From positions 248,001 to 312,000 of the forward strand of contig NZ_JAHKRN010000004.1 in the NCBI RefSeq assembly GCF_019396385.1: a stretch of 64,000 bases of DNA, in the 5' to 3' direction. Shown piece by piece: positions 1 to 64,000 of the stretch (its first letter is position 1; every line of letters starts with the position of its first letter). A model generated the notes under the pieces. The model saw only the letters and a program-made list of their open reading frames with translations, did no database searches and was not told the DNA's origin. Source of the stretch: Nonomuraea harbinensis (GTDB taxonomy: Bacteria > Actinomycetota > Actinomycetes > Streptosporangiales > Streptosporangiaceae). Position numbers and translations under genes: made by a program.

Positions 1-657
1 CTGCCAGGGGGTGATGCCGACGATCCTGGCGCCGCTGAGCGCGTCGCGGATGCGGGCCATGGCCCAGTTGGGCTGGTCGCCGCTCACGGAGACCGCCATC
101 ATGAGCGCCTCGGGCACGCCGCGGCCGCCGGCGAGGTTCATCGACACCAGGTCGAGGAACGCGCCGACGACGTGGCGGAAGTCGCGCCGCCGCGCCGCGG
201 CCTCCTTGCGGACCTGCAGGTCGGGCAGGAAGAAGAAGACGGCCGCCGCCAGCACCGCCACCCAGAACGGGACGGCGGGCGACGCGCCCCACCCCATGAG
301 CAGCAGCCAGCCGAACAGCAGCGGGAACGCCAGGAGCCCGCTGGCCGCCAGCAGCGCCTTGGTCGCCAGGAAGCCCTCGAACGAGCGGCCCACCAGCGCC
401 AGGTCCGCCCTGACAGACCGGGCCTCCCAGCCGCGCGCCGCGTACAGCGCCGCCAGCCGCGCGCCGAGCCCGCGGCGGAACGCGCCGACCGACTCCTCGG
501 GGAGCAGCAGGCTGATGCGCGGGGCGTCGGTGCTCTCGCGGACCGCGTCCAGCGCAAGCAGCCGCGCCACCAGCCCAGGCCGGGCCGGGAAGATCGCCCG
601 TACGAGCAGGAAGAGGCCGAGGCCCGCCAGGCCGCCGGCCAGCACGCCCTCAACCAT
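1..657 (-). CDS. tadC: TadC-like inner-membrane platform protein (3' end cut by window)
   Basis: Type II secretion F-family (T2SSF) protein, the second polytopic platform component of a Tad/Flp pilus or related secretion system. It would sit in the membrane and couple the TadA motor to pilus assembly. The visible 219 residues start MVEGVLAGGL with an N-terminal hydrophobic segment (about 4-22), a cytoplasmic stretch rich in Arg/Ala, then a paired membrane region around residues 108-150 and the start of the F domain (FLDLVSMNLAGGRG). The ATG at 657 lies 8 bases inside the end of the upstream tadB gene (stop at 650-652), so the two are translationally coupled. The C-terminus lies beyond base 1. 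Assignment rests on the family pattern and on the tadA-tadB-tadC order. Confidence 0.85.
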   Translation of the reverse strand, partial: MVEGVLAGGLAGLGLFLLVRAIFPARPGLVARLLALDAVRESTDAPRISLLLPEESVGAFRRGLGARLAALYAARGWEARSVRADLALVGRSFEGFLATKALLAASGLLAFPLLFGWLLLMGWGASPAVPFWVAVLAAAVFFFLPDLQVRKEAAARRRDFRHVVGAFLDLVSMNLAGGRGVPEALMMAVSVSGDQPNWAMARIRDALSGARIVGITPWQ

Positions 658-1498
658 GGTCGCCTCCCATCAGCAGCCGGCTGGGTTTGTCGAACCTGGC
701 CAGCCGCCGCATCCAGGCGAACCCGGCGCCGAACAGGCCGGCGACCACCACGAGCACGGCCTGGCCGAGGGCGTTGTCGTACTCGTTCACGTACGAGGGG
801 TTGAAGACGACGAGCAGGGCCGCGAAGGCGAGCGCGGTGCCCACCACGATCTGCACGCTGCGGCGGGTGGCGCGGCGCTCGGCCTCGACCCGGCGGCGCA
901 TGTCGAGCTCCTCGCGGGCCGACACGGCGAGCGCGCCGAGCACGTCGCGCAGGCCGGGGCCGCGCAGCTTGGAGTTGAGCACGAGCGCGGCGACGACCAG
1001 GTCGGCGGACGGGTCGTCGAGGTCGTCGGCGAACCGGCTGAGCGCTTCGGGCAGCGCCATCCTGGTGTGCAGGCGGTCGATCAGCGCGCGCAGGTGAGGG
1101 CGGAGCGAGGGCGCGGCGGCCCTGATGGAGGCCGGGATGGCCTGCTCCAGCCCGGCCGCGCCGGCGATGGTGTCGCGCAGCGACTCGGTCCAGGCGGCCA
1201 GCGCCTCCAGGCGGCGCATGGCGGCCCGCTCCTCGGCGGCGCCGCCGGACAGGCCGCGCCAGGCGAACACCAGCAGGACCGTGCCGACGGCCACCACGGG
1301 CCACCCGGTGACCACCAGGACCACGAGGGCGGCGATGGCGGCCACGGCCGTGCGGGTGGTCAGCTTCTGTACGAGGTGGCGCTTGGGCTGCGCGGGCCGG
1401 GGACGCATCCCGTACAGGGAGACGATGAGCAGGAACAGGCCGCCCCCGGCGGCGGCGCCGGTCAGCAGGGCGAGCGGGTCGAGCCCCGGCATGGTCAC
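650..1498 (-). CDS. tadB: TadB-like inner-membrane platform protein
   Basis: T2SSF-family membrane protein of 282 residues, expected to form the platform with TadC. Seen: two N-terminal membrane segments (about residues 8-29 and 50-80), a cytoplasmic helical T2SSF domain (about 90-205), then two C-terminal membrane segments (about 214-234 and 243-265). The GTG start at 1498 overlaps the tadA stop in a GTGA junction, and its own stop overlaps the tadC start; an internal ATG two codons later is an alternative start. It is part of a five-gene minus-strand operon. Function is inferred from family and order; no pilin is visible, so whether the system makes a pilus or secretes something else is open. 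Confidence 0.85.
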   Translation of the reverse strand: MTMPGLDPLALLTGAAAGGGLFLLIVSLYGMRPRPAQPKRHLVQKLTTRTAVAAIAALVVLVVTGWPVVAVGTVLLVFAWRGLSGGAAEERAAMRRLEALAAWTESLRDTIAGAAGLEQAIPASIRAAAPSLRPHLRALIDRLHTRMALPEALSRFADDLDDPSADLVVAALVLNSKLRGPGLRDVLGALAVSAREELDMRRRVEAERRATRRSVQIVVGTALAFAALLVVFNPSYVNEYDNALGQAVLVVVAGLFGAGFAWMRRLARFDKPSRLLMGGDHG

Positions 1499-2790
1499 CA
1501 GCCTCCCGGGTGGTAGCCGTGCGCCATGAGCTCCTCCAGGCAGGAGACCGGCGCGTGCGGCAGCCCGGCACCGTCGGGGCCGGGGACGAAGATCTCGCTG
1601 GACAGCACGCGGCCGTCGCAGCCGTTGACCTCGCGGATGCTGGACACGTAGCGGCGCAGGGTGCCGCCGCGGTGGTAGTCGTTGCGCTTCTCGATGAAGA
1701 CCACGAAGTCGATCGCGCCGGCGATGAGCATGTGGGTGGCGTCGATCGGCAGCCGCTCGCTCGCCTGGAGGGCGTAGGTGGCGATGCGGTTGAAGACCTC
1801 CATGCTGGAGTTCGCGTGGATGGTCGACAGGCTGCCGTCGTTGCCCTGGGTCATCGCGTTGAGCATGGTGACGATCTCGTCGCCGAGGACCTCGCCGACG
1901 ATGACGCGGCTCGGGTTCATCCGCAGGGACCTGCGGACGAGCTCGGCCATGGTGATCTCGCCCTGGCCCTCGGAGTTGGGCAGGCGCTGCTCGAAGGCGA
2001 CCACGTTCGGGTGGAGCTCGGCGAACTGGTCGAGGCCGAGCTCCAGGGCGCGTTCGACGGTGATGAGGCGCTCGCCCGCCGGGATCTCGTTGGCCAGCGC
2101 GCGCAGCAGGGTGGTCTTTCCGGCATTGGTGGAGCCGGCGATCATGATGTTTTTCCTCGCGGCGACGGCGGCCGTCAAGAAACGCCCGATCTCCGGGCTT
2201 ATTGTGTTATTTCCGACTAAGTCGGAAAGAAAGACTTTGCCGAGCCGGGCACGCCTGATCGACACCGCGGGCCGTACCGTCACGTCCATCACCGCGCTCA
2301 ACCGGGACCCGTCGGGCAGGCGCAGGTCGAGTTGCGGGTTGGCGGTGTCGAACGGCCGGCTCGACAGCCCCGAATAGGCCGCGAGGATCTGGATGAGCTC
2401 GGTCAGCTCCTCGTCGGACTCGGCCACCGGGTCGTGCATCAGCTCCTGGCCGTCGGCGTAGCTGACGAACACGCGGTCGCAGCCGTTGATGTCGATGTTC
2501 TCCACCTCGGGGTCGTCGAGCAGCGGCTGCAGGCGGCCCACGCCGAACAGCGCGGCGTGGATGCCGGCCGCGAGCGCCTCCTCCTCCTCGACGGTGGGCG
2601 GGGTGCGGCCGAGACCGATCTCACCGCGCGCGTGCTCCTCCAGCACCTGGGAGATCAGCGCGCGGGCGAACTGGCGCTCGTCCTCCCCGGTCATCGGGGG
2701 CATGCCGTTGGCCTGGTCGAGCCTGCGCTGGTGGGCCAGCCGGTCGCCGACCTCCTGGCGGAACCGCTTGACGAGGGCGTGGTCGATCAT
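1495..2790 (-). CDS. tadA: TadA/CpaF-family secretion ATPase
   Basis: Cytoplasmic hexameric ATPase of the type II/IV secretion superfamily (VirB11/CpaF branch) that powers Tad pilus assembly. The product is 431 residues. Seen: an N-terminal helical region, an N1 domain (about 80-180), Walker A GSTNAGKTT at 219-227, an Asp-box region around 245-262, Walker B RVIVGEV at 295-301 with Glu300, and the His-box STIHANS with His325. The start ATG at 2790 overlaps the stop of the upstream MinD-like gene (ATGA); the open frame continues upstream to about 3426, but that part reads through the neighbouring gene and is a shadow. All catalytic motifs look intact. Confidence 0.92.
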   Translation of the reverse strand: MIDHALVKRFRQEVGDRLAHQRRLDQANGMPPMTGEDERQFARALISQVLEEHARGEIGLGRTPPTVEEEEALAAGIHAALFGVGRLQPLLDDPEVENIDINGCDRVFVSYADGQELMHDPVAESDEELTELIQILAAYSGLSSRPFDTANPQLDLRLPDGSRLSAVMDVTVRPAVSIRRARLGKVFLSDLVGNNTISPEIGRFLTAAVAARKNIMIAGSTNAGKTTLLRALANEIPAGERLITVERALELGLDQFAELHPNVVAFEQRLPNSEGQGEITMAELVRRSLRMNPSRVIVGEVLGDEIVTMLNAMTQGNDGSLSTIHANSSMEVFNRIATYALQASERLPIDATHMLIAGAIDFVVFIEKRNDYHRGGTLRRYVSSIREVNGCDGRVLSSEIFVPGPDGAGLPHAPVSCLEELMAHGYHPGGW

Positions 2791-3500
2791 CGGGTCACCA
2801 GCCGTCCGGCGAGGTCGCGTGCGGTGCGGATGAGCAGCGAGCGGTCGAGCCTGCCGCCCCACTGGCCGCGCAGCAGCTCGGCGCCCTTCGGGTCGTGGGC
2901 CAGGCCGTGCACGAAGCCGACGTACGGGCCGACGATGCGGCGCACCTCCTCGATCGAGGCGCGGTAGCTGCGCGGGTCGGCGATCACCACGACGCCGTGG
3001 GCCTTGCTGATCGACAGGCGCTCGCGCAGGTGGGCGACGTGGTCGAGGGTGGCGCGGGCGAGCAGCAGCACCTGGTCGGCCTCGGCCATCAGGTCGCCGA
3101 GCTGCGGGTGGGCGCCCAGCCGGCCGCAGTCGGCGATCACGTCGGCCTCGGGGATGCCGGCCAGCGCCCGGCCCAGCGGGCCCCACAGCCAGGTGAGCCC
3201 GGCCGCCTGCTCGCCGTGGGTGAGACCGACCAGCACGTCCAGCCCTCCGATCACCTTCTGCGTGTGTGCGGGGATCTGCGCGGGGTCCAGGCCGCGCCGG
3301 GCCGTCGCGCCCAGCGTGAGCAGGCCCTTGCCCGGGTTGAGCACGCCGCCGTCGACGGCCGGCAGCCGGTAGGCCAGGTCGCCGCCCGCCGGGTCGCACT
3401 CGGCCAGCAGCACCGGGCGCGGCCACACCGCGGCCAGCGCCGTGGCGGCGGTCGTCACGCCGGGCGCGCCCTTGTCGGCGGCCAGCACGATCAGGGCCAC
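2787..3500 (-). CDS. CpaE/MinD-like P-loop ATPase of the Tad operon
   Basis: A 237-residue MinD/ParA-superfamily protein. In Tad systems the CpaE/TadZ-type ATPase positions the pilus machinery. Seen: a deviant Walker A-like KGAPGVTT at residues 10-17, then LLAECDPAGGD (residues 32-42; Asp36 is the usual switch I position) and VIADCGRLGAHP around 123-134 at the Walker B position. There is no receiver domain, so it is the short form. The start is GTG at 3500, one base after the SAF-protein stop; the end overlaps tadA by 4 bases. ATP binding is likely but I cannot tell from sequence whether hydrolysis is retained. Confidence 0.75.
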   Translation of the reverse strand: MALIVLAADKGAPGVTTAATALAAVWPRPVLLAECDPAGGDLAYRLPAVDGGVLNPGKGLLTLGATARRGLDPAQIPAHTQKVIGGLDVLVGLTHGEQAAGLTWLWGPLGRALAGIPEADVIADCGRLGAHPQLGDLMAEADQVLLLARATLDHVAHLRERLSISKAHGVVVIADPRSYRASIEEVRRIVGPYVGFVHGLAHDPKGAELLRGQWGGRLDRSLLIRTARDLAGRLVTR

Positions 3501-3501
3501 C

Positions 3502-4176
3502 TCAGCGTTCTCCCGGCAGCTCGGCCACGGCGACCTCGCCGCTGGAGGCGAAGCGGAGCACCACCGGCGACACCTGCGTGTCGACGATCACGGTGATCTG
3601 CCCGGCGCCGGTGCGGCCGCGGTCGCCGACGCTGTGGACCAGGGCGTTCTGTACGAGGACGCGGCTCTCGTCGGCCGATCCGCGGGCGGGCACGTACACC
3701 ACCTGGACGCGGTCGCCCTCGCGCAGGCCCGTGGGCATCTGGCCGGGCTTGAGCGCCAGGCCCACCACGGCCTTGCCGGGGCCGAGCTCGGCGCTCTCCT
3801 TGACGCCCATCGCGTTCGTCAGGAGCGTGCCGGGCAGGATCGTGACGGCCGCGAAGCTGTCGAGCACCTGCTCGCGCTGCGACCAGCTGACGAAGTCGAC
3901 GCCGGTCTCGGCGACCTGGACCTCTTCCAGCGCGTCGGCGGTGAACTGCTGGCCGGCGCCGATCTGCTGGGTGACGCGGATCGCGGAGACGCGGTCGCCG
4001 CTGCGCAGCACGAGGAGAGTGGTGGCCAGCGCGCCGCCCAGGATGAGGAGCACGGCGAGGGCGGCCAGGGCGGGCTTGCGCTCGCGCGGCGGCACGGGAA
4101 GCTTGCGCGAGGCCGGGCCTGACAAACCGGCCGTGGTGGCGGCGGGCTTTTCACTGGTCCTCAATCGGGCTCCCAC
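3502..4176 (-). CDS. SAF-domain (CpaB/RcpC-like) membrane protein
   Basis: First gene of the Tad-type operon, 224 residues. CpaB/RcpC proteins are periplasmic/extracytoplasmic parts of Tad systems carrying SAF domains. Seen: a basic, Pro-containing cytoplasmic N-terminus, one membrane segment at about residues 35-56, then an SAF-like beta region beginning AIRVTQQIGAGQQFTADAL and a second region with GLREGDRVQVVYV. The GTG start at 4176 reads GTG GGA GCC CGA; the ribosome-binding site is weak. The gene is divergent from the EssC-like ATPase gene at 4520. A CpaB role is inferred from order and the SAF-like pattern. Confidence 0.65.
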   Translation of the reverse strand: MGARLRTSEKPAATTAGLSGPASRKLPVPPRERKPALAALAVLLILGGALATTLLVLRSGDRVSAIRVTQQIGAGQQFTADALEEVQVAETGVDFVSWSQREQVLDSFAAVTILPGTLLTNAMGVKESAELGPGKAVVGLALKPGQMPTGLREGDRVQVVYVPARGSADESRVLVQNALVHSVGDRGRTGAGQITVIVDTQVSPVVLRFASSGEVAVAELPGER

Positions 4177-4519
4177 GGGTGAATTGTCGAATGTCCGCCA
4201 TTATGTGCATTGGGTTGGGGAAGCGGGGGGTGAATGCGAGGAACCATGCTGGTTTCGCAGGAGTAGGTGTGTCAACCAGTCATAATCAATGCCTATTGTT
4301 TCTACCGGGTTGACGGCTGTGATTGATCTGGCTATGGGACGCGAAGATATTGATCGGTGCTTTATTGCGGGATTTTTTGTGTTTTATCCCTACAACGTGC
4401 TCTGGCGTCGGCGGCGGTTGTCCACAGGGGCGGGAATCCATGCCATTGCCGTCAACCCGGGGGTCTAGCCTCGCTCCGGGCGTTACCTTGGCGCCCGAAT
4501 CCGACCGAGGAGACGGCCC
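4177..4519. other. divergent intergenic region between Tad operon and EssC-like gene
   Basis: This 343-base stretch has no credible gene. It contains an AT-rich patch at about 4285-4400 that stands out from the surrounding GC-rich DNA, as expected for promoters on both strands. The plus-strand gene has a clear ribosome-binding site GAGGAGA at 4507-4513, six bases before its ATG. I could not fix -35/-10 boxes with confidence, and I see no clear hairpin or long palindrome. Confidence 0.6.
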
Positions 4520-7500
4520 ATGCGGATCATGCTCACCGTGCTCGGCGAGCAGGGCGACCGTGACGTCGTGATCGACGGCGACGACGACGCCACCGTGGCC
4601 ACGGTGAGCGAAGCCCTCGGCGACCGGGGGCCGCTCGCCCCCGTCGTCCGCCTGCCCCGAGCCCGCGCCCCCTACGGCATGTCGCCCGCCGACGATCCAC
4701 TGGGCCAGGTCCCCGGGCAGCGACGTCCCGCCCACGACGACCACCACCGCCCGCCCACCCCCGACTGGCCCCCAGGCGCCCCGGGCCACTTCCCCGGAAA
4801 CCCCTTCCCCGGAGATTCCGGCACTGGGACCCCGTTCCCGGGCGATCCCGGCAGGTCTTCTGCGGACCCACCCGGCAGGTCTCCTGGGGACCCGTACGGG
4901 AGAGCTCCCGGAGCGGCCTCCGGCAGTCCCGGCCGTCCTCCCGGGCACCGCCGCCCCGGCACCTCCCCTCCCTACTCCGGCTCCCGCAACGGTTCAGGCG
5001 GCGCACCCCCGCCGAACCCCCAACGGCCGGACAGTGCGTCCCCGCCGGGCTTCCCCCGACGGCCGGACGATGCCACGCCCCCGCCGGGCTTCCCGTACGG
5101 ACCGGACAGGGCCTCGCGTTCGCCGGAGCGTCCCCACGCGCCGGACGGGGCCGCGTCCTCGACGGGCCTGCCCTACTGGCCGGACACGGGCTCGCGTTCG
5201 CCGGATGGTGCCGCGTTTCCGCCGGACTTTCCCTACGGACCGGGCGAGAGGTCGCGTCCGGCGGATGTTTCCGGTGCGGGGGCTGTCCCGTCGGGGCCCT
5301 TGGCGTTGTGGCGCAATGGGCGGCCTCTTGATCCGCGGGCTCCGGCGCGGGCCGTGCTGCGGGACGGTGACAAGGTCACGCTCGATGCGCGGCTGGCCCG
5401 TACGACGATCGTCGAGGAGCCCGCGGGGGTCGCCGAGGTGCGCGTGGTCGGCGGGCCGGCCGCCGGGGCGGTGCACCGGCTCGGCCTGGGCGCCCATGTC
5501 ATCGGCGCCGACCCGTTGTGCGCCATCGCCGTGGCCGATCCCGAGCTCGCCCCCGAGGCGGTGACCGTCCGGGTGACGCCCGACGCCATCACGGTGGAGC
5601 GGGCCCTGCGCGCGGCTCCCGAACAGGCGCGGCTCAAGCTCAAGGGCCGCTGGGCCGACGAGGTCGCCGAGCTGTCGGCCCGGGTGGCGGAGCGCGAGGC
5701 CGCCGAGTTCGCCGCCGAGGCGAGGCGGCCGGCGCCCGAGCTGGGCTCCCTGCCGCTCGGCGAGGCCGTCGAGTGGCCGGAGGACACGCTGCTGGCCTGC
5801 GGCTCGTCGCTGTTCACGCTGACCGCCATCGAGCCGCGCGACGCCCACCTGACGCCCCGGCTGGAGGGCGGCGTCGCCTACAACCGCCCGCCCAGGCTGC
5901 GCCGTCCCGAGGGCCGCCGCACGTTCAAGAAGCCCAAGGAGCCCACCCGCGCGGAGGGCATGCGGCTGCAGTTGCTCGCCGCGTTCCTGCCCGCCGTGAT
6001 CGGGGTCACGCTCGCGTACGTGCTCGACCAGTGGTACTTCCTGCTGTTCGCGCTGATGACGCCGGTCATCATGGTCGGCCAGTGGTGGAGCGACCGCCGC
6101 CACGGCAAGAAGCAGCACCGGAAGGCCATGAAGGAGTACCGCGCGATGCTGGCCGCCCACGACGAGGAGGTGGAGGCGGCCAGGGCGGACGACGAGCGGC
6201 GGCGACGGTCCGACTCGCCCGACCCGGCCCAGGTGCTGCTGACCGCCATCGGCCCGCGCAGGCGGCTGTGGGAGCGCAGGATCCATGACGAGGACGCGCT
6301 CAGGCTGCGGATCGGGCTCGCCGACCTGCCCGCGAACCTGGAGCTGAGCGAGGAGCAAGGCGGCCCGATCGACCCGCCGGTCTGCCGCGCGGTGCCGGTC
6401 TGCCTGCCGATGCGCAGGCTCGGGGTCGCCGGCGTCACCGGCCCGCGCGACGCCGCCACCGGCCTGGCCGGATGGCTGGTCGGCCAGGCCGCGACCCTGC
6501 ACAGCCCGCGCGACCTGGCCATCGTGATCCTCTCCGCGCACCCCGACGGCGAGCGCCGCTGGAGCTGGGCGCGCTGGCTGCCCCACTGCGCCCCGCGCGG
6601 CGGCGAGGAGTGCGTCGCGCTGATCGGCGCCGATCCGGAGTCGGCGGCCAAGCGGGTGGGCGAGCTGGCCGCCCTCATCGACGAACGCCAGAACACCTCG
6701 ATCCCCGAGCTCGGCAAGGTCCCGACGGGGTGGGACGACCTGGGCGGGCCGGAGCCTCCGGCGTTCGCCGCGTTCGACACCCGCCCGTACGACGTGCTGG
6801 TCGTGGTCGACGGCGCCCAGGCGCTGCGTGGCCTGCCGGGCATGCCCCAGGTGCTGCGGCAAGGGCCCCGGGCGGGCGTCTACACGGTGGCCGTCGACGA
6901 GGACCAGCGGCTGCTGCCCGAGGAGTGCGCCACGGTCGCGGCCTGCGGTTCCGACGGCCGGGTGGTGCTGCGCGGCGGCGGCCTCGACGTCATCGGGCCG
7001 GTGCTGACCGATCTGGTGTCGGCGTCCTGGTGCGACCGCCTGGCCAGGTCGCTCGCCCCGATCCGCGACGTGAGCAGGCAGGACACCGAGGGCAACCTCC
7101 CCGACGCGGTGCGCCTGCTCGACCTGCTGGGCCTGCGCTCCGCCACGGGCCGGGAGCTGGCCGCCCGATGGCGCGGCCGGGGCTCCACCGAGGTGGTGAT
7201 CGGCATGGACTCCGAGGGCCCGTTCGCGGTCGACCTGCGGCTGGACGGGCCGCACGCGCTGATCGCCGGCACCACCGGCGCGGGCAAGTCGGAGCTGCTG
7301 CAGACGCTCATCTGCGCGCTGGCCGCCGCCAACCGGCCCGACCAGCTCACGTTCGTGCTGATCGACTACAAGGGCGGCGCCGCCTTCAAGGAGTGCACCC
7401 GCCTGCCGCACACGGTCGGCATGGTGAGCGACCTCGACGGCCATCTGACGCAGCGCGCCCTCGACTCGCTCGCCGCCGAGCTCCGTCGGCGCGAGCGTCT

Positions 7501-10015
7501 CCTGTTCACCTCCGGCGCCAAGGACATCGAGGACTACGCGGGCTCCGAGCCGCTGCCCCGCCTGGTGCTCATCATCGACGAGTTCGCCGCGCTGGTGGCC
7601 GAGCTGCCGGACTTCGTCACCGGCCTGGTCGACATCGCCCGTCGTGGCCGGTCGCTGGGCATCCACCTGATCCTCGCCACCCAGCGGCCGGCGGGTGTGG
7701 TCACGGCCGACATCCAGGCCAACACCTCGCTCCGGATCGCGCTGCGGGTGACCGAGCCGGCCGAGTCCTCCGACGTGATCGACCTGCCGGACGCGGCGCA
7801 CATCTCGAAGACCACGCCGGGCCGCTGCTACGTGCGCTCGGGGATGGGGGCGGCGAGCGCCGTGCAGACGGCTCGGGTCGGCGGCCGTGCCCCCGCGTCG
7901 GTCACGGGCCCCCACGACAGGCAGTCCGCCGCCGTCCGGGTGATCGACGTCGGCTGGCGCATGGTGGGGCGGCCGCTGCCCCGGCCTCCGGAGCCCGAGG
8001 AGGAAGCGACCGTCACCGACCTCACGCTGCTGGCCGACGCCCTGATCGAGGCGGCCCGCCTGGCGGGCGTCCCACCCCAGCCGAGCCCGTGGCTCGAACC
8101 TCTCCCCAGCCAGTTCGTCCTTCCCCTGCCGACAGACAGCGCTCGTGACCTCGGTACGGGTGACGGCACTGCGGCCCTCGGCCCGAGGAGCGGAGCGGAC
8201 ACCGCTCGCGGCCCTGGAGCGTCCGGAAGTGCGGGACCGGTCTCCCTCACGGAAGGAGGGGCTGCCCAGAGTCCGGGTGGCCGCCAGACGGCGGCCTCCC
8301 ACCTCGCGGAGAGCGGGGACGCTCGCGGTCCCGGTGCGGGCGACAGGGACGCCGCTCGGGGTCGCGGTGCCGGTGACCGGGAGGTGGCGGCTTCCTCGGG
8401 CGGTGGGCGGGGGGTTCCGTTGCAGGCTTCGGGGGTTCCGTTCCGGGAGTTCAGTCCTGGCCGGGTGAAGGGGGACGGGGTGGTGGCCGAGGTGGCGCCG
8501 GTGGCGTTCGGGATCACCGATCGGCCGTGGGCGCAGGATCGGCAGCCGCTGGCGCTGGACCTGGCGCACGGCGGGCATCTGCTGATCGCGGGTGCCGCGC
8601 GGAGCGGCAGGTCGACGGCGTTGCGGACGATCGCCGGGTCCATCGCGGCGCACGTGTCCTCCGCCGACGCGCACGTGCACGCGATCGACTGCGGGTCGGG
8701 GGCGCTGCTGCCGCTGGTCGCGATGCCGCACTGCGGGGCGGTGGTGACCCGTGACCAGCTCGACCGGGTCGAGCGCCTGCTCGCCAGGCTCAGGGCCGAG
8801 ATCGGCCGCCGCCAGCAGCTCCTCGCCGAGGCCGGGCACGCCTCCCTGGCCGAGTACCGGCAGGCGGGCCACCGGCTCCCCTGGATGGTGTTCATGCTCG
8901 ACCGCTGGGAGGGCTTCGTGGCCGCGTTCGAGGGCTACGACTACGGCCGCCTGATCGAGGCGCTGCTCCAGCTCCTGCGTGAGGGACCGGCCGTGGGGTT
9001 CCGGGCGGTGATCACCAGTGACCGGTCGGGGCTGCTGGGCCAGGTGTCGACGGTGTTCGACGACCGGCTGCTCCTGCGCCTGTCCGACCCCTCCGACTAT
9101 GGGCTGGCCGGTTTCCCGATCAAGGGCCTGCCCGCGTCGATACCGCCGGGCCGGGCGTTGTCCCTCGGCGACCACGGCATCGTCGAGCACCACATCGCCC
9201 TGCTCTCCCCGGATCCGGCCGGTCCGGCGCAGGTGGCAGCGTTGCAGGCGCTCGCCCGTACCGTCAGTGACCGGATGCCGGCGGGCGGCCCGCCAGGGGC
9301 GGGACTGTCCCGTGCCGCAGGGCAGGGGCCGCTGCGTGTGGACGCGCTGCCGATGCGCATCACCGCGGCGGAGGCTCTGGAGCTCGACCCGTCGTTCAGC
9401 CCGCCGTCGCCGCTGTGGGCGCTGGTCGGGGCGGGTGGCGACGCGCTCGCGCCGCTGGGGCTCGACCTGCTGGCGCACGGCCCGGGCGCGGTGATCGCGG
9501 GCCCGGCCCGTTCCGGCCGTTCGTCGGCGCTCATGACGGCGGCGCGGTCCCTGATCGCGCGCGGCACCCCTGTCGTCGCCGTCGCCCCTCGGCGCAGCCC
9601 GCTGCGGGAGCTGGAGGGGGCGCTGGCGGTGCTCGACGGGAACGCGGACAACCTCGCCGAGGTGGTCGCCGACCAGCGTCACTACGTCGTGCTGGTGGAC
9701 GACGCCGAGCTGGTCAACCCTGACTCCCCGCTGGGCACCGCCCTGGAGGAGGTGCTCCGGTCCGGGAGGGACGGTGACCACGGCCTGCTCATCGCCGGCA
9801 CGACCGGGGATCTGGCGGTCGCCTACCGCGGGTTCGCGGCCGAGACCCGGAAGTCCCGTACGGGGCTGCTGCTGGCGGTGCAGGGCCAGGCCGACGGCGA
9901 CCTCTTCACCATCCGGCTGCCCCGCGGCACGGTGGGCGGGCCGCCCGGTCGGGGGTTCCTCGTGACGACCGGCACCATCACGCCTGTCCAGGCGGCTCTG
10001 CCGGGCGACGCCTGA
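4520..10015 (+). CDS. EssC/EccC-like FtsK/SpoIIIE ATPase with FHA-like N-terminal region
   Basis: Giant (1831-residue) membrane ATPase of the T7SS motor family. Order seen: a short beta-rich segment (1-35); a Pro/Gly-rich low-complexity arm (about 45-260); an FHA-like domain (about 305-365, with GLGAHVIGADPL); two membrane helices (about 484-525); then three P-loop domains. Domain 1 is complete: Walker A GTTGAGKSE at 917-925, Walker B IIDE at 1018-1021. Domains 2 (GAARSGRST, 1358-1366) and 3 (GPARSGRSS, 1661-1669) have Arg in place of the Walker A Lys, so they are probably weak or inactive ATPases. Architecture resembles firmicute EssC more than mycobacterial EccC. It ends 4 bases from the stop of the convergent tailed-protein gene. 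It is a second motor besides the canonical EccC at 19853. Confidence 0.9.
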   Translation: MRIMLTVLGEQGDRDVVIDGDDDATVATVSEALGDRGPLAPVVRLPRARAPYGMSPADDPLGQVPGQRRPAHDDHHRPPTPDWPPGAPGHFPGNPFPGDSGTGTPFPGDPGRSSADPPGRSPGDPYGRAPGAASGSPGRPPGHRRPGTSPPYSGSRNGSGGAPPPNPQRPDSASPPGFPRRPDDATPPPGFPYGPDRASRSPERPHAPDGAASSTGLPYWPDTGSRSPDGAAFPPDFPYGPGERSRPADVSGAGAVPSGPLALWRNGRPLDPRAPARAVLRDGDKVTLDARLARTTIVEEPAGVAEVRVVGGPAAGAVHRLGLGAHVIGADPLCAIAVADPELAPEAVTVRVTPDAITVERALRAAPEQARLKLKGRWADEVAELSARVAEREAAEFAAEARRPAPELGSLPLGEAVEWPEDTLLACGSSLFTLTAIEPRDAHLTPRLEGGVAYNRPPRLRRPEGRRTFKKPKEPTRAEGMRLQLLAAFLPAVIGVTLAYVLDQWYFLLFALMTPVIMVGQWWSDRRHGKKQHRKAMKEYRAMLAAHDEEVEAARADDERRRRSDSPDPAQVLLTAIGPRRRLWERRIHDEDALRLRIGLADLPANLELSEEQGGPIDPPVCRAVPVCLPMRRLGVAGVTGPRDAATGLAGWLVGQAATLHSPRDLAIVILSAHPDGERRWSWARWLPHCAPRGGEECVALIGADPESAAKRVGELAALIDERQNTSIPELGKVPTGWDDLGGPEPPAFAAFDTRPYDVLVVVDGAQALRGLPGMPQVLRQGPRAGVYTVAVDEDQRLLPEECATVAACGSDGRVVLRGGGLDVIGPVLTDLVSASWCDRLARSLAPIRDVSRQDTEGNLPDAVRLLDLLGLRSATGRELAARWRGRGSTEVVIGMDSEGPFAVDLRLDGPHALIAGTTGAGKSELLQTLICALAAANRPDQLTFVLIDYKGGAAFKECTRLPHTVGMVSDLDGHLTQRALDSLAAELRRRERLLFTSGAKDIEDYAGSEPLPRLVLIIDEFAALVAELPDFVTGLVDIARRGRSLGIHLILATQRPAGVVTADIQANTSLRIALRVTEPAESSDVIDLPDAAHISKTTPGRCYVRSGMGAASAVQTARVGGRAPASVTGPHDRQSAAVRVIDVGWRMVGRPLPRPPEPEEEATVTDLTLLADALIEAARLAGVPPQPSPWLEPLPSQFVLPLPTDSARDLGTGDGTAALGPRSGADTARGPGASGSAGPVSLTEGGAAQSPGGRQTAASHLAESGDARGPGAGDRDAARGRGAGDREVAASSGGGRGVPLQASGVPFREFSPGRVKGDGVVAEVAPVAFGITDRPWAQDRQPLALDLAHGGHLLIAGAARSGRSTALRTIAGSIAAHVSSADAHVHAIDCGSGALLPLVAMPHCGAVVTRDQLDRVERLLARLRAEIGRRQQLLAEAGHASLAEYRQAGHRLPWMVFMLDRWEGFVAAFEGYDYGRLIEALLQLLREGPAVGFRAVITSDRSGLLGQVSTVFDDRLLLRLSDPSDYGLAGFPIKGLPASIPPGRALSLGDHGIVEHHIALLSPDPAGPAQVAALQALARTVSDRMPAGGPPGAGLSRAAGQGPLRVDALPMRITAAEALELDPSFSPPSPLWALVGAGGDALAPLGLDLLAHGPGAVIAGPARSGRSSALMTAARSLIARGTPVVAVAPRRSPLRELEGALAVLDGNADNLAEVVADQRHYVVLVDDAELVNPDSPLGTALEEVLRSGRDGDHGLLIAGTTGDLAVAYRGFAAETRKSRTGLLLAVQGQADGDLFTIRLPRGTVGGPPGRGFLVTTGTITPVQAALPGDA

Positions 10016-10019
10016 GGGG

Positions 10020-11360
10020 TCAGCCGATCCTGCTGTTCACCGAGCCGGTGTCGTCGCCCCACACGTCGTCGTCCTCGTGCAGCCACGTCGTGGACTCCCG
10101 GTCCCGGGAGTCGCCGCCGCCGCCCCCTCCGCCCATGCCGCCCATCGGGAGGAAGGGCATCCCGGCGCCGGTGCCGGAGCGGGTGCCGAGGCTGGTGCCC
10201 TGGCCGGGGCCGAGGGCTCCGCCGGTGCCGATGCCGGTGCCGCCGTAGCTGACGGGCGTGGCCGACGTGGTGGGCGTGGTGTATCCGGGGGTGGTCGCCG
10301 TCGTGGGCGTGGCGCCCGTCGGGGAGTAGCCGGACGTGGTCGGGTTGTAGTCCGCCAGGCTGGTGGTGCCGTCGGTGCCGGGCGGGTTCCGGTTCAGGCC
10401 GGCCGTGTCGACCGACGGCTGCGTGCCGTTGTCGGGGCCGGTGGTGGAGCCGACGGGGACGGTGCCTCCCGGGACGCTGGTTCCGGGGGGATAGTTGCCG
10501 TTCGGGTCATAGCCGTTGGGGTTCGTGCCGTTCGGGTCCATGCCGTTCGGGTTCGGGAGGCCGGTGCTCGGGTCGTAATCGGCGAAGGAGGGGCCGCCGG
10601 GGTTGCCCGTGCCGTCGGTGCCGCCGTTCAGGCCCAGGCCGGTGTTGGAGTACGGCGAGGGGTTGCCGGTGGGCAGGCCCGTGGGGTAGTCGACCTGCGT
10701 GGGATCGTCCTGCGGCATGCCGGGAGGCTTGATGTCGCGCAGGCTCTTGTCCACGGTGTCCGGGATGGCCTGGTGGACGACCACGAGGTCGTTGGTGAAC
10801 GTCTGCAGGTGGAGTCCGGCCAGTTCGTCCGGGGAGCCGAAGTCGGTCTTGGCCTCGTTCAGGACCTTGCCGTCGCCGCCGTAGTAGCCCGCGTAGGCGC
10901 TGTAGATGTCGGGGATGCTGTCGTCCCAGGTGGCTCCGGTTCCTCCGCCGTTCGTCCAGGTCGGCAGGATGCCCTTCCACGAGTCCTCGACGAACGCCTG
11001 GTGCTCGCGGACCACACTGGCGAGGTTGTCGACGGGCGTGTGCATCGCGCCGAGCTTGGTGGCCAGCTCGCCCATCGTCACGTAGAGGATGCCGAGGGCC
11101 GTCTGCGCCTCGACCGAGGCCTCGCCCTCCCACACCTCGGCGAGCTTGATGGCCTGGGTCTTGATGGCTTCCCTGGCCGTCTCGACCGCCGTCTTGGCGT
11201 CCTCGTACGAACTCGCCGCCTGCGTGATGCTCGTGAGGTTGAAGCCCTTGATGAAGGTCACGACCTGCTCGACGCTGCGGCCTCCGGTCTCGACGGCCCA
11301 GCTGCCGCAGGAGGGCTTGATCAGGTGGATCTCGTGCTTGGTCCCACCCATGCCCCTCAC
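10020..11360 (-). CDS. Large WxG/PPE-like 'tailed' protein A, candidate T7SS substrate
   Basis: A 446-residue protein without signal peptide. Residues about 25-220 are helical and carry W77-E-G79 between helices, the hairpin signature of WXG100/PPE-like proteins, and also YYGGD (YxxxD type). Residues about 220-395 are low-complexity, rich in Pro, Gly, Asn, Thr (for example NPNGMDPNGTNPNG). The last ~50 residues form a tail: MPFLPMGGMGGGG, then an acidic stretch with TTWLHEDDDVWG and a final RIG. The same tail recurs in the proteins at 14022-15059 and 15064-16395. The GTG start at 11360 overlaps the upstream partner's stop (GTGA); ATG at 11351 is an alternative. Export by T7SS is inferred. Confidence 0.75.
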   Translation of the reverse strand: MRGMGGTKHEIHLIKPSCGSWAVETGGRSVEQVVTFIKGFNLTSITQAASSYEDAKTAVETAREAIKTQAIKLAEVWEGEASVEAQTALGILYVTMGELATKLGAMHTPVDNLASVVREHQAFVEDSWKGILPTWTNGGGTGATWDDSIPDIYSAYAGYYGGDGKVLNEAKTDFGSPDELAGLHLQTFTNDLVVVHQAIPDTVDKSLRDIKPPGMPQDDPTQVDYPTGLPTGNPSPYSNTGLGLNGGTDGTGNPGGPSFADYDPSTGLPNPNGMDPNGTNPNGYDPNGNYPPGTSVPGGTVPVGSTTGPDNGTQPSVDTAGLNRNPPGTDGTTSLADYNPTTSGYSPTGATPTTATTPGYTTPTTSATPVSYGGTGIGTGGALGPGQGTSLGTRSGTGAGMPFLPMGGMGGGGGGGDSRDRESTTWLHEDDDVWGDDTGSVNSRIG

Positions 11361-11740
11361 ACCCCCTGGTTGACGATGTCCGTCACTCTGTAGGTGCCGG
11401 CTCCGGCTTCCACCAGCGCGATCGCGGTGGAGAAGTTCTCCAGGACGTCCTCGTAGACGTCGAGGAACTCCCGGTGTGCCGTCTCCAGCGTCGTGGCGAA
11501 CGACTCGGTGCCCTGGTTGCGGTCGATGCTGCGCAACTGGGTGCGCACGTCGGAAAGCGAGCCGTTGATGCTGAGGTCCTGGATCGAGCCCTGGTGCTCG
11601 CCGTAGCCGCCACCGTTGATCGGCTTCATGATCTCTCGCAACGCCTCGGCGACGTTCGTGATCTTCGTGGCGTCGTACCCGACGCCGTCCCGTTCGGCGA
11701 CCAGGCCCGGCCAGTCCTCGGGCGGTTTTGCTTCTCCCAC
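11357..11740 (-). CDS. Small helical partner protein of tailed protein A
   Basis: 127-residue hypothetical protein. It has a mainly helical pattern with a C-terminal amphipathic segment FLDVYEDVLENFSTAIALVE. The frame stays open upstream to 11830, but the start is set at GTG 11740 because AAGGGGGGAGG lies just upstream and codon use becomes AT-rich before it. Its stop overlaps the start of the tailed protein A gene by 4 bases. The protein at 16403-16795 has the same size, layout and position (directly before tailed protein C), so the two look like paralogous partners. A role as co-secreted partner or chaperone, in the manner of PE/PPE or Esx pairs, is inference. Confidence 0.7.
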   Translation of the reverse strand: MGEAKPPEDWPGLVAERDGVGYDATKITNVAEALREIMKPINGGGYGEHQGSIQDLSINGSLSDVRTQLRSIDRNQGTESFATTLETAHREFLDVYEDVLENFSTAIALVEAGAGTYRVTDIVNQGV

Positions 11741-11838
11741 GAGACCTCCCCCCTTAGGGCACTCGATCATGCACCTTACTCGAACAGTTCCTTTTCCGTA
11801 CAGAAGACACAGAGTCAACTTGCGTAACATATGGCGCT
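11741..11838. promoter_or_regulatory. divergent promoter region; candidate -10 of eccB (TAACAT)
   Basis: The gap separates the tailed-protein A operon (minus) from eccB (plus). TAACAT at 11825-11830 lies 8 bases before the eccB ATG, the distance expected for a -10 box giving a leaderless transcript, and no ribosome-binding site precedes that ATG. No good -35 is seen. On the minus strand the strong GGGGGGAGG ribosome-binding site of the partner gene occupies 11743-11752. Confidence 0.4.
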
Positions 11839-13269
11839 ATGCAGACCCAGAAGGATCTCTATCAAGCGCATCGCCTCATGACACTGCGCCTGGGTCTGGC
11901 GCTGATGCAGGGGGAGCCCGATCTGCCCGAGTCTCCGATGCGCCGGCAGACCGTGGCGACGTTCGGAGGGATCCTGATCGCGATCCTGGTCGTGGCCGCG
12001 TTCGGGATCTGGGGGCTGCTCAGCCCGGGGAACGCCACCAAGCTGACCGACGCCGGGCAGCTGCTGATCGAGGAGGAGACCGGCGCCTCCTACGTCTACA
12101 ACCAGCAGAGCCGCAAGCTGCAGCCGGTGGCCAACTACGTGTCCGCGCGGCTGCTGCTCGGCAACGACGAGATCAAGGTCAGGACGGTCTCGGCCGAGTC
12201 CCTGGCCGGTTTCGCCCGCGGGCAGAAGGTCGGCATCCAGGGGGCGCCGGACTCGCTGCCGGACAAGGAGCGGCTGGTCAAGGCCCCGTGGTCGGCGTGC
12301 GTCGCGGAGGGGACCGACGCGGCCGGGACGCGCAAGCCGTTCGTGACGCTCGTGGCCGGCACCGACCTCGGCGGGACGCCGGTGGGCGACGAGGCGCTGG
12401 TCGTCAGCGACGGGCAGCAGAACTGGGTGCTCTGGGCCAACCACCGCATGCGGGTGGCGAACGTGGCCCGGCTCACCGACCAGACGCCGCGCCGCGTGCC
12501 GGCCTCGTGGATCAACGCCATCCCGGCGGGGGTGGACTTCGCCGCGCCGAAGATCGCCCAGCGCGGCGACAAGGTCCGCGGGCCTGACGGCAGGGCGTCC
12601 AGGGTGGGACGGGTGTACAAGGTGGAGTCGGTGGCGGGCGCGGCCGAGCGGTGGTACGTGCTGCTCGCCGACGGTCTCGCGCCGATCGACCACACGCAGG
12701 CCATGCTCCTGCTCCTGGACCCGGCCAGCAAGCCCGCCTACGGCAGGCTCCCGGTCCGCGAGACGGTGATCGACGCGGCGACCGCCAACGCGGCCAGAGC
12801 GTCCGCGCGCCGCCTGCTGGACAGCGGGCTCCCGGCCACCATGCCGAGCTTCCGCTCGCCCGGCATGTCGGCCCCGCTCTGCGCGGTGTACGAGGACACC
12901 GTGAAGGGCTCGACCAAGGCGGTGCTGACCACGGGCAGCCGGATGGGCCTCCCGACCCCGGGGACGAGCGCCGGCGCGGACAAGGTCGACCAGGTGCTGC
13001 TGCCGCCGGGCAGCGCCGTGCTGGCGGGGACCCTGCCGGGCGAGGGGCAGCTGTCGTCGGTGCAGCAGTACTGGCTCGTCACCGACCAGGGCAAGCGGTT
13101 CCAGCTCACCTCGGCGGACACGGTGGGCAAGCTCGGGTACGAGGCCGCGGACGTCGCGCCCGTGCCCGCCCACCTGCTGCGGCTGATCCCGGACGGCCCC
13201 GCCCTGGACGAGGCGGCGGCCCGCACGCCGGTGCAGGACGTGCAGCCCATCCAGCAGGCCAGCCAGTGA
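11839..13269 (+). CDS. eccB: Type VII secretion core protein EccB
   Basis: Single-pass membrane protein of the T7SS core complex, 476 residues. Its extracytoplasmic part lies above the EccC/EccD channel. Seen: the typical EccB start (MQTQKDLYQAHRLMTLRL, then MQGEPDLPESPMRR), a membrane segment at about 38-61, and a long extracytoplasmic domain built of repeated beta units with Cys at about 154 and 352 that could form a disulphide. Length is as in other EccB proteins. The gene stands alone on the plus strand; its stop is 3 bases from the stop of the convergent gene at 13273. Probably leaderless. Confidence 0.95.
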   Translation: MQTQKDLYQAHRLMTLRLGLALMQGEPDLPESPMRRQTVATFGGILIAILVVAAFGIWGLLSPGNATKLTDAGQLLIEEETGASYVYNQQSRKLQPVANYVSARLLLGNDEIKVRTVSAESLAGFARGQKVGIQGAPDSLPDKERLVKAPWSACVAEGTDAAGTRKPFVTLVAGTDLGGTPVGDEALVVSDGQQNWVLWANHRMRVANVARLTDQTPRRVPASWINAIPAGVDFAAPKIAQRGDKVRGPDGRASRVGRVYKVESVAGAAERWYVLLADGLAPIDHTQAMLLLLDPASKPAYGRLPVRETVIDAATANAARASARRLLDSGLPATMPSFRSPGMSAPLCAVYEDTVKGSTKAVLTTGSRMGLPTPGTSAGADKVDQVLLPPGSAVLAGTLPGEGQLSSVQQYWLVTDQGKRFQLTSADTVGKLGYEAADVAPVPAHLLRLIPDGPALDEAAARTPVQDVQPIQQASQ

Positions 13270-13272
13270 CGG

Positions 13273-14025
13273 CTAGACCTGCAGGTTGGTGTCCGGGCGG
13301 AGCTGACCGGTGTCCTCGTCGTAGACCAGGCCGTCGTTGGTGAACGGCTGCCGCATGCTCGTCGGGTCGCCGGTGTTGAGGACCGACATCTCCGACGGGA
13401 TGGGGTCCACGGTGGGGAACATCTGGCCGGTCATCTGGGTGTACTGGACCGCCAGGAACATGATCCCGGCCAGGATCGCCGTCTTCTTCCAGTTGCTCGC
13501 CACGATCTTCTTGGTCGCGGCGAGGATGGCCTTCCCCAGAGCGGCGCTCATCCCGTACACGGTCACGGCGGAGACCGGATGCCATCGGGTCGCGAAGCAG
13601 AAGATGCCCCAGGCGAGCATGACGCCGGCGATGGCGAGCACGATGTAGGAGACGATCTTCATGAAGTCGGCGGTCGAGGAGACGGCGTTACCGGTCTCGT
13701 CGCGGATGTTCTTGAGCTGCCCGATCGACTCGACGAAGCTGCCGTGGACGCCCGAGAACGACTGGAAGGCGCCCCCCTCCCACTTGCCGTCCTCCTTCAG
13801 CTGCGTCTTCAGCTCCTCCAGCTCTTCCACCAGCTTGTTGAGCTCGGTCGTCACCCCGTTCTGGTCCGTGGAGCGCCAGTTCGTGGCGGAGTCGTCCATG
13901 CCTTCCGGGTTGGAGACCAGCGTGCCGAAGGCGGCCGCGACGTAGAAGGCCCACGGTTGGGCGATCATGACCGCCGCCGTCAGGGACATCATGGCGGCGG
14001 CGCTGAAGGCGTCCTTGCCGTTCAC
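13273..14025 (-). CDS. Membrane-embedded WxG protein
   Basis: 250-residue protein, last gene of the six-gene substrate operon. Seen: a hydrophobic N-terminal segment (about 9-37), a coiled-coil (about 58-80), W82-E-G84 followed by a second helix, a membrane segment at 123-146 and another at 182-198, then a soluble C-terminal part. It thus looks like a WXG100 hairpin anchored by flanking membrane helices. The protein at 24413-25249 has a similar plan. Start GTG 14025 overlaps the upstream stop (GTGA) and is preceded by GGAGGAG. It may be a membrane component of the machine or a toxin-like substrate; sequence alone does not decide. Confidence 0.65.
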   Translation of the reverse strand: MNGKDAFSAAAMMSLTAAVMIAQPWAFYVAAAFGTLVSNPEGMDDSATNWRSTDQNGVTTELNKLVEELEELKTQLKEDGKWEGGAFQSFSGVHGSFVESIGQLKNIRDETGNAVSSTADFMKIVSYIVLAIAGVMLAWGIFCFATRWHPVSAVTVYGMSAALGKAILAATKKIVASNWKKTAILAGIMFLAVQYTQMTGQMFPTVDPIPSEMSVLNTGDPTSMRQPFTNDGLVYDEDTGQLRPDTNLQV

Positions 14026-15059
14026 AGCTCCTCCTGGCCGATCACCTGAGGCGCGATGTCCTCGTCGCCGCCCCAGACGCCCTCGTCCTCGGACAGCCCG
14101 ACGGTCTTGTCGCGGTCGCGTTCCTCGCCGCTGCCCGCGCCCCCGCCGCCCATCGGCATCATGGGCATCATCGGCATGCCCGAGGCGCCCGCGGTGCCGC
14201 GCAGCCCGCCCGCGGCGCCCGGGGCGAGCCCGCCCCCGCCGGAGCCCGCGCCCATGCCGGTGCCGGTGCCGGGCACGCCGCCGAGCTGGTTCCCCGTACG
14301 GGTGCCCAGGCCGGTCGCGTTGGGGTCGAGCGACGGCACGTTCGGCGTCGTGGGCTGGTAGGACGACAGGTCGGTCTTGTTGGGGTTGTTCAGGGCCGAG
14401 TCGAGGTCGGGGACCCGCGTGTCCACCTGGTCGGTGTTGGGCAGGCCGGTGTTCGGCAGATCCGTGCCCGGCAGGCCGGCCGACGGGTCCTGGGTTCCCG
14501 GCAGGTCGGTCCCCGGGAGATCGGTGCCCGGGAGATCGGTGCCCGGCAGGTCCGTCCCCGGCAGGTCCGTACCGGGGAGATCCGTGCCGGGGAGATCGGT
14601 GCCGGGGAGGTCGGCGCCGGGAACGTCGAGGCCGGGCACGTCGGCGCCCGGGATCTCGGGCTGAGGGCCGTCGAGTCCGGGCATCTTGGGGGCGGAGACC
14701 GGGCCGGGGCCGCCGGGGAGGTCGGGACCGCCGCTGTTGTCGTCGGCTTCCTTGTAGTTGTCGTCGGCCGCCCTGAGCGCGGGCTCCCAGCTCGCCAGCG
14801 CCTCCCTGGCCCGCTGCAGCGCCTCGCGCTGGGACTCGATGGCCGATTCGTGCGCGCCGTGCACGCCCATGCCGAGCACGCCGAAGTGGGGCCAGGGCAC
14901 GCTCAGGTCGCCGGTCCTGCCCCCGAGGGTCTCGAGATAGGTGACATGGCCGCCGATCTGCCCCCCGGCGCGGTCGAGCTCCCCCTTCGTGAAGGAGACC
15001 CCGGACGACGGCGGGCCGTCGGAGCCGGGCGTGGGGAAGGTAGGCCAGGTGTTGCCCAT
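14022..15059 (-). CDS. 'Tailed' protein B with DLPGT repeats, candidate T7SS substrate
   Basis: 345 residues. The N-terminal ~105 residues are helical in part, with W91-E-P in the turn position and YKEAD (Y102-D106), which fits the YxxxD/E T7SS export motif. A low-complexity middle has about eight tandem DLPGT units, then a Gly-rich part and the shared tail: MPMMPMMPMGGGG, charged residues, LSEDEGVWGGD and VIG near the end. The ATG at 15059 follows the tailed-protein C stop by 4 bases, and the stop overlaps the next gene by 4. It lacks a signal peptide. Unlike tailed proteins A and C it has no small partner gene directly before it. Confidence 0.7.
   Translation of the reverse strand: MGNTWPTFPTPGSDGPPSSGVSFTKGELDRAGGQIGGHVTYLETLGGRTGDLSVPWPHFGVLGMGVHGAHESAIESQREALQRAREALASWEPALRAADDNYKEADDNSGGPDLPGGPGPVSAPKMPGLDGPQPEIPGADVPGLDVPGADLPGTDLPGTDLPGTDLPGTDLPGTDLPGTDLPGTDLPGTQDPSAGLPGTDLPNTGLPNTDQVDTRVPDLDSALNNPNKTDLSSYQPTTPNVPSLDPNATGLGTRTGNQLGGVPGTGTGMGAGSGGGGLAPGAAGGLRGTAGASGMPMMPMMPMGGGGAGSGEERDRDKTVGLSEDEGVWGGDEDIAPQVIGQEEL
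14496..14620. repeat. in-frame 15-bp tandem repeat encoding DLPGT
   Basis: About eight imperfect copies of a 15-base unit (minus-strand sense GACCTGCCCGGGACC-like). Copies differ mainly at third positions, so the repeat is kept as protein rather than as DNA. It lies inside tailed protein B and may vary in copy number between strains. Confidence 0.85.
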
Positions 15060-15063
15060 CAGC

Positions 15064-16395
15064 TCATCCGATCACGGGTTCCGTCGTGTCATGGCCGGTC
15101 GTCCAGGAGTTGGGATCCTCGGAGAGGTATGTGGTGCGCTCGACGTCGCCGTAGTCACCACCGCCGCCGCCCGCGCCCCCCGCGCCGCCCATGAACGGCA
15201 TGAGCGGCATGCCGCCCATCGGCCCGCCGAGTCCGCGCCCGGCGGCGCCCAGCGCGGACTGGCCGCCGAGCATGCCCGGGGAGCCGATCACCGAGGGGAC
15301 GCCCGGGGTCGAGCCCACGGGAGTGAGGACCGAGGGCGGGGCCACCGTGGTGGTCACGGGCGCGAGCGTGGTGGGGGTGAACGTCAGGGTCTGCGGCGTG
15401 ACGGTCGCGAGGTCGGTCTGGCGCGGGTCCGTGCGGGTCCCGCCGTCGGTGGTCGTACGGTCCTCGTTGCCGATGACCGACGGCGCGGTGCCGTCGCCGG
15501 TGCCGGAGCCGGGGTTCCGGCTCGGGTCCTGGTTCCCCGGGGCGCCGGGGTCAGGAGAGCCGGGGTCCGGGTTGTTCGGGTTGCCGGGGTCGTTCGGGTC
15601 CGTCCCGCCGGGGGTGGAGCCGTCCGGATTGGTGCCTCCGGGATCGGAGCCGCCGGGGTTCGTCCCGCCGGGGTTGGTGCCGCCCGGGTTGGTGCCGCCC
15701 GGGTTCGTCCCGCCCGGGTTCGTCCCGCCCGGGGCTCCGGCCCAGCCACCGGAGCTGTCGTACGCCGTCGAGCCGAAGGTGGGCCCCCGCGTGCCGGAGC
15801 CGGTCGGGTAGCCGGGGTTCTCGTACCCGCCGCCCGTGCCGGGGAGGCTGACCGTCGGGAGCTCGTACATGATGTAGTCGGGGACTTCGCTGTCGAAGAT
15901 CGTGACGATCTCCGTGTTCAGCTTGTGGATCGCGTCCTGCGCGATCATGTTCTTGGCGGCCTGCTCGATGTCGGGCTTCTCGGCGCCGGTCCCCTGCAGA
16001 TGGTTGCCGTCGATCTCCGCGTCCGTCGGCGCGCGCTTGGCCTCCTCCCTGGCGGTCTCCAGGTGGCCCGCGTACGACTGCAGCGCGGTGCCCATCTGCT
16101 GCATCTTGGTCGACAGCTCCTGGCCGGAGGCGTGCAGGAGTTGCAGCGCCTGGCGGGCCTTGGAGGCGTCCGGGCCCTTCCAGATCTGGGCGATCCGGCC
16201 GGCGTGCTCCTCCAGGGAGCTGATCGCCTGCTCGACCTTGCTCGACGCGAAGGTGTACGTCTGACCGGCGCCCCGGACGTAGGCCGGATCGGTGCTGTTC
16301 AGCCAGGAGTTGATCTCCTGGCTGGTGGAGCAGGGCCGATCGCCGAAAGGCGCGCTGGCGTAGGACGTGATGGTGACGATTTCCTGCTTGCTCAC
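15064..16395 (-). CDS. Large WxG/PPE-like 'tailed' protein C, candidate T7SS substrate
   Basis: 443 residues. The N-terminal ~190 residues are helical with I-W72-K-G74 in the hairpin turn and a long second helix. The middle is low-complexity with five PGGTN units and Thr/Pro-rich stretches. The tail matches the other two: MPLMPFMGGAGG, a Gly run, VERTTYLSED, Trp, and a terminal EPVIG. A second VIG occurs upstream (SVIGNEDRTTTD, about residue 303), so the tail motif may be partly duplicated. Start GTG 16395 lies 7 bases after the stop of the partner gene at 16403. No signal peptide. Secretion by the T7SS is inferred from WxG fold, gene context and tail conservation. Confidence 0.75.
   Translation of the reverse strand: MSKQEIVTITSYASAPFGDRPCSTSQEINSWLNSTDPAYVRGAGQTYTFASSKVEQAISSLEEHAGRIAQIWKGPDASKARQALQLLHASGQELSTKMQQMGTALQSYAGHLETAREEAKRAPTDAEIDGNHLQGTGAEKPDIEQAAKNMIAQDAIHKLNTEIVTIFDSEVPDYIMYELPTVSLPGTGGGYENPGYPTGSGTRGPTFGSTAYDSSGGWAGAPGGTNPGGTNPGGTNPGGTNPGGTNPGGSDPGGTNPDGSTPGGTDPNDPGNPNNPDPGSPDPGAPGNQDPSRNPGSGTGDGTAPSVIGNEDRTTTDGGTRTDPRQTDLATVTPQTLTFTPTTLAPVTTTVAPPSVLTPVGSTPGVPSVIGSPGMLGGQSALGAAGRGLGGPMGGMPLMPFMGGAGGAGGGGGDYGDVERTTYLSEDPNSWTTGHDTTEPVIG
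15640..15732. repeat. in-frame 15-bp tandem repeat encoding PGGTN
   Basis: Five near-identical 15-base copies (plus-strand reading GTTCGTCCCGCCCGG-like) plus degenerate copies on the left side. The repeat lies inside tailed protein C and encodes a flexible Pro/Gly/Thr/Asn linker. Confidence 0.85.
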
Positions 16396-16402
16396 CAGGC
16401 GA

Positions 16403-16795
16403 TCATCCCTCGTTGGCCTGGCGCGCGCCGTCGTGGTTCGCGGCGCTGGCCTCCACCGCTTCGACCACGTCCCGGTACGCGTCGATGAACTTCTGGTAGA
16501 CCTCGGCGAACTTCTGGCCCGCGTTCTGCGAGCCCACGGTCGCGGCGAGGGCCGAGGCGTCGTTCCACTGACCGATCTGGGAGGTGGTCAGCGGGATCTC
16601 CTCGTCCGCCGGACGGTCGCCGGTCGCGATCTGGTTGACGTTGCCGTTCGGCCGCTCGCCGTTGCCCAGCATGGCTTCGAGGCTGGCCCTCAGCTCCTGG
16701 GCGATGACCCGCATGCTGGCCGGCGAGTTCTCCCTCGCGTCGAACAGGTTGGGGTCGACCGGCAGCTCGGCACCGCGTTCGTCCGGCAGGGCCAT
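16403..16795 (-). CDS. Small helical partner protein of tailed protein C
   Basis: 130-residue hypothetical protein, helical, with a C-terminal amphipathic segment FAEVYQKFIDAYRDVVEAVEA that resembles the one in the partner at 11357-11740. I start it at ATG 16795 because AAAGGA (16805-16810) then lies 9 bases upstream; the in-frame ATG at 16804 would have its ribosome-binding site only one base away. It sits between the WXG100 pair and tailed protein C in one operon. A role as secretion partner or chaperone is inference from context. Confidence 0.65.
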   Translation of the reverse strand: MALPDERGAELPVDPNLFDARENSPASMRVIAQELRASLEAMLGNGERPNGNVNQIATGDRPADEEIPLTTSQIGQWNDASALAATVGSQNAGQKFAEVYQKFIDAYRDVVEAVEASAANHDGARQANEG

Positions 16796-16874
16796 ACCCG
16801 TCATTCCTTTCCGCTAGCAGCAGTCCTCCCGGCCACCGCTCCGCGACGATGACCGAGAGGGGGTACGAGCCGGG

Positions 16875-17180
16875 TCAGTCCATCCAGATGCTGATGTTGC
16901 GCTGCTCGGCGGACTGGTAGTTGCCCTTGGCGACGTTGACGGCCTCGGCGGCCTTGAACAGCTGCTCGCCCATGGCCTTCTCGTGCTGGTTCCACTGCTG
17001 GCGCTTGGTCTCGAAGTAGGTTTCGGCGTCACCCTGCCAGCTCGCCCCGAGCTCCCGCTGGATGTCGGCGTAGAGGTCGTCGGTGGCCCTGTCGAGCTCG
17101 GTGATGACCTTCTTGAGCTCCTCGTAGGCCTGCTCCATGGAGCCGAACCGGACAAAGGTGTAGTCGTCAGGCATGGTCAT
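16875..17180 (-). CDS. WXG100 (ESAT-6-like) protein with YxxxE export motif
   Basis: 101-residue helical-hairpin protein, the classic size for Esx substrates. Seen: W48-Q-G50 in the turn, helices on both sides, and Y88-QSA-E92 near the C-terminus, which matches the YxxxD/E signal recognised by the last ATPase domain of EccC. It would be the signal-bearing partner of a heterodimer with the WXG100 protein encoded just upstream (17198-17545). ATG 17180 has a second ATG two codons later. This is the only one of the three stand-alone WXG100 proteins with a clean YxxxE. Confidence 0.88.
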   Translation of the reverse strand: MTMPDDYTFVRFGSMEQAYEELKKVITELDRATDDLYADIQRELGASWQGDAETYFETKRQQWNQHEKAMGEQLFKAAEAVNVAKGNYQSAEQRNISIWMD

Positions 17181-17197
17181 GGCGTTGTCCGTCCTGC

Positions 17198-17545
17198 TCA
17201 GCGGTTGGCGTTGATGAGGGAGTCGATGCGACCGGCGCCGCCGTCGCCGACGAAGCCGCCCGCGATGTCCATGTTCTGGTCGGCCGCGTTGCGGTAGACG
17301 CCGGCGCCGATGTTGAGCCGGTCGTAGATGTCCTCAAGGATCTTGATGACGCCCTTGAACTCCCCGTCCCACTGGTCCAGCGCCGTGCTGAACCGCTGCG
17401 CGGCGCCACCCTGCCAGCCCTGGCTGGTCAGGTCGGCCTTGATCTGCTGCACGCGCTGGCGCATGCCCTCGATGTACTGCGCGGTGTCCTGGCAGTAACC
17501 CGCCGCGTTGGTCAGCTGAGTCGGACTTGCCCCGTACAGAGCCAC
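17198..17545 (-). CDS. WXG100 protein, probable Esx partner
   Basis: 115-residue WXG100 protein with W44-Q-G46 and a helix-turn-helix pattern; it has GVYRNAADQN but no exact YxxxD/E. It is the first gene of the operon running 17545 to 13273. The GTG start is preceded by a strong GGAGGT (17549-17554). By analogy with EsxA/EsxB it should pair with the following gene's product and be exported as a complex. Confidence 0.88.
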   Translation of the reverse strand: MALYGASPTQLTNAAGYCQDTAQYIEGMRQRVQQIKADLTSQGWQGGAAQRFSTALDQWDGEFKGVIKILEDIYDRLNIGAGVYRNAADQNMDIAGGFVGDGGAGRIDSLINANR

Positions 17546-17764
17546 TGGACCTCCAAGTCGACATGGCGTTGTCCGTCACGTGGGCACAGCATGCAACTGA
17601 CCCCCATGAACAACATCAAATGCCATGTTAGTCAACATCAACCCCAAGATTCCCAGAAATATCAGATTACGGATTGGTCGCGCTGTAGCGACGTTCGAGT
17701 GAACGCCCTGGTGGCGGAACCGCGGCTTTCTGACCAGGAGGACGTGCGGCTGTGGTGATCGGGG
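17546..17764. promoter_or_regulatory. upstream region of the WXG100/tailed-protein operon
   Basis: 219 bases without a credible gene, AT-rich around 17600-17680. On the minus strand TAACAT (17630 to 17625) could be a -10 box; the same hexamer stands before eccB, but no good -35 accompanies it. The resulting leader would be about 70 bases. The right part of the gap lies downstream of the YbaB-like gene; I see no strong terminator hairpin. Confidence 0.3.
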
Positions 17765-18208
17765 TCAGATCTCCAGCCGGCGGCGGATGCGGTCGAGCTC
17801 GCCCATGACGTCCGTGAACGCCCGGTCGTAGGCCGCCTCCGCATTCTTGATGTCGTTCAGCGCCGAGCTCGGGTCGGTGGCGAGCTTCATGGGGTTGCCC
17901 CGCTCGCCGAACGCCTCGCCCGCCATCTCGGTGAACTTCACCTGGAAGTCGGCCACGGCCTCGGCCAGCACGACCTTGATCAGGTCGGCCAGCTCGCCCG
18001 ACGCCAGCCGCATGGCCTTGGGGTGCAGGTTCAGCTCGCGCAGGCCGGTCTGGTCGTACTCCACCGTGACCAGGCCGTCCTCGTCCTCGGCCCGGCCCAC
18101 GCAGTCGCCGGCGCCGCGCTGGAACTTCTCCAGGCGGGCGATCTGGTCGTCCATGCCCTTGAGCAGCTTCTCGATGTCGATGTTGGCGAAGTCGCCGAAC
18201 TCCTGCAT
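17765..18208 (-). CDS. YbaB/EbfC-family (EspL-like) protein
   Basis: 147 residues with the YbaB/EbfC pattern: an N-terminal helix, central beta strands (GLVTVEYDQTG, LRELNLHP) and a C-terminal helix with GELADLIKVVLAEAVADFQ. YbaB proteins form DNA-binding dimers; in mycobacterial ESX-1 the YbaB-like EspL is an accessory factor, so a T7SS accessory or regulatory role is plausible here. It follows eccD by 22 bases and has the ribosome-binding site GGGAGG. Two further YbaB-like genes lie at 25249 and 25621. Confidence 0.75.
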   Translation of the reverse strand: MQEFGDFANIDIEKLLKGMDDQIARLEKFQRGAGDCVGRAEDEDGLVTVEYDQTGLRELNLHPKAMRLASGELADLIKVVLAEAVADFQVKFTEMAGEAFGERGNPMKLATDPSSALNDIKNAEAAYDRAFTDVMGELDRIRRRLEI

Positions 18209-18230
18209 GCCTTCAACCTCCCGTACGAGA

Positions 18231-19778
18231 TCAGCCGGACAGCCCGCGCACCCACGTGTAGACCTCCAGGACCCCCAGCGCGAGCGGGAAGAGCTGGACG
18301 ATCAGCGCCACGTCGAGGATGTCGGCCGCGCGCCCCCAGAACGGCGACGGCCTGCCCGTCGCCAGCCACAACCCGATGCCCACCGTCATCAGCGCCAGCC
18401 ACAGGATCCCGGTGGCCACGGCCACGGAGCCGACGATCTCGCCCTGGCCGACCATCGACATCGCCAGCATGGCCAGGCCCGCCAGGCCCGTGCTGATCAG
18501 CCAGACGCGCTGGCCGAGCCCGCGGAACACCCGGGCCCGCATGATGAGCGTGAGCGACAGCGACACCGTCATGACGTCCGCCACCCAGCCGTCGGCGAGC
18601 ACCAGCAACGCCAGGGCGATCAACGCCGAGAGCGCGATCGCGGCGACCATGCCGGTGGCGTAGCCCTGCGCGATCCGCGTGCGCTCCTGGATGGCCGGCG
18701 CGTCCAGGCGCTGGTTGTCGTTGCGGAGCTCCTCCGCGGTGGTCGGCATGGCCGGCAGCGGCACCTTGGCCAGCCGGAACGACAGCGTGGGCACCAGCGG
18801 GCTGAGCGCCAGCAGCAGCGCGATGGCCACCGCCGCCACCCCGGCCGGCGGCGGCGACCACACCATCACGACCGCCGAGCAGATCCCGCCCACCGTGGCC
18901 ACGCCGGCCGTGCCGAGGAAGCCGGGCACGCCGTCGGAGATCAGCGCGCCGCCCACGGCGGCCACCAGGGCCAGGCAGGCCAGCGCCGCCAGCAGGTGCG
19001 GCGCGCCGAACCCGGCCGAGGTCCCCGGCGCGAACAGGCCGGCGACGAACCCGTACGGCAGCGCCGAGTGCCCGATCAGCGCCCCGGCCATCGAGTCGCC
19101 GACCGCCCTGGACAGCAGCGTGCCGGTGACGATCAGCAGCAGCGCCAGCAGCCCGGCCACGATGGTGACGGTCAGCGCCGGCATGCCGGACAGCGCCAGG
19201 CCCACCGCGCCCAGCACGAGCAGGGCCGTCGCGCCGCTCGCTCCCATGACCCTGGTCTGCGTGGCCGACCAGGCCCCGCGGCCCTCGCGCACGCCGGTGG
19301 CGACCACGTCCGCCACGTCGTCGAACAGGGCCGGCGGCAGGATCGCCTCACGCGGCCGGAGATAGAGGATCTCGCCGTCGAGCACGCCCAGCGAGCCGAG
19401 GCTCTGCCCCAGGTCGAACGGCTGGCCGCCGAGCCGCTGCAGCGTCCAGCCGGGCGCGGCGGCGGAGTCGCCGTTCACCTCGCCCAGCGCGCGCAGCAGG
19501 CTGGGCAGCACGTTCGGCAGCGGGATGTCGGCGGGCAGGGCCAGGTCGGCCTTGCGCCGGGGGCCGACGATCGTCACGTGGCACTGGGCCGGCAGCGGCA
19601 CCGGAACCTGCGACAGGGCGCCCTGCTGGATCGGCCCGCGCGGCGGCCCCGGCGGCCCGGCGTATCCGGCAGGCCCCCGCGCACCGGGTGGTGGCCCGTG
19701 CATCGGCGGCTGTCCAGGTGGTGGCCCTGGGATCGAAGCCGGCGGGCCGGGCAGAGGTCCCTGAACGATCTGTCCCAT
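18231..19778 (-). CDS. eccD: Type VII secretion integral membrane protein EccD
   Basis: 515-residue polytopic protein that forms the membrane vestibule of the T7SS. Seen: a Pro/Gly-rich N-terminal arm (about 5-45, with PGPP repeats), a ubiquitin-like domain (about 48-125, beginning CHVTIVGPRRKADLALP), then about eleven membrane helices. The start is set at ATG 19778, after a GGAG site; an upstream extension to 19823 is in frame but overlaps the promoter region shared with the divergent eccC. The Pro-rich arm is longer than in mycobacterial EccD. Confidence 0.93.
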   Translation of the reverse strand: MGQIVQGPLPGPPASIPGPPPGQPPMHGPPPGARGPAGYAGPPGPPRGPIQQGALSQVPVPLPAQCHVTIVGPRRKADLALPADIPLPNVLPSLLRALGEVNGDSAAAPGWTLQRLGGQPFDLGQSLGSLGVLDGEILYLRPREAILPPALFDDVADVVATGVREGRGAWSATQTRVMGASGATALLVLGAVGLALSGMPALTVTIVAGLLALLLIVTGTLLSRAVGDSMAGALIGHSALPYGFVAGLFAPGTSAGFGAPHLLAALACLALVAAVGGALISDGVPGFLGTAGVATVGGICSAVVMVWSPPPAGVAAVAIALLLALSPLVPTLSFRLAKVPLPAMPTTAEELRNDNQRLDAPAIQERTRIAQGYATGMVAAIALSALIALALLVLADGWVADVMTVSLSLTLIMRARVFRGLGQRVWLISTGLAGLAMLAMSMVGQGEIVGSVAVATGILWLALMTVGIGLWLATGRPSPFWGRAADILDVALIVQLFPLALGVLEVYTWVRGLSG

Positions 19779-19852
19779 CTCTACTCTCCGTCCCCACCAA
19801 TGGTCACGGACAACAGAGAACATATCGGGTCTCTTCTGGTAAGAACGTCTCG

Positions 19853-22800
19853 ATGAGCATCGTCGTCGTACGCCGACCAGAACGCCGCCCGGGACCCAAA
19901 CCGCCGCGCGGCGAGGTCCTGCTCGAATCTCCGCCCGAGATTCCCGAGGTCCAGCCGCAGGGCTTCTCGATGGCCCTCACCTACCTGCCGATGCTGGCGG
20001 GCGCGGCGGCGATGGCGCTCATGTTCACCGCCTTCGGCAACGCCAACCCGATCATGTACGTGGCCAGCGGCCTGTTCGCGCTGTCCATGGTCGGCATGAC
20101 GGCGGGCCAGCTCACCCGCCAGCTCGGCGAGCGCAAGTACAAGCTCAACGGCGCCCGCCGCGACTACTTCCGCTATCTGGGCCAGGTGCGCAAGAAGACC
20201 CGGCGCGCGGCCAGGCAGCAGCGCGAGGCCCTGGAGTGGAGCGGGCCCGAGCCCGACGCCCTGTGGTGGATCGCCATGGGACCCCGGCTGTGGGAGCGCC
20301 GCCCGCGCGACGAGGACTTCGCCACCGTGCGGCTGGGCACCGGCGTCCAGAAGCTGGCCATCCAGCTCATCCCGCCGGACTCCAAGCCCGTCGAGGACCT
20401 GGACGCGCTGGCGGCCGGCGCGCTGCGCAGGTTCATCAGGGCGCACTCCACCGTGGCCGGGCTGCCGGTCGCCGTGGCGCTCGGCTCGTTCGCCAGGATC
20501 CGGATCGGCGGTGACCCCGGGACCGTGCGCGACCTGGTGCGCGCCATGATCGCCCAGCTGACCGTGTTCCACTCGCCCGACGACATGCGGATCATGGTGT
20601 GCGCCGGGAGCGAGTGGATGACGTACTGGGAATGGGTCAAGTGGCTGCCGCACGCCCTGCATCCCGAGGAGACGGACGCGGCCGGCCAGGTGCGGCTGAT
20701 GACCGACAACCTGGGCGAGCTGGACCGGCTGGTCGGCGGCGAGCTCAAGGAACGCGCCCGGTTCCGGCCCGGCGCGGCGGCCGAGTCGCTCCCGTACCAC
20801 GTGCTCATCCTGGACGGCGGGCACGTGCCGCAGGACTCTCAGCTCGGCAGCGACGCCATCCAGGGCGTGACGGTCATCGACCTGTCGGGCTCGTCCGCCG
20901 ACGTGGAGGAGAAGAGCACGCTGCGGCTGGACGTCCAGCCTGACGGGTTCCACATGGTGAAGCTCGACCACGCGGGCAAGGAGCACAGGACCCGGCTCGG
21001 CGATCCCGACGGCCTCGACTACCTGCGGGCCGAGGGCCTGGCCAGGCAGCTCGCGCCGTTACGCACCTCGGCGTCCGGCGGCGGCGACGCCGAGGACGTG
21101 CTGGCGGCCAACACCACGCTGACCGACCTGCTGGGCGTGGGCGATCCCGGCCTGCTGGACCCGGCGGTCGCCTGGCGGCCGCGGGCCGGCCGCAACAGGC
21201 TGCGGGTGCCGATCGGGCTCGGCGCCGACGGCCGGGTCGTGGAGCTGGACATCAAGGAGTCCGCGCAGGGCGGCATGGGGCCGCACGGGCTGGTCATCGG
21301 GGCCACCGGCTCCGGCAAGTCGGAGCTGCTGCGCACGCTGGTGCTGGGCCTGGCGGTGACGCACTCGTCCGAGATCCTCAACTTCGTCCTGGTCGACTTC
21401 AAGGGCGGCGCGACCTTCCTCGGGCTCGACTCCCTCTCCCACGTCTCGGCGGTCATCACCAACCTGGAGGACGAGCTCCCGCTGGTCGACCGCATGTACG
21501 ACGCCCTGCACGGCGAGATGGTGCGCCGCCAGGAACTGCTGCGGTCGGCGGGCAACTACGCCTCGCTGCGCGACTACGAGCGGGCCAGGGAGCAGGGAGC
21601 GGACCTGGCGCCGATGCCGACGCTCTTCGTGGTGCTGGACGAGTTCAGCGAGCTGCTGTCGGCCAAGCCGGAGTTCGTCGAGCTGTTCGTCATGATCGGC
21701 CGGTTGGGCCGCTCGCTCGGCGTGCACCTGCTGCTGGCCTCGCAGCGCCTGGAGGAAGGGCGGCTGCGGGGCCTCGACACCCACCTGTCGTACCGGATCG
21801 GCCTGCGGACGTTCTCCGCCATGGAGAGCCGGGTCGTGCTCGGCGTGGCCGACGCCTACGAGCTGCCCTCCGCGCCGGGCAACGGCTACCTCAAGTTCGA
21901 CACCACCGGCATGACCAGGTTCAAGGCCGCGTACGTGTCGGGCGCCTACCAGCCGGACGGCCGGCGCGTGAGCGGCGACGACGGCCACACGATCCTGCGC
22001 CAGGTCGTCGAGTACGGCCCGGCGTACGTGCCGCTGCCCGTCAAGCCGAAGCCCAAGGAGGCCCCGGCGGCGGAGGTGGACGAGCGCTCCCCTTCGCAGA
22101 CCAGCCTGCTCGACATCCTGGTGCGGCGCCTGCAGGGGCACGGACCCGCGGCCCACCGCATCTGGCTGCCGCCGCTCGGCGAGCCGCCCACGCTGGCGCA
22201 CCTGCTGCCGCCGCTCTCGGTGACCCCAGAACTCGGGCTGTCCACGCCGGGCTGGAACGGCAGGGGGACGCTGCACGCCGTCATCGGCATCATCGACAAG
22301 CCGTTCGAGCAGCGGCGCGACCCGTACTGGCTGGACCTGTCCGGCGCCGCCGGGCACGTCGGCGTGGCCGGCGGCCCGCAGAGCGGCAAGAGCAACGTGC
22401 TGCGCACGCTCGTCACCGGCATGGCGCTCACCCACACGCCGGCCGAGGTGCAGTTCTACTGCCTGGACTTCGGCGGCGGCGGCCTGGGCGCGCTGGAGGG
22501 GCTGCCGCACGTGGGCGGCGTGGCCACCAGGCTCGACGCCGACCGGGTGCGCAGGACCGTGGCCGAGGTGTCGGGGATCCTGCGGCAGCGGGAGCGGGGG
22601 TTCGCCGAGCGCGGCATCGAGTCCATCGCCACCTACCGCAAGATGGTCGGCGAGGGCAGCGCCCAGAGCGACGGCTTCGGCGACGTGTTCCTGGTCATCG
22701 ACGGATGGCTGACGATCAGGCAGGAGTTCGAGAGCCTGGAGGCCGTGATCACCGACCTGGCGGCCCGCGGGCTGGGTTACGGCATCCACGTCGTGGCCAC

Positions 22801-23842
22801 GACCAACAAGTGGTCGGAGTTCCGGCCGGCCATCAGGGACCTGTTCGGCACCAGGATCGAGTTCAAGCTGGGTGACGCGTACGAGTCGGAGATCAGCAGG
22901 AAGGCGTCGCTCGCCGTGCCCGAAGAGTCGCCGGGACGCGGCCTGACCAGGGACGGCATGCACTTCCTCGCGGCGCTGCCGCGGATCGACGGGCGGCGCG
23001 GGGCGGAGGACGTCTCCGACGGCATGCGTTCGCTGGTCGAGAACGTGCGCAAGGCGTGGCAGGGGCCGTCGGCGCCGCCGGTGCGCCTGCTGCCGTCGCT
23101 GCTGCCCGCGGCCGACCTGCCGGGGCCGGAGCAGACGGGCCCGCGCCGGATCGCGATCGGCATCGACGAGGACGCGCTGGCGCCCGTCGCGCTCGACTTC
23201 GAGACCGACCCGCACTTCGTGGTGTTCGGCGACAACGAGTGCGGCAAGTCCAACGTGCTCAAGCTGATCATGGAGGGTGTGGTCGCGCGGCAGACGCCGG
23301 GCGAGGCCATGATGATCGTGATCGACTACCGGCGGTCGCTGCTGGACACGGCGGTGACCGACCACCGCATCGGCTACGCCGCCTCCAGCACCGCGGCCAA
23401 CGACCTGATCAAGGACGCCCGCTCGGCCCTGCTCAAGCGCCTGCCGCCAGCCGATCTCACGCCCGAGCAGCTCCGGTCGCGGAGCTGGTGGCAGGGCGCG
23501 GACCTGTACATCGTGGTGGACGACTACGACCTTGTGGCGACCTCCAACGCCAACCCGCTGGCGCACCTGGCCGACCTGCTGCCGCAGGCCCGGGACATCG
23601 GCCTGCACCTGGTGCTGGCCCGTCAGAGCGGCGGCGCCAGCCGGGCCATGTTCGACCAGGCCGTGCAGCGCCTGAAGGAGATGGCCAGCCCGGCGCTGAT
23701 CATGTCGGGCAACCGGGAGGAGGGCCAGCTCTTCGGCAACGTCCGGCCGCAGCAGCTGCCCGTGGGGCGCGGCTTCTACGTCGACCGGCGGAACGGCTCG
23801 CGCCTGATCCAGACCGCGTACCTGGAGCAGGAGCAGCGGTGA
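19853..23842 (+). CDS. eccC: Type VII secretion ATPase EccC (fused Ca-Cb form)
   Basis: 1329-residue motor ATPase of the T7SS. Seen: a cytoplasmic N-terminus, two membrane helices (about 37-76), then three FtsK/SpoIIIE-type ATPase domains, all with the Walker A Lys: GATGSGKS at 483-490, GGPQSGKS at 840-847 and GDNECGKS at 1126-1133. The first Walker B is VVLDEFSE with Asp596-Glu597. In family members domain 1 drives transport while the last domain binds the substrate signal. The ATG at 19853 (MSIVVVRRPERRPG) was chosen because the upstream frame runs into the eccD promoter; no ribosome-binding site is seen, so the transcript may be leaderless. It is divergent from eccD. Confidence 0.95.
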   Translation: MSIVVVRRPERRPGPKPPRGEVLLESPPEIPEVQPQGFSMALTYLPMLAGAAAMALMFTAFGNANPIMYVASGLFALSMVGMTAGQLTRQLGERKYKLNGARRDYFRYLGQVRKKTRRAARQQREALEWSGPEPDALWWIAMGPRLWERRPRDEDFATVRLGTGVQKLAIQLIPPDSKPVEDLDALAAGALRRFIRAHSTVAGLPVAVALGSFARIRIGGDPGTVRDLVRAMIAQLTVFHSPDDMRIMVCAGSEWMTYWEWVKWLPHALHPEETDAAGQVRLMTDNLGELDRLVGGELKERARFRPGAAAESLPYHVLILDGGHVPQDSQLGSDAIQGVTVIDLSGSSADVEEKSTLRLDVQPDGFHMVKLDHAGKEHRTRLGDPDGLDYLRAEGLARQLAPLRTSASGGGDAEDVLAANTTLTDLLGVGDPGLLDPAVAWRPRAGRNRLRVPIGLGADGRVVELDIKESAQGGMGPHGLVIGATGSGKSELLRTLVLGLAVTHSSEILNFVLVDFKGGATFLGLDSLSHVSAVITNLEDELPLVDRMYDALHGEMVRRQELLRSAGNYASLRDYERAREQGADLAPMPTLFVVLDEFSELLSAKPEFVELFVMIGRLGRSLGVHLLLASQRLEEGRLRGLDTHLSYRIGLRTFSAMESRVVLGVADAYELPSAPGNGYLKFDTTGMTRFKAAYVSGAYQPDGRRVSGDDGHTILRQVVEYGPAYVPLPVKPKPKEAPAAEVDERSPSQTSLLDILVRRLQGHGPAAHRIWLPPLGEPPTLAHLLPPLSVTPELGLSTPGWNGRGTLHAVIGIIDKPFEQRRDPYWLDLSGAAGHVGVAGGPQSGKSNVLRTLVTGMALTHTPAEVQFYCLDFGGGGLGALEGLPHVGGVATRLDADRVRRTVAEVSGILRQRERGFAERGIESIATYRKMVGEGSAQSDGFGDVFLVIDGWLTIRQEFESLEAVITDLAARGLGYGIHVVATTNKWSEFRPAIRDLFGTRIEFKLGDAYESEISRKASLAVPEESPGRGLTRDGMHFLAALPRIDGRRGAEDVSDGMRSLVENVRKAWQGPSAPPVRLLPSLLPAADLPGPEQTGPRRIAIGIDEDALAPVALDFETDPHFVVFGDNECGKSNVLKLIMEGVVARQTPGEAMMIVIDYRRSLLDTAVTDHRIGYAASSTAANDLIKDARSALLKRLPPADLTPEQLRSRSWWQGADLYIVVDDYDLVATSNANPLAHLADLLPQARDIGLHLVLARQSGGASRAMFDQAVQRLKEMASPALIMSGNREEGQLFGNVRPQQLPVGRGFYVDRRNGSRLIQTAYLEQEQR

Positions 23843-23965
23843 CGTCCTCCTGACGGCGGGGGCCGGGAAACGCCCGGTTACATGATCGTGAACGGCGAGC
23901 GCCTATTGCCCTTCACCTGGGCGAATGCCGATTTTTCAGGCTTGTTCGGGTGGTACAAAGATCAC

Positions 23966-24406
23966 GTGTCGACCGAAGAGGCATCCCCGCTGAGCCCGTG
24001 CCCGCACAACCCCGCGTGCCCGCCGCCCGTCTGCCTGCCGCCGTCGCTGCGGCCCACGGCGGCGACGGCGACGCCGGTCCGTCACGACCCCGCGGGCGGC
24101 ACGAACCTGCCAGGCTACGAGACCCGGACCGGCCACATCGACGGGTTCGCCGGCACCATGAGCGGCACCGCCGACGGCGTGGGCCTGGTCAGGGAGCGGA
24201 CCCCGCGCTTCGAAGGCTGGAACCTGGTCCCCCTGGCCGGCGTCCCCGTCATCGGCCTGATGTTCGTCAACCGCCTCAACACCATCTCCGACACCTGGCG
24301 CGACAGCGCGGGCATCCTCCGCGACGTGCTCCGTACGGACGCCGCCAAGGTCAGCAGGGCGGCCGCCAACTACCGGCAGGCGGAGAACCCCGGCGGGGAG
24401 AACTGA
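23966..24406 (+). CDS. Small T7SS-associated protein, unrecognised
   Basis: 146 residues. Residues 1-35 are Pro-rich with three Cys (CPHNPACPPPVC); the rest has a hydrophobic stretch (LVPLAGVPVIGLMFV) and a C-terminal helix (DTWRDSAGILRDVLRTDAAK) that resembles half of a WXG-type hairpin. The frame is open from ATG 23882, but codons before the GTG at 23966 lose the GC-rich third position, and no ribosome-binding site precedes 23882. It is the first gene of a four-gene operon with a WxG membrane protein and two YbaB-like proteins, which suggests a T7SS-linked role. Function unknown. Confidence 0.6.
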   Translation: MSTEEASPLSPCPHNPACPPPVCLPPSLRPTAATATPVRHDPAGGTNLPGYETRTGHIDGFAGTMSGTADGVGLVRERTPRFEGWNLVPLAGVPVIGLMFVNRLNTISDTWRDSAGILRDVLRTDAAKVSRAAANYRQAENPGGEN

Positions 24407-24412
24407 GAGACC

Positions 24413-25249
24413 ATGGCGCCTGACCCCCGGCTGATCCTGCCCGGCCAGACCACTCCCCCGCAGGGCACCCAGCAGCTCCACCTCGCCAACAACCACGGCA
24501 ACGTCACCAGGACCGTCCAGGTGCCGCCCGCCGCCACGCGCACCGACCCCGGCTTCTTCAAGCGCCTGGTCACCCAGCTCAACCCGCTGAGGCAGACGAC
24601 CAGGGGCGCGATGATGCTCTCCGGCCTCGGCCTGGGCGCGCTCGCCATGGACGTCGCGGCCACGGCCAACCTGGGCAACCCGTTCCTGTTCTACGACCGG
24701 CGCGAGACCTGGAAGGAGATGTCCGGGTCGCTGGAGGGCAACCGGTCCAACCTGTGGCGTGGCTACTTCGACGACATCTCTCCGAACTGGAACGGCCAGG
24801 CCGCGGGCATGCTGCAGCAGTACGTCCGGTTCAACGTCAACGGCCTGTTCAGCCAGCTCGGCAAGGTCAGCGACGAGATGAGCGGCACGATGCACGGCCA
24901 GTACAAGGAGGTCCTGGAGTACGACCTGTCGGTCATGGGGCTGTACGCCGCCTCGGCGCCGATCCTGCGGACCCTGGCCGCCATGAGCGCGCACCCCGTC
25001 GCCAAGGTCGCCCTCGCGACCCAGGTCGGCGTGTTCACGACCGCGCTCGGCAACCTCGTCAAGCAGTTCGCCGACATCTACAACTCGTACGAGGGCGATC
25101 TCAACAAGCTGGAGCTGAAGCTCAACGATCTCAGGGGCGCCTTCTACAACTCCGGCGACCCGAACCTCGGGGCGCGCGAGCTGAACCTGTCGGACACGAT
25201 CGAGGACGCCACGGTGGACGACATGTGGGTGCCGGCGGTGCAGGACTGA
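24413..25249 (+). CDS. WxG protein with hydrophobic segments
   Basis: 278 residues. Seen: a Pro/Gln-rich N-terminus, a hydrophobic segment about residues 66-88, W126-N-G128 between two helices, then more hydrophobic helices at about 174-215 and an acidic C-terminus. The plan resembles the protein at 13273-14025: a WXG-like hairpin flanked by membrane-prone helices. It starts 6 bases after the preceding stop and its stop shares one base with the next ATG (TGATG). It may be a membrane-inserted T7SS partner or substrate; not assignable further. Confidence 0.65.
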   Translation: MAPDPRLILPGQTTPPQGTQQLHLANNHGNVTRTVQVPPAATRTDPGFFKRLVTQLNPLRQTTRGAMMLSGLGLGALAMDVAATANLGNPFLFYDRRETWKEMSGSLEGNRSNLWRGYFDDISPNWNGQAAGMLQQYVRFNVNGLFSQLGKVSDEMSGTMHGQYKEVLEYDLSVMGLYAASAPILRTLAAMSAHPVAKVALATQVGVFTTALGNLVKQFADIYNSYEGDLNKLELKLNDLRGAFYNSGDPNLGARELNLSDTIEDATVDDMWVPAVQD

Positions 25250-25617
25250 TGGGCGAGATCGACGCGTTCGCCGCGGGCCGGGAGGGCGATCTCGCCGCTC
25301 TGCTGCGCGAGATGGACGGCTGGACCGCCAGGGTCACCGGCATGTTGGAGGAGCTGGCGAGGGAGCGGCTGGAGGGCGCCGACGCGAGCGGCGTCGTCCG
25401 GGCCAGGGTCTCCGGCACGGGGCGGCTGCTCGGGCTCGACATCGACGCCAGGGGCCTGCGCGACCTGGACCACGAGCGGCTGGCCGAGGCCGTCAAGGAG
25501 GCCGTCGGGGCGGCGCGGACCGCGATGGGCGACCGGCTGGCGGAGCTGACCGGCGATCCTGCCTCGGCCGCCGATCCGCTGGCGCCCCACGTCGAGCGTG
25601 TCATGCGGGAGGGCTGA
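25249..25617 (+). CDS. YbaB/EbfC-like small protein
   Basis: 122 residues: an N-terminal helix (residues ~8-45), a beta pair (GVVRARVSGTGRLLGLDID) and a C-terminal helix (ERLAEAVKEAVGAARTAMG). This is the YbaB fold order. It is translationally coupled to the preceding WxG protein gene (TGATG) and followed after 3 bases by another YbaB-like gene, so the two may form a heterodimer. Compare EspL of ESX-1. DNA binding is a family property and not shown here. Confidence 0.7.
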   Translation: MGEIDAFAAGREGDLAALLREMDGWTARVTGMLEELARERLEGADASGVVRARVSGTGRLLGLDIDARGLRDLDHERLAEAVKEAVGAARTAMGDRLAELTGDPASAADPLAPHVERVMREG

Positions 25618-25620
25618 GCG

Positions 25621-25914
25621 GTGCGGGAGATGGAAGAGGCGATGGCGCGCCTGGACGAGCTGGTCTCCACGGCCCGGCGGGCCGAGGAGGCGGCGGCCGA
25701 GTGGAGCGCGCGCCGGTTCACCGGGCGGGCCGACGAAGGCCGCGTCGTCGCCACGACGGACGCCCTCGGCGTCCTGCTCGACCTGCGGATCCACCCGGTG
25801 AGCCGGAGCCGGCTGGACGCCCGCCGGCTCGCCGACGAGATCCTCGCCGCCATCACCCGTGCGGAGGAGGAAGCCGAGACCGCCAGATCCCGCCTCCTGC
25901 CCGGCCTCCACTGA
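25621..25914 (+). CDS. YbaB/EbfC-like small protein, second of a pair
   Basis: 97 residues with the same helix, strand, helix order: MEEAMARLDELVSTARRAEE, then VVATTDALGVLLDLRIHP, then DARRLADEILAAITRAEEEAE. GTG start at 25621, three bases after the preceding stop. It is the last gene of the operon; a 17-bp-stem hairpin terminator follows. Pairing with the product of the preceding gene is inference. Confidence 0.7.
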   Translation: MREMEEAMARLDELVSTARRAEEAAAEWSARRFTGRADEGRVVATTDALGVLLDLRIHPVSRSRLDARRLADEILAAITRAEEEAETARSRLLPGLH

Positions 25915-25920
25915 CAGGAA

Positions 25921-25958
25921 AGAAAACCCCCTCCAGGGCCTCCTGGAGGGGGTTTTCT
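25921..25958. terminator. bidirectional rho-independent terminator
   Basis: A perfect 17-bp inverted repeat (AGAAAACCCCCTCCAGG, 25921-25937, against 25942-25958) around a 4-base loop. The stem carries A and T runs at its ends so it can act on both strands. It separates the convergent YbaB-like operon and the kinase-like gene. Confidence 0.95.
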
Positions 25959-26004
25959 TAGGACTCGTCCCCCTCCGGCATCACCCGGAGGGGGGCTACC
26001 TGGG

Positions 26005-28107
26005 TCAGCCGCAGTTGCCCCAGCCGGTCCTCATGCCTTCGTCGCCGACGCTGCCGGAGAAACGGACGCACTTGCCCTTGGCGGGCAGCTTGACCGGTCC
26101 GGCGTAGTACTGGTACTCGCCCAGAGCGGTCTTCGCCTCGCCGCCCTGCACCTCCAGCGTGACGCTCACGTCGGAGGCCTTGCCGACGTTCACCCGCTTC
26201 AGGGTGACCGCGCAGTTCTCACCGGTGGCGTTGTTCCAGAGCTGGTAGGTCTCGCCGCCCTTGAACGCCTCCTGGCGCTGCACGACGAAGCCGGAACCGC
26301 AGACCTGGACGGCCGTGTACGGGTTCTTCGCCGAGGGCGTCGCGGTCGGCTTCTTGGTCGGCGTCGCGGTCGGCTTGACCGTCGCCGTGGGCTTCGCCGT
26401 GGCCGTGGGCTTGGCCGTGGGCGGCGCCGTGTCCGCCGGGGGCGGCTCCGGCGCGGCGGTCTCCGTGACGGTCGGCGTCGGCGTGACCGTCACCGTGACC
26501 GTCGGGGAGGGCGTCGGGGTCGGGGTCGGCGTCTGCGTGACGGTGACCGTCGGCGTCGGATGGACCATGTCCTCCGACTTCGACGGGCGCGGCCTCGACC
26601 GCTCCGTCTGCGTCGCGTCGGAGGGCTCCGTCACGGTCACCGTCGGCTGCGCCTGGGTCGGCTGCGTGACCGACTGGGTGGCGATCTGCACGGGCGTCGG
26701 CACGGTGCTCAGCTCCGGCGGCGCGGGCGACTGCGACTCCCAGTCGTTGGGCAGCACCATGGGGCCGACGTCGTTCGGGTTGCCGTTGGTCGGGCTGGCC
26801 CACGGCACCGTCACCTCGGGCTGGCTCTGCTGAGGCTCACCCTGCGGCGGCGGGTTCTGCTCCGCCTGCGCGACGCCGTTCTCCACCTTCTCGCTGCCGG
26901 AGCCCCGCCCGTCGGCCTGGTCCCCGGCCGCGGCCACCGGCTCGAAGCGCTGGGTCGAGGCGTACTGGTTGGCGCCCCAGAGCCCCACACCGGACAGCAG
27001 CGCCAGCGCGCCCACCGCGGCCACCAGACCCGCGGGGAACTTGCGCCGCGGGCTGGAGGACACCGTCTGCCCCGCCACGGGCGCCTGCCGCGTCTGCTCG
27101 CGCGGCGGCTCCCAGGCCGGGGCCGGCGGCGGCATCGGCACGCCCTGCATCGGCTCGGCGCTCCCCTGCAGCGCTCCCTGCGGAGGCACGCCGGGGTGCC
27201 CGCCCTGCTGGGGCACGGGCGGCGGCCCCCAGGACTGCTGCGGAGGCACGCCCTGAGGCGGCATCATCTGCGTCGGCACGCCGTCGAGCGGCACCCCCTG
27301 CACGGGCACGCCCTGCAGAGGCTCTCCGTCGGCCTGGGCGCCCTTCTGGGCGACGACCCCGCCGCGCTTGTCGCCGAGGAGCTGCAGCAGCGCCATGTAC
27401 GTGGTCGGCCGCTGCGCGACGTCCTTGGACAGCGCCGACATCACCACCCGGCGCAGCGGCTCGGCCAGGTCGCCGAGCTCGGGCTGCGCGTTCAGCAGCG
27501 CGTCCTCGTCATGGCCGAACGGCGGCTGCCCGGTCGCGGCGAACACCACGGTCGCCGCCCAGGCGAACACGTCGGCGTAGGGCCCGTACGCCAGGCCCCT
27601 GACCTGCTCCGGAGCCCGGAAGCCCAGCTCGCCGACCGGCTCGCCCTGGTCCAGGTCGGTCACACGGGGGCCGTCGGCGCCGAGGATGACGTTGTGCGGG
27701 GTGAGACCCCGGTGGGTGATGCCGGCCAGGTGGACCGCGGTCAGCGCAGTGAGCACCCCCACGGCCACCCGTTCCAGGCCGTCGCCGTCGAGCGGGCCGT
27801 CCTCGGCCACCACCTCGGCGAGCGTGCGGCCCTCGACGTACTCACGGGCCACGTAGAGGTGGTCGCCGTGCTCGCCGGCCTCCAAAGTCCTGGCGACGTA
27901 CGCGCTGGACACGCGCTGCACCCCGGTGAGCCTCGCGACGCCGTCGTCGCCGCCCTCCGGCACTGGAGGCAATAACTTGATCACTGTCAGCGGCGCGTCA
28001 TCGGACTCCTTGCCGAGGAACACCGCTCCGCGCGGCCCGTCAGCCAACCGTCCTGAGATGACGTACGCGCCCAGCTTTTCGGGATCACCCGGCAGCAGGG
28101 GGTGCAT
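26005..28107 (-). CDS. Membrane-anchored Ser/Thr kinase-like receptor, probable pseudokinase
   Basis: 700 residues. An N-terminal kinase fold has a Gly-rich loop (GRLADGPRGAVFLG, 19-32), Lys44 in TVIKL, HRG at 132-134 where active kinases have HRD, Asn139 retained, DLD at 151-153 where DFG is usual, and APE at 165-167. Loss of the catalytic Asp suggests an inactive or very weak kinase. Then follow a Pro/Gln-rich part, one membrane helix (about 355-380), a Thr/Pro-rich stalk with TVTVT repeats, and a ~105-residue outer domain with Cys residues. Start ATG 28107 was chosen for the AAGGG six bases upstream; ATG 28113 and 28146 are in frame. It may sense a cell-wall or secreted ligand for the T7SS locus. 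Confidence 0.8.
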   Translation of the reverse strand: MHPLLPGDPEKLGAYVISGRLADGPRGAVFLGKESDDAPLTVIKLLPPVPEGGDDGVARLTGVQRVSSAYVARTLEAGEHGDHLYVAREYVEGRTLAEVVAEDGPLDGDGLERVAVGVLTALTAVHLAGITHRGLTPHNVILGADGPRVTDLDQGEPVGELGFRAPEQVRGLAYGPYADVFAWAATVVFAATGQPPFGHDEDALLNAQPELGDLAEPLRRVVMSALSKDVAQRPTTYMALLQLLGDKRGGVVAQKGAQADGEPLQGVPVQGVPLDGVPTQMMPPQGVPPQQSWGPPPVPQQGGHPGVPPQGALQGSAEPMQGVPMPPPAPAWEPPREQTRQAPVAGQTVSSSPRRKFPAGLVAAVGALALLSGVGLWGANQYASTQRFEPVAAAGDQADGRGSGSEKVENGVAQAEQNPPPQGEPQQSQPEVTVPWASPTNGNPNDVGPMVLPNDWESQSPAPPELSTVPTPVQIATQSVTQPTQAQPTVTVTEPSDATQTERSRPRPSKSEDMVHPTPTVTVTQTPTPTPTPSPTVTVTVTPTPTVTETAAPEPPPADTAPPTAKPTATAKPTATVKPTATPTKKPTATPSAKNPYTAVQVCGSGFVVQRQEAFKGGETYQLWNNATGENCAVTLKRVNVGKASDVSVTLEVQGGEAKTALGEYQYYAGPVKLPAKGKCVRFSGSVGDEGMRTGWGNCG

Positions 28108-28215
28108 CTCCATCCCTTCAGTAAAACCATGATCTCGAAGGGACATTCAACCGCATCTACCACTTTTGCATCAGTAGTTTCACCGACGAATTGACAATTC
28201 ACCCACAGGACAGCC

Positions 28216-29361
28216 TCAAGACGTCCTGCCGGGCCGCCAGCCCCGGCGCCGGCCCAGCGGCACGAGCAGCGCCAGCGCCACCGCCACCATGGCGGCGAGC
28301 AGCGCCCCGCCCCCCACCGCCGTGGCGATGCCGATGGCGGTCTCGTCGCGGGGCGGGACCTTGGCGATGGCGTCGGCCGGCAGCGCGGTCGGCGGCGGAT
28401 CGGCCACCACGGGCGCGTTGGCGGCCTCGTACGGCAGCACGGCCGTGACCGCGAGCACCGGGTTCACCATGCCCGCGCCGGTGCCCGCGCCGGCCGTGCC
28501 GTCGGCGGTGGCGATGATGCGCCGGCGCACCTGCTCCTGGTTGAGCCCCGGGAAGCGGGCCCGGACCAGGGCGGCGGTGCCGGCCACGTACGGGGTGGCG
28601 TAGCTGGTGCCCTCCAGGCCGCGCTTGTAGGCCTTGCCCGGCCAGGGGGCGGTGATGTCCGTGCCGGGGCCGACCACGCCGACCGGGGTGGCGGCGTTGG
28701 AGGAGTCGACGCGGCGGCCGTCGGGCGCGGCCCCGCCCACGGACAGCACGCCGTCGTAGGCCGCGGGATAGGCGGGCACGCTCTCGTCGTCGGGGCCGGT
28801 GACGTTCCCGGCGGCGGCCACCACGACGATGTCGCTGGCCAGCGCCCGCTGCACCGCGGCCCGCAGGGACGTGTGGTCGGAGGCGCGCACGGAGACGTTG
28901 ATCACATCGGCCCCGGCGTCGACCGCGTGGTTGATGGCGTCGACCAGCTTGCGGATGTCGCCGTCCCTCTTGTTGCTCTGCTTGAGCACGACGAGCCTGG
29001 CGTCGGGCGCGACGCCGTGGAAGGGGACGCCGGCCACGTAGCGGGCGGCGATGATGCCGGAGACGGCGGTGCCGTGGCCCACGCAGTCGTGGTGACCGGT
29101 GTGCGTCTCGTCGACGATCTTGGAGACGCGCAGCTGCGGGTGGCCGTAGTCGACGCCGCTGTCGATGACGGCGACCGTCACCCCGGCGCCCCTGGTCAGC
29201 CGCCAGGCGTTCTTGACGTCGAGACGTTTCTGCGCCCACGGCTCGCCGGCGGGCAGCTGGAGCGTGCCCTTCTCCGGTCTGCAGTCGTCGGGCGCGGCCG
29301 CCGCGGGAACCGCGACGAGGTGCAGGGCGAGCAGGCTCGCCAGGAGGGCGCGACCGATCAT
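28216..29361 (-). CDS. mycP: Type VII secretion-associated serine protease, mycosin
   Basis: 381-residue subtilisin-like protease anchored outside the membrane; mycosins cap and stabilise the T7SS complex and process substrates. Seen: a signal peptide (1-23), catalytic Asp67 (VIDSG), His96 (GHGTAVSG), oxyanion Asn186 (AAAGN) and Ser253 (GTSYATPYVAG), a Pro-containing linker, and a C-terminal membrane helix (about 345-368) followed by a basic tail. The triad is intact. It follows the WXG100 gene at 29437-29709 with a strong hairpin between them. Its frame is clean from ATG 29361. Confidence 0.94.
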   Translation of the reverse strand: MIGRALLASLLALHLVAVPAAAAPDDCRPEKGTLQLPAGEPWAQKRLDVKNAWRLTRGAGVTVAVIDSGVDYGHPQLRVSKIVDETHTGHHDCVGHGTAVSGIIAARYVAGVPFHGVAPDARLVVLKQSNKRDGDIRKLVDAINHAVDAGADVINVSVRASDHTSLRAAVQRALASDIVVVAAAGNVTGPDDESVPAYPAAYDGVLSVGGAAPDGRRVDSSNAATPVGVVGPGTDITAPWPGKAYKRGLEGTSYATPYVAGTAALVRARFPGLNQEQVRRRIIATADGTAGAGTGAGMVNPVLAVTAVLPYEAANAPVVADPPPTALPADAIAKVPPRDETAIGIATAVGGGALLAAMVAVALALLVPLGRRRGWRPGRTS

Positions 29362-29394
29362 GTCGGGAAAGCGTAGCGCGCCCGGGCCGGCGCG

Positions 29395-29425
29395 CGGAGG
29401 CCCCGACCCCGGACCGGGGCCTCCG
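29395..29425. terminator. hairpin between WXG100 gene and mycP
   Basis: An 11-bp perfect stem (CGGAGGCCCCG, 29395-29405, against 29415-29425) with a 9-base loop. On the minus strand it lies just after the WXG100 stop and 34 bases before the mycP start. It has no T run, so it may act as a partial terminator or RNA stabiliser that sets substrate and protease levels apart. Confidence 0.55.
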
Positions 29426-29436
29426 CGGCGCCGCCG

Positions 29437-29709
29437 TCAGCGGGTCGCGGACTCGATGTTGCCCCGGTAGGTGTCGATGACCCGGGACGCCTCGACGAGC
29501 TCCTCGGTCATGCGCTGGAAGGCGGTCCGGTAGTTCTGCCAGGCGCCCTGGAACTTCTGGGCTCCCGGGCCGGTCCAGGCCGTGCCGACCTTGGCGGCCT
29601 CCTTGTCCAGCGCCGCCATCGTGGCGCGCACCGCCTCGGACTGCTGCTTGAACTGAGCGGACATCGCCTGCATCTCTGCAGGGTCGCCGCCGAGCATGCT
29701 CTGGCTCAC
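29437..29709 (-). CDS. WXG100 protein
   Basis: 90 residues, helical hairpin with W45-T-G47 in the turn and a C-terminal helix ending [14 protein letters not shown]. No exact YxxxD/E (the spacing is one longer). GTG start at 29709 with AGGAGG upstream. It stands alone before mycP and may act as a homodimer or pair with a partner elsewhere. Confidence 0.88.
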
Positions 29710-29887
29710 GCAAACCTCCTGGTTGGGGACGCTGAGTCGGACGGGGAAGCGCCCTCACCCTAGATGCGCCCCCACCGCCTCGTCGGCCTCCATACCGAGC
29801 GGCTATGGCCCCCTACGACCCGACCCACCTGCGGATGATCGATTTGCAGCACTTACACTCCCCTCAGTGCTCGCCGAGGAAGGATGG

Positions 29888-31639
29888 ATGTCGGTGCAGA
29901 AGGTTCTCATCGCCAATCGCGGCGAGATCGCCGTACGGGTGGCTCGCGCGTGCAAGGACGCCGGGATCGGGAGCGTGGCCGTCTACGCCGAGCAGGACCG
30001 GGACGCCCTCCACGTGAAAGTCGCCGACGAGGCGTACGCGCTGGGCGGTCAGTCGCCCGCGGAGACCTACCTCGACTTCGGCAAGCTGCTCGACGTCGCG
30101 GCGCGGTCGGGAGCCGACGCGGTGCACCCCGGTTACGGCTTCCTGGCCGAGAACGCCGGCTTCGCCCAGGCGGTCATCGACGCGGGCCTGATCTGGATCG
30201 GCCCGCCGCCCTCCGCCATCGCCGCGCTCGGCGACAAGGTGCAGGCCAGGCACATCGCCCAGAAGGTGGGCGCGCCGCTGGTCGCCGGCACCAAGGACCC
30301 CGTGTCCGGGGCCGACGAGGTCGTCGCGTTCGCCGAGGAGCACGGCCTGCCGATCGCGATCAAGGCCGCTTACGGCGGCGGCGGGCGCGGCATCAAGGTC
30401 GCCCGCCGGCTGGAGGAGGTCGCCGAGCTGTACGAGTCGGCGGTGCGCGAGGCGGTGGCCGCCTTCGGCCGGGGTGAGTGCTTCGTCGAGCGCTACCTCG
30501 ACCGGCCGCGGCACGTCGAGACGCAGTGCCTGGCCGACAGCCACGGCGACGTCGTCGTGGTCAGCACCCGCGACTGCTCCCTGCAGCGCCGCCACCAGAA
30601 GCTCGTGGAGGAGGCCCCCGCGCCCTTCCTCAGCCAGGAGCAGCTCGACATCCTCTACACCAGCTCCAAGGCCATTCTCAAGGAGGCCGGCTACGTGGGG
30701 GCCGGCACCTGCGAGTTCCTCGTCGGCCAGGACGGCACGATCTCCTTCCTGGAGGTCAACACCCGTCTCCAGGTCGAGCACCCGGTGACCGAGGAGGTCG
30801 CGGGGGTCGACCTCGTACGCGAGATGTTCCGGATCGCCGACGGCGAGCCGCTCGGCTACGGCGACCCCGAGCTGCGCGGCCACTCGATCGAGTTCCGCAT
30901 CAACGCCGAGGACGCGGGCCGCAACTTCCTGCCCGCGCCGGGCACCCTCACCGCCATGCGGGCGCCGTCGGGTCCCGGCGTGCGGCTCGACGCCGGCTAC
31001 GAGACCGGCATGACCGTGCCGGGCGCGTTCGACTCGCTGGTGGCCAAGCTGATCGTGACCGGCCGCACCCGCCTGGAGGCCCTGGAGCGGTCGCGGCGCG
31101 CGCTGGCCGAGTTCGAGATCGACGGCATGCCGACGGTGCTGCCGTTCCACCGGGCGATCGTGTCGGACCCGGCGTTCACCTCCGACCCGTTCACCGTCCA
31201 CACGCGGTGGATCGAGACCGAGTTCGACAACACCATCCCCCCGTACGCGGGAGAGACCCACGCCGACGAGCCCGAGCCGCGCGAGACGGTCACGGTCGAG
31301 GTCGGCGGCAAGCGGCTGGAGGTCGTGCTGCCCGCGGGCCTCGGCGCGGCCGCCCCGGCCGCGTCGGGCGCGAAGAAGCCCCGGCGCGCGGCGGGCGGCG
31401 CGAAGAAGGCGGCCGCGAGCGGCGATGCGCTGGTCTCCCCGATGCAGGGCACGATCGTCAAGGTCGTGGCCGGCGACGGCGCCACGGTCGCCGAGGGCGA
31501 CACCGTGGTGGTGCTGGAGGCCATGAAGATGGAGCAGCCGCTGACGGCGCACAAGTCCGGCGTCATCACCGGCCTCTCCGCGGACGTCGGCCAGACGGTC
31601 ACGTCCGGGGCGACGATCTGCGAGATCAAGGACACGTGA
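29888..31639 (+). CDS. Acyl-CoA carboxylase alpha subunit (biotin carboxylase-BCCP)
   Basis: 583-residue biotin-dependent carboxylase subunit of actinobacterial AccA type, which carboxylates biotin with ATP and bicarbonate and hands the CO2 to a separate beta subunit (acetyl- or propionyl-CoA). Seen: biotin carboxylase N-domain ([20 protein letters not shown]), ATP-grasp with [11 protein letters not shown], the conserved [15 protein letters not shown], a C-domain, an Ala/Lys-rich linker (about 490-515) and BCCP with EAMKMEQP, biotinyl Lys547. Start ATG 29888 follows GAGGAAGG. The beta subunit is not in the window. It is a core-metabolism gene with no obvious link to the T7SS locus. Confidence 0.94.
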
Positions 31640-31642
31640 CGG

Positions 31643-31673
31643 CGATATCGGGCCCCACGCGGGCCCGATATCG
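31643..31673. terminator. hairpin terminator after acyl-CoA carboxylase gene
   Basis: A perfect 13-bp inverted repeat (CGATATCGGGCCC, 31643-31655, against 31661-31673) with a 5-base loop, starting 3 bases after the stop codon. No T run follows on the plus strand, as is common in actinomycetes. Confidence 0.75.
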
Positions 31674-31819
31674 GCGATGCCGGAAGTGAGGACCACCCGG
31701 CGTTCCCCAGATCCGCCGGGGGGCTCGCGCGCCGGGAGGGCTTCTGGCGGGTAACGTGCCCAGTGAGGAACTTTGCCGACCGCCCGTTCGTCCTCATGGG
31801 CGAAGGAGGCTTGCTGCCA

Positions 31820-33202
31820 ATGACACATCCGCTGCGCCGCGCAGGGGCCGCGATCGCGGTTCTCGTCGCCGGTCTATTCGTCACTCTTGCGCTGTCAACT
31901 GCGGCCATAGCCGCGGCGGCGCCGCCCGATGCCCAGACGGTGCTCTCCCATTGGAAGGGCGGCGACCCACTCTATGTGCAGTCCGGGTCCGCGCTGAGCT
32001 CTGACCAGCAGTCCGAGATCCGCGACGCGCTCAAGGACTCCAAGAACGACATCTATCTGGCCGCGCTGCCCGACGACACGGTGACCGACCCCGCCGGCTA
32101 CATCAAGCAGCTCGGCGACGCGGTGTCCGAGGCCAAGAAGTCCTCGTCGGGCGGCCAGTGGACCGTCGCCGTGCTCGACGGCCCGACGCTGTTCGCCGCG
32201 TCCAACTTCGGCAAGGCCGGCATGACCGACCAGCTGTCGAAGCTCGCCGTGCGCAACAACGACGACGTCGTCTCCGGCATGGAGGACTTCATCGCCCGGG
32301 TCAACCTCATGGCCGAGGGCAAGACGCGCTCCGCGCTCGACTCCGGCCCGGTCAACGACGGCAGCGGCTTCGGCGCGCTGGCCACGCTGGGCGTGCTCGC
32401 GGTGGCCGGCGGTGGCGGCTACTTCCTCTACTCGCGCAACAAGAAGAAGAAGCAGGCCATCCAGGACGCCAAGGACCTGGCCGCGGTCAAGCAGACCGTC
32501 GAGGAGGACGTCACCAAGTTCGGTGAGGAGATCACCGCGCTCGACACCGACGTCGTGCTCTCCGGCGAGGGCGGCAAGCACATCGACGAGTGGGCGCAGG
32601 CTCTCGACTCCTACGAGAAGGCCAAGACGCAGCTCGCCGCGATCGAGCGGGCCGACCAGGTCCGCGAGGTCACCGGGACGCTCGAGGAGGGCCGCTACGC
32701 CCTCGCCGTGGTGAAGGCCAGGGTCGACAACCAGCCGGTGCCCGAGCGGCGCGCCCCCTGCTTCTTCAACCCGCAGCACGGCCCCTCCCTGCGCGACGTG
32801 CGCTGGGCCCCGCCCGGTGGCGTGGTCCGCGACGTGCCCGCCTGCAAGGCCGACGCCGAGGCGGTGGAGCGCGGCTTCGACCCGCAGATGCGCGAGGTCA
32901 TGGTCGACGGTCAGCGCCGTCCCTACTACGACGCGGGCCCGGCCTACCAGCCGTACGCCTACGGCTACTACGGCGGCTTCGGCGACATCATGACCGGCAT
33001 GTTCATCGGCACCATGATGGGCTCCATGATGGGCTGGGGCATGGGCGGCATGATGATGGGCGGCATGATGGGCGGCGGCTACGACGCCGGTGCCGGCGGT
33101 GACTTCGGCGGCGGTGGCGACTTCGGCGGCGGCGGAGACTTCGGCGGCGGTGGCGGCTGGGGCGACTTCGGCGGCGGCGACTTCGGTGGCGGCGACTGGT
33201 AG
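31820..33202 (+). CDS. Unrecognised exported membrane protein with Gly-rich tail
   Basis: 460 residues. Seen: signal sequence (about 6-33), an extracytoplasmic domain of about 100 residues, a membrane helix (about 175-195) followed by KKKK, a cytoplasmic coiled-coil region (about 200-285), a Cys-containing segment (PCFFNPQHG, then PACKAD), then Tyr-, Met- and Gly-rich sequence ending in repeated DFGGGG units. The outer domain vaguely recalls TPM/YgcG-type domains, but I do not recognise it with confidence. Start ATG 31820 follows AAGGAGG; ATG 31796 is an alternative. A stable hairpin terminator follows. Confidence 0.75.
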   Translation: MTHPLRRAGAAIAVLVAGLFVTLALSTAAIAAAAPPDAQTVLSHWKGGDPLYVQSGSALSSDQQSEIRDALKDSKNDIYLAALPDDTVTDPAGYIKQLGDAVSEAKKSSSGGQWTVAVLDGPTLFAASNFGKAGMTDQLSKLAVRNNDDVVSGMEDFIARVNLMAEGKTRSALDSGPVNDGSGFGALATLGVLAVAGGGGYFLYSRNKKKKQAIQDAKDLAAVKQTVEEDVTKFGEEITALDTDVVLSGEGGKHIDEWAQALDSYEKAKTQLAAIERADQVREVTGTLEEGRYALAVVKARVDNQPVPERRAPCFFNPQHGPSLRDVRWAPPGGVVRDVPACKADAEAVERGFDPQMREVMVDGQRRPYYDAGPAYQPYAYGYYGGFGDIMTGMFIGTMMGSMMGWGMGGMMMGGMMGGGYDAGAGGDFGGGGDFGGGGDFGGGGGWGDFGGGDFGGGDW

Positions 33203-33224
33203 CCCACCCTCACTCACCAGCATG

Positions 33225-33254
33225 AGCGCGCTCCCTTCGGGGGGCGCGCTTTTC
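33225..33254 (+). terminator. rho-independent terminator
   Basis: Stem AGCGCGCTCCC (33225-33235) against GGGGCGCGCT with one G-T wobble (33240-33250) around a TTCG loop, followed by TTTTCG. It closes the gene ending at 33202. Confidence 0.85.
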
Positions 33255-33280
33255 GCTGTCCGTCGCGGCGTTTTGGGGAT

Positions 33281-33306
33281 ACTCCGAAATTACGTAATAT
33301 CGGAGT
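33281..33306. promoter_or_regulatory. 26-bp palindromic operator over a leaderless promoter
   Basis: ACTCCGA-A-ATTACGTAAT-A-TCGGAGT is a palindrome with one mismatched base pair. It contains TAATAT (33295-33300) placed 7 bases before the serine hydrolase ATG, with TTGGGG (33273-33278) 16 bases upstream as a possible -35. A repressor bound here would block the promoter. The cognate regulator is not evident in the neighbourhood. Confidence 0.8.
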
Positions 33307-33307
33307 T

Positions 33308-34756
33308 ATGAAGCGAGCAGCAGCCCTGGCCGCCCTCGTCGTGGCCGCCCTCGCCCTGTTCCCGGCCCCGAGGCCGCCCGCGCTGGGCGAGGCGACGACC
33401 GGCGACCCCGCCCTGGCGAAGCTGGTACGGAGCGCCGCCGGGGAGGGCGGATACCGGGGGCTGTCGGTCGCCCTCGTCGAGGACGGCCGGATCCGCCACG
33501 CCGGGGTGGGCGACACCGGCGGCCCCGACCCGCGCCCGGTGGACCAGGACACGTCCTACGAGCTGGGGTCGATCGCCAAGCCGATGACCGGGATGCTGCT
33601 GGCGAGCCTGGCCGAGGAGGGGCTCTCCCCCGGCACGCCGGTGCGCGAGAAGCTGCCGGGCGTCCGCTTCTCCGATCCCGCCGTCGGGTCGGCCACCCTC
33701 GCCGAGCTCTCCTCGCACCGCGCGGGGGTGCCCAGCGTCCGCGTGACGCCGCTCTCGTTCCTCCGCTCGTACCTGTACGTCTTCGCCGGCCAGGACCCGT
33801 ACGGCCCCGCGGGGACGCGGAGCATGCTGGACGACGCCGCGGCCGTCTCCGCCGGAGACCGGGGGGAGGTCGCGTACTCCAACCTCGGCGTGGCGCTGCT
33901 CGGCCAGGCCCTGGCCGAGCACGCGGGCACCGGCTACGAGGACCTGCTGCGCGGGCGGATCCTCGCCCCGCTCGGCATGGACTCGACCGTCGTGCTCGGG
34001 CCGGACGAGCCGCTGCCCGCCGGTCACGCGCACGGCGAGGAGAAGAACGGGCTGCCCATGGAGCCGTGGCGCGACCACGGCCACGCGGGCGCGGGCGGCG
34101 CCGTCTGGTCCACCTCCCACGACGTGGCCCGGCTCGTCCAGGGCGTGATGGCGGGCTCCGCGCCGGGCGCGGACGCCGCGACGCCGCGGTTCGACGCCGG
34201 CCGGGACGAGCGGATCGGCTACGGCTGGTTCACCACCCGGCACGGCGAGCGGGAGATCACCTGGCACAACGGCGGGACCGGCGGGTTCCGCACCTACGCG
34301 GGCTTCGACCGGGCGTCCGGCCGGGGCGTGGTGGTCATGGGCAACACCGGCACGCCGGTGGACGGCGTGGGCCTGCGCCTGCTCGGGGTCGAGGCGCCGG
34401 ACGACGACGGCCCGGAGATCCGGCCGCTGGTCTTCGCCCTGACCTTCCCCTTCGCCGGGCTGGGCCTGCTCTACTCGGCGTTCCGCACGCCGGGGCTGGA
34501 CCGGGTGTCGGTGGTCAGCCGCGTCCTGTACGGGATGCTGTTCCTCGGGCTGGGGCACACGGCGGGCGCCTGGGGGGTCGTCCCGCCGTTCGTGTGGGCC
34601 CTGGGGGCGGGGGTCCTGGGCGCGGCCACGGCCGCCGCGCTGACCCGCTGGCCCGGTCTGCCGCTCAGCGCGAAGCCGGTGAGGTGGCACACCTGGCTGT
34701 CCCCCGCGATCCCGGCCGCCCTGCTGATCGGTTTCGCGGTCGTCCTCGTGACCTGA
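33308..34756 (+). CDS. Secreted serine hydrolase (class C beta-lactamase/PBP4* family) with membrane C-terminus
   Basis: 482 residues. Seen: signal peptide (1-24), Ser88-I-A-K91 (SxxK), Tyr190-Ser-Asn (YxN), His320-Asn-Gly-Gly in the KTG position, then a C-terminal part with about four membrane helices (about 375-480). It belongs to the penicilloyl-serine transferase fold; members act on peptidoglycan peptides, D-amino acid peptides or esters, so the substrate cannot be set. The transcript seems leaderless (no ribosome-binding site, -10 just upstream). Its stop is 2 bases from the stop of the convergent LacI gene. Confidence 0.85.
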   Translation: MKRAAALAALVVAALALFPAPRPPALGEATTGDPALAKLVRSAAGEGGYRGLSVALVEDGRIRHAGVGDTGGPDPRPVDQDTSYELGSIAKPMTGMLLASLAEEGLSPGTPVREKLPGVRFSDPAVGSATLAELSSHRAGVPSVRVTPLSFLRSYLYVFAGQDPYGPAGTRSMLDDAAAVSAGDRGEVAYSNLGVALLGQALAEHAGTGYEDLLRGRILAPLGMDSTVVLGPDEPLPAGHAHGEEKNGLPMEPWRDHGHAGAGGAVWSTSHDVARLVQGVMAGSAPGADAATPRFDAGRDERIGYGWFTTRHGEREITWHNGGTGGFRTYAGFDRASGRGVVVMGNTGTPVDGVGLRLLGVEAPDDDGPEIRPLVFALTFPFAGLGLLYSAFRTPGLDRVSVVSRVLYGMLFLGLGHTAGAWGVVPPFVWALGAGVLGAATAAALTRWPGLPLSAKPVRWHTWLSPAIPAALLIGFAVVLVT

Positions 34757-34758
34757 GG

Positions 34759-35763
34759 TCAGGTGCTGGCGCGCAGGGCCAGGTGGGGGGTGAGCAGGGT
34801 GGCGTCGGGGGCGGGCTTGCCGTCGAGCTTGTCCATCACCAGCCGGACCGCCTCCCGGCCCACCTCCTCGGCCGGGATCAGGACCGAGGTGAGCGGAGGG
34901 CTGGCACGTTCCGCCACGTCGTCGGGGCAGATGGCGACCACCGCGACGTCCTCGGGGACACGCCTGCCGAGCTGGCGCAGGGCGCTGAGCACGTGGCCGA
35001 CCGCGGCCTCGTTGTGCACGACGAGCCCGGAAAGGTCCGGCTGGTCCCTGAGCAGCCTGCTCAACGTCGAGTACACCTCGTCGAACGTCTCCTCGCACGG
35101 CAGCGCCACCCCGGTCACCCGGTGCGCGGCGACGGCGGCGACGAAGCCCTCGCGGGTGCGGCGGGCGAAGCCGGTGCCGCGCTCGTAGACGACGGCGGGC
35201 GCGCCGAGCAGGGCGATCCGGGAGTGGCCGCGCTCGGCCAGGTGGGCGACGCACTGCGCGCCGGCGGCGGCGAAGTCGAGGTCGACGCAGGTCAGGCCGG
35301 CGGGTTCGGCCGGGAAGCCGATGAGCACGCTGGGCTCGGCCAGCTCGCGCAGCAGCGGCACCCGGCTGTCGTCCAGCTCGACGTCCATCAGCACGAACGC
35401 GTCGACCAGCGCGCTGGCCGCCACCCGCCTGATGCCGTCGGTGCCCTCGTCGGCGGTCAGCAGCAGCACGTCGTGGTCGAAGCGGCGGGCGGCGGTGACG
35501 ACGGCGCTGGCGAAGCGCATCAGCACCGGCACGTGCATGCCGGCGCGCAGCGGCAGCACCAGGGCGATCACGTTGGACCGCTTGCTGGCCAGCGCACGGG
35601 CGCCGGCGTGCGGGTGGTAGCCGAGCGCGTCGATGCTGTCGAGCACCCGGCGCCTCGTGCCGGCCGAGATCGTGCGCTTGCCGCTGAGCACGTACGAGAC
35701 GGTGCTGACGGCCACGCCGGCGTGCCGGGCGACCTCCGTGATGGTGACCGTGCGCCCGCTCAA
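34759..35763 (-). CDS. LacI-family transcriptional regulator
   Basis: 334 residues: LacI helix-turn-helix (VTITEVARHAGVAVSTVSYV, about 6-25), hinge helix (ARALASKR), then a periplasmic-binding-protein-like sugar domain. It starts with TTG at 35763 in a TTGA overlap with the stop of the upstream GH3 gene, so it is coexpressed with the enzyme. The palindrome TCGAAGCGCTTCGA upstream of that GH3 gene is a typical LacI operator, so it probably represses its own operon and is released by a sugar, perhaps a xyloglucan-derived oligosaccharide. Confidence 0.9.
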   Translation of the reverse strand: MSGRTVTITEVARHAGVAVSTVSYVLSGKRTISAGTRRRVLDSIDALGYHPHAGARALASKRSNVIALVLPLRAGMHVPVLMRFASAVVTAARRFDHDVLLLTADEGTDGIRRVAASALVDAFVLMDVELDDSRVPLLRELAEPSVLIGFPAEPAGLTCVDLDFAAAGAQCVAHLAERGHSRIALLGAPAVVYERGTGFARRTREGFVAAVAAHRVTGVALPCEETFDEVYSTLSRLLRDQPDLSGLVVHNEAAVGHVLSALRQLGRRVPEDVAVVAICPDDVAERASPPLTSVLIPAEEVGREAVRLVMDKLDGKPAPDATLLTPHLALRAST

Positions 35764-38522
35764 GTCGCCGCTCCGAAGTCGATCTGGCTCAGCGTGACGC
35801 CCTCGTTCTCGAACACCACATAAAGATCGTGCACTCCCCGCGTGGCCGCAAGGGAGGTGACGATGGCGTGCAGGTCGTACCGTCCGGTGCGGGGCACGGG
35901 CAGGGTGGCGATCGGCTGCCCGTAGAGGGGGTCGCCGATCCGCAGCGTGATCATGCCGCCTTCGGTGCTGCCGAGCACGGCCAGGCAGGAGGCGGCGCCG
36001 TTGAGGTCCACCTGCCGGAACAGGATCCAGGCGCCCTCGGCGTCGGCGCGGACGGCGTCGCCGTTCTCGCGGCTCGCCTCGGTGAACGTGACCGCGTCGT
36101 ACTCGTCGTGGTCGACGGCGCGCAGCAGCCCGCGGCGCGGCGGGATGGTCTCGCCGTCGACCTCGAAGCGGGCGGTGACGCGCAGGTCAGTGGCGCTGCG
36201 GCCGGCCATGAGCCGGTGCGGCGCGCGCTCCACGACGAACCGGCCGCTGGTCACGTCCCAGCAGGCCAGCTCGCGCACGGGCAGGTCGAGGCGGACGACG
36301 CGGCTCTCGCCCGGCGCGAGCCGCACCTTCTCGAAGCCGCGCAGCCGGCGCAGCGGCTGCTTGACGCGGGAGCGCTGCTGGTGGGTGTAGAACTGGACGA
36401 CCTCGACGCCCTCGCGCGGCCCGGTGTTGGTCACGGTCACCGAGGCGTGCACCATGCCCCCGGGGTCCACCTCGACCGTCAGGCCGGAGTAGCCGAACTC
36501 GGTGTAGCCGAGCCCGTGCCCGAACGGGTAGCGCGGGATGCCCCGGAAGTACATGTAGGTGGCGTCGGCGGTGATGATGTCGTAGTCGAGCAGGTCGGGC
36601 AGCTCCTGCTCGGAGCGGTACCAGGTCTGGGTGAGGCGGCCCTCCGGGTCCGCGTCGCCGAGCAGCACCTCGGCCAGCGCGTGCCCGTACTCCTGCCCGC
36701 CGTGCGACGACCAGAGCACGGCCGGCACCCCGGAGGCGCCCCAGGTGAGCGGGTAGCCGCTGCTGATCACCATGACCGTGCGCGGGTTGGCGGCGAGCAC
36801 GGCCTGGACCACCGCGTCCTGGGCGGGGGCGAGCGCGAGCGTGCTGCGGTCCTCGGTCTCGCGGCCGTTCACCAGCGGGTGGTCGCCCACGACCACGACG
36901 GCCACGTCGGCGGTGGCGGCCAGCTCGGCGGCCTGCCGCGCGCCGCTCCTGACCACCTCGGGCACCAGCCAGAGCGCCTGGTCGGCGTCGTCGACCAGGC
37001 GGAGCGTCCCGTCGGCCGCGGCGCCGACGTAACAGCCGGTGGAGATGTGCCGCAGCGCCACGGCCCCGCGCGGCCGCTCCTCCATCCGGAACGTCTGGCG
37101 CACCTCCCAGCCGTTCGGCCCCGGCTGGTCGTTGACCAGCACGCCGTCGTCCACGGACACGAACCGGCCGGTGGCCACCGCGCGCAGCGCGTAGGCGCCG
37201 CCGCCCCAGTCGAACACGTCGAACGTGCCGGGCTCGGACCCGAGGCTGAGCGGCCCGCCCGCCGGGTCGGCCGTCACGCAGCCCGCCTCGGCGGTCATCG
37301 TCACCCGGTCGACGCCCTCGCAGAAGACGGTCGCGCACCGCTCGGCCAGCCCGGCGCGTGCGGTGACGGCGTACGGAAGCGTCCCGCTGTACCAGTCCTC
37401 CATGAGCGTGTCGCCGAGCTGGCCGATGACCGCGACGGTGGCGACGTCGCGCAGCGGCAGCAGCCCGTCGTTCTCCAGCAGCACGAACGAGCGCCGCGCC
37501 GCCTCGCGGGCCAGGTCCTGGTGGCGCGGGCAGTTGACGACTTCCTCGGTGACGTCGTCGTACGGGGTCGCGGGGTCGAACTCGCCGAGCCGGAAGCGGA
37601 TCGACAGCAGGTGACGCACGGCGGCGTCGATGTCGTCCTCGGCCAGCAGGCCGCGATCCAGGGCCTCCCTGACGTGCCCGAGCGTGGCCTCGGCCCGGTC
37701 GTCGTCCTGGGTGAAGCTGTCCAGCCCCGCTCTGATCGCGTGCGCGTACGCCTCGGCGGCGCTGTCGTGGTAGCCCTGCAGCGTGACCAGGTTGCCGGGC
37801 GCGTAGGCGTCGCTGACCACGAGGAGGTCGTCCGGAGCCCAGGCGCGCAGCGCCTCGCCGATGAGTGGGCTGAGGTGCGCGGGCCGGCCGTTGACCAGGT
37901 TGTAGGAGGGCATGACGGCCACCGCGGCGCCCTGCTCGATGGCGGGCCTGAAGGCGGGCAGTTCGTACTCGTGCAGCACCCGGGGCGGCACGTTGCTGGA
38001 GGTGACGCAGCGGTCGGTCTCGTTGTTGTAGGCGAGGAAGTGCTTGAGCGTGGGCGCGGTCTTCAGCACGTTGAGATCGCTCCCACGAAGGCCCCACGCG
38101 TACGCCGCGGCCAGGAGCCCGGTGAGCCACGGGTCCTCGGAGTAACCCTCCTCGTTGCGTCCCCAGCGCGGGTCCCGCAGCGGGTTGACGACGGGGGCCC
38201 ACACGTTGCGCCCGGCGCCCGTCGGGTCCTTGTGGTGGAAGGCCAGCACCTCGTCGGAGGTGGCCTCGCCGACGCGGCGCAGCAGCTCCGGGTCCCAGGT
38301 GGAGGCCAGCCCGACGGCCTGCGGGAACACCGTGGCGGGGCCGAGCCAGGCCAGGCCGTGCAGGGCCTCGGTGCCGGTGCGGAACGCCGCCACGCCCAGC
38401 CGGTCGATCGGCGCCTGGTACTGGTGGAGCAGGCCGATCTTCTCCTCGATCGTGAGCCTGCGCGACAGGTCGGCGATCCGGTCGGGAAGGGGGATCTCGG
38501 GGTCGCGGAAGGGTTCGTGCAT
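35760..38522 (-). CDS. Cytoplasmic GH3 beta-glycosidase with inserted fascin-like module
   Basis: 920 residues, no signal peptide. GH3 N-domain with KHFLAYNNE and nucleophile Asp238 in VVSDAYAP; GH3 C-domain from about 550 (VVVVGDHPLVNGRETEDRS), fibronectin III-like domain, and a C-terminal CBM6-like jelly-roll ending YVVFENEGVTLSQIDF. A segment at about 430-523 (ALRAVATGRFVSVDDG, then ALRHISTGCYVGA) looks fascin-like and sits between the two catalytic-fold domains. Likely a beta-glucosidase, beta-xylosidase or beta-galactosidase acting on imported oligosaccharides. ATG 38522 is preferred over 38528 because AGAGG then lies six bases upstream. Operon with the LacI gene. Confidence 0.88.
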   Translation of the reverse strand: MHEPFRDPEIPLPDRIADLSRRLTIEEKIGLLHQYQAPIDRLGVAAFRTGTEALHGLAWLGPATVFPQAVGLASTWDPELLRRVGEATSDEVLAFHHKDPTGAGRNVWAPVVNPLRDPRWGRNEEGYSEDPWLTGLLAAAYAWGLRGSDLNVLKTAPTLKHFLAYNNETDRCVTSSNVPPRVLHEYELPAFRPAIEQGAAVAVMPSYNLVNGRPAHLSPLIGEALRAWAPDDLLVVSDAYAPGNLVTLQGYHDSAAEAYAHAIRAGLDSFTQDDDRAEATLGHVREALDRGLLAEDDIDAAVRHLLSIRFRLGEFDPATPYDDVTEEVVNCPRHQDLAREAARRSFVLLENDGLLPLRDVATVAVIGQLGDTLMEDWYSGTLPYAVTARAGLAERCATVFCEGVDRVTMTAEAGCVTADPAGGPLSLGSEPGTFDVFDWGGGAYALRAVATGRFVSVDDGVLVNDQPGPNGWEVRQTFRMEERPRGAVALRHISTGCYVGAAADGTLRLVDDADQALWLVPEVVRSGARQAAELAATADVAVVVVGDHPLVNGRETEDRSTLALAPAQDAVVQAVLAANPRTVMVISSGYPLTWGASGVPAVLWSSHGGQEYGHALAEVLLGDADPEGRLTQTWYRSEQELPDLLDYDIITADATYMYFRGIPRYPFGHGLGYTEFGYSGLTVEVDPGGMVHASVTVTNTGPREGVEVVQFYTHQQRSRVKQPLRRLRGFEKVRLAPGESRVVRLDLPVRELACWDVTSGRFVVERAPHRLMAGRSATDLRVTARFEVDGETIPPRRGLLRAVDHDEYDAVTFTEASRENGDAVRADAEGAWILFRQVDLNGAASCLAVLGSTEGGMITLRIGDPLYGQPIATLPVPRTGRYDLHAIVTSLAATRGVHDLYVVFENEGVTLSQIDFGAAT

Positions 38523-38542
38523 GGCCATCCTCTGGGGGAGTG

Positions 38543-38556
38543 TCGAAGCGCTTCGA
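38543..38556. promoter_or_regulatory. LacI-type operator upstream of GH3-lacI operon
   Basis: TCGAAGCGCTTCGA is a perfect 14-bp palindrome with the central CG of LacI-family sites (compare the GAGCGCTC core of actinobacterial cellobiose regulators). It lies 21 bases before the GH3 start. I found no second copy in the window. Confidence 0.8.
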
Positions 38557-38627
38557 TGACCGGCCGGTGGAGTTACGTCGGTGTTTCTGGGGGTTTCATG
38601 AAGGGTGCACGCGTCTGTGAAGCTAGG

Positions 38628-39860
38628 TCAAGTGGTTCGTGAGATTCCGCCGGGCAATCTTCCCGAATCGAGCGAGTCGAGCACCCGCGCCGCCCCGCCC
38701 AGCGCCGCCGCGTCGTGACCGAGCGTGGAGGCCACCACCTCGCAGCCTCCGGCCTGCGGCGCGATGGAGCCGTCGCGCACCGCGGCGCGCACCGGCGGCA
38801 GCAGCCACGGGGCCAGCGCCACGTAGTAGCCGCCCAGGATGACCACCTGGGGGTTGAGCAGGTTGGCGATGATCGACACGCCCCTGCCCAGGCCGGCGCC
38901 CACGGCGGCGAGCGTCGCCAGCGTGGCCTCGTCGCCGGCCCGCGCGGACCTGACGACCTCCTCCAGCTCGATCTCGATCTCGGCCGGTGACGGGTCGGCC
39001 CGGCGGAGCACGGCGCCGATGCCGGCCATCGCCTCCAGGCACCCGCGCCGCCCGCAGCGGCAGGCGGGGCCCTCGGGGTCGAGCTGGACATGGCCGAGCT
39101 CACCGCTGTAGCCGAGGCCGCCGCGGCGCAGCCGCCCGTCGAGGATGACGCCCGCCCCGACGCCCATCTGCCCGGTCAGGTAGACCAGGTCGTCGGCCCC
39201 CGCGTTGCCGCCGAAGCGCTGCTCGGCCAGCGCCGCCAGGTTGGCGTCGTTGTCGACCTGGATCGAGAAGCCGGGGTCGCGCAGCGCCTTGGCCAGGTCG
39301 CCGCCGATGTCGGCGTCGCGCCAGCCGAGGTTGGGCGCGATGCGCACCGCGCCCTGCACGTCGACCAGGCCGGGCACGGCCACGGCCAGGCCGAGGACCT
39401 GCCGCTCCTCCTTGGCCATGCGGTTGACCACCCGCCGGACGATGGCCGCGACGTTGGCCACGCCCTGGTTGACCGACTCCCCCGCGCTGAAGGAGCGCCG
39501 CCAGGCCAGCAGCCGCTGCCCCGCCAGGTCGGTGGCGACCGCGGCGACGTAGTCGACGTTGATCTCGACGCCGATCGCGGCGTACGGGGAGCCGTCGAGG
39601 ACGAGCATGGTGGCGGGCCTGCCGACGCGGTTCTCGGTGAGCCCGGTCTCGCGCACCAGGCGGCGGTCGATCAGGTCGGCGACCAGGCTGGAGACGGTCG
39701 CCTTGTTGAGCCCCGTGTTGGCGGCGATGTCAGCGCGGGAGCACGGCGCGTGCTCGCGTACGAACCGGAGCACGACCGCGAGATTGGTGGCCCGGACGTC
39801 CGCGAAGTCGGCCGGCTGCGGGCCGGTCGTGGATGTGATCAATATCAGCCCCGTTCCCAC
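38628..39860 (-). CDS. ROK/XylR-family transcriptional repressor
   Basis: About 410 residues: winged helix-turn-helix (about 26-72, SRADIAANTGLNKATVSSLV), then a ROK sugar-kinase-like domain with DNDANLAALAE, GELGH and the zinc-binding CRCGRRGCLE. It matches XylR/NagC-type repressors. The start is uncertain: GTG 39860 and TTG 39842 both have weak ribosome-binding sites; the frame stays open to 39941. It is divergent from the solute-binding protein gene, and an inverted repeat resembling the Bacillus xylO operator lies in between. Two further copies of that repeat in the window suggest it controls the xyloglucan genes. Confidence 0.88.
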   Translation of the reverse strand: MGTGLILITSTTGPQPADFADVRATNLAVVLRFVREHAPCSRADIAANTGLNKATVSSLVADLIDRRLVRETGLTENRVGRPATMLVLDGSPYAAIGVEINVDYVAAVATDLAGQRLLAWRRSFSAGESVNQGVANVAAIVRRVVNRMAKEERQVLGLAVAVPGLVDVQGAVRIAPNLGWRDADIGGDLAKALRDPGFSIQVDNDANLAALAEQRFGGNAGADDLVYLTGQMGVGAGVILDGRLRRGGLGYSGELGHVQLDPEGPACRCGRRGCLEAMAGIGAVLRRADPSPAEIEIELEEVVRSARAGDEATLATLAAVGAGLGRGVSIIANLLNPQVVILGGYYVALAPWLLPPVRAAVRDGSIAPQAGGCEVVASTLGHDAAALGGAARVLDSLDSGRLPGGISRTT

Positions 39861-39954
39861 CGAGAAGTGACCCCAGCATGCCGCATCGCGGGCTCCCTTC
39901 ACCAACCTGTGACCGTGCCGCTCCCTTGTGGTAGCGGTCACAGTCTACTAATTT

Positions 39955-39973
39955 GTTTGGGCGTAATACCAAC
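39955..39973. promoter_or_regulatory. ROK operator copy 1 (GTTTGG-N7-ACCAAC)
   Basis: GTTTGGGCGTAATACCAAC lies between the ROK regulator gene and the divergent importer-1 operon. It is flanked by AT-rich arms (ACTAATTT on the left, TAATTAA on the right). The TTTGTTTGGGC core is strikingly like the Bacillus XylR operator. The same GTTTGG-N7-ACCAA repeat occurs at 47807 and 56095. Confidence 0.82.
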
Positions 39974-40019
39974 TAATTAATCCTAGTTGGCCATTCCCAC
40001 TCGGAGAAGGGTGCGAGCG

Positions 40020-41660
40020 ATGAATCCGACGACTCGCCGAGGGTTCCTCGGCCTGGTCGGCGCGGGCGTCCTGGCGGCGGCGACCGGCTGCGCCGAGAAG
40101 CGGGGGCCCGCCCAGGGCACCGCGGTCGCCGCCGACAAGCTGGCGGGCCTGGTGCCGACCCGTATGCCGTACGAGATCCCCGGCCTGCGGCCCGACCTGC
40201 CCGGCAACGAGTTCGTCGCCCCCGGCTTCCTCACCCGGCCCGCCCAGATGGTGCAGGCGGTCACCACCAAGCCGATCACCAGCGGCAAGGAGGTGACCGC
40301 GATGACCCCGCTGTGGGGCACGGTGCCTCCCGGCCTCGGCGACAACTCCTACTACGCGGCCGTCAACGAGCGACTCGGCGGCACCGTCCGGTTCAACATC
40401 TCCGACGGCAACACCTACGTGCAGAAGGTCTCCACCCTCCTGGCCAGCGGCGACGTCCCCGAGCTGATGCAGATCCCCGGCTGGGAGCTGATCAAGATCG
40501 CCCGATTCACCGAGGCGGCCAACAAGCTCTTCGCCGACCTGTCGCCCTATCTCGCCGGCGACAAGGCCAAGGAGTTCCCGCTGCTGGCCAACTACGACAC
40601 GGCCGCCTGGCAGTTCGGCGTGTTCGGCGGCGTGCTGCAGGGCATCCCCTGGCAGAACGAGCCCTTCCCGTTCGCCCTCTTCGTCCGCCAGGACATCCTC
40701 GACGAGCTGGGCCTGCCGCACCCCAAGAGCACCGACGACCTGCTCACCCTGGGCAAGGAGCTGACCGACGCGAAGAAGAAGCGCTGGGCCTTCGGCGGCG
40801 TCGACCAGGAGCTCCAGCGCGCCTTCGGCGCTCCCCGCGAGTGGCGCAAGACGGCCCAGGGCACGCTGGTCCACAAGTACGAGACCGACGAGTTCGCGGC
40901 GGCGGTGGAGTTCCTGACCAAGCTCTTCGAGAACGGCTGGGTGCACCCCGACATCGTGGCCAACGCGTTCGCCGACCAGAAGGCGCCGTTCGGCAGCGGC
41001 CAGCTCATGATGCTGAAGGACGGGCTCGGCTCCTGGCACGAGAACCTCGGCCGCTTCCTGCCGGACAACCCGAAGTTCGACCAGCAGCCCGTGGCGCCGT
41101 TCGCGGCCACCGCCGGACAGGCCCCCATCGTCTGGCGCAACGAGCCCGCCAGCATGTTCTGCTTCGTCAAGAAGGGCCTGGGCGACGCCCGCACCCGCGA
41201 GCTGCTGGCCATCGCCGACTGGTGCTCGGCCCCGTTCGGGACCCAGGAGTACGAGCTGGTCAACAACGGCGTCGAGGGCGAGCACTACAAGGTCGAGGGC
41301 GGCAAGGTGGCGCAGACCGCCCTGGGCCGCAAGGAGGTCGCGCCCACGTACATGTTCCTGTCGGGACGGCCGCCGGCGAACTCCATGAGCCAGTACGACG
41401 GCCTCGTCCAGTCGCTGTGGGACTGGCAGACCGGCGCGGCCAAGTATCTGGAGAACGACCCGTTCGTGGGGATCCGGGTGGAGGTGCCGTCGAAGATGGC
41501 GGGCCTGGTCCAGCCGACGGAGGACAAGCTCAACGAGATCTACCGCGGCAAGCGGCCGGTCTCCGAGTGGAAGACGATCGTGAAGGAATGGCAGGAGCAG
41601 GGCGGCAACGAGGCACGCGAGTTCTACAGCAAGGTCGCCAAGGAGAACGGCCGCCTTTGA
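40020..41660 (+). CDS. ABC sugar importer 1, solute-binding lipoprotein (LplA-like)
   Basis: 546-residue extracellular solute-binding protein. Seen: twin-arginine motif TTRRGFLGL (4-12) and lipobox AATGC with Cys24, so it is probably Tat-exported and lipid-anchored; then a large bi-lobed domain with Trp-rich sugar-site sequences. The size and pairing with LplB/LplC-like permeases fit complex oligosaccharide importers. Start ATG 40020 follows GGAGAAGG. Its TGA stop is made by the end of the TnpB element inserted right behind it; the sequence predicted before insertion would read CTA TAA, giving the same C-terminus. Its permease genes now lie beyond the element at 43026 and 44012. Confidence 0.88.
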   Translation: MNPTTRRGFLGLVGAGVLAAATGCAEKRGPAQGTAVAADKLAGLVPTRMPYEIPGLRPDLPGNEFVAPGFLTRPAQMVQAVTTKPITSGKEVTAMTPLWGTVPPGLGDNSYYAAVNERLGGTVRFNISDGNTYVQKVSTLLASGDVPELMQIPGWELIKIARFTEAANKLFADLSPYLAGDKAKEFPLLANYDTAAWQFGVFGGVLQGIPWQNEPFPFALFVRQDILDELGLPHPKSTDDLLTLGKELTDAKKKRWAFGGVDQELQRAFGAPREWRKTAQGTLVHKYETDEFAAAVEFLTKLFENGWVHPDIVANAFADQKAPFGSGQLMMLKDGLGSWHENLGRFLPDNPKFDQQPVAPFAATAGQAPIVWRNEPASMFCFVKKGLGDARTRELLAIADWCSAPFGTQEYELVNNGVEGEHYKVEGGKVAQTALGRKEVAPTYMFLSGRPPANSMSQYDGLVQSLWDWQTGAAKYLENDPFVGIRVEVPSKMAGLVQPTEDKLNEIYRGKRPVSEWKTIVKEWQEQGGNEAREFYSKVAKENGRL

Positions 41661-41850
41661 CATCCTCCCCGTGCTGACCACAGGGATTCCAACCGCCAAT
41701 CACCCCACGAGGAGGAGGTCGCGTTGAGGTTCGCGGTGCACCGGCCCGGCAACCCGTGGCCCTTCCCGCGCGGACACGGCATGCCCTGCCGCGTGTGCGA
41801 TGTTCCTGGCCGCGTTCACATCGGCGTTGCAGGCGTATCCACACGACCGG
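41657..41850 (-). ncRNA. putative reRNA (omega RNA) of TnpB
   Basis: TnpB elements make a guide RNA that covers the 3' end of tnpB and the right end, with the guide taken from the flank. Here the segment would end at 41657 with the right-end hairpin at 41667-41685, and the guide would be the reverse complement of the solute-binding protein gene end (from 41656 leftwards). The 5' limit is a guess. Confidence 0.4.
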
Positions 41851-42893
41851 CACCGGTAACGCGCTTGGCTCTCACGCGCTTCCCGGTCCACGATCCCGCA
41901 CGCCGAGCACCGCTGACTCGTGTACGCGGGGCTGACCCTCACCACCCGCCCGGGCGCCTTGTCCTCCAAGCGTCGGACCAGACCGCCCCATCCGGCGGCC
42001 AAGATCGACCGACTCAACCCAGCCTTGGCCCGGACATTGCGGCCCGGCGCCTCGACGGTGCCACGCGCCGACCGGGTCATGTCGCGGATCTTCAGGTCTT
42101 CGACGGCGATCACGTCGAAACGCCGGGCGAGGTCCGTGCTGACCTTCTCCACCCAGTCCTTGCGCCGGTCGCTCTCGCGCGCCTTCACCCGGGCGATGGC
42201 GGCCTTGACCTCGGCGCGCCGGTTCGATCCGCGCGTGGCCCTGGCGAGCTTGCGCAACAGCCGCCGCAGTCGCGCCTTCTCCGTGTCGCGCAGGCCGGGA
42301 GGGTGCAGCATCTCGCCGGTGGACAGGGCCGCCGAGACCGCGACGCCACGGTCGACACCGACCACCTCGCCCAGGCCCGGCGCGGGGATCGGATCCGGGA
42401 TCGCGGCGAACGCGACATGCCACCGCCCGGCTCGGTCGAGGGTGACCCTGTAGGACTTCACCCCGTCGGGGACGGCGCGGGACCAGCGGAAGCGGATCCA
42501 GCCCACCTTCGGCACCTTCACCTCGCCCACGTGCCGGGACAGGCGGCGCACGTCACCCGCTTTGACGGCGACGATCCGGAACCCCTCACCCCGCCCGCGC
42601 TTGCGCCATGTCGGACGCCTGTGGGTGCCACCGAAGAAGGTCGCCATGGCCTGCGCGAAGTCCTTCAGAGCCTGCTGCTGAACGATGATCGATCCGGTGC
42701 GCAGCCACGCGGAGTCTTTCCGCGCCTCGGTCAACTGACGGCACTGCTCGGCGAACCCCGGCGCGGACTTGCGTCCCGGCTGCCGGCAAGCGTGCTGCTC
42801 GACCGCGAGATTCCACACATACCGGGCGTGCCCGCAGTGCTCCAGCAGCGCCTGCTCCTGGGCAGGCGAAGGCTTGAGCCTATAGCGGGACAC
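41700..42893 (-). CDS. tnpB: TnpB RNA-guided endonuclease (IS605 OrfB family)
   Basis: 397-residue TnpB. Seen: N-terminal RYRLKPSPAQEQALLEHCG, RuvC-I with Asp181 (GVDRGVAVS), RuvC-II with Glu265 (VEDLKIRDM), a four-Cys zinc finger (CSACG and CRSCG) and RuvC-III with Asp358 (NADVNAARNI). All three catalytic acids and the zinc finger are intact and there is no frameshift, so it is probably active. Start GTG 42893; TTG 42902 is possible. It lies antisense within the importer-1 operon. The frame's upstream continuation to 43979 is a shadow of the permease gene. The family is known to cut DNA next to a TAM using the element's own RNA. Confidence 0.92.
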   Translation of the reverse strand: MSRYRLKPSPAQEQALLEHCGHARYVWNLAVEQHACRQPGRKSAPGFAEQCRQLTEARKDSAWLRTGSIIVQQQALKDFAQAMATFFGGTHRRPTWRKRGRGEGFRIVAVKAGDVRRLSRHVGEVKVPKVGWIRFRWSRAVPDGVKSYRVTLDRAGRWHVAFAAIPDPIPAPGLGEVVGVDRGVAVSAALSTGEMLHPPGLRDTEKARLRRLLRKLARATRGSNRRAEVKAAIARVKARESDRRKDWVEKVSTDLARRFDVIAVEDLKIRDMTRSARGTVEAPGRNVRAKAGLSRSILAAGWGGLVRRLEDKAPGRVVRVSPAYTSQRCSACGIVDREARESQARYRCRSCGYACNADVNAARNIAHAAGHAVSAREGPRVAGPVHREPQRDLLLVG

Positions 42894-43025
42894 GCCGATC
42901 AACCTACCGACCGCTACCGACAAAACCGGAGACAGAAGTGTCCGACCGTTCCGGCTTTGCTCCCCGCTCTGAACGACGGGGCATCCAGCCTGTTGATAAC
43001 CAGTGACTCCCGGTAGGAGCCCGCT

Positions 43026-44015
43026 GTGGGCACGGTAACCGTCAAGAAGCCGGCCCGGCGCGGCCGGACCGACCCCCGGGCCGGAGGGGCCCGCGGCAAG
43101 CCCGTGACCTGGCGCGCCAAGCTGCGCCGCGACTGGCCGCTGCTGCTGATGAACCTGCCGATGCTGCTGCTCGTGGTGGCGTTCTGGTGGATCCCCGGGC
43201 TCGGCAACATCATCGCCTTCCAGGACTACAGCCCCTACTCGGGCGGCATCCTGGGCAGCCCGGTCATCGGCTTCACCAACTTCGCGCTGCTCTTCCAGGA
43301 CCCGCAGTTCCTGCGCGCGATCGTCAACACGCTGTCGATCACCGCCTTCCAGCTGATCTTCTACTTCCCGGTGCCGATCATGCTGGCGCTGCTGCTCAAC
43401 AGCGTGGTCTCGGCCAGGCTGCGGGCGTTCGTGCAGGGCGTCGTCTACCTGCCGTACTTCTTCTCCTGGGTGCTGGTGGTGGCCATCTTCCAGCAGATGT
43501 TCGGCGGCGCCGGCCTGCTGGCGCAGCTGCTGCGCGAGCGCGGGCACGAGGGCGTCGACTGGATGACGAACTCCGACACGTTCATCCTGCTGCTCACCAC
43601 GCAGACGATCTGGAAGGACGCCGGCTGGGGGGCGATCATCTTTCTGGCCGCGCTGAGCACGATCAACCCCAGCCTGTACGAGGCCGCGGCGGTCGACGGC
43701 GCCAAGCGGTGGCGCCGGATGTGGCACATCACGCTCCCGGGGCTGCGACCGGTGATCATCCTGCTGCTGATCCTGCGGCTGGGCGACGCGCTGAACGTCG
43801 GCTTCGAACAGTTCATGCTGCAGCGCGGCGCGGTCGGCAGCGAGGTGTCGGAGGTGTTCGACACGTTCGTCTTCTACTCGGGCCTGCGCACCGGGGATCT
43901 CGGCTACGGCGCGGCCGCCGGGCTGTTCAAGGGCCTGGTCGGGCTGCTGCTGATCGTCGCGGCCAACCGGGTGGCGCACGCGTTCGGCGAGCGAGGGGTG
44001 TATTCGAGATCATGA
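43026..44015 (+). CDS. ABC sugar importer 1, permease (LplB-like)
   Basis: 329-residue inner-membrane permease of the carbohydrate uptake CUT1 family. Seen: a basic N-terminal arm, six membrane helices and the EAA loop (EAAAVDGAKRWRRMWHITLP) that contacts the ATPase. GTG start with AGGAG at 43015-43019. It overlaps the next permease by 4 bases (ATGA). It was probably coupled to the solute-binding gene before the TnpB element inserted. No ATPase gene is nearby, so a shared MsiK-type ATPase is expected. Confidence 0.92.
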   Translation: MGTVTVKKPARRGRTDPRAGGARGKPVTWRAKLRRDWPLLLMNLPMLLLVVAFWWIPGLGNIIAFQDYSPYSGGILGSPVIGFTNFALLFQDPQFLRAIVNTLSITAFQLIFYFPVPIMLALLLNSVVSARLRAFVQGVVYLPYFFSWVLVVAIFQQMFGGAGLLAQLLRERGHEGVDWMTNSDTFILLLTTQTIWKDAGWGAIIFLAALSTINPSLYEAAAVDGAKRWRRMWHITLPGLRPVIILLLILRLGDALNVGFEQFMLQRGAVGSEVSEVFDTFVFYSGLRTGDLGYGAAAGLFKGLVGLLLIVAANRVAHAFGERGVYSRS

Positions 44016-44935
44016 CGCTGCTGGCGACGAGGAAGAAGAAGCCGTCGGGCCTGGCGGCGTGGGAGGAGCCGCCCTCACCGGCCGGGCGGGTCGGCAAGGG
44101 CGCGGTGCTGACGGTCATCGTGCTGGCCGTGCTCCTGCCGCTCTACACGATCGTGCTGACGAGCCTGAGCTCCAAGGCCACGGTGAACCGGGTGGGCGGG
44201 CTGGTGCTGATCCCGGAGGGCATCACTTTCGACGCCTATATCCAGATATTTTCGGACACGGTGGTGCGGCGGGCCGTGCTGGTCGCCACCGGCGTCACCG
44301 TCGTCGGCACCGCCATCAGCCTGGGCGTGAGCATCCTCGGCGCGTACTCGCTGGCCCGGCCCGGCTCGTTCCTGCACCGGCCGCTGCTCTTCGCGGTGCT
44401 GCTGATGTTCGTGTTCTTCCCCGGCCTCATCCCCGTCTACCTGATGGTCAGCGGGCTCGGGCTGAAGGACACCTACTGGTCGCTGATCCTGCCGACGGCG
44501 GTGTCGGCGTTCAACGTGGTGGTGATGCGGGCGTTCTTCATGAACATCCCCGGCGAGATCATGGACAGCGCCAGGATCGACGGGGCGGGCGAGTTCCGCA
44601 TCCTGTGGCGGATCGTGCTGCCCATGTCGAAGGCCGTCACCGCCGTCGTCGGCCTGTTCTACGCGGTCGGCTACTGGAACGCCTGGTTCAACGCGATGCT
44701 CTACCTCGAGGACACCCGCAAGTGGCCGCTGGCGCTGGTGCTGCGGCAGTACGTGGTGGACTCCAACCCGCTGCCCACGGCGACCGTGGGGGTCACCGGC
44801 GCGGGCGACATGCCGCCGACACTGGCCATCAAGATGGCGATCGTGGTGGTCGCCGTGGTCCCCGCGCTGGTCATCTACCCGTTCGTGCAGCGCCACTTCA
44901 CCAAGGGCGTGCTGATCGGTGCCGTCAAGGGGTGA
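44012..44935 (+). CDS. ABC sugar importer 1, permease (LplC-like)
   Basis: 307-residue CUT1 permease, six membrane helices, EAA-type loop (MDSARIDGAGEFRILWRIVLP). ATG 44012 overlaps the preceding stop. It ends at a perfect 10-bp palindromic hairpin shared with the convergent GH74 gene. Works with the permease and binding protein upstream to import oligosaccharides. Confidence 0.92.
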   Translation: MTLLATRKKKPSGLAAWEEPPSPAGRVGKGAVLTVIVLAVLLPLYTIVLTSLSSKATVNRVGGLVLIPEGITFDAYIQIFSDTVVRRAVLVATGVTVVGTAISLGVSILGAYSLARPGSFLHRPLLFAVLLMFVFFPGLIPVYLMVSGLGLKDTYWSLILPTAVSAFNVVVMRAFFMNIPGEIMDSARIDGAGEFRILWRIVLPMSKAVTAVVGLFYAVGYWNAWFNAMLYLEDTRKWPLALVLRQYVVDSNPLPTATVGVTGAGDMPPTLAIKMAIVVVAVVPALVIYPFVQRHFTKGVLIGAVKG

Positions 44936-44958
44936 GGGCGCCCCCGGAGGGGCGCCCT
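44935..44958. terminator. bidirectional hairpin between permease and GH74 genes
   Basis: AGGGCGCCCC (44935-44944) and GGGGCGCCCT (44949-44958) form a perfect 10-bp stem with a CGGA loop between the two convergent stop codons. No long T run. Confidence 0.8.
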
Positions 44959-44962
44959 CAGG

Positions 44963-47653
44963 CTAGACAGGCGTGCAGGTGAGGGCCGGCGTGGAGCCGG
45001 CGCTGGTCTGGCTGCCGTTGAAGCCGAACGACGTGGCCGCGTTCGGCGCCAGGTTGCCGTTGTAGCCGGCGTTGGTCACGCTCACGTTCGCGCCCGACTG
45101 GGTGTGCGAGCCGCTCCAGAGCTGGCTGATCCTCTGGTCACCCGGCCAGGTCCAGGTCACCCGCCAGCCGGTGATGGCCGAGCCGCCGGTGTTGCGTACC
45201 GTGACCTCGGCCTGGAAGCCGCCGGGCCACTGGTTGCCCGCCTGGTAGGTGGCCGTGCAGTCGGTGCCGGTGGTCGGGGTCACCGTGGGGGTCACCGTGG
45301 GGGTCACCGTGGGGGTCACCGTGGGGGTCACCGTCGGAGTGACCGTCGGAGTGACCGTGGGCGTCACGGTGACCGGCGGGCCGGTGCGGTCGCCGTAGAT
45401 GATGCCGCGGCCGTTGGTGCCCAGGTAGACGCGGCCGTACACGCGCGGGTCGCCCGTGAGCGCCTCGCCCATGTTGCCCCACTGGTGCTGGTCGTCGTTG
45501 ATCCGGAGCCAGTTCGCGCCGGTGTCGTCCGAGCGGTAGAGGCCGGTGACGCCGTCGATCGTGGCCACCGCGAAGATCGCCATGTAGGTCGCGCCGGGCG
45601 CGGCCTTGCCGAAGCCGACGTTCACCGAGCCGGTGATCCCGGAGATCTTGGTGAAGGACGCGCCGCCGTTGGTCGAGCGCCACAGGCCGCCCTCGCCCGC
45701 CAGCCAGATGTGGCCCTCGACGCCGGGCACGGCCTTGAACTTGCCGGTCGTGGGCAGCCCGGAGGCGGCGGTGGCGGTGAACGACGCGCCGCCGTTCGTG
45801 CTGGCGTAGAACCGGCCGCCGTCGAACCCGTAGAACTTCGAGGCGTTGACCCGGTCGGACTCGACGATCGCGCCCGTCGGCAGGCCCTGCACCTGGGTCC
45901 AGGAGTTGCCGAAGCCGACCGAGTAGTGCGGGGTGACGCCGCGCGGCGCCCACACGAAGCGGGAGCCGTCGGCCGCCGCCGCGACCGTGCCGCCCTCGTT
46001 GATACCGCCGGGCTCGCTGCCCTGGAACCAGTTGGCGCCGCCGTCGGTGGAGAAGGCCACGTGGCTGTCGTTCGGCCGGTCGGCGTCGGTGAAGTTGCCG
46101 GCCCGCACCATCACGGACGGGTTCCGCTCGGCGTAGTCGAGGCTGGTCGTGGAGGTGAAGTTGGGCGAGGTGAACATCATCGGCGGCACCGCGTCCAGGT
46201 TCGTGTGCCGGAACCCGGCGATGTCACCCAGGCCGCTGATCAGCGGGGCGCCGCTGGGCGGGCTGATCAGGTCGAGCACCGCGGTCTCCTCCAGCCCGCG
46301 CACCATGGGCTTGATCGTGAACGTGCCGCCGGAGTCCCACTGGGTGAGGTTCTCGGTGCCGTAGATCGTGGCACCGGTCCCGTACATCATCCGGTTGGAG
46401 TCGAACGGGTCGATCTCCAGCGACTCGGTCATCCAGCCGAGCTTGGGCGTGACCTCGGGCGGCTGCGGGTTGGTGCCGAAGGTCAGCCAGGGCACCTCGG
46501 AGACGTTCATCTGGTAGCGGAAGCTGCGGTTCGGGTACGAGGTCCAGTCCCAGACCCGGGTCCAGGTGGCGCCGGAGTCGGTCGACCTGAAGAAGATCAC
46601 GTCAGGCCACCAGGAGATCTGGGTGGCGACCATCAGCGTGCCGGGGTCCTGCCGGTCCAGGGTGAGGCCGCTGTAGCCGAAGTAGTCGTCCGAGCTGGAC
46701 GACGGCACCGGGCTGACCTGGGTCCACGTGCCTGTCGCGGTGTCGAGCCGCCACACGTCGCCCTTGGCGCCGTCGTACGGGCCGCTGGTGTCGCTGGTGG
46801 CGATGAACAGGTGGCCGTTCTGGGCGTCCAGCACGCCCTTGTGCGCGATGTAGCCGGTCGGCTGGCCCGCCACGCGCTGCCAGGTGGCCCCGGCGTCCGT
46901 GGTGCGGTAGACGGTGTTCTGCTTGTCGGCCACGCCCACGTAGATGGTCCTGGTGGCGGTGCCCGAGGAGGACGAGCGCGGGTCGTAGGTCACCCAGACG
47001 ACGCCGGGGCGGTGGCTCTGGTAGCCGTTGGGGTCGCTCGGGTCGTCGGCGTGGTTGCCGGGGTTGGGGAAGCTCGTCACCTTCGCCCAGGTGGCGCCGT
47101 AGTCGGTGCTGCGCCACAGGCCGTTGCCGTTGGGGGCGCCGAAGTAGAGCACGCTGTTGCGGTTGGGGTCGACCGACAGCGCCTCGCCCATGCCGCGGCC
47201 GGGCATGTTGCCGCCGAGCTTGAACGGCAGCTGGGTGGCCTGCCAGGTGGCGCCCTTGTCGGTGGAGCGCAGGATGGCGCCGTTGTTCGGGTCCCAGTCG
47301 TTGGTGTACATGCCGACGGCCGCGTACAGGCGGTTGGTCTGCACGGGGTCGGTGGCGAGGCTGATCACGCCGTTCCAGCCCCACTTGTCCCAGCCCACCC
47401 AGTCGAGCAGCGGCGTCCAGGACTTCGACGACTGGTTCCAGCGGTACGCGCCGCCGATGTCGGTGCGGGCGTAGATCAGGTTGCGCTCCGTGGGGTTGAA
47501 GACGATGCCGGGCACGAACCCGCCGCCGTCGATCCGCACGTTCTTGTAGGTGTACGGGTCCGCCGCGACGGCGGCGACCGGAGTCATCCGCACCACTGCT
47601 GTGGCCAGCAGGACGGCGGTGATCGCGAGCAGGCTGAGTAATGCCTTTCGCAT
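44963..47653 (-). CDS. Secreted GH74 xyloglucanase with CBM2
   Basis: 896 residues. Signal peptide (1-31), then a GH74 catalytic part of two seven-bladed propellers with sialidase-type STDxGATW repeats. The catalytic acids are Asp65 (ARTDIGGAYRW) and Asp477 (GLGDIAGFRH), at the positions conserved in GH74 xyloglucanases. A VTPT-repeat linker (about 760-795) leads to a C-terminal family 2 cellulose-binding module with Trp residues (ITGWRVTWTWPG, ISQLWSG). It would cut the beta-1,4-glucan backbone of xyloglucan outside the cell. Start ATG 47653 follows GGGAG; the longer frame to 47770 is not supported. An ROK operator copy lies upstream at 47807. Confidence 0.94.
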   Translation of the reverse strand: MRKALLSLLAITAVLLATAVVRMTPVAAVAADPYTYKNVRIDGGGFVPGIVFNPTERNLIYARTDIGGAYRWNQSSKSWTPLLDWVGWDKWGWNGVISLATDPVQTNRLYAAVGMYTNDWDPNNGAILRSTDKGATWQATQLPFKLGGNMPGRGMGEALSVDPNRNSVLYFGAPNGNGLWRSTDYGATWAKVTSFPNPGNHADDPSDPNGYQSHRPGVVWVTYDPRSSSSGTATRTIYVGVADKQNTVYRTTDAGATWQRVAGQPTGYIAHKGVLDAQNGHLFIATSDTSGPYDGAKGDVWRLDTATGTWTQVSPVPSSSSDDYFGYSGLTLDRQDPGTLMVATQISWWPDVIFFRSTDSGATWTRVWDWTSYPNRSFRYQMNVSEVPWLTFGTNPQPPEVTPKLGWMTESLEIDPFDSNRMMYGTGATIYGTENLTQWDSGGTFTIKPMVRGLEETAVLDLISPPSGAPLISGLGDIAGFRHTNLDAVPPMMFTSPNFTSTTSLDYAERNPSVMVRAGNFTDADRPNDSHVAFSTDGGANWFQGSEPGGINEGGTVAAAADGSRFVWAPRGVTPHYSVGFGNSWTQVQGLPTGAIVESDRVNASKFYGFDGGRFYASTNGGASFTATAASGLPTTGKFKAVPGVEGHIWLAGEGGLWRSTNGGASFTKISGITGSVNVGFGKAAPGATYMAIFAVATIDGVTGLYRSDDTGANWLRINDDQHQWGNMGEALTGDPRVYGRVYLGTNGRGIIYGDRTGPPVTVTPTVTPTVTPTVTPTVTPTVTPTVTPTVTPTTGTDCTATYQAGNQWPGGFQAEVTVRNTGGSAITGWRVTWTWPGDQRISQLWSGSHTQSGANVSVTNAGYNGNLAPNAATSFGFNGSQTSAGSTPALTCTPV
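45276..45372. repeat. in-frame 12-bp tandem repeat encoding VTPT linker
   Basis: About eight copies of GTCACCGTGGGG-type units (plus strand) coding for VTPT on the minus strand; it joins the GH74 domain to CBM2. The copies are nearly identical in DNA, which suggests recent expansion and possible length variation. Confidence 0.9.
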
Positions 47654-47806
47654 GAGCGGCTCTCCCTTTCCTGGCACGCCGAAAGAGCGCACCTGAGGAC
47701 AAACAGATGACCGCCATGCACGACCAGGTTGCAGGACCCTGACCATCGCCGCGCCCTCGCGCATGAGCAATTAGAGGCTCACACACGCCTCAACGGCCCG
47801 TCAATA

Positions 47807-47825
47807 GTTTGGACGCACAACCAAA
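47807..47825. promoter_or_regulatory. ROK operator copy 2 (GTTTGG-N7-ACCAAA)
   Basis: GTTTGGACGCACAACCAAA lies 154 bases upstream of the GH74 start, between GH74 and the terminator of the GH3 gene. It shares both half-sites and the spacing with copies at 39955 and 56095, which puts the secreted xyloglucanase under the same regulator. Confidence 0.78.
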
Positions 47826-47828
47826 TAA

Positions 47829-47869
47829 GTCGGCCCGGCGCGGAGCCATGCTCCCCGTGCCGGGCCGAC
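47829..47869. terminator. terminator of the GH31-importer-GH3 operon
   Basis: Outer stem GTCGGCCCGGC (47829-47839) against GCCGGGCCGAC (47859-47869), with an inner GGAG/CTCC stem. It lies 7 bases after the GH3 stop (minus strand) and insulates the GH74 promoter. Confidence 0.8.
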
Positions 47870-47875
47870 GCTCCG

Positions 47876-50752
47876 TCACCGGGCCAGGGTCAGATCCCTG
47901 AGCCGGATCCCGCCCTTGAAGAGCACGTACAGGTCGCCCTTGCCGGGCTTGAGCCGCGCCGTGACCGTGGCGTACTCGTACACCCCGCCCGTGGCCGGCA
48001 CCTGGACGGAGGCCAGCAGAGCGCCCTTCGGTGAGCCGCGGCGGAGCTCGATCGAGCCGCCCGCGACCGAGGCCACCCCGGCGCTGAGCTCAGCCCCGTA
48101 GACGGCGTCGGTGAACGAGATCCAGCCGCCGTCCGACCCGGCCACCACGTCGCCGCGCACCTTGTTCTCGTCGGCGAACGTGACGCCCGCGTAGTCGTCG
48201 AAGTTCATCGCCCTGGTCGGCTTCGTCAGGTCGCGCGGCGGCACCTTCTCCCCGCTCACCTTCAGCGTCGTACGCTGCCTGATCTTGTCCGAGGCGGAGC
48301 CCACGAGCACGTCGTGCGCGGCGTCCTCGACCACCCACGTGTCCCGCGTGTGGTCCCACACGGCCAGGTCGGACTTCTTCAGCGGGAACGTCACCGTCTT
48401 CGACTCGCCCGGCGCCAGCGCGATCCGCTGGAAGCCGCGCAAGCGCTTGACCGGCTGGTCGAAGCGGGACTGCCGCTGGTGGGTGTAGAGCTGCACGACC
48501 TCCTCGCCCGCCACGCGGCCGGTGTTGGTGACCTTGACGCTCACCTGCTCGCCCTGCGCCTTCAGCCCCTGGTAGCCGAACGTGGTGTAGCTGAGCCCGT
48601 GGCCGAACGCGAACTGCGGCCGGCCCTCGTGGTACAGGTACGTCATCCCGGTCTTGGCCAGGTCGTAGTCCAGGATGCTCGGCAGCTCGCCACCGGCGTA
48701 CCAGGTCTGGGTGAGCCGCCCGGCCGGGTTCACCTCGCCGAAGAGCACGTCGGCGACCGCGTGCCCGGTCTCCGCGCCCGCGTGCGTGGTCCACAGCAGC
48801 GCCGGGGCGTCCACGATCACGGGATAGCTGGTCTCCAGCACCACCACGGTCCTCGGGTTCGCCTTCCGCACGGCCTCGATCAGCCGCTTCTGCCCGTCGC
48901 CCAGCCGCAGGTCGTCGCGGTCGTGGAACTCGCGGCCGTGCACCCACGGGTGGCTGCCGACGACCACGACCGCGACCTCGGCCTTCCGGGCCTGCTCGGC
49001 CGCCGCGGCGATGCCGTCGGAGACGACCTCCTTGGCGAACCTCGCCGCCTCCGCCTTCGGGGCCAGCGCGAGCGCGCCGTCGGCGGTCACGGTCACGTAC
49101 GGGTCGGGCAGCGCGTACCAGCCCTCGACCGCCTCGAACCCGGCGTACCGGATCAGGAAGGTCCCGTCGCCCTGCTTCTCCAGCGAGAACTGCTGCGACA
49201 CGTACCAGCCGTTGGGGTCGTCGTCGTCGGTGTCGAGCGAGCGCCAGTCGCCGCCGAGCAGCTTGCCGTTGCCCGCGTTGCGCAGCGTCGAGATGTCGCT
49301 CACCCAGTCGGTCACGTCCCACTGCGAGGCGGGCGTCGGCGCGGTGTCCACGAGCGCGGCGTTGGCGTCGGGCCCGGTTCCGGTGGCCGTGACGTACTTG
49401 CCGGACTCGACGTGCTTGAGCGCGACGCGCTCCAGGCCCGCCCCGGTGGTCACGTCGGCGACCCGCTCCTTGATCCCGTCCAGCGGGGTGACCTCGTACG
49501 GCATCGTGCCCGCGTACCAGTCGCTGTAGAGCTCGTCCGCCAGCGGGCCGACCACGGCCGCCGACTTCGGCGACCTGAGCGGGAGCGTGCCGGAGTTCTT
49601 CAGCAGCACGGCCGCCTTGGCCGCGGTCTCACGGTTGAGCGCGCGGTGCGCGGGGCTGTCGATCACGCCCGCGCCGATGCCCTTGTACGGGCCGCCGTCC
49701 GGGTCGAAGTGGCCCAGGCGGAACCGGATGGTCAGCGCCCGGCTGACGGACCGGTCGACGTCGGCCTCGGTGATCAGGCCGCGCTCCAGGGCCGTGGTGA
49801 GGTGCTGCACCATCGGGCCCTTGTCGCTGCCGTCGATGGTGAAGCTGTCCTGGCCCGACTTGAGCACCGCGGCGAACGCCTCGGCCTTGTCGTCGTAGTA
49901 CCGCTCCAGGTCGGTGAGCGCGTGCGGGCCCCAGGCGTCGCTGACGTTGTAGAGCGTCTTGTCCGTCCAGGACCTGACGACCTCCTCCAGGTCGGAGTTG
50001 ACGTGGTTGGGCCGGCCGTTCACCAGGTTGTACGAGGCCATGACCCCGGTCGCGGCGTCAGCCGAGATCGCCGACCTGAACGCCTGCTCGTAGTACTCGT
50101 GCTTGAGCCTGGGCGTCAGGTTGGACGAGGTGAGGCTGCGGTTCACCTCGTTGTTGTAGGCCAGGTAGTGCTTCAGCACCGGCGCGGTCTTCAGGTAGAA
50201 CGGGTCGTCGCCCTGCAGGCCCTTGCCGTACGCGGTCGCGATGGCGCCGGTCAGCAGCGGGTCCTCGGAGTAGCCCTCCTCGTTGCGGCCCGCCCGGGGG
50301 TCGCGCAGCGGGTCCACCACCGGCGCCCAGACCTGCAGGCCCCACAGCGTCGGGTCGGTCGCGTTGTAGCCGCGCGCCTCGTCGCCGACGGCCGAGCCGA
50401 CCCGCTTGATCAGCTCCGGGTCCCAGGTGCTGGCCAGGCCGACGGCCTGCGGGAACACGGTGCCCTTGGCCAGCTTCTGGTTCCAGTTGTCGTCGAGCGC
50501 GTTGGACCAGGCGACGCCGTGCAGCGCCTCGGTGCCGTTCTTGTGGTACGGGACGCCCAGGCGCGGGATGGCCTCCTGCGACTGGTGCAGCAGGCCCAGC
50601 TTCTCCTGCAAGGTGAGCCGGCCCAGCAGGTCGGCGACCCGCTGCTCCACCGGCAGCGACGGGTCGCGGAACGGTAACTCCGCCTGCGCCGCGGCCGGTG
50701 CCGCGAGCAGCGACGCGACCAGGGTTAAGGCGATCAGGATCGGTTTCTTCAT
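47876..50752 (-). CDS. Secreted GH3 beta-glycosidase with inserted fascin-like module
   Basis: 958 residues. Signal peptide (1-24, ending AAAQA), GH3 N-domain with KHYLAYNNE and nucleophile Asp272 (NVSDAWGP), GH3 C-domain (VVVVGSHPWVHGREFHDRD), fibronectin III-like domain and a CBM6-like C-terminus. A segment at about 440-575 (ALKHVESGKYVTATG, then further beta repeats) resembles fascin-type beta-trefoil repeats and occupies the site where PA14 is found in other GH3 enzymes. It is a paralogue of the cytoplasmic GH3 at 35760 but exported, so it would trim xyloglucan oligosaccharides outside the cell. Last gene of the five-gene GH31 operon. Confidence 0.9.
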   Translation of the reverse strand: MKKPILIALTLVASLLAAPAAAQAELPFRDPSLPVEQRVADLLGRLTLQEKLGLLHQSQEAIPRLGVPYHKNGTEALHGVAWSNALDDNWNQKLAKGTVFPQAVGLASTWDPELIKRVGSAVGDEARGYNATDPTLWGLQVWAPVVDPLRDPRAGRNEEGYSEDPLLTGAIATAYGKGLQGDDPFYLKTAPVLKHYLAYNNEVNRSLTSSNLTPRLKHEYYEQAFRSAISADAATGVMASYNLVNGRPNHVNSDLEEVVRSWTDKTLYNVSDAWGPHALTDLERYYDDKAEAFAAVLKSGQDSFTIDGSDKGPMVQHLTTALERGLITEADVDRSVSRALTIRFRLGHFDPDGGPYKGIGAGVIDSPAHRALNRETAAKAAVLLKNSGTLPLRSPKSAAVVGPLADELYSDWYAGTMPYEVTPLDGIKERVADVTTGAGLERVALKHVESGKYVTATGTGPDANAALVDTAPTPASQWDVTDWVSDISTLRNAGNGKLLGGDWRSLDTDDDDPNGWYVSQQFSLEKQGDGTFLIRYAGFEAVEGWYALPDPYVTVTADGALALAPKAEAARFAKEVVSDGIAAAAEQARKAEVAVVVVGSHPWVHGREFHDRDDLRLGDGQKRLIEAVRKANPRTVVVLETSYPVIVDAPALLWTTHAGAETGHAVADVLFGEVNPAGRLTQTWYAGGELPSILDYDLAKTGMTYLYHEGRPQFAFGHGLSYTTFGYQGLKAQGEQVSVKVTNTGRVAGEEVVQLYTHQRQSRFDQPVKRLRGFQRIALAPGESKTVTFPLKKSDLAVWDHTRDTWVVEDAAHDVLVGSASDKIRQRTTLKVSGEKVPPRDLTKPTRAMNFDDYAGVTFADENKVRGDVVAGSDGGWISFTDAVYGAELSAGVASVAGGSIELRRGSPKGALLASVQVPATGGVYEYATVTARLKPGKGDLYVLFKGGIRLRDLTLAR

Positions 50753-50777
50753 GGGGGGTTCTCCTCGGGAGGGAGGC

Positions 50778-51599
50778 TCACTTCACGGCGCCGACCGTGA
50801 TGCCTCGGGTGAGCGTGCGCTGGAAGATCAGGAAGAACGCCACCGCCGGGACGATGCCGAGCAGGGCGGAGGCGCTGGACATGGTCGCGTCCATGTACCG
50901 CTCGCCCTGGAGCACGCCCAGCGCGACCGGCACGGTCTGGTTGTCGTTGGAGATGAGGAAGATCAGCGGCAGGAAGAACTCGTTCCAGGTCCAGATGAAG
51001 AAGAAGATCATCAGGACGCTGATCGTCGGCCTGCTGATCGGCACCACGACCCGGACCAGCGCCCTGAACCGGCCGGCCCCGTCGATCTCGGCCGCCTCCA
51101 GGATCTCCTTCGGGAACTGGCCGAGCACCGCGCTGAGCAGGTACGTGCCGAACGCCGCCTGGATCACGGTGAAGATGATGATCATCGACAGCCTGGTGTC
51201 GTACAACCCGGCTTCCTTGGCCAGGTAGTACAGCGGGTAGGCCAGCGCCTCCTGCGGCAGCGTGTTGGCCACCAGGAACAGCACCAGGATCGACAGCCGC
51301 CCGCGCACCCGCCCGATGCCGAGCGCGTACGCGTTGAGCACCGACAGCACGACCGCCAGCACCGCCACGGAGCCGCTGATGAGCAGGCTGTTCCAGAGCT
51401 TCTCGCCGAAGTCCACCCGGTTCCAGAAGTCCACGATGCCCTGGAGATAGAGCCCGCCGGGCAGCCCGAGCGGCCCCTCCGACGCGTACTCCTCGGGCGT
51501 CTTGACCGCGTTGAGCGCCACGAGGGCGAACGGGAACACCATCACCAGCGCCGCCACCGTCATCGACGCCAGGACGGCCCACCGGCCCGGCCCTCTCAT
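50778..51599 (-). CDS. ABC sugar importer 2, permease (CUT1)
   Basis: 273-residue inner-membrane permease with six membrane helices and the EAA loop (LEAAEIDGAGRFRALVRVVVP). ATG 51599 overlaps the stop of the preceding permease (ATGA), and the GH3 gene follows after 25 bases. Together with the neighbouring permease and binding protein it imports oligosaccharides; no ATPase gene in the window. Confidence 0.92.
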   Translation of the reverse strand: MRGPGRWAVLASMTVAALVMVFPFALVALNAVKTPEEYASEGPLGLPGGLYLQGIVDFWNRVDFGEKLWNSLLISGSVAVLAVVLSVLNAYALGIGRVRGRLSILVLFLVANTLPQEALAYPLYYLAKEAGLYDTRLSMIIIFTVIQAAFGTYLLSAVLGQFPKEILEAAEIDGAGRFRALVRVVVPISRPTISVLMIFFFIWTWNEFFLPLIFLISNDNQTVPVALGVLQGERYMDATMSSASALLGIVPAVAFFLIFQRTLTRGITVGAVK

Positions 51600-52459
51600 G
51601 ACTCACGCTCCTGCACCCGCAGGAACAGGAACGTCACCACGACGATGATCAGGGCCAGCACGGTCGCGATCGCGGACCCGTACCCGACGTTGCTCTTCTG
51701 GAAGAAGTTCAGGTACGAGAAGTACGACGGCACCAGCGTGGCGTTGCCGGGCCCGCCCCGGGTGAGCACGAAGATCGGCCCGAACACCTTGAGCGCGGCG
51801 ATCGTGCAGGTGAGCAGCACCACGAAGATCTCCGGCCGGATCTGCGGGATCGTGATGTGCCACACCTTGCGCCACCACGACGCCCCGTCCAGCTCGGCCG
51901 CCTCGTAGTAGGCCGGGTCCACCCGCTGCAGCCCCGCCATGAAGATCACCACCGGGTAGCCGAGCTGGAACCACACCATCACCGCCATCACGGTGGCCAG
52001 CGCCAGGTCGGGGTCGCCCAGCCAGTCGAGCTCCAGGCCGAACGCCTGGTTGACCGCGCCGTACGACGGGTGCAGCATCCAGCCCCACACCACGCCGGCC
52101 ACCGCCACGGGCAGCACCTGCGGCAGGTAGTACATGGCGCGCAGCGCCGAGGCGGTGCGCGGGCCGAACCGCCTGCCGATGTAGTCGAACAGCGCCGCCG
52201 CCAGGACCAGGCCGAGCACCGTGGGCACGATCGCCATCGCGAAGATCAGCGCCACGTTGTTCTGGAACGACAGCCAGAACCGCTCGTCCTCCAGTAACCG
52301 GGCGTAGTTCTCCAGCCCGACCCACCTGGGCGTGCCCACCCCCGACCAGCGGGTGAAGCTCACGCCCAGGTTCATCAGGAACGGCACCACGATGACGGCC
52401 AGGAACAGCACCAGGCTCGGCACCAGGTAGAGCCAGTAGCCCTTCTTACGGACGCGCAT
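51596..52459 (-). CDS. ABC sugar importer 2, permease (CUT1)
   Basis: 287-residue CUT1 permease, six membrane helices, EAA loop (YYEAAELDGASWWRKVWHITIP). Its ATG directly abuts the stop of the solute-binding protein gene and its stop overlaps the next permease, so translation is coupled. Partner of the 50778-51599 permease. Confidence 0.92.
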   Translation of the reverse strand: MRVRKKGYWLYLVPSLVLFLAVIVVPFLMNLGVSFTRWSGVGTPRWVGLENYARLLEDERFWLSFQNNVALIFAMAIVPTVLGLVLAAALFDYIGRRFGPRTASALRAMYYLPQVLPVAVAGVVWGWMLHPSYGAVNQAFGLELDWLGDPDLALATVMAVMVWFQLGYPVVIFMAGLQRVDPAYYEAAELDGASWWRKVWHITIPQIRPEIFVVLLTCTIAALKVFGPIFVLTRGGPGNATLVPSYFSYLNFFQKSNVGYGSAIATVLALIIVVVTFLFLRVQERES

Positions 52460-53761
52460 CTAGTTGCCGAGGTCGGCGAGGTTGTCCTCGTACGGCTGCG
52501 CGAGCTCGTCCAGCATCGCGGCGGGCTGCTTGCTGCCGTTGATGAGGTTCTGCGTGGCGGCGACCATGACGTCGTAGTAGCCGGGCGCCGGCCAGTCGGG
52601 GTAGAACGCCAGCCCGTCCCTGGCGGTCAGCGTGTTGAAGCTCTCGATCAGCTCCTTGCTCTTGGCGTCCGTGATCGCCGCCGGGTCGGCCGCGACCGGC
52701 ACGCCGCCGGAGTTGCCCAGCAGGTTCTGGACGTCCTTGCTCATCGTGATGTCGATGAAGTCGTAGGCCAGGTCCTTGTTCTCGGACTTCTCCGGCACGA
52801 CCCAGAGGTTGCCGCTGGAGCCGGGCGCCATCGTGGCCCCGGGCCACAGGAAGTGACCCCACTCGAAGTCCTTGATCTCCGAGGCGAACCGGCCGTACCA
52901 CCAGCTTCCGCTGACCATCATCGGGTGCTCGCCCTTCATGAACGACACGCCCATGTCCTCGGCCTTGATCCCGGAGGACTTCTTGTCGAGGTAGCCCTTG
53001 CCGACCCAGTCGGCGAACGTCTGCGCGCCGTAGGTGAACTGGGGGCCGTGGAAGTCGACCTTGCCCTGGTACGCCTGGAAGGCGTCCACCCAGGCCCGGT
53101 CGGCCTTGCTGAGCGCGAGCTGGTAGAAGATCTGCTGCGCCGGATACTCGGCCCCGGCGGTGCCGATCGGGGTCACCCCGGCCTTGACGAAGGTGTCGAG
53201 CGCGGCGGTGAACTCCTCGAAGGTCGTCGGCACCTCGACCTTGTGCTTCTCGAACAGGTCCTTGTTGTAGTAGACCATCACGAACTCGCCGTAGTTCGGG
53301 ATGCCGTACCACTTGCCGGCGCCCATGACGCCCCGCTCGTCGTACTTGGCCGTGGTCTGCAGGCCGCCCGGCAGCAGCTTGTCCCAGCCGCGCCCGGTGA
53401 CCTCGGCGCTCAGGTCGGCGAGCAGGCCCTGCTTGGACAGCAGGCCGGCGGTGGCGTTGCCCTTGTTGTACTCCATGAGGTCGGGCGCCTCGTCGGAGTT
53501 GAGCACCATGCTCGCCGTCTTCTGGATCTGCTCGAAGCTCTTCTCCTCGAACTCCACCTTGACGTTCGGGTGGGAGGCCTCGAACTTCTTGATCGCCTCG
53601 GCCCAGGCCTTGCCCATGGCGGACTCGGCCGCCTCGTAGTGCCAGAGCTTGAGCACACGGGGCCCGTCGCTCTGCGCGGGCGGGCTCTCCGAGCCGGAAC
53701 CGCAGGCCGAGAGGGCCAGCACCATGGCTGCCAGCGCCGCCACGCCAGACTTTTTGATCAT
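52460..53761 (-). CDS. ABC sugar importer 2, solute-binding lipoprotein
   Basis: 433-residue family 1 solute-binding protein: Sec signal with lipobox LSAC (Cys20), then a bi-lobed sugar-binding domain (VLKLWHYEAAESAMGKAW). ATG 53761 has GGAGGAAAT upstream and overlaps the GH31 stop (ATGA). It would capture oligosaccharides freed by GH74 and hand them to the two permeases. Ligand is inferred from context. Confidence 0.92.
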   Translation of the reverse strand: MIKKSGVAALAAMVLALSACGSGSESPPAQSDGPRVLKLWHYEAAESAMGKAWAEAIKKFEASHPNVKVEFEEKSFEQIQKTASMVLNSDEAPDLMEYNKGNATAGLLSKQGLLADLSAEVTGRGWDKLLPGGLQTTAKYDERGVMGAGKWYGIPNYGEFVMVYYNKDLFEKHKVEVPTTFEEFTAALDTFVKAGVTPIGTAGAEYPAQQIFYQLALSKADRAWVDAFQAYQGKVDFHGPQFTYGAQTFADWVGKGYLDKKSSGIKAEDMGVSFMKGEHPMMVSGSWWYGRFASEIKDFEWGHFLWPGATMAPGSSGNLWVVPEKSENKDLAYDFIDITMSKDVQNLLGNSGGVPVAADPAAITDAKSKELIESFNTLTARDGLAFYPDWPAPGYYDVMVAATQNLINGSKQPAAMLDELAQPYEDNLADLGN

Positions 53762-56055
53762 ATTTCCTCCTGGGTGATGACGGCCCGGCCGGGCGCGCCC
53801 GGCACCGGGGCGAACTCGACGGCGGCGACCCGCTTCGGCCCGGTGACGGTCACGCGCAGCGTGTCGCCCTCCAGAGTGGCCGTGACGGCGGTCTCTCCGT
53901 CGGTGTCGTGGATCCGCATGCGGCGGTCGCCGCTCCCGAAGGCGACCAGCGTGATCCGGTCCGGCGTCCGCACGGTGTCCCCCGGCTCGGCGACAGGGAT
54001 CAAGGCACCGTACCGGACGAACAGCGGGAGCTCGGCGAGCGGCTTGACCACGCGGACGTAGCGGGAGCCGGCGTGCACCTCGCCCGTCCAGTAGTCCACC
54101 CACTCGCCCTCCGGCAGGTAGACCTCCCGCGCGCCCTCCGGCGAGGTCATCGGCGCCACCAGCAGGTCGCGGCCGAGCAGGTACTGCAGGTCCGCCTGCC
54201 AGGCGACCGGGTCGCCCGGGTGGTCGACGCAGAGCGCGCGCATCATCGGGGCGCCCGTCCTGGCGGCGTCCACGGCCGCCGAGTAGATGTAGGGCATCAG
54301 CCGGTAGCGCAGCCGGAGCGCGGCCACCGCGTGCTCCTCCACCGCCGGGAACTCCCACGGCTCCCTGCTGGTGGTGCCGTGCAGCCGCAGCAGCGGCGAC
54401 AGCGCGCCGAACTGGGTCCACCGGACGAACAGGTCGTCGGTGGGCCTGCCGGTGAAGCCGCCCGCGTCGTGGCTCCAGAACGGCACCCCGGACAGGCCGT
54501 GCGCCAGCCCGCCCCGGATCGTGCTGCCCATCGCGGCGTAGCTCGTGTAGGTGTCGCCGCTCCACTGGGCGCTGTGCCGCTGACCGCCGAGGAACGACGA
54601 GCGCGCCCACACCAGGCTGTGCCCGTGCACCTCCCTGGTGACCTCGGCGACGGCGTCGTTGAACAGCAGCGTGTAGACGTTGTGCAGGTCGGTGCCGGTC
54701 ATCCCGTTGGCCGCGACCGCGTCGTGCGGCACGCCTTCGGCGAAGTCGGTCTTGAACGCCTGCACGCCCTGGTGCAGCAGCGCCCTGAGCCGGTCCTGGA
54801 ACCAGCGGACGGCGTCGGGGTGGGTGAGGTCGAGGATGCCGCAGGCGGGGTAGGAGCCGTGCCAGGTGTCGGCCACGTACGGCTCACCATCGGGCTTTTT
54901 CAGGAAATATCCGGCATCGGCTGCTTCCTGGAACGCCGGGCTCTGATGGGAGATGTACGGGTTCATCCACAGGCAGACCTTGAACCCCATCCCGTCCAGC
55001 TCCGCCAGCATCGCCTCCGGCTCGGGGAAGTTGACCGGGTCCCAGCGCAGGTCCGACCAGTGGCCGTCGGTCTGCCAGTAGGTGTCCAGGTGCAGCACGT
55101 CGCACGGGATGCCGCGCTCCCTGATCGTGCGCGCCCTGGCCAGCACCCGCTCCTGGCTGTCGACGCAGAAGCCGGAGGAGATCCAGGTGCCGAACGCCCA
55201 CTTCGGCGGCAGCACCGGCCGGCAGGTCAGCCCGTTGTAGCGCTCCAGCACCTCGGCCGGGGTCGGCCCGGCCAGCACGTAGTAGTCCATGACGTCGTCG
55301 GGCACCACGATCTGCACCGCGCTGTGCGTCGACTGGCACACGTCGAACTCGGTGGGCGCGCCGCTGTCGACCAGCACCCCGTACCCCTTGCTCGACACGT
55401 ACAGCGGGATGTTCTTGTACGCGCGCTGCGACTCGGCGCCGAAGGCGTCGAAGTTCCACATCAGGGGCCGCTGGCCGCGCTTGTCGAGCGGCGCGAACGA
55501 CTCCCCGAACCCGGCGAACGCCTCGTCGGGCGCGACCTCGAAGCTCTCGTGGAAGGCCACGTGCGCGCCGCCCGCCGACGACCGGCCGAACGGCAGCGTA
55601 CGCAGCCGGCCGCTGATGTCGGTGTGCCCCCGGTCCTGCTCCAGCAGCGGGGCGCCGGTGGCGTCGGTGAAGCGCAGGTGCCACGGCGCCAGCCTGATCT
55701 CGGCCCGCAGCGAGCCCGCGTCGATCACGATCGGCTCCCCCGGCGTCACCTCGGCCCGCGCTCCCGCGTACGAGCCCGGCGTCACCATCGCGATGGCCCG
55801 CTCCGAGCGGGGCCGGGCGTCGGCGTCCTCGCTCAGCCGGACCCGGATCACGCCCTCGCCCGCGACGCCGATCTGCACGACCAGGGTCTCCTCCGCCGTG
55901 GTGACGGCCTTCAGCATCACTCCCGCGCCGTCGGCGGCGACCAGCTCGGCGGCGGTCAGCGCGGACAGTCCACCCTCGCCGTGGGCGCGCACCGGCAGCT
56001 CGGGCGGGTCGGCGACGAAGTACTCGTGCGCGACGAGTGGGGGGCGGTAGGGCAT
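53758..56055 (-). CDS. GH31 alpha-xylosidase-like enzyme (YicI type)
   Basis: 765 residues, no signal peptide, so cytoplasmic. GH31 barrel with nucleophile Asp437 in FKTDFAEGVPHDA and acid/base Asp501 in WSGDTYTSY; the KTDFAE form (not the D-M-N-E of alpha-glucosidases) fits the YicI-type alpha-xylosidase group. It would remove alpha-1,6-xylose from the non-reducing end of imported xyloglucan oligosaccharides, freeing xylose. First gene of the operon GH31, binding protein, permease, permease, GH3. ATG 56055 follows GAGGAGCG, and an ROK operator copy lies upstream at 56095. Confidence 0.9.
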   Translation of the reverse strand: MPYRPPLVAHEYFVADPPELPVRAHGEGGLSALTAAELVAADGAGVMLKAVTTAEETLVVQIGVAGEGVIRVRLSEDADARPRSERAIAMVTPGSYAGARAEVTPGEPIVIDAGSLRAEIRLAPWHLRFTDATGAPLLEQDRGHTDISGRLRTLPFGRSSAGGAHVAFHESFEVAPDEAFAGFGESFAPLDKRGQRPLMWNFDAFGAESQRAYKNIPLYVSSKGYGVLVDSGAPTEFDVCQSTHSAVQIVVPDDVMDYYVLAGPTPAEVLERYNGLTCRPVLPPKWAFGTWISSGFCVDSQERVLARARTIRERGIPCDVLHLDTYWQTDGHWSDLRWDPVNFPEPEAMLAELDGMGFKVCLWMNPYISHQSPAFQEAADAGYFLKKPDGEPYVADTWHGSYPACGILDLTHPDAVRWFQDRLRALLHQGVQAFKTDFAEGVPHDAVAANGMTGTDLHNVYTLLFNDAVAEVTREVHGHSLVWARSSFLGGQRHSAQWSGDTYTSYAAMGSTIRGGLAHGLSGVPFWSHDAGGFTGRPTDDLFVRWTQFGALSPLLRLHGTTSREPWEFPAVEEHAVAALRLRYRLMPYIYSAAVDAARTGAPMMRALCVDHPGDPVAWQADLQYLLGRDLLVAPMTSPEGAREVYLPEGEWVDYWTGEVHAGSRYVRVVKPLAELPLFVRYGALIPVAEPGDTVRTPDRITLVAFGSGDRRMRIHDTDGETAVTATLEGDTLRVTVTGPKRVAAVEFAPVPGAPGRAVITQEEI

Positions 56056-56094
56056 GGACGCTCCTCTTCCAGACAGCGCAAAACTCGTGAATTA

Positions 56095-56113
56095 GTTTGG
56101 CGCCCATACCAAC
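56095..56113. promoter_or_regulatory. ROK operator copy 3 (GTTTGG-N7-ACCAAC)
   Basis: GTTTGGCGCCCATACCAAC, with AATTA to the left, lies 40 bases upstream of the GH31 start. Half-sites and spacing equal those at 39955. The divergent ArsR gene starts 79 bases away on the other side and may or may not be affected. Confidence 0.8.
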
Positions 56114-56191
56114 AAACGTCAACGGTATTCCGTGAGCGCGATGAACACTTAGCCCTTGCGCTAACCATCGGCCTCCGCAATACTTAGCCGC

Positions 56192-56521
56192 ATGGCACAG
56201 TATTCGGCACAACTGGACGGCGTTTTCGTCGCCCTGGCCGACCCGACCAGGCGTGCCGTCGTCCGGCGCCTCGGCCACGGGCCCACGAGCGTCGGCGACC
56301 TCGCCCGCGAGTTCCCGATGACCCTCCCCTCGTTCATGAAGCACGTGCGGACGCTCGAGTCGAACGGGCTCATCCGCACGGTCAAGTCCGGCCGGGTGCG
56401 CACGTGCGTGCTCAACCGCGAGCGGCTCGCCCTCGTCGACGACTGGCTCGCCGAGCAGCGCCGCGTCTGGGAGGAGCGCACCGACCGCCTCGAACGGTTC
56501 GTCACGGAGGACGACCAGTGA
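56192..56521 (+). CDS. ArsR-family winged-helix regulator
   Basis: 109 residues with ArsR-type helix-turn-helix (SVGDLAREFPMTLPSFMKHV, about 33-52) and a beta wing. No metal-site Cys pair, as in the metal-independent ArsR group that precedes SRPBCC (AHSA1-like) genes. It overlaps the next gene by 4 bases (GTGA) and probably autoregulates the three-gene cassette. Confidence 0.88.
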   Translation: MAQYSAQLDGVFVALADPTRRAVVRRLGHGPTSVGDLAREFPMTLPSFMKHVRTLESNGLIRTVKSGRVRTCVLNRERLALVDDWLAEQRRVWEERTDRLERFVTEDDQ

Positions 56522-56988
56522 ACCCCGATCTCGACCTCGCCCTGGAACGGATCATCCGGGCCCCCCGCGCGACCGTGTGGAGCGCCTGGACCGACCCGGC
56601 CAAGCTCGCCCGCTGGTGGGTCCCGGCCCCGTCCCGCTGCCGCGTGGACCGCCTGGACCTGCGGCCCGGCGGGGCGTTCTTGACGCGGCTCAGCGACGAC
56701 GGCGCCGTTTTCGTACCGCATCTGGACGCGTGCTTCCTCGCCGTCGACGACCTGGAGCGGATCGTGTTCACCAACGCGATCACCAGCGCGTGGCGTCCCG
56801 CGAACCCCGACCCGGTCGCGATGACGGCCACGATCACGCTGGACGACCACCCTGACGGCACCCGCTACCGGATGCTCGTCCGGCACGGCGACCCGGCGTC
56901 CCGCGCCCATCACGAGAAGATCGGCTTCGCCGCGGGCTGGGGCACCGTCGCCGGCCAGCTGGCCGCTTTCACGGAGGCACCGCAATGA
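56518..56988 (+). CDS. SRPBCC/AHSA1-like domain protein
   Basis: 156 residues of the START/SRPBCC fold (Hsp90-ATPase-activator homologue type): LERIIRAPRATVWSAWTDPA at the N-terminus, KLARWWVPAP, and a long C-terminal helix with AAGWGTVAGQLAAF. Members bind small hydrophobic ligands; the actual ligand is unknown. GTG start overlaps the ArsR stop, and its stop overlaps the next ATG. The ArsR-SRPBCC-reductase trio is a common actinobacterial cassette. Confidence 0.85.
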   Translation: MNPDLDLALERIIRAPRATVWSAWTDPAKLARWWVPAPSRCRVDRLDLRPGGAFLTRLSDDGAVFVPHLDACFLAVDDLERIVFTNAITSAWRPANPDPVAMTATITLDDHPDGTRYRMLVRHGDPASRAHHEKIGFAAGWGTVAGQLAAFTEAPQ

Positions 56989-57611
56989 AGATCACCATCA
57001 CCGAGTTCGTCACGCTCGACGGCGTCAGCCAGGGCCCCGGCTCGCCCGACGAGGACACCAGCGACGGCTTCACCCGTGGCGGCTGGCTCGTGCCGCACAT
57101 CGACGGGACGTTCGTCCGGCGCGCCTCCGACTGGCTCGACCTCGCCGACGGCCTGCTGCTCGGCCGGCGCACCTACGAGGCGTTCGCGCGTGACTGGCCG
57201 AAGATCACCGACCCCGCCGACCCGTTCGCCGGACGGATGAACGCGCTGCCGAAGTACGTCGTCTCGAACACCCTCACCGAGGGCGGTTGGGACCCCACGA
57301 CCGTGCTCGCCGGCGACCCGGTCCGGACGGTCGCCGCGCTCAAGTCACGGCCGGGGCGGGAACTCCAGATCCACGGCAGCGCCCGCCTGGGCGACACGCT
57401 GCTGTCGGCCGGGCTGGTCGACACGCTCCGTCTCGTGGTCGCCCCCACGGTGCTCAGGACCGGCCGCCGCCTCCTGTCCGGTGACGGCGACGCGTCCGGT
57501 TTCCGCCTGACCCATCACGAGGCGACGCCGAACGGCCTGCTGCTCCTCGAATACCGGACGACAGGCCAGGCGCCCCGGGCCGAGTACGCCGGCGTCACGG
57601 CCTTCATCTAG
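56985..57611 (+). CDS. RibD C-terminal/dihydrofolate reductase-like protein
   Basis: 208 residues with the RibD_C reductase fold: MKITITEFVTLDGVSQGPG start, DGLLLGRRTYEAFA, and a late VAPTVLRTGRRL. Members are NADPH-dependent reductases of unknown substrate. It is not a DHFR in the strict sense, since it lacks a recognisable folate site. Coupled to the SRPBCC gene (ATGA). A second member of the family lies at 61811. Confidence 0.85.
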   Translation: MKITITEFVTLDGVSQGPGSPDEDTSDGFTRGGWLVPHIDGTFVRRASDWLDLADGLLLGRRTYEAFARDWPKITDPADPFAGRMNALPKYVVSNTLTEGGWDPTTVLAGDPVRTVAALKSRPGRELQIHGSARLGDTLLSAGLVDTLRLVVAPTVLRTGRRLLSGDGDASGFRLTHHEATPNGLLLLEYRTTGQAPRAEYAGVTAFI

Positions 57612-57631
57612 GAGGACGCGGCCGCCCCTCA

Positions 57632-58246
57632 TCAGGCGGGGCCCCGGCTCCGCAGGAGCGGCAGGTAGACCTCGTCGACGATCTCGACCAGGACGTCGTC
57701 GGGCACGGTCGTGAGCCCTCGCGTGACGTACTCGTTGCGCAGCAGCGCGAGGGCCACGGTGACGACCCTCGGATGCAGGGCCTCGGGCGGCACCTCGCCG
57801 CGCGCCACCGCACGGCCCACGATCGTCAGCCAGACGCCGGAACCGCCGTCGGCGACGGCGTCGTGCAGCCGCGCCAGCAGCTCCGGCTCGTCGCCGACGC
57901 CCGCGAGCAGGCCGCGGAGGATCTCGGCCTGCGGCGAGGACAGGTCGCAGTTGACGCGGCGCAGCAGCGCCAGCGCGTCGTCACGGAGCGCTCCGGTGTC
58001 CGGCGGCCGCAGCTTCTCCGTGGCGAGCCGCTGGTATGCGGCGACGCCCAGCGCCGCCCGGTTGGGCCAGCGGCGGTAGATCGCGTTCTTGTTGGTGCCG
58101 GCCCGGCGGGCGACCCGGTCCATGGTCAGCCCCGGATAGCCGGACTCGGAGAGCTCCTCCACGGCCGCGCGCAGGATGGCGCTCTCCAGCTCGGCGCCAC
58201 GACGCCTGCTCGCGGGCTTCGCCGCTGACTCTCCGGCCGCACTCAC
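57632..58246 (-). CDS. TetR-family transcriptional regulator
   Basis: About 204 residues with TetR helix-turn-helix (LTMDRVARRAGTNKNAIYRR) and a C-terminal ligand domain (VPDDVLVEIVDEVYLPLLRS). I start it at GTG 58246: TACCCT (58258 to 58253, minus strand) then lies 6 bases upstream as the -10 of a leaderless transcript, and the operator remains outside the coding region. ATG 58273 is in frame but would put the operator inside the gene. Divergent from the gene at 58349, with twin operators between. Confidence 0.85.
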   Translation of the reverse strand: MSAAGESAAKPASRRRGAELESAILRAAVEELSESGYPGLTMDRVARRAGTNKNAIYRRWPNRAALGVAAYQRLATEKLRPPDTGALRDDALALLRRVNCDLSSPQAEILRGLLAGVGDEPELLARLHDAVADGGSGVWLTIVGRAVARGEVPPEALHPRVVTVALALLRNEYVTRGLTTVPDDVLVEIVDEVYLPLLRSRGPA

Positions 58247-58254
58247 GCGCTTAG

Positions 58255-58269
58255 GGTACCGTACGTACC
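58255..58269. promoter_or_regulatory. TetR operator 1
   Basis: GGTACC-GTA-CGTACC overlaps the TACCCT -10 of the TetR gene. It differs by one base from the perfect operator at 58309-58323. Confidence 0.78.
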
Positions 58270-58308
58270 CCATTGCCGAAAATGCCTGGACTCGCGGTTG
58301 AAATTTAC

Positions 58309-58323
58309 GGTACGTTTCGTACC
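58309..58323. promoter_or_regulatory. TetR operator 2
   Basis: GGTACG-TTT-CGTACC is a perfect 6-3-6 inverted repeat. It overlaps TACCCT (58320-58325), the likely -10 of the gene at 58349. Both divergent promoters thus look blocked by the same repressor. Confidence 0.82.
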
Positions 58324-58348
58324 CTATCGAGGGAAAGGACATACCGGC

Positions 58349-59350
58349 ATGCGAGCCAAGGGCATCGGTTACGACACGGGGATCATTCTCGACGGCGTCG
58401 AGAACAGGCCGTTCGACCGGACGATCATGGAACGGGAGCTCCAGATCATCCGCGACGACCTCCACTGCACCGCCGTGCGCATATTCGGCACCGAGCCGGA
58501 CCGGATCGAGTTCGCCGCCCACCACGCGGCCGGCCTGGGCCTGGAGGTCTGGTTCTCGCCGTTCCCGCATCACCTCGACCGGGGAGAGCTCCTCGACCTG
58601 CTCGCCGACGCGGCCGAGCGCGCTGAGCGGGTCCGCCGCGGGGGCGCCGAGGTGGTGTTCGTCGCCGGGGCGGAGGTGAGCCTGTTCAACCGCGGGTTCG
58701 TGCCCGGCGACACCATCCAGGAACGCGTGGGCGCCCTCCTCGCCCGGGGGCCGGAGCTGGGCCGGCTGTCCGCCCAGGTCAACGACTTCCTCGGCGAGGC
58801 CGTGTCCGTGGTGCGCGAGCGGTTCGGCGGCAAGGTCACCTACGCCTCGATCCCCCTGGAGAACGTCGACTGGACGCCGTTCGACATCGTGTCGGTGGAC
58901 GCGCACCGCTCGAAGGAGGTCGCCCACCTCTACCAGCAGGGCATCCGCTCCCTGGTCGCCCAGGACAAGCCGGTCGCGATCACCGAGTTCGGCTGCACCC
59001 CCTACCGCGGCGCGGCCGACCTCGGCGCCCGCAGCGGGGAGATCATCGAGTACGACGGCGTCATCCCGGTGGGGATCAACGGCGACTACGTCCGCGACGA
59101 GGAGGAGCAGGCCACCTACCTCCGCGAACTGCTGGACGTCTTCACCGAGGAGGGCGTCGACGCCGCCTTCGCCTGCACCTTCGTCTGCTACGGCCTGCCG
59201 CACCGCCCCGACCCCCGCAAGGACCTCGACCTGGGGAGCTGGGGCGTGGTCAAGATCCTGGACCACGGCACCGGCGAAACCTACCCCGGCCTGCCCTGGG
59301 AACCCAAGGCCGCCTTCGCCGCCCTCGCCGGTTACTACGGCGGGCACTGA
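58349..59350 (+). CDS. Glycosidase-like TIM-barrel protein, TetR-controlled
   Basis: 333 residues without signal peptide. The beta/alpha pattern and two Glu sites, VFVAGAEVSLFN (about residues 107-118) and VAITEFGCTPYRG (about 209-221), look like the acid/base and nucleophile of a clan A retaining glycoside hydrolase. Similar proteins carry vague annotations, so I leave the substrate open. Start ATG 58349 has GAGGGAAAGGA upstream. A GH of unplaced family or a non-catalytic barrel are both possible. Regulated, by inference, by the divergent TetR. Confidence 0.7.
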   Translation: MRAKGIGYDTGIILDGVENRPFDRTIMERELQIIRDDLHCTAVRIFGTEPDRIEFAAHHAAGLGLEVWFSPFPHHLDRGELLDLLADAAERAERVRRGGAEVVFVAGAEVSLFNRGFVPGDTIQERVGALLARGPELGRLSAQVNDFLGEAVSVVRERFGGKVTYASIPLENVDWTPFDIVSVDAHRSKEVAHLYQQGIRSLVAQDKPVAITEFGCTPYRGAADLGARSGEIIEYDGVIPVGINGDYVRDEEEQATYLRELLDVFTEEGVDAAFACTFVCYGLPHRPDPRKDLDLGSWGVVKILDHGTGETYPGLPWEPKAAFAALAGYYGGH

Positions 59351-59369
59351 CCCACGGGCGCACATTGAC

Positions 59370-59401
59370 TGGATGCATCTCTAATGGAAAAAGTGCATCC
59401 A
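59370..59401. promoter_or_regulatory. inverted repeat TGGATGCA-N16-TGCATCCA
   Basis: An 8-bp perfect inverted repeat with a 16-base AT-rich spacer, 19 bases after the TIM-barrel gene. It could be an operator or weak hairpin; it stands before a gene remnant and may be what is left of that gene's control region. Confidence 0.5.
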
Positions 59402-59474
59402 GGCGAGCCCGCGTGGGCGGGCGCGCGGTGCCCCTGGTCCCCACCGCGCACCCGTCCTTCGGACGAAAGGGTCC

Positions 59475-59640
59475 ATCTTCATCAAGAATCCCGACAACCG
59501 GTTCGTGGCCGAGCACGGCATCAGCTCCGCCAAGCTCCTGCGCATGTCCGGCACCGCCCGCTATACGACCGTATGGCGCGACGACAACCCCGGCGCCTGG
59601 CACTCCTACATCGGCATGACCGCCTCTCGGCGATCGACTG
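59475..59640 (+). pseudogene. gene remnant, possibly bacterial tandem-repeat (BTRD1-like) protein
   Basis: One frame here encodes about 55 residues with protein-like sequence (IKNPDNRFVAEHGISSAKLL, then YTTVWRDDNPGAWHSYIGMT), then runs into unrelated residues. The Y-x-x-V-W, W-H-S-Y and G-M-T spacing recalls repeats of the BTRD1 type found in serine-hydrolase-like proteins. There is no proper start or end, so I read it as a decayed fragment. Confidence 0.4.
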
Positions 59641-59648
59641 ACCGGCCG

Positions 59649-60038
59649 TCACGCTCCCCGACCGGACGAGTCGTCGAACCAGGCAGCGGAAGAGGAGGTC
59701 AGCAGGAGAACGAGAGCCGCCACAGCTAGGCCAAGACCGAACACTGGTTCAAGACTCGGCTGGACCGACAACTGCAGAACATAAAGGATCACCAGCACGG
59801 CCTGGATCGCCACCCCCGCCCACCGGACCCAGGACCGACGGCTCCGCATCCCGAACACCACCACGCCGGAGACCACGGCCACGCCTAAGACATAGAGCAC
59901 CTGGACCAGGAAGATCCCTCTCACGAGCGGCAGCAGCAGGACGAGGGTCACGATGGCCGCCACCACCATCTGCACACACAGGATGACCCGAGCCGCCCGT
60001 ACCGAGGCAGGCATGACCGCGTTCGCTGAAGGATGCAT
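59649..60038 (-). CDS. Small integral membrane protein, unknown function
   Basis: 129 residues with four likely membrane helices (about 17-38, 43-64, 73-92, 96-114) and a short acidic C-terminus (SSSAAWFDDSSG). No recognised domain. ATG 60038 has only a weak ribosome-binding site; ATG 60014 is an alternative start. Stands alone between a gene remnant and a divergent flavoprotein gene. Confidence 0.6.
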   Translation of the reverse strand: MHPSANAVMPASVRAARVILCVQMVVAAIVTLVLLLPLVRGIFLVQVLYVLGVAVVSGVVVFGMRSRRSWVRWAGVAIQAVLVILYVLQLSVQPSLEPVFGLGLAVAALVLLLTSSSAAWFDDSSGRGA

Positions 60039-60213
60039 AAGGCCACCCGGTGCACTTGAGGAGGATTTCTTCCTAAGAACCCATTCCCACCAACCCTTTC
60101 ACAGTTGACCCGATTTATCGCGTACCGCTCGGAAGTTCCAGCTTTGCCGAACCAGCAAAGAGGTTTGCGTTTCCGGCGTGCGACTCCGCATAGTGTGCGC
60201 GGAGGTGGTCACG

Positions 60214-61188
60214 ATGACCGAGCAGCTGAACGACAGCTATGACGTGGTGGTGGTCGGCGGCGGCGCCGCGGGGCTCAACGGGGCGCTGATGCTGGCGCGG
60301 GCCCGGCGGAGGGTGCTGGTGGTCGACGCGGGCAGCCCGCGCAACGCCCCGGCCGAAGGCGTGCACGGCCTGCTGGCCCGTGACGGCATGCCGCCGGGTG
60401 AGCTGCTGGAGCGCGGCCGGGCGGAGGTACGCCACTACGGCGGCCAGGTGCTGACCGGCGAGGTCGAGGCCGCGGTCCGCGACGACGACGGGTTCGGGGT
60501 GACGCTGACCGACGGCCGGACGGTCCGGGCGCGCCGGCTGCTGGTCACCACGGGGCTGGTGGACGAACTGCCCGACGTGGCGGGGCTGGGGGCCAGATGG
60601 GGCCGGGACGTCGTGCACTGCCCGAACTGCCACGGCTGGGAGGTCCGCGACCGGGCCATCGGCGTGCTGGCGAGCGGGCCGATGTCCGTGCACCAGGCGC
60701 TGCTGTTCCGGCAGTGGAGCGACGACGTCACGTACTTCACGCACACCATGCCCGCCCCCACCGGCGAGGACGCGGAGCGCCTGGCCGCGCGCGGCATCAG
60801 GGTGGTGGAGGGCGAGGTCGCGTCCCTGAAGGTCGCCGAGGACCGCCTGGTGGGAGTACGGCTGAGCGACCGCACCCTGGTCAGCCGTGAGGTCCTGGCG
60901 GTGGCCTCCCGCATGGAGGCGCGTGCCGGTTTCCTGGCCACCCTCGGGCTGCGGCCCGTCGAACACCCGGGCGGCGCCGGAGAGCACATCCCCGCCGACG
61001 CGACCGGCCGCACCGAGGTGCCGGGGGTCTGGGTGGCGGGCAACGTCACCGACCTGGTCGCCCAGGTCGGCACCGCGGCGGCGGCGGGCGCCGGCGCGGC
61101 GGCCCAGATCAACGCCGACCTCGTCGCCGAGGAGACCCGCGAGGCGGTGGCCGCCCACCGCGAGCTGACCTCGGCCGGATCCCGCTGA
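60214..61188 (+). CDS. Thioredoxin-reductase-like FAD/NAD(P) oxidoreductase
   Basis: 324 residues: FAD-binding VVVVGGGAAGLNGALML (11-27), redox-active Cys136-Pro-Asn-Cys139 in HCPNCHGWE, and a C-terminal VWVAGNVTDLVAQVGTA that closes on FAD. The type resembles thioredoxin reductase and bacterial disulphide oxidases of small-molecule pathways. The NADP-binding second Rossmann motif is degenerate (GVLASGPMSVHQA), so the nucleotide partner is uncertain. ATG 60214 follows GGAGGTGG. Operon with the methyltransferase gene, which starts 17 bases later. Confidence 0.85.
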   Translation: MTEQLNDSYDVVVVGGGAAGLNGALMLARARRRVLVVDAGSPRNAPAEGVHGLLARDGMPPGELLERGRAEVRHYGGQVLTGEVEAAVRDDDGFGVTLTDGRTVRARRLLVTTGLVDELPDVAGLGARWGRDVVHCPNCHGWEVRDRAIGVLASGPMSVHQALLFRQWSDDVTYFTHTMPAPTGEDAERLAARGIRVVEGEVASLKVAEDRLVGVRLSDRTLVSREVLAVASRMEARAGFLATLGLRPVEHPGGAGEHIPADATGRTEVPGVWVAGNVTDLVAQVGTAAAAGAGAAAQINADLVAEETREAVAAHRELTSAGSR

Positions 61189-61205
61189 CCCCGAAAGGAA
61201 CGACT

Positions 61206-61841
61206 GTGTCCGAAACCTTCGACAAGGCGTACTGGGACGAGCACTACGACGCTCACGCCCCGGCCGGGGCCGGCGGGCCCAACCCCTACCTGCTGGCGGC
61301 GTCCCGGGACCTCACGCCCGGCACGGCCCTGGACGCCGGCTGTGGCGAGGGAGCCGAGGCCATCTGGCTCGCCGCCCACGGCTGGCAGGTGACGGCGGTG
61401 GACATCGCCGACACCGCCCTGCACCGGGCGCGCGAGCACGCCGCGGCCGCCGGCGTCACGACCGGGATCGACTGGATCCAGGCCGACCTGACCACGTGGA
61501 CGCCCGCCGAAGAGCGCTTCGACCTCGTCTGCTCCCACTACGTGCACCCGGCGGCGGCACCCGGCGACCTGTTCCGGCGGCTGGCGGCAGCGGTCGCGCC
61601 CGGCGGCACGCTGCTCCTCGTCGGCCACCACCCGTCGGACCACCACACCGCCACCACCCCGGAGGCCCACGTCGAGATCGGAGAGCTCGCCGCCGTCCTC
61701 GACCCCGGCCGATGGGACATCGCCGTCGCCGGGGACGGGTCCCGCGTCATGTCTCACGGCGGCCGCGAGATCCCCCTCCACGACACCGTCCTCCAGGCCC
61801 GCAGGCGCGGTCAGGCGGCGGGCGGGCGCCTCGGACGATAG
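61206..61841 (+). CDS. SAM-dependent class I methyltransferase
   Basis: 211 residues. Motif I ALDAGCGEGAEAIWLA (41-56), acidic end of strand 2 (VTAVDIA), motif around DWIQADLTTW. GTG start 61206 with AAAGGA upstream. It shares an operon with the thioredoxin-reductase-like gene; that pair is frequent in actinobacteria, where both may act on thiols or electrophiles. Its 3' end overlaps the convergent RibD-like gene by 31 bases. Confidence 0.88.
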   Translation: MSETFDKAYWDEHYDAHAPAGAGGPNPYLLAASRDLTPGTALDAGCGEGAEAIWLAAHGWQVTAVDIADTALHRAREHAAAAGVTTGIDWIQADLTTWTPAEERFDLVCSHYVHPAAAPGDLFRRLAAAVAPGGTLLLVGHHPSDHHTATTPEAHVEIGELAAVLDPGRWDIAVAGDGSRVMSHGGREIPLHDTVLQARRRGQAAGGRLGR

Positions 61842-62383
61842 TGCAGGGAGACGATGCCCGAGGCGTAGGGCCTGGCCTCGGTCAGTTCCAGGTCCAGCCG
61901 GTTGAGGTCGCCGGGGAAGAGCTTGCGGCCCTCGCCGACGGCGACGGGGATCACGCGGAGCTGGAGCTCGTCGAGCAGGCCGGCGCGGATCAGCGAGCGG
62001 GCGAGAGACAGGCTGCCCCAGAGCATCATGTCCCCGCCCGGCTGCCGCTTGAGCGCGGCGACCTCCTCGGCCGCGTCGCCGCGCACCACCCGCGCCGCCT
62101 CCCAGTCACCCCACGGCGCCTCGTCCAGGGTGGCGGAGAAGACCACCTTGGGCAGGGTGTTCACCGTCTTGGCGACCGTCTCGTCAGCGGTGGGCCAGTA
62201 TTGGACGAACATCCGGTACGTCTCCGCCCCCAGCAGGACGGTGTCCACGTCCGCCAGGATCCGGAGGTTGTCCTGGTCCACCTGGCTGTAGTCGGTCACG
62301 GACTCGAAGAAGCCGAGGTCCCCGTCGGGCCCGGCCACGTAGCCGTCGACCGAGACGAGCTCTTGGATGATGAGTTTGCGCAC
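61811..62383 (-). CDS. RibD C-terminal/dihydrofolate reductase-like protein
   Basis: 190 residues, same family as 56985-57611 but only distantly similar: MRKLIIQELVSVDGYVAGPD, VDTVLLGAETYRMF, MMLWGSLSLARSL, VIPVAVGEGRKLF. Likely an NADPH-dependent reductase, substrate unknown. Start ATG 62383. The gene overlaps the convergent methyltransferase gene by 31 bases at the 3' ends. Confidence 0.85.
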   Translation of the reverse strand: MRKLIIQELVSVDGYVAGPDGDLGFFESVTDYSQVDQDNLRILADVDTVLLGAETYRMFVQYWPTADETVAKTVNTLPKVVFSATLDEAPWGDWEAARVVRGDAAEEVAALKRQPGGDMMLWGSLSLARSLIRAGLLDELQLRVIPVAVGEGRKLFPGDLNRLDLELTEARPYASGIVSLHYRPRRPPAA

Positions 62384-62435
62384 GTTTGATCAGACCACAC
62401 CAGCCGACCGAAATCATCGGCCGGGCGGAGGAGAG

Positions 62436-63830
62436 TCAGATGTCGAGGGAGGTCTCGGGCTGCATGAGGCGGCGGGCGGCCTCGGTGATGGAACCGGACA
62501 GCGACGGGTAGACCGCGAACGTGTGGGCGAGCTGGTCGACGGTGAGCCGCTGCTGCACCGCCACCGACACCGCCAGGATCAGCTCCGACGCCCGCGGCGC
62601 CACCACCACGCCGCCGAGCACGATCTGCGTGTTGGGGCGGCAGAACAACTTGACGAAGCCGTCGTTGAAGCCCTGCATCTTGGCCCGCGCGTTGGTGGCC
62701 AGCGGCAGCTTGACCACCTTGGCCTCGATCTCGCCCGCCTCGATGGCCCGCTGCGCCACGCCGACGGCGGCGATCTCCGGATCGGTGAAGATGTTGGACG
62801 CGACGGTGGCCAGCCGCAGCGGCTGCACGGCCTCGCCGAGCGCGTGCCAGACGGCGATGCGGCCCTGCATGGCGGCGACGGACGCGAGCATGAGCACGCC
62901 GGTGCAGTCGCCGGCCGCGTAGACGCCGGGCGCGGACGTGCGCGAGACCTTGTCGACCTTGATGAACCCGTGGTCGTCGAGCTGGACCCCGGCCTCCTCC
63001 AGGCCGATGCCGGAGGTGTTGGGGATCATGCCGACCGTCATCAGCGCGTGGGAGCCCTCGGCGGTGCGGCCGTCCTCAAGGGTCACGACCACGCCGTCGG
63101 CGGTGCGTTTGACGGAGGCGGCGCGGCTGCGGCCCATGACGTTCATGCCGCGGCGGCGGTAGACCTCTTCGAGCACCTCGGCGCCGTCGGCGTCCTCGTT
63201 GGGCATCATGCGGTCGCGGCTGGAGACCAGCGTGACCTCGGCGCCCAGCGAGCGGTAGGCGCCGGCGAACTCGGCGCCGGTGACGCCGGAACCGATCACG
63301 ATGAGGTGCTCGGGCAGCTTGTCGAGGTCGTAGAGCTGCCGCCAGGTGAGGATGCGCTCGCCGTCGGGCTCGGCGCCGGGCAGGATGCGGGGGGTGGCGC
63401 CGGTGGCCACCAGCACCACGTCGGCCCGGATCGTGCGGTCGCCGGCCTTGACCACCTGCGGGTCGACCAGCCGGCCCGGCCCCTTGATGATCTCCACGCC
63501 CTCGGCCTCGACCCGGGCGCCGATGTCGGCGGACTGGGCCTGGGCCAGCTCCTTGACGCGCTTGTTGACGAGGGGCAGGTCGACGTGGGCCACACCGACC
63601 TCGCCGTCGAGCCCGCCGTCGAAGCCGACGCCCAGCGACGGCGCGTCGAGCAGCGCCTGCTTGCGGACCGAGGTGGTGATCAGCGTCTTGGACGGCACGC
63701 AGTCGGTCAGCACGCACGCCCCGCCGGGACCGTCGCGCTCGATCATCGTGGTCTGCGCGCCTAGCTGGGCGGCCACCAGCGCCGCCTCGTAGCCGCCGGG
63801 TCCGCCACCGATGATCACGATCCTCGTCAC
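62436..63830 (-). CDS. lpdA: NAD(P)H dehydrogenase of the LpdA/flavoprotein disulphide reductase family
   Basis: 464 residues: FAD motif IVIIGGGPGGYEAA, redox-type CX4C with Cys39 and Cys44 (GACVLTDCVPSKT), NAD motif VIGSGVTGAEFAG, and YAAGDCTG. The C-terminal His-Glu pair of lipoamide dehydrogenases is missing (sequence FAVYPSLSGSITEAAR), as in mycobacterial LpdA, a quinone reductase. I therefore read it as an NAD(P)H-quinone reductase-like enzyme and not a pyruvate dehydrogenase E3. GTG 63830 gives the usual family start; ATG 63848 is in frame. Confidence 0.9.
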   Translation of the reverse strand: MTRIVIIGGGPGGYEAALVAAQLGAQTTMIERDGPGGACVLTDCVPSKTLITTSVRKQALLDAPSLGVGFDGGLDGEVGVAHVDLPLVNKRVKELAQAQSADIGARVEAEGVEIIKGPGRLVDPQVVKAGDRTIRADVVLVATGATPRILPGAEPDGERILTWRQLYDLDKLPEHLIVIGSGVTGAEFAGAYRSLGAEVTLVSSRDRMMPNEDADGAEVLEEVYRRRGMNVMGRSRAASVKRTADGVVVTLEDGRTAEGSHALMTVGMIPNTSGIGLEEAGVQLDDHGFIKVDKVSRTSAPGVYAAGDCTGVLMLASVAAMQGRIAVWHALGEAVQPLRLATVASNIFTDPEIAAVGVAQRAIEAGEIEAKVVKLPLATNARAKMQGFNDGFVKLFCRPNTQIVLGGVVVAPRASELILAVSVAVQQRLTVDQLAHTFAVYPSLSGSITEAARRLMQPETSLDI

Positions 63831-63901
63831 GTACCTATTGTCCCGCATCCTCTGAGCTGCTGACGAACGGGGCGGCCACGGTCACGCTACTCTTGCATGC
63901 T

Positions 63902-64000
63902 GTGCCTGTTTACGCCGCCTACGGCAGCAACATGGACCCGGAGCAGATGGCCATGCGGGCCCCTCACTCTCCCGTGCGGGGCGTGGGCTGGCTGCCCGGC
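63902..64000 (+). CDS. Gamma-glutamylcyclotransferase-like protein (5' part only)
   Basis: 33 residues visible: VPVYAAYGSNMDPEQMAMRA matches the YGSNM phosphate/substrate loop of gamma-glutamylcyclotransferase-like (AIG2) proteins. GTG 63902 has no ribosome-binding site, but TACTCT (63888-63893) lies 8 bases before it, as in leaderless transcripts. The gene runs off the window. Confidence 0.75.
   Translation, partial: MPVYAAYGSNMDPEQMAMRAPHSPVRGVGWLPG

Follow-up and report, generated by a model that had tools for sequence, protein, structure and literature searches.

The locus described here very probably contains a regulon dedicated to the utilisation of xyloglucan and controlled by a repressor of the ROK family; judged from sequence, this is the best explanation of the data. 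The window, a stretch of 64,000 nucleotides of the Nonomuraea harbinensis genome, holds three candidate operators: between the ROK gene and a divergent importer, upstream of a GH74 xyloglucanase gene, and upstream of an operon that begins with a GH31 gene. Relatives keep this candidate switch before the same genes and before further xyloglucan genes, and thus one sugar-sensing repressor very probably runs all of them. The locus has the following features.

35760 to 38528, minus strand: GH3 enzyme with Fn3-like and CBM6 domains (Pfam), downstream of the ROK gene after a 99-base gap
38628 to 39860, minus strand: ROK-family regulator, the proposed repressor (Pfam ROK 3.7e-53, MarR_2 4.7e-7; PDB 1z05, Mlc, NagC-like)
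39952 to 39976 (core 39955 to 39973), no strand: candidate operator 1, exact match, in the 159-base gap between the divergent ROK and SBP1 genes
40020 to 41660, plus strand: SBP1, solute-binding protein of importer 1 (Pfam SBP_bac_1 2.7e-18)
41656 to 42993, minus strand: IS605-type TnpB element (OrfB_IS605 and Cas12f1-like TNB domains)
43026 to 44015, plus strand: permease a of importer 1 (Pfam BPD_transp_1 3.8e-17)
44012 to 44935, plus strand: permease b of importer 1 (Pfam BPD_transp_1 1.1e-6)
44963 to 47653, minus strand: GH74 xyloglucanase with CBM2 (best PDB match 6p2o, 1143 bits, E 0; CBM_2 3.8e-26)
47804 to 47828 (core 47807 to 47825), no strand: candidate operator 2, exact match, 153 bases upstream of GH74
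47876 to 50752, minus strand: GH3 enzyme with CBM6, last in the GH31 operon (Pfam; signal-peptide-like N-terminus)
50778 to 51599, minus strand: permease b of importer 2 (open reading frame and conservation beside SBP2)
51596 to 52459, minus strand: permease a of importer 2 (open reading frame and conservation)
52460 to 53761, minus strand: SBP2, solute-binding protein of importer 2 (SBP_bac_1 2.6e-34)
53758 to 56055, minus strand: GH31 enzyme, YicI-like (PDB YicI, E 9e-131)
56092 to 56116 (core 56095 to 56113), no strand: candidate operator 3, exact match, 39 bases upstream of GH31

The cores of the three sites match the pattern GTTTGG-N7-ACCAA(C/A) exactly. This pattern was absent from 100 dinucleotide-preserving shuffles of the window. 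It has three copies in the whole genome (9,392,139 bases, or 9.39 Mb, in 140 contigs), all of them at this locus, and a backward control pattern does not occur in the genome. The positions given in the preliminary description are thus confirmed, and the gaps of 159, 153 and 39 bases place the sites, as it had stated, before the ROK gene and importer 1, before GH74, and before the GH31-importer 2-GH3 genes. The many random copies in the genome that would have spoken against a regulon were not found, and the regulon reading is not refuted. The fuller form of the operator is a 25-base imperfect dyad, TTAGTTTGG-N7-ACCAACTAA, to which sites 1, 2 and 3 have one, two and one mismatches, respectively. 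With up to three mismatches allowed, it has four matches in the genome, the three sites of the window and one on contig C12. The latter, with three mismatches, overlaps the 3' end of an open reading frame of 2082 amino acids, and was taken as a chance match rather than a fourth member. No sigma-70-like promoter was recognised by the promoter scan around any of the three sites. The terminator scan picked out two terminator-like sequences close to site 2, both on the minus strand.

A looser core picks up palindromes of the type TTTGGGAGCGCTCCCAA at C27:164726-166459 and C46:81506-81523. Their centre differs, and they were set aside as regulon members. We take them to be likely CebR-type cello-oligosaccharide operators.

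The product of the ROK gene, for which we chose a GTG start, has an N-terminal helix-turn-helix and a C-terminal ROK domain (Pfam ROK at residues 96-393, MarR_2 at 30-71, HTH_IclR at 29-71), as expected of a ROK-family regulator. Its nearest sequence relatives are the Mlc- and NagC-type repressors. The translation, read by eye, contains H...C-x-C-x4-C, the zinc motif of the ROK family. The kinase ATP motif DxGxT is missing from the start of the ROK domain, where GVEINVDYVAAVATD is found instead. By family precedent, the protein would act as a repressor released by sugar. The genes of the GH3-Fn3-like-CBM6 enzyme and of the regulator are probably co-transcribed, and this GH3 gene adjoins the ROK gene in most of 80 related loci. 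The best PDB relatives of the enzyme are beta-xylosidases and beta-glucosidases, isoprimeverose-producing enzymes being lower in the list; for both GH3 enzymes of the locus, every NCBIfam score is under the cut-off.

The GH74 protein aligns with solved xyloglucanases across the entire catalytic part, which marks it as an endo-enzyme cutting xyloglucan, and by the look of its N-terminus it is likely secreted. The GH31 operon is a tight run of five genes, GH31-SBP2-permease-permease-GH3-CBM6, on the minus strand from 56055 down to 47876. In the GH31 protein, KTDFAEGVP is aligned opposite KTDFGERIP of YicI. It scores 578.5 bits against the NCBIfam alpha-xylosidase family NF007940, under the family cut-off of 606, and thus its assignment as an alpha-xylosidase is probable rather than certain. 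The best PDB matches of SBP2 are 4g68 and 3vxb, presumably binders of xylo-oligosaccharides; SBP1 has one PDB match, a weak one. An open reading frame of 333 amino acids beside the locus, at 58349-59350, has no match in Pfam or NCBIfam.

The proposed mechanism of regulation is as follows. When sugar is absent, the ROK protein would occupy the 25-base dyad at three places and would shut the divergent promoters of ROK-GH3 and importer 1, the GH74 gene, and the five-gene GH31 operon. Secreted GH74, present at a low level, would cut xyloglucan, and the resulting oligosaccharides would enter via the importers. GH31 would then take off xylose, and the GH3 enzymes would take off the exposed sugar. 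An intracellular product, xylose itself or a saccharide specific to xyloglucan (isoprimeverose, for example), would bind in the sugar pocket of the ROK protein and cause its release. We infer binding to the sites, and repression rather than activation, and the location of site 1 in a divergent promoter region implies autoregulation.

The site neighbourhoods were mapped in ten relatives. Six of them (G051, G050, G045, G004, G036 and G029) have a site at all three positions, and G006 and G021 have one before ROK and one before GH31. Operator 2 upstream of GH74 is retained in the same six genomes and in G108. Operator 3 upstream of GH31 is retained in nine of the ten, the mapped stretch of G108 having no GH31 match. 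In G108, sites precede ROK and GH74, and a third one lies between genes of the GH42 and GH95 families, which were recognised by reading alone. The sites persist in rearranged loci. In G036 (L044), importer 1 is gone and site 1 is retained; in N. glycinis (G017, L046), GH74 and importer 1 have been lost, and ROK lies behind the GH31 operon, whose site persists. In the sites of the relatives, the flanks are conserved and the centre is variable.

Of 80 named loci around relatives of ROK, 78 have a site within 400 bases upstream of the ROK gene when up to four mismatches are allowed, the exceptions being L069 (N. glycinis, G017) and L134. Random stretches of the same length taken from the same loci had a site in 1 of 80 cases in each of three rounds. 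The regulator thus has a conserved candidate operator, an inverted repeat, beside its own gene, as a member of the ROK family should. The possibility that the three sites are due to chance or are a repeat artefact can be practically dismissed, as they are absent from the shuffles, all three copies in the genome fall in the locus, and the relatives conserve the flanks but not the centre; a chance origin is refuted by the comparative data.

The operator was also sought with a weight matrix in loci held out from its training. The matrix was trained on 50 distinct sites from loci L036-L099, all from one family. The test set comprised 29 of the 35 loci L100-L134, L103, L114, L125, L127, L128 and L133 having been dropped because they are close to the training set. 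Most of the test loci are from Micromonosporaceae, and their ROK proteins have 49 to 71% identity; L101, L132 and L134 belong neither to Micromonosporaceae nor to Glycomycetaceae, and are nearer to the training family. In these 29 loci, 563 kb in total, 38 sites scored at least 24: 27 upstream of ROK, 10 additional ones upstream of GH31, and, in Actinoplanes rectilineatus, one between a GH42 gene and a divergent GH95 gene. The first group includes the site of L126, which the script had labelled 'other', as the ROK gene is elsewhere in the locus, and which we counted as upstream of ROK. The GH31 sites occur in 10 of the 12 loci that hold GH31, 4 to 85 bases upstream of the gene. L101 and L134 have no site at the threshold of 24. 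Five simulated sequences with the same length of 563 kb and the same base transitions contained no sites. It follows that this operator type, as read from sequence, is common to no fewer than two families of actinomycetes, the Streptosporangiaceae and the Micromonosporaceae.

Within the genus, the sites co-occur with the regulator. Among 54 Nonomuraea genomes, that of the window included, 44 carry an orthologue of ROK, with 74 to 100% identity. In complete per-genome counts with up to three mismatches, each of these 44 genomes has at least one site and 42 have two or more, with 138 matches against 19 for the backward control. The ten other genomes contain distant ROK paralogues only, or nothing at the cut-off; two of them have one stray match each, two in total, against five for the control. 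The GH31 orthologue follows the same division: all 44 genomes that carry the ROK orthologue have it, and the ten others lack it. The co-occurrence of ROK and sites has a Fisher p of 4e-8, a value that assumes independence of the genomes although they are related. Part of it is explained by loss of the entire locus. Because the co-occurrence is in part a matter of one locus being gained or lost as a whole, it is by itself no proof that this ROK protein, among the 28 ROK-domain matches of the genome, binds the sites.

Another protein, a ROK paralogue or a global regulator, might bind the sites, with the neighbouring ROK gene a bystander. The 28 ROK-domain matches and the likeness of half-sites within the family agree with this, as does a near-match in G038 (L152) that is flanked by two paralogous ROK genes in divergent orientation. 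However, in the genus the sites vanish with this ROK orthologue while the paralogues persist, the site adjoins this ROK gene in 78 of the 80 loci, and in N. glycinis ROK has moved into an operon that retains a site. We consider such a bystander role improbable. The claim that the three sites and the ROK gene form one regulon is supported by the positional conservation, the co-occurrence of ROK and GH31, and the held-out matrix.

The genes found at sites outside the main locus also point to xyloglucan. Such sites were sampled in the relatives among the matches listed, and the statements of this paragraph on GH12, GH35, GH95 and the second GH74 refer to these matches. Secreted GH12 genes are preceded by a site in G010, G045 and G051, and these sites are nearly perfect dyads, TTAGTTTGG-N7-CCAAACTAA. 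GH35 genes are preceded by a site with three mismatches in G117 and G046, and a second GH74 gene by a site in G085. GH42/GH95 sites were observed in G094, G108 and L131. L102 has a site before GH42, and L105 has one between GH42 and GH31, both with lower scores on the GH42 side. GH74 and GH12 cut the xyloglucan backbone, GH95 removes fucose, GH42 and GH35 remove galactose, and GH31 removes xylose. Enzymes of GH12, GH35, GH42 and GH95 are those to be expected with galacto- and fucogalacto-xyloglucan, and the set of enzymes at the sites fits xyloglucan and not xylan. The beta-galactosidase and alpha-fucosidase families (GH35, GH42, GH95) occur at the sites of the relatives but not at those of the window. 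Xyloglucan as the subject of the regulon, proposed in the preliminary description, is thus borne out by GH74 and GH31 in the window and by GH12, GH35, GH42 and GH95 in the relatives.

Other off-locus matches, among those listed, precede unrelated genes (L137-L139, L141, L143, L147, L152, L153, L156), and the match in L140 precedes a gene for a secreted lectin-containing protein. None of these loci has a supporting gene, and they were rejected as members. In L137, L138 and L139, from three genomes, an identical 25-base near-match, CTAGTTTGG-N7-ACCAACTTG, overlaps the start of a TetR-like gene. It is probably either autoregulatory for this gene or coincidental.

The preliminary description had noted a close resemblance of site 1 to the Bacillus operator xylO and had named xylose or a xyloglucan oligosaccharide as the probable inducer. 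In the available part of PMC12034463, xylO of B. subtilis is described as two palindromic arms of ten bases around a non-palindromic centre of five. When aligned in register, sites 1, 2 and 3 share with it 14, 13 and 14 of 16 outer bases, and the inner bases differ. The resemblance of site 1 therefore holds for the outer bases. It does not hold for the 11-mer that had been quoted, TTTGTTTGGGC, which comprises bases 5-15 of xylO, including the five centre bases, but bases 1-11 of site 1, and hence a different part of the operator. Because of this shifted register the 11-mer was rejected as evidence for xylose. The half-site TTAGTTTG is also contained in the site of S. coelicolor RokB, AGTTTGTTC...GAACAAAG, as given in the accessible portion of PMC4856308. 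Since it occurs with other ROK regulators, it does not point to xylose, and the AGTTTG at the edge of the RokB site likewise marks it as a trait of the ROK family. The step from xylO likeness to xylose as the inducer is thus not supported.

Free xylose, one of the two inducers named in the preliminary description, may nevertheless be the inducer, with the ROK protein a strict XylR; we regard this combination, with the regulon itself real, as a serious possibility that falls short of likely. GH31 should release xylose in the cell, and in Bacillus and Thermotoga xylose is the signal for the ROK regulators that bear the name XylR, according to the available parts of PMC12034463 and PMC3750489; in the latter, T. 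maritima XylR in vitro also responds to more concentrated glucose. The outer bases shared with xylO in register agree with this reading, as do a site that, among the matches listed, precedes an FGGY kinase gene resembling xylulokinase in G073, and a xylA gene adjoining a ROK gene in G121 that carries a four-mismatch version of the site. However, in the genome of the window the best operator match in the xylA-xylB gap has five mismatches, so that the control of xylose genes expected of XylR is not observed there, and a separate ROK gene lies close to these genes. Among 30 xylA loci examined, none has a site with at most three mismatches and one has a site with four, whereas the XylR regulons of Firmicutes and T. 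maritima include xylA (PMC2873477, PMC3750489, in the parts available). Moreover, xylan also yields free xylose, and the wrong enzymes would then be switched on. As the inducer, we slightly favour a xyloglucan-specific saccharide over xylose. Our tentative proposal, plausible though not yet probable, is a xyloglucan-dedicated ROK regulator distinct from XylR, which has one operator type in at least two families (Streptosporangiaceae and Micromonosporaceae) and senses isoprimeverose or an XXXG-like fragment rather than free xylose. If so, xyloglucan and xylan would be distinguished inside the cell.

The xylose genes themselves have other candidate signals. In the genome of the window (C69:70309-75125, L157), xylA and xylB are divergent, and a second ROK gene, 39% identical over 291 residues, follows approximately 0.5 kb after xylB. 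The xylA-xylB gap contains TTAATTTGTTTTTTGCCCTTACGAA, which is kept in L162 and L163 and is a candidate operator of the second ROK protein. Many other Nonomuraea xylA genes (L166-L185) are instead preceded by a shared element that is close to GGATTATGTACAGATTATGGACTAA and probably serves some other regulator as its operator.

The dedicated xyloglucan regulon proposed here resembles several known systems. XylR of B. subtilis is also a ROK repressor with a 25-base operator, and the outer bases TTAGTTTG...CAAACTAA are largely common in register. However, the half-site continues with GG here and with TT in xylO, the centre has seven bases here and five in xylO, and the targets here are xyloglucan enzymes, the organism's own xylA and xylB having no site. 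T. maritima XylR, likewise a ROK protein, represses ABC importers and hemicellulose enzymes in several operons; in the available part of PMC3750489, xylA, xylB and enzymes for xylan belong to its regulon, whereas the xyloglucan locus of T. maritima is under the LacI-family GloR. RokB of S. coelicolor is also an actinomycete ROK protein with a mapped site, with AGTTTG and CAAA arms, but the arms differ and its regulon, in the accessible portion of PMC4856308, is suggested to concern amino-acid metabolism and transport. The xyloglucan locus of Ruminiclostridium cellulolyticum, as far as the available parts of PMC4780118 and PMC8576529 describe it, likewise combines import of oligosaccharides with subsequent cytosolic breakdown involving an alpha-xylosidase, but this is a cellulosomal clostridium, unlike the host here. 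No ROK regulator of xyloglucan use in actinomycetes is described among the matches listed from the open-licence literature. With the proposed regulon, xyloglucan use in many soil and antibiotic-producing actinomycetes would gain a regulator, an operator and a list of targets. The regulon would also offer a test case for whether the sugar sensed by a ROK protein can be a disaccharide or an oligosaccharide instead of a monosaccharide, and the motif can assign GH12, GH35, GH42 and GH95 enzymes of unknown duty to xyloglucan.

Finally, the TnpB element sits between SBP1 and the permeases of importer 1, in the opposite orientation, and splits the importer. Its edges were set by alignment with its other copies, which are found on C1 (90%), C70 (92%, partial) and C66. 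The element is not part of the regulon. Its reading frame, judged by eye, retains acidic residues at the usual places, so that there is little likeness to a nuclease-dead TldR. In 20 named relatives where both genes are more than 70% identical, the spacing between SBP1 and the permease, taken from alignment ends, is -42 to 81 bases. Importer 1 may be weakened in this genome by the insertion.
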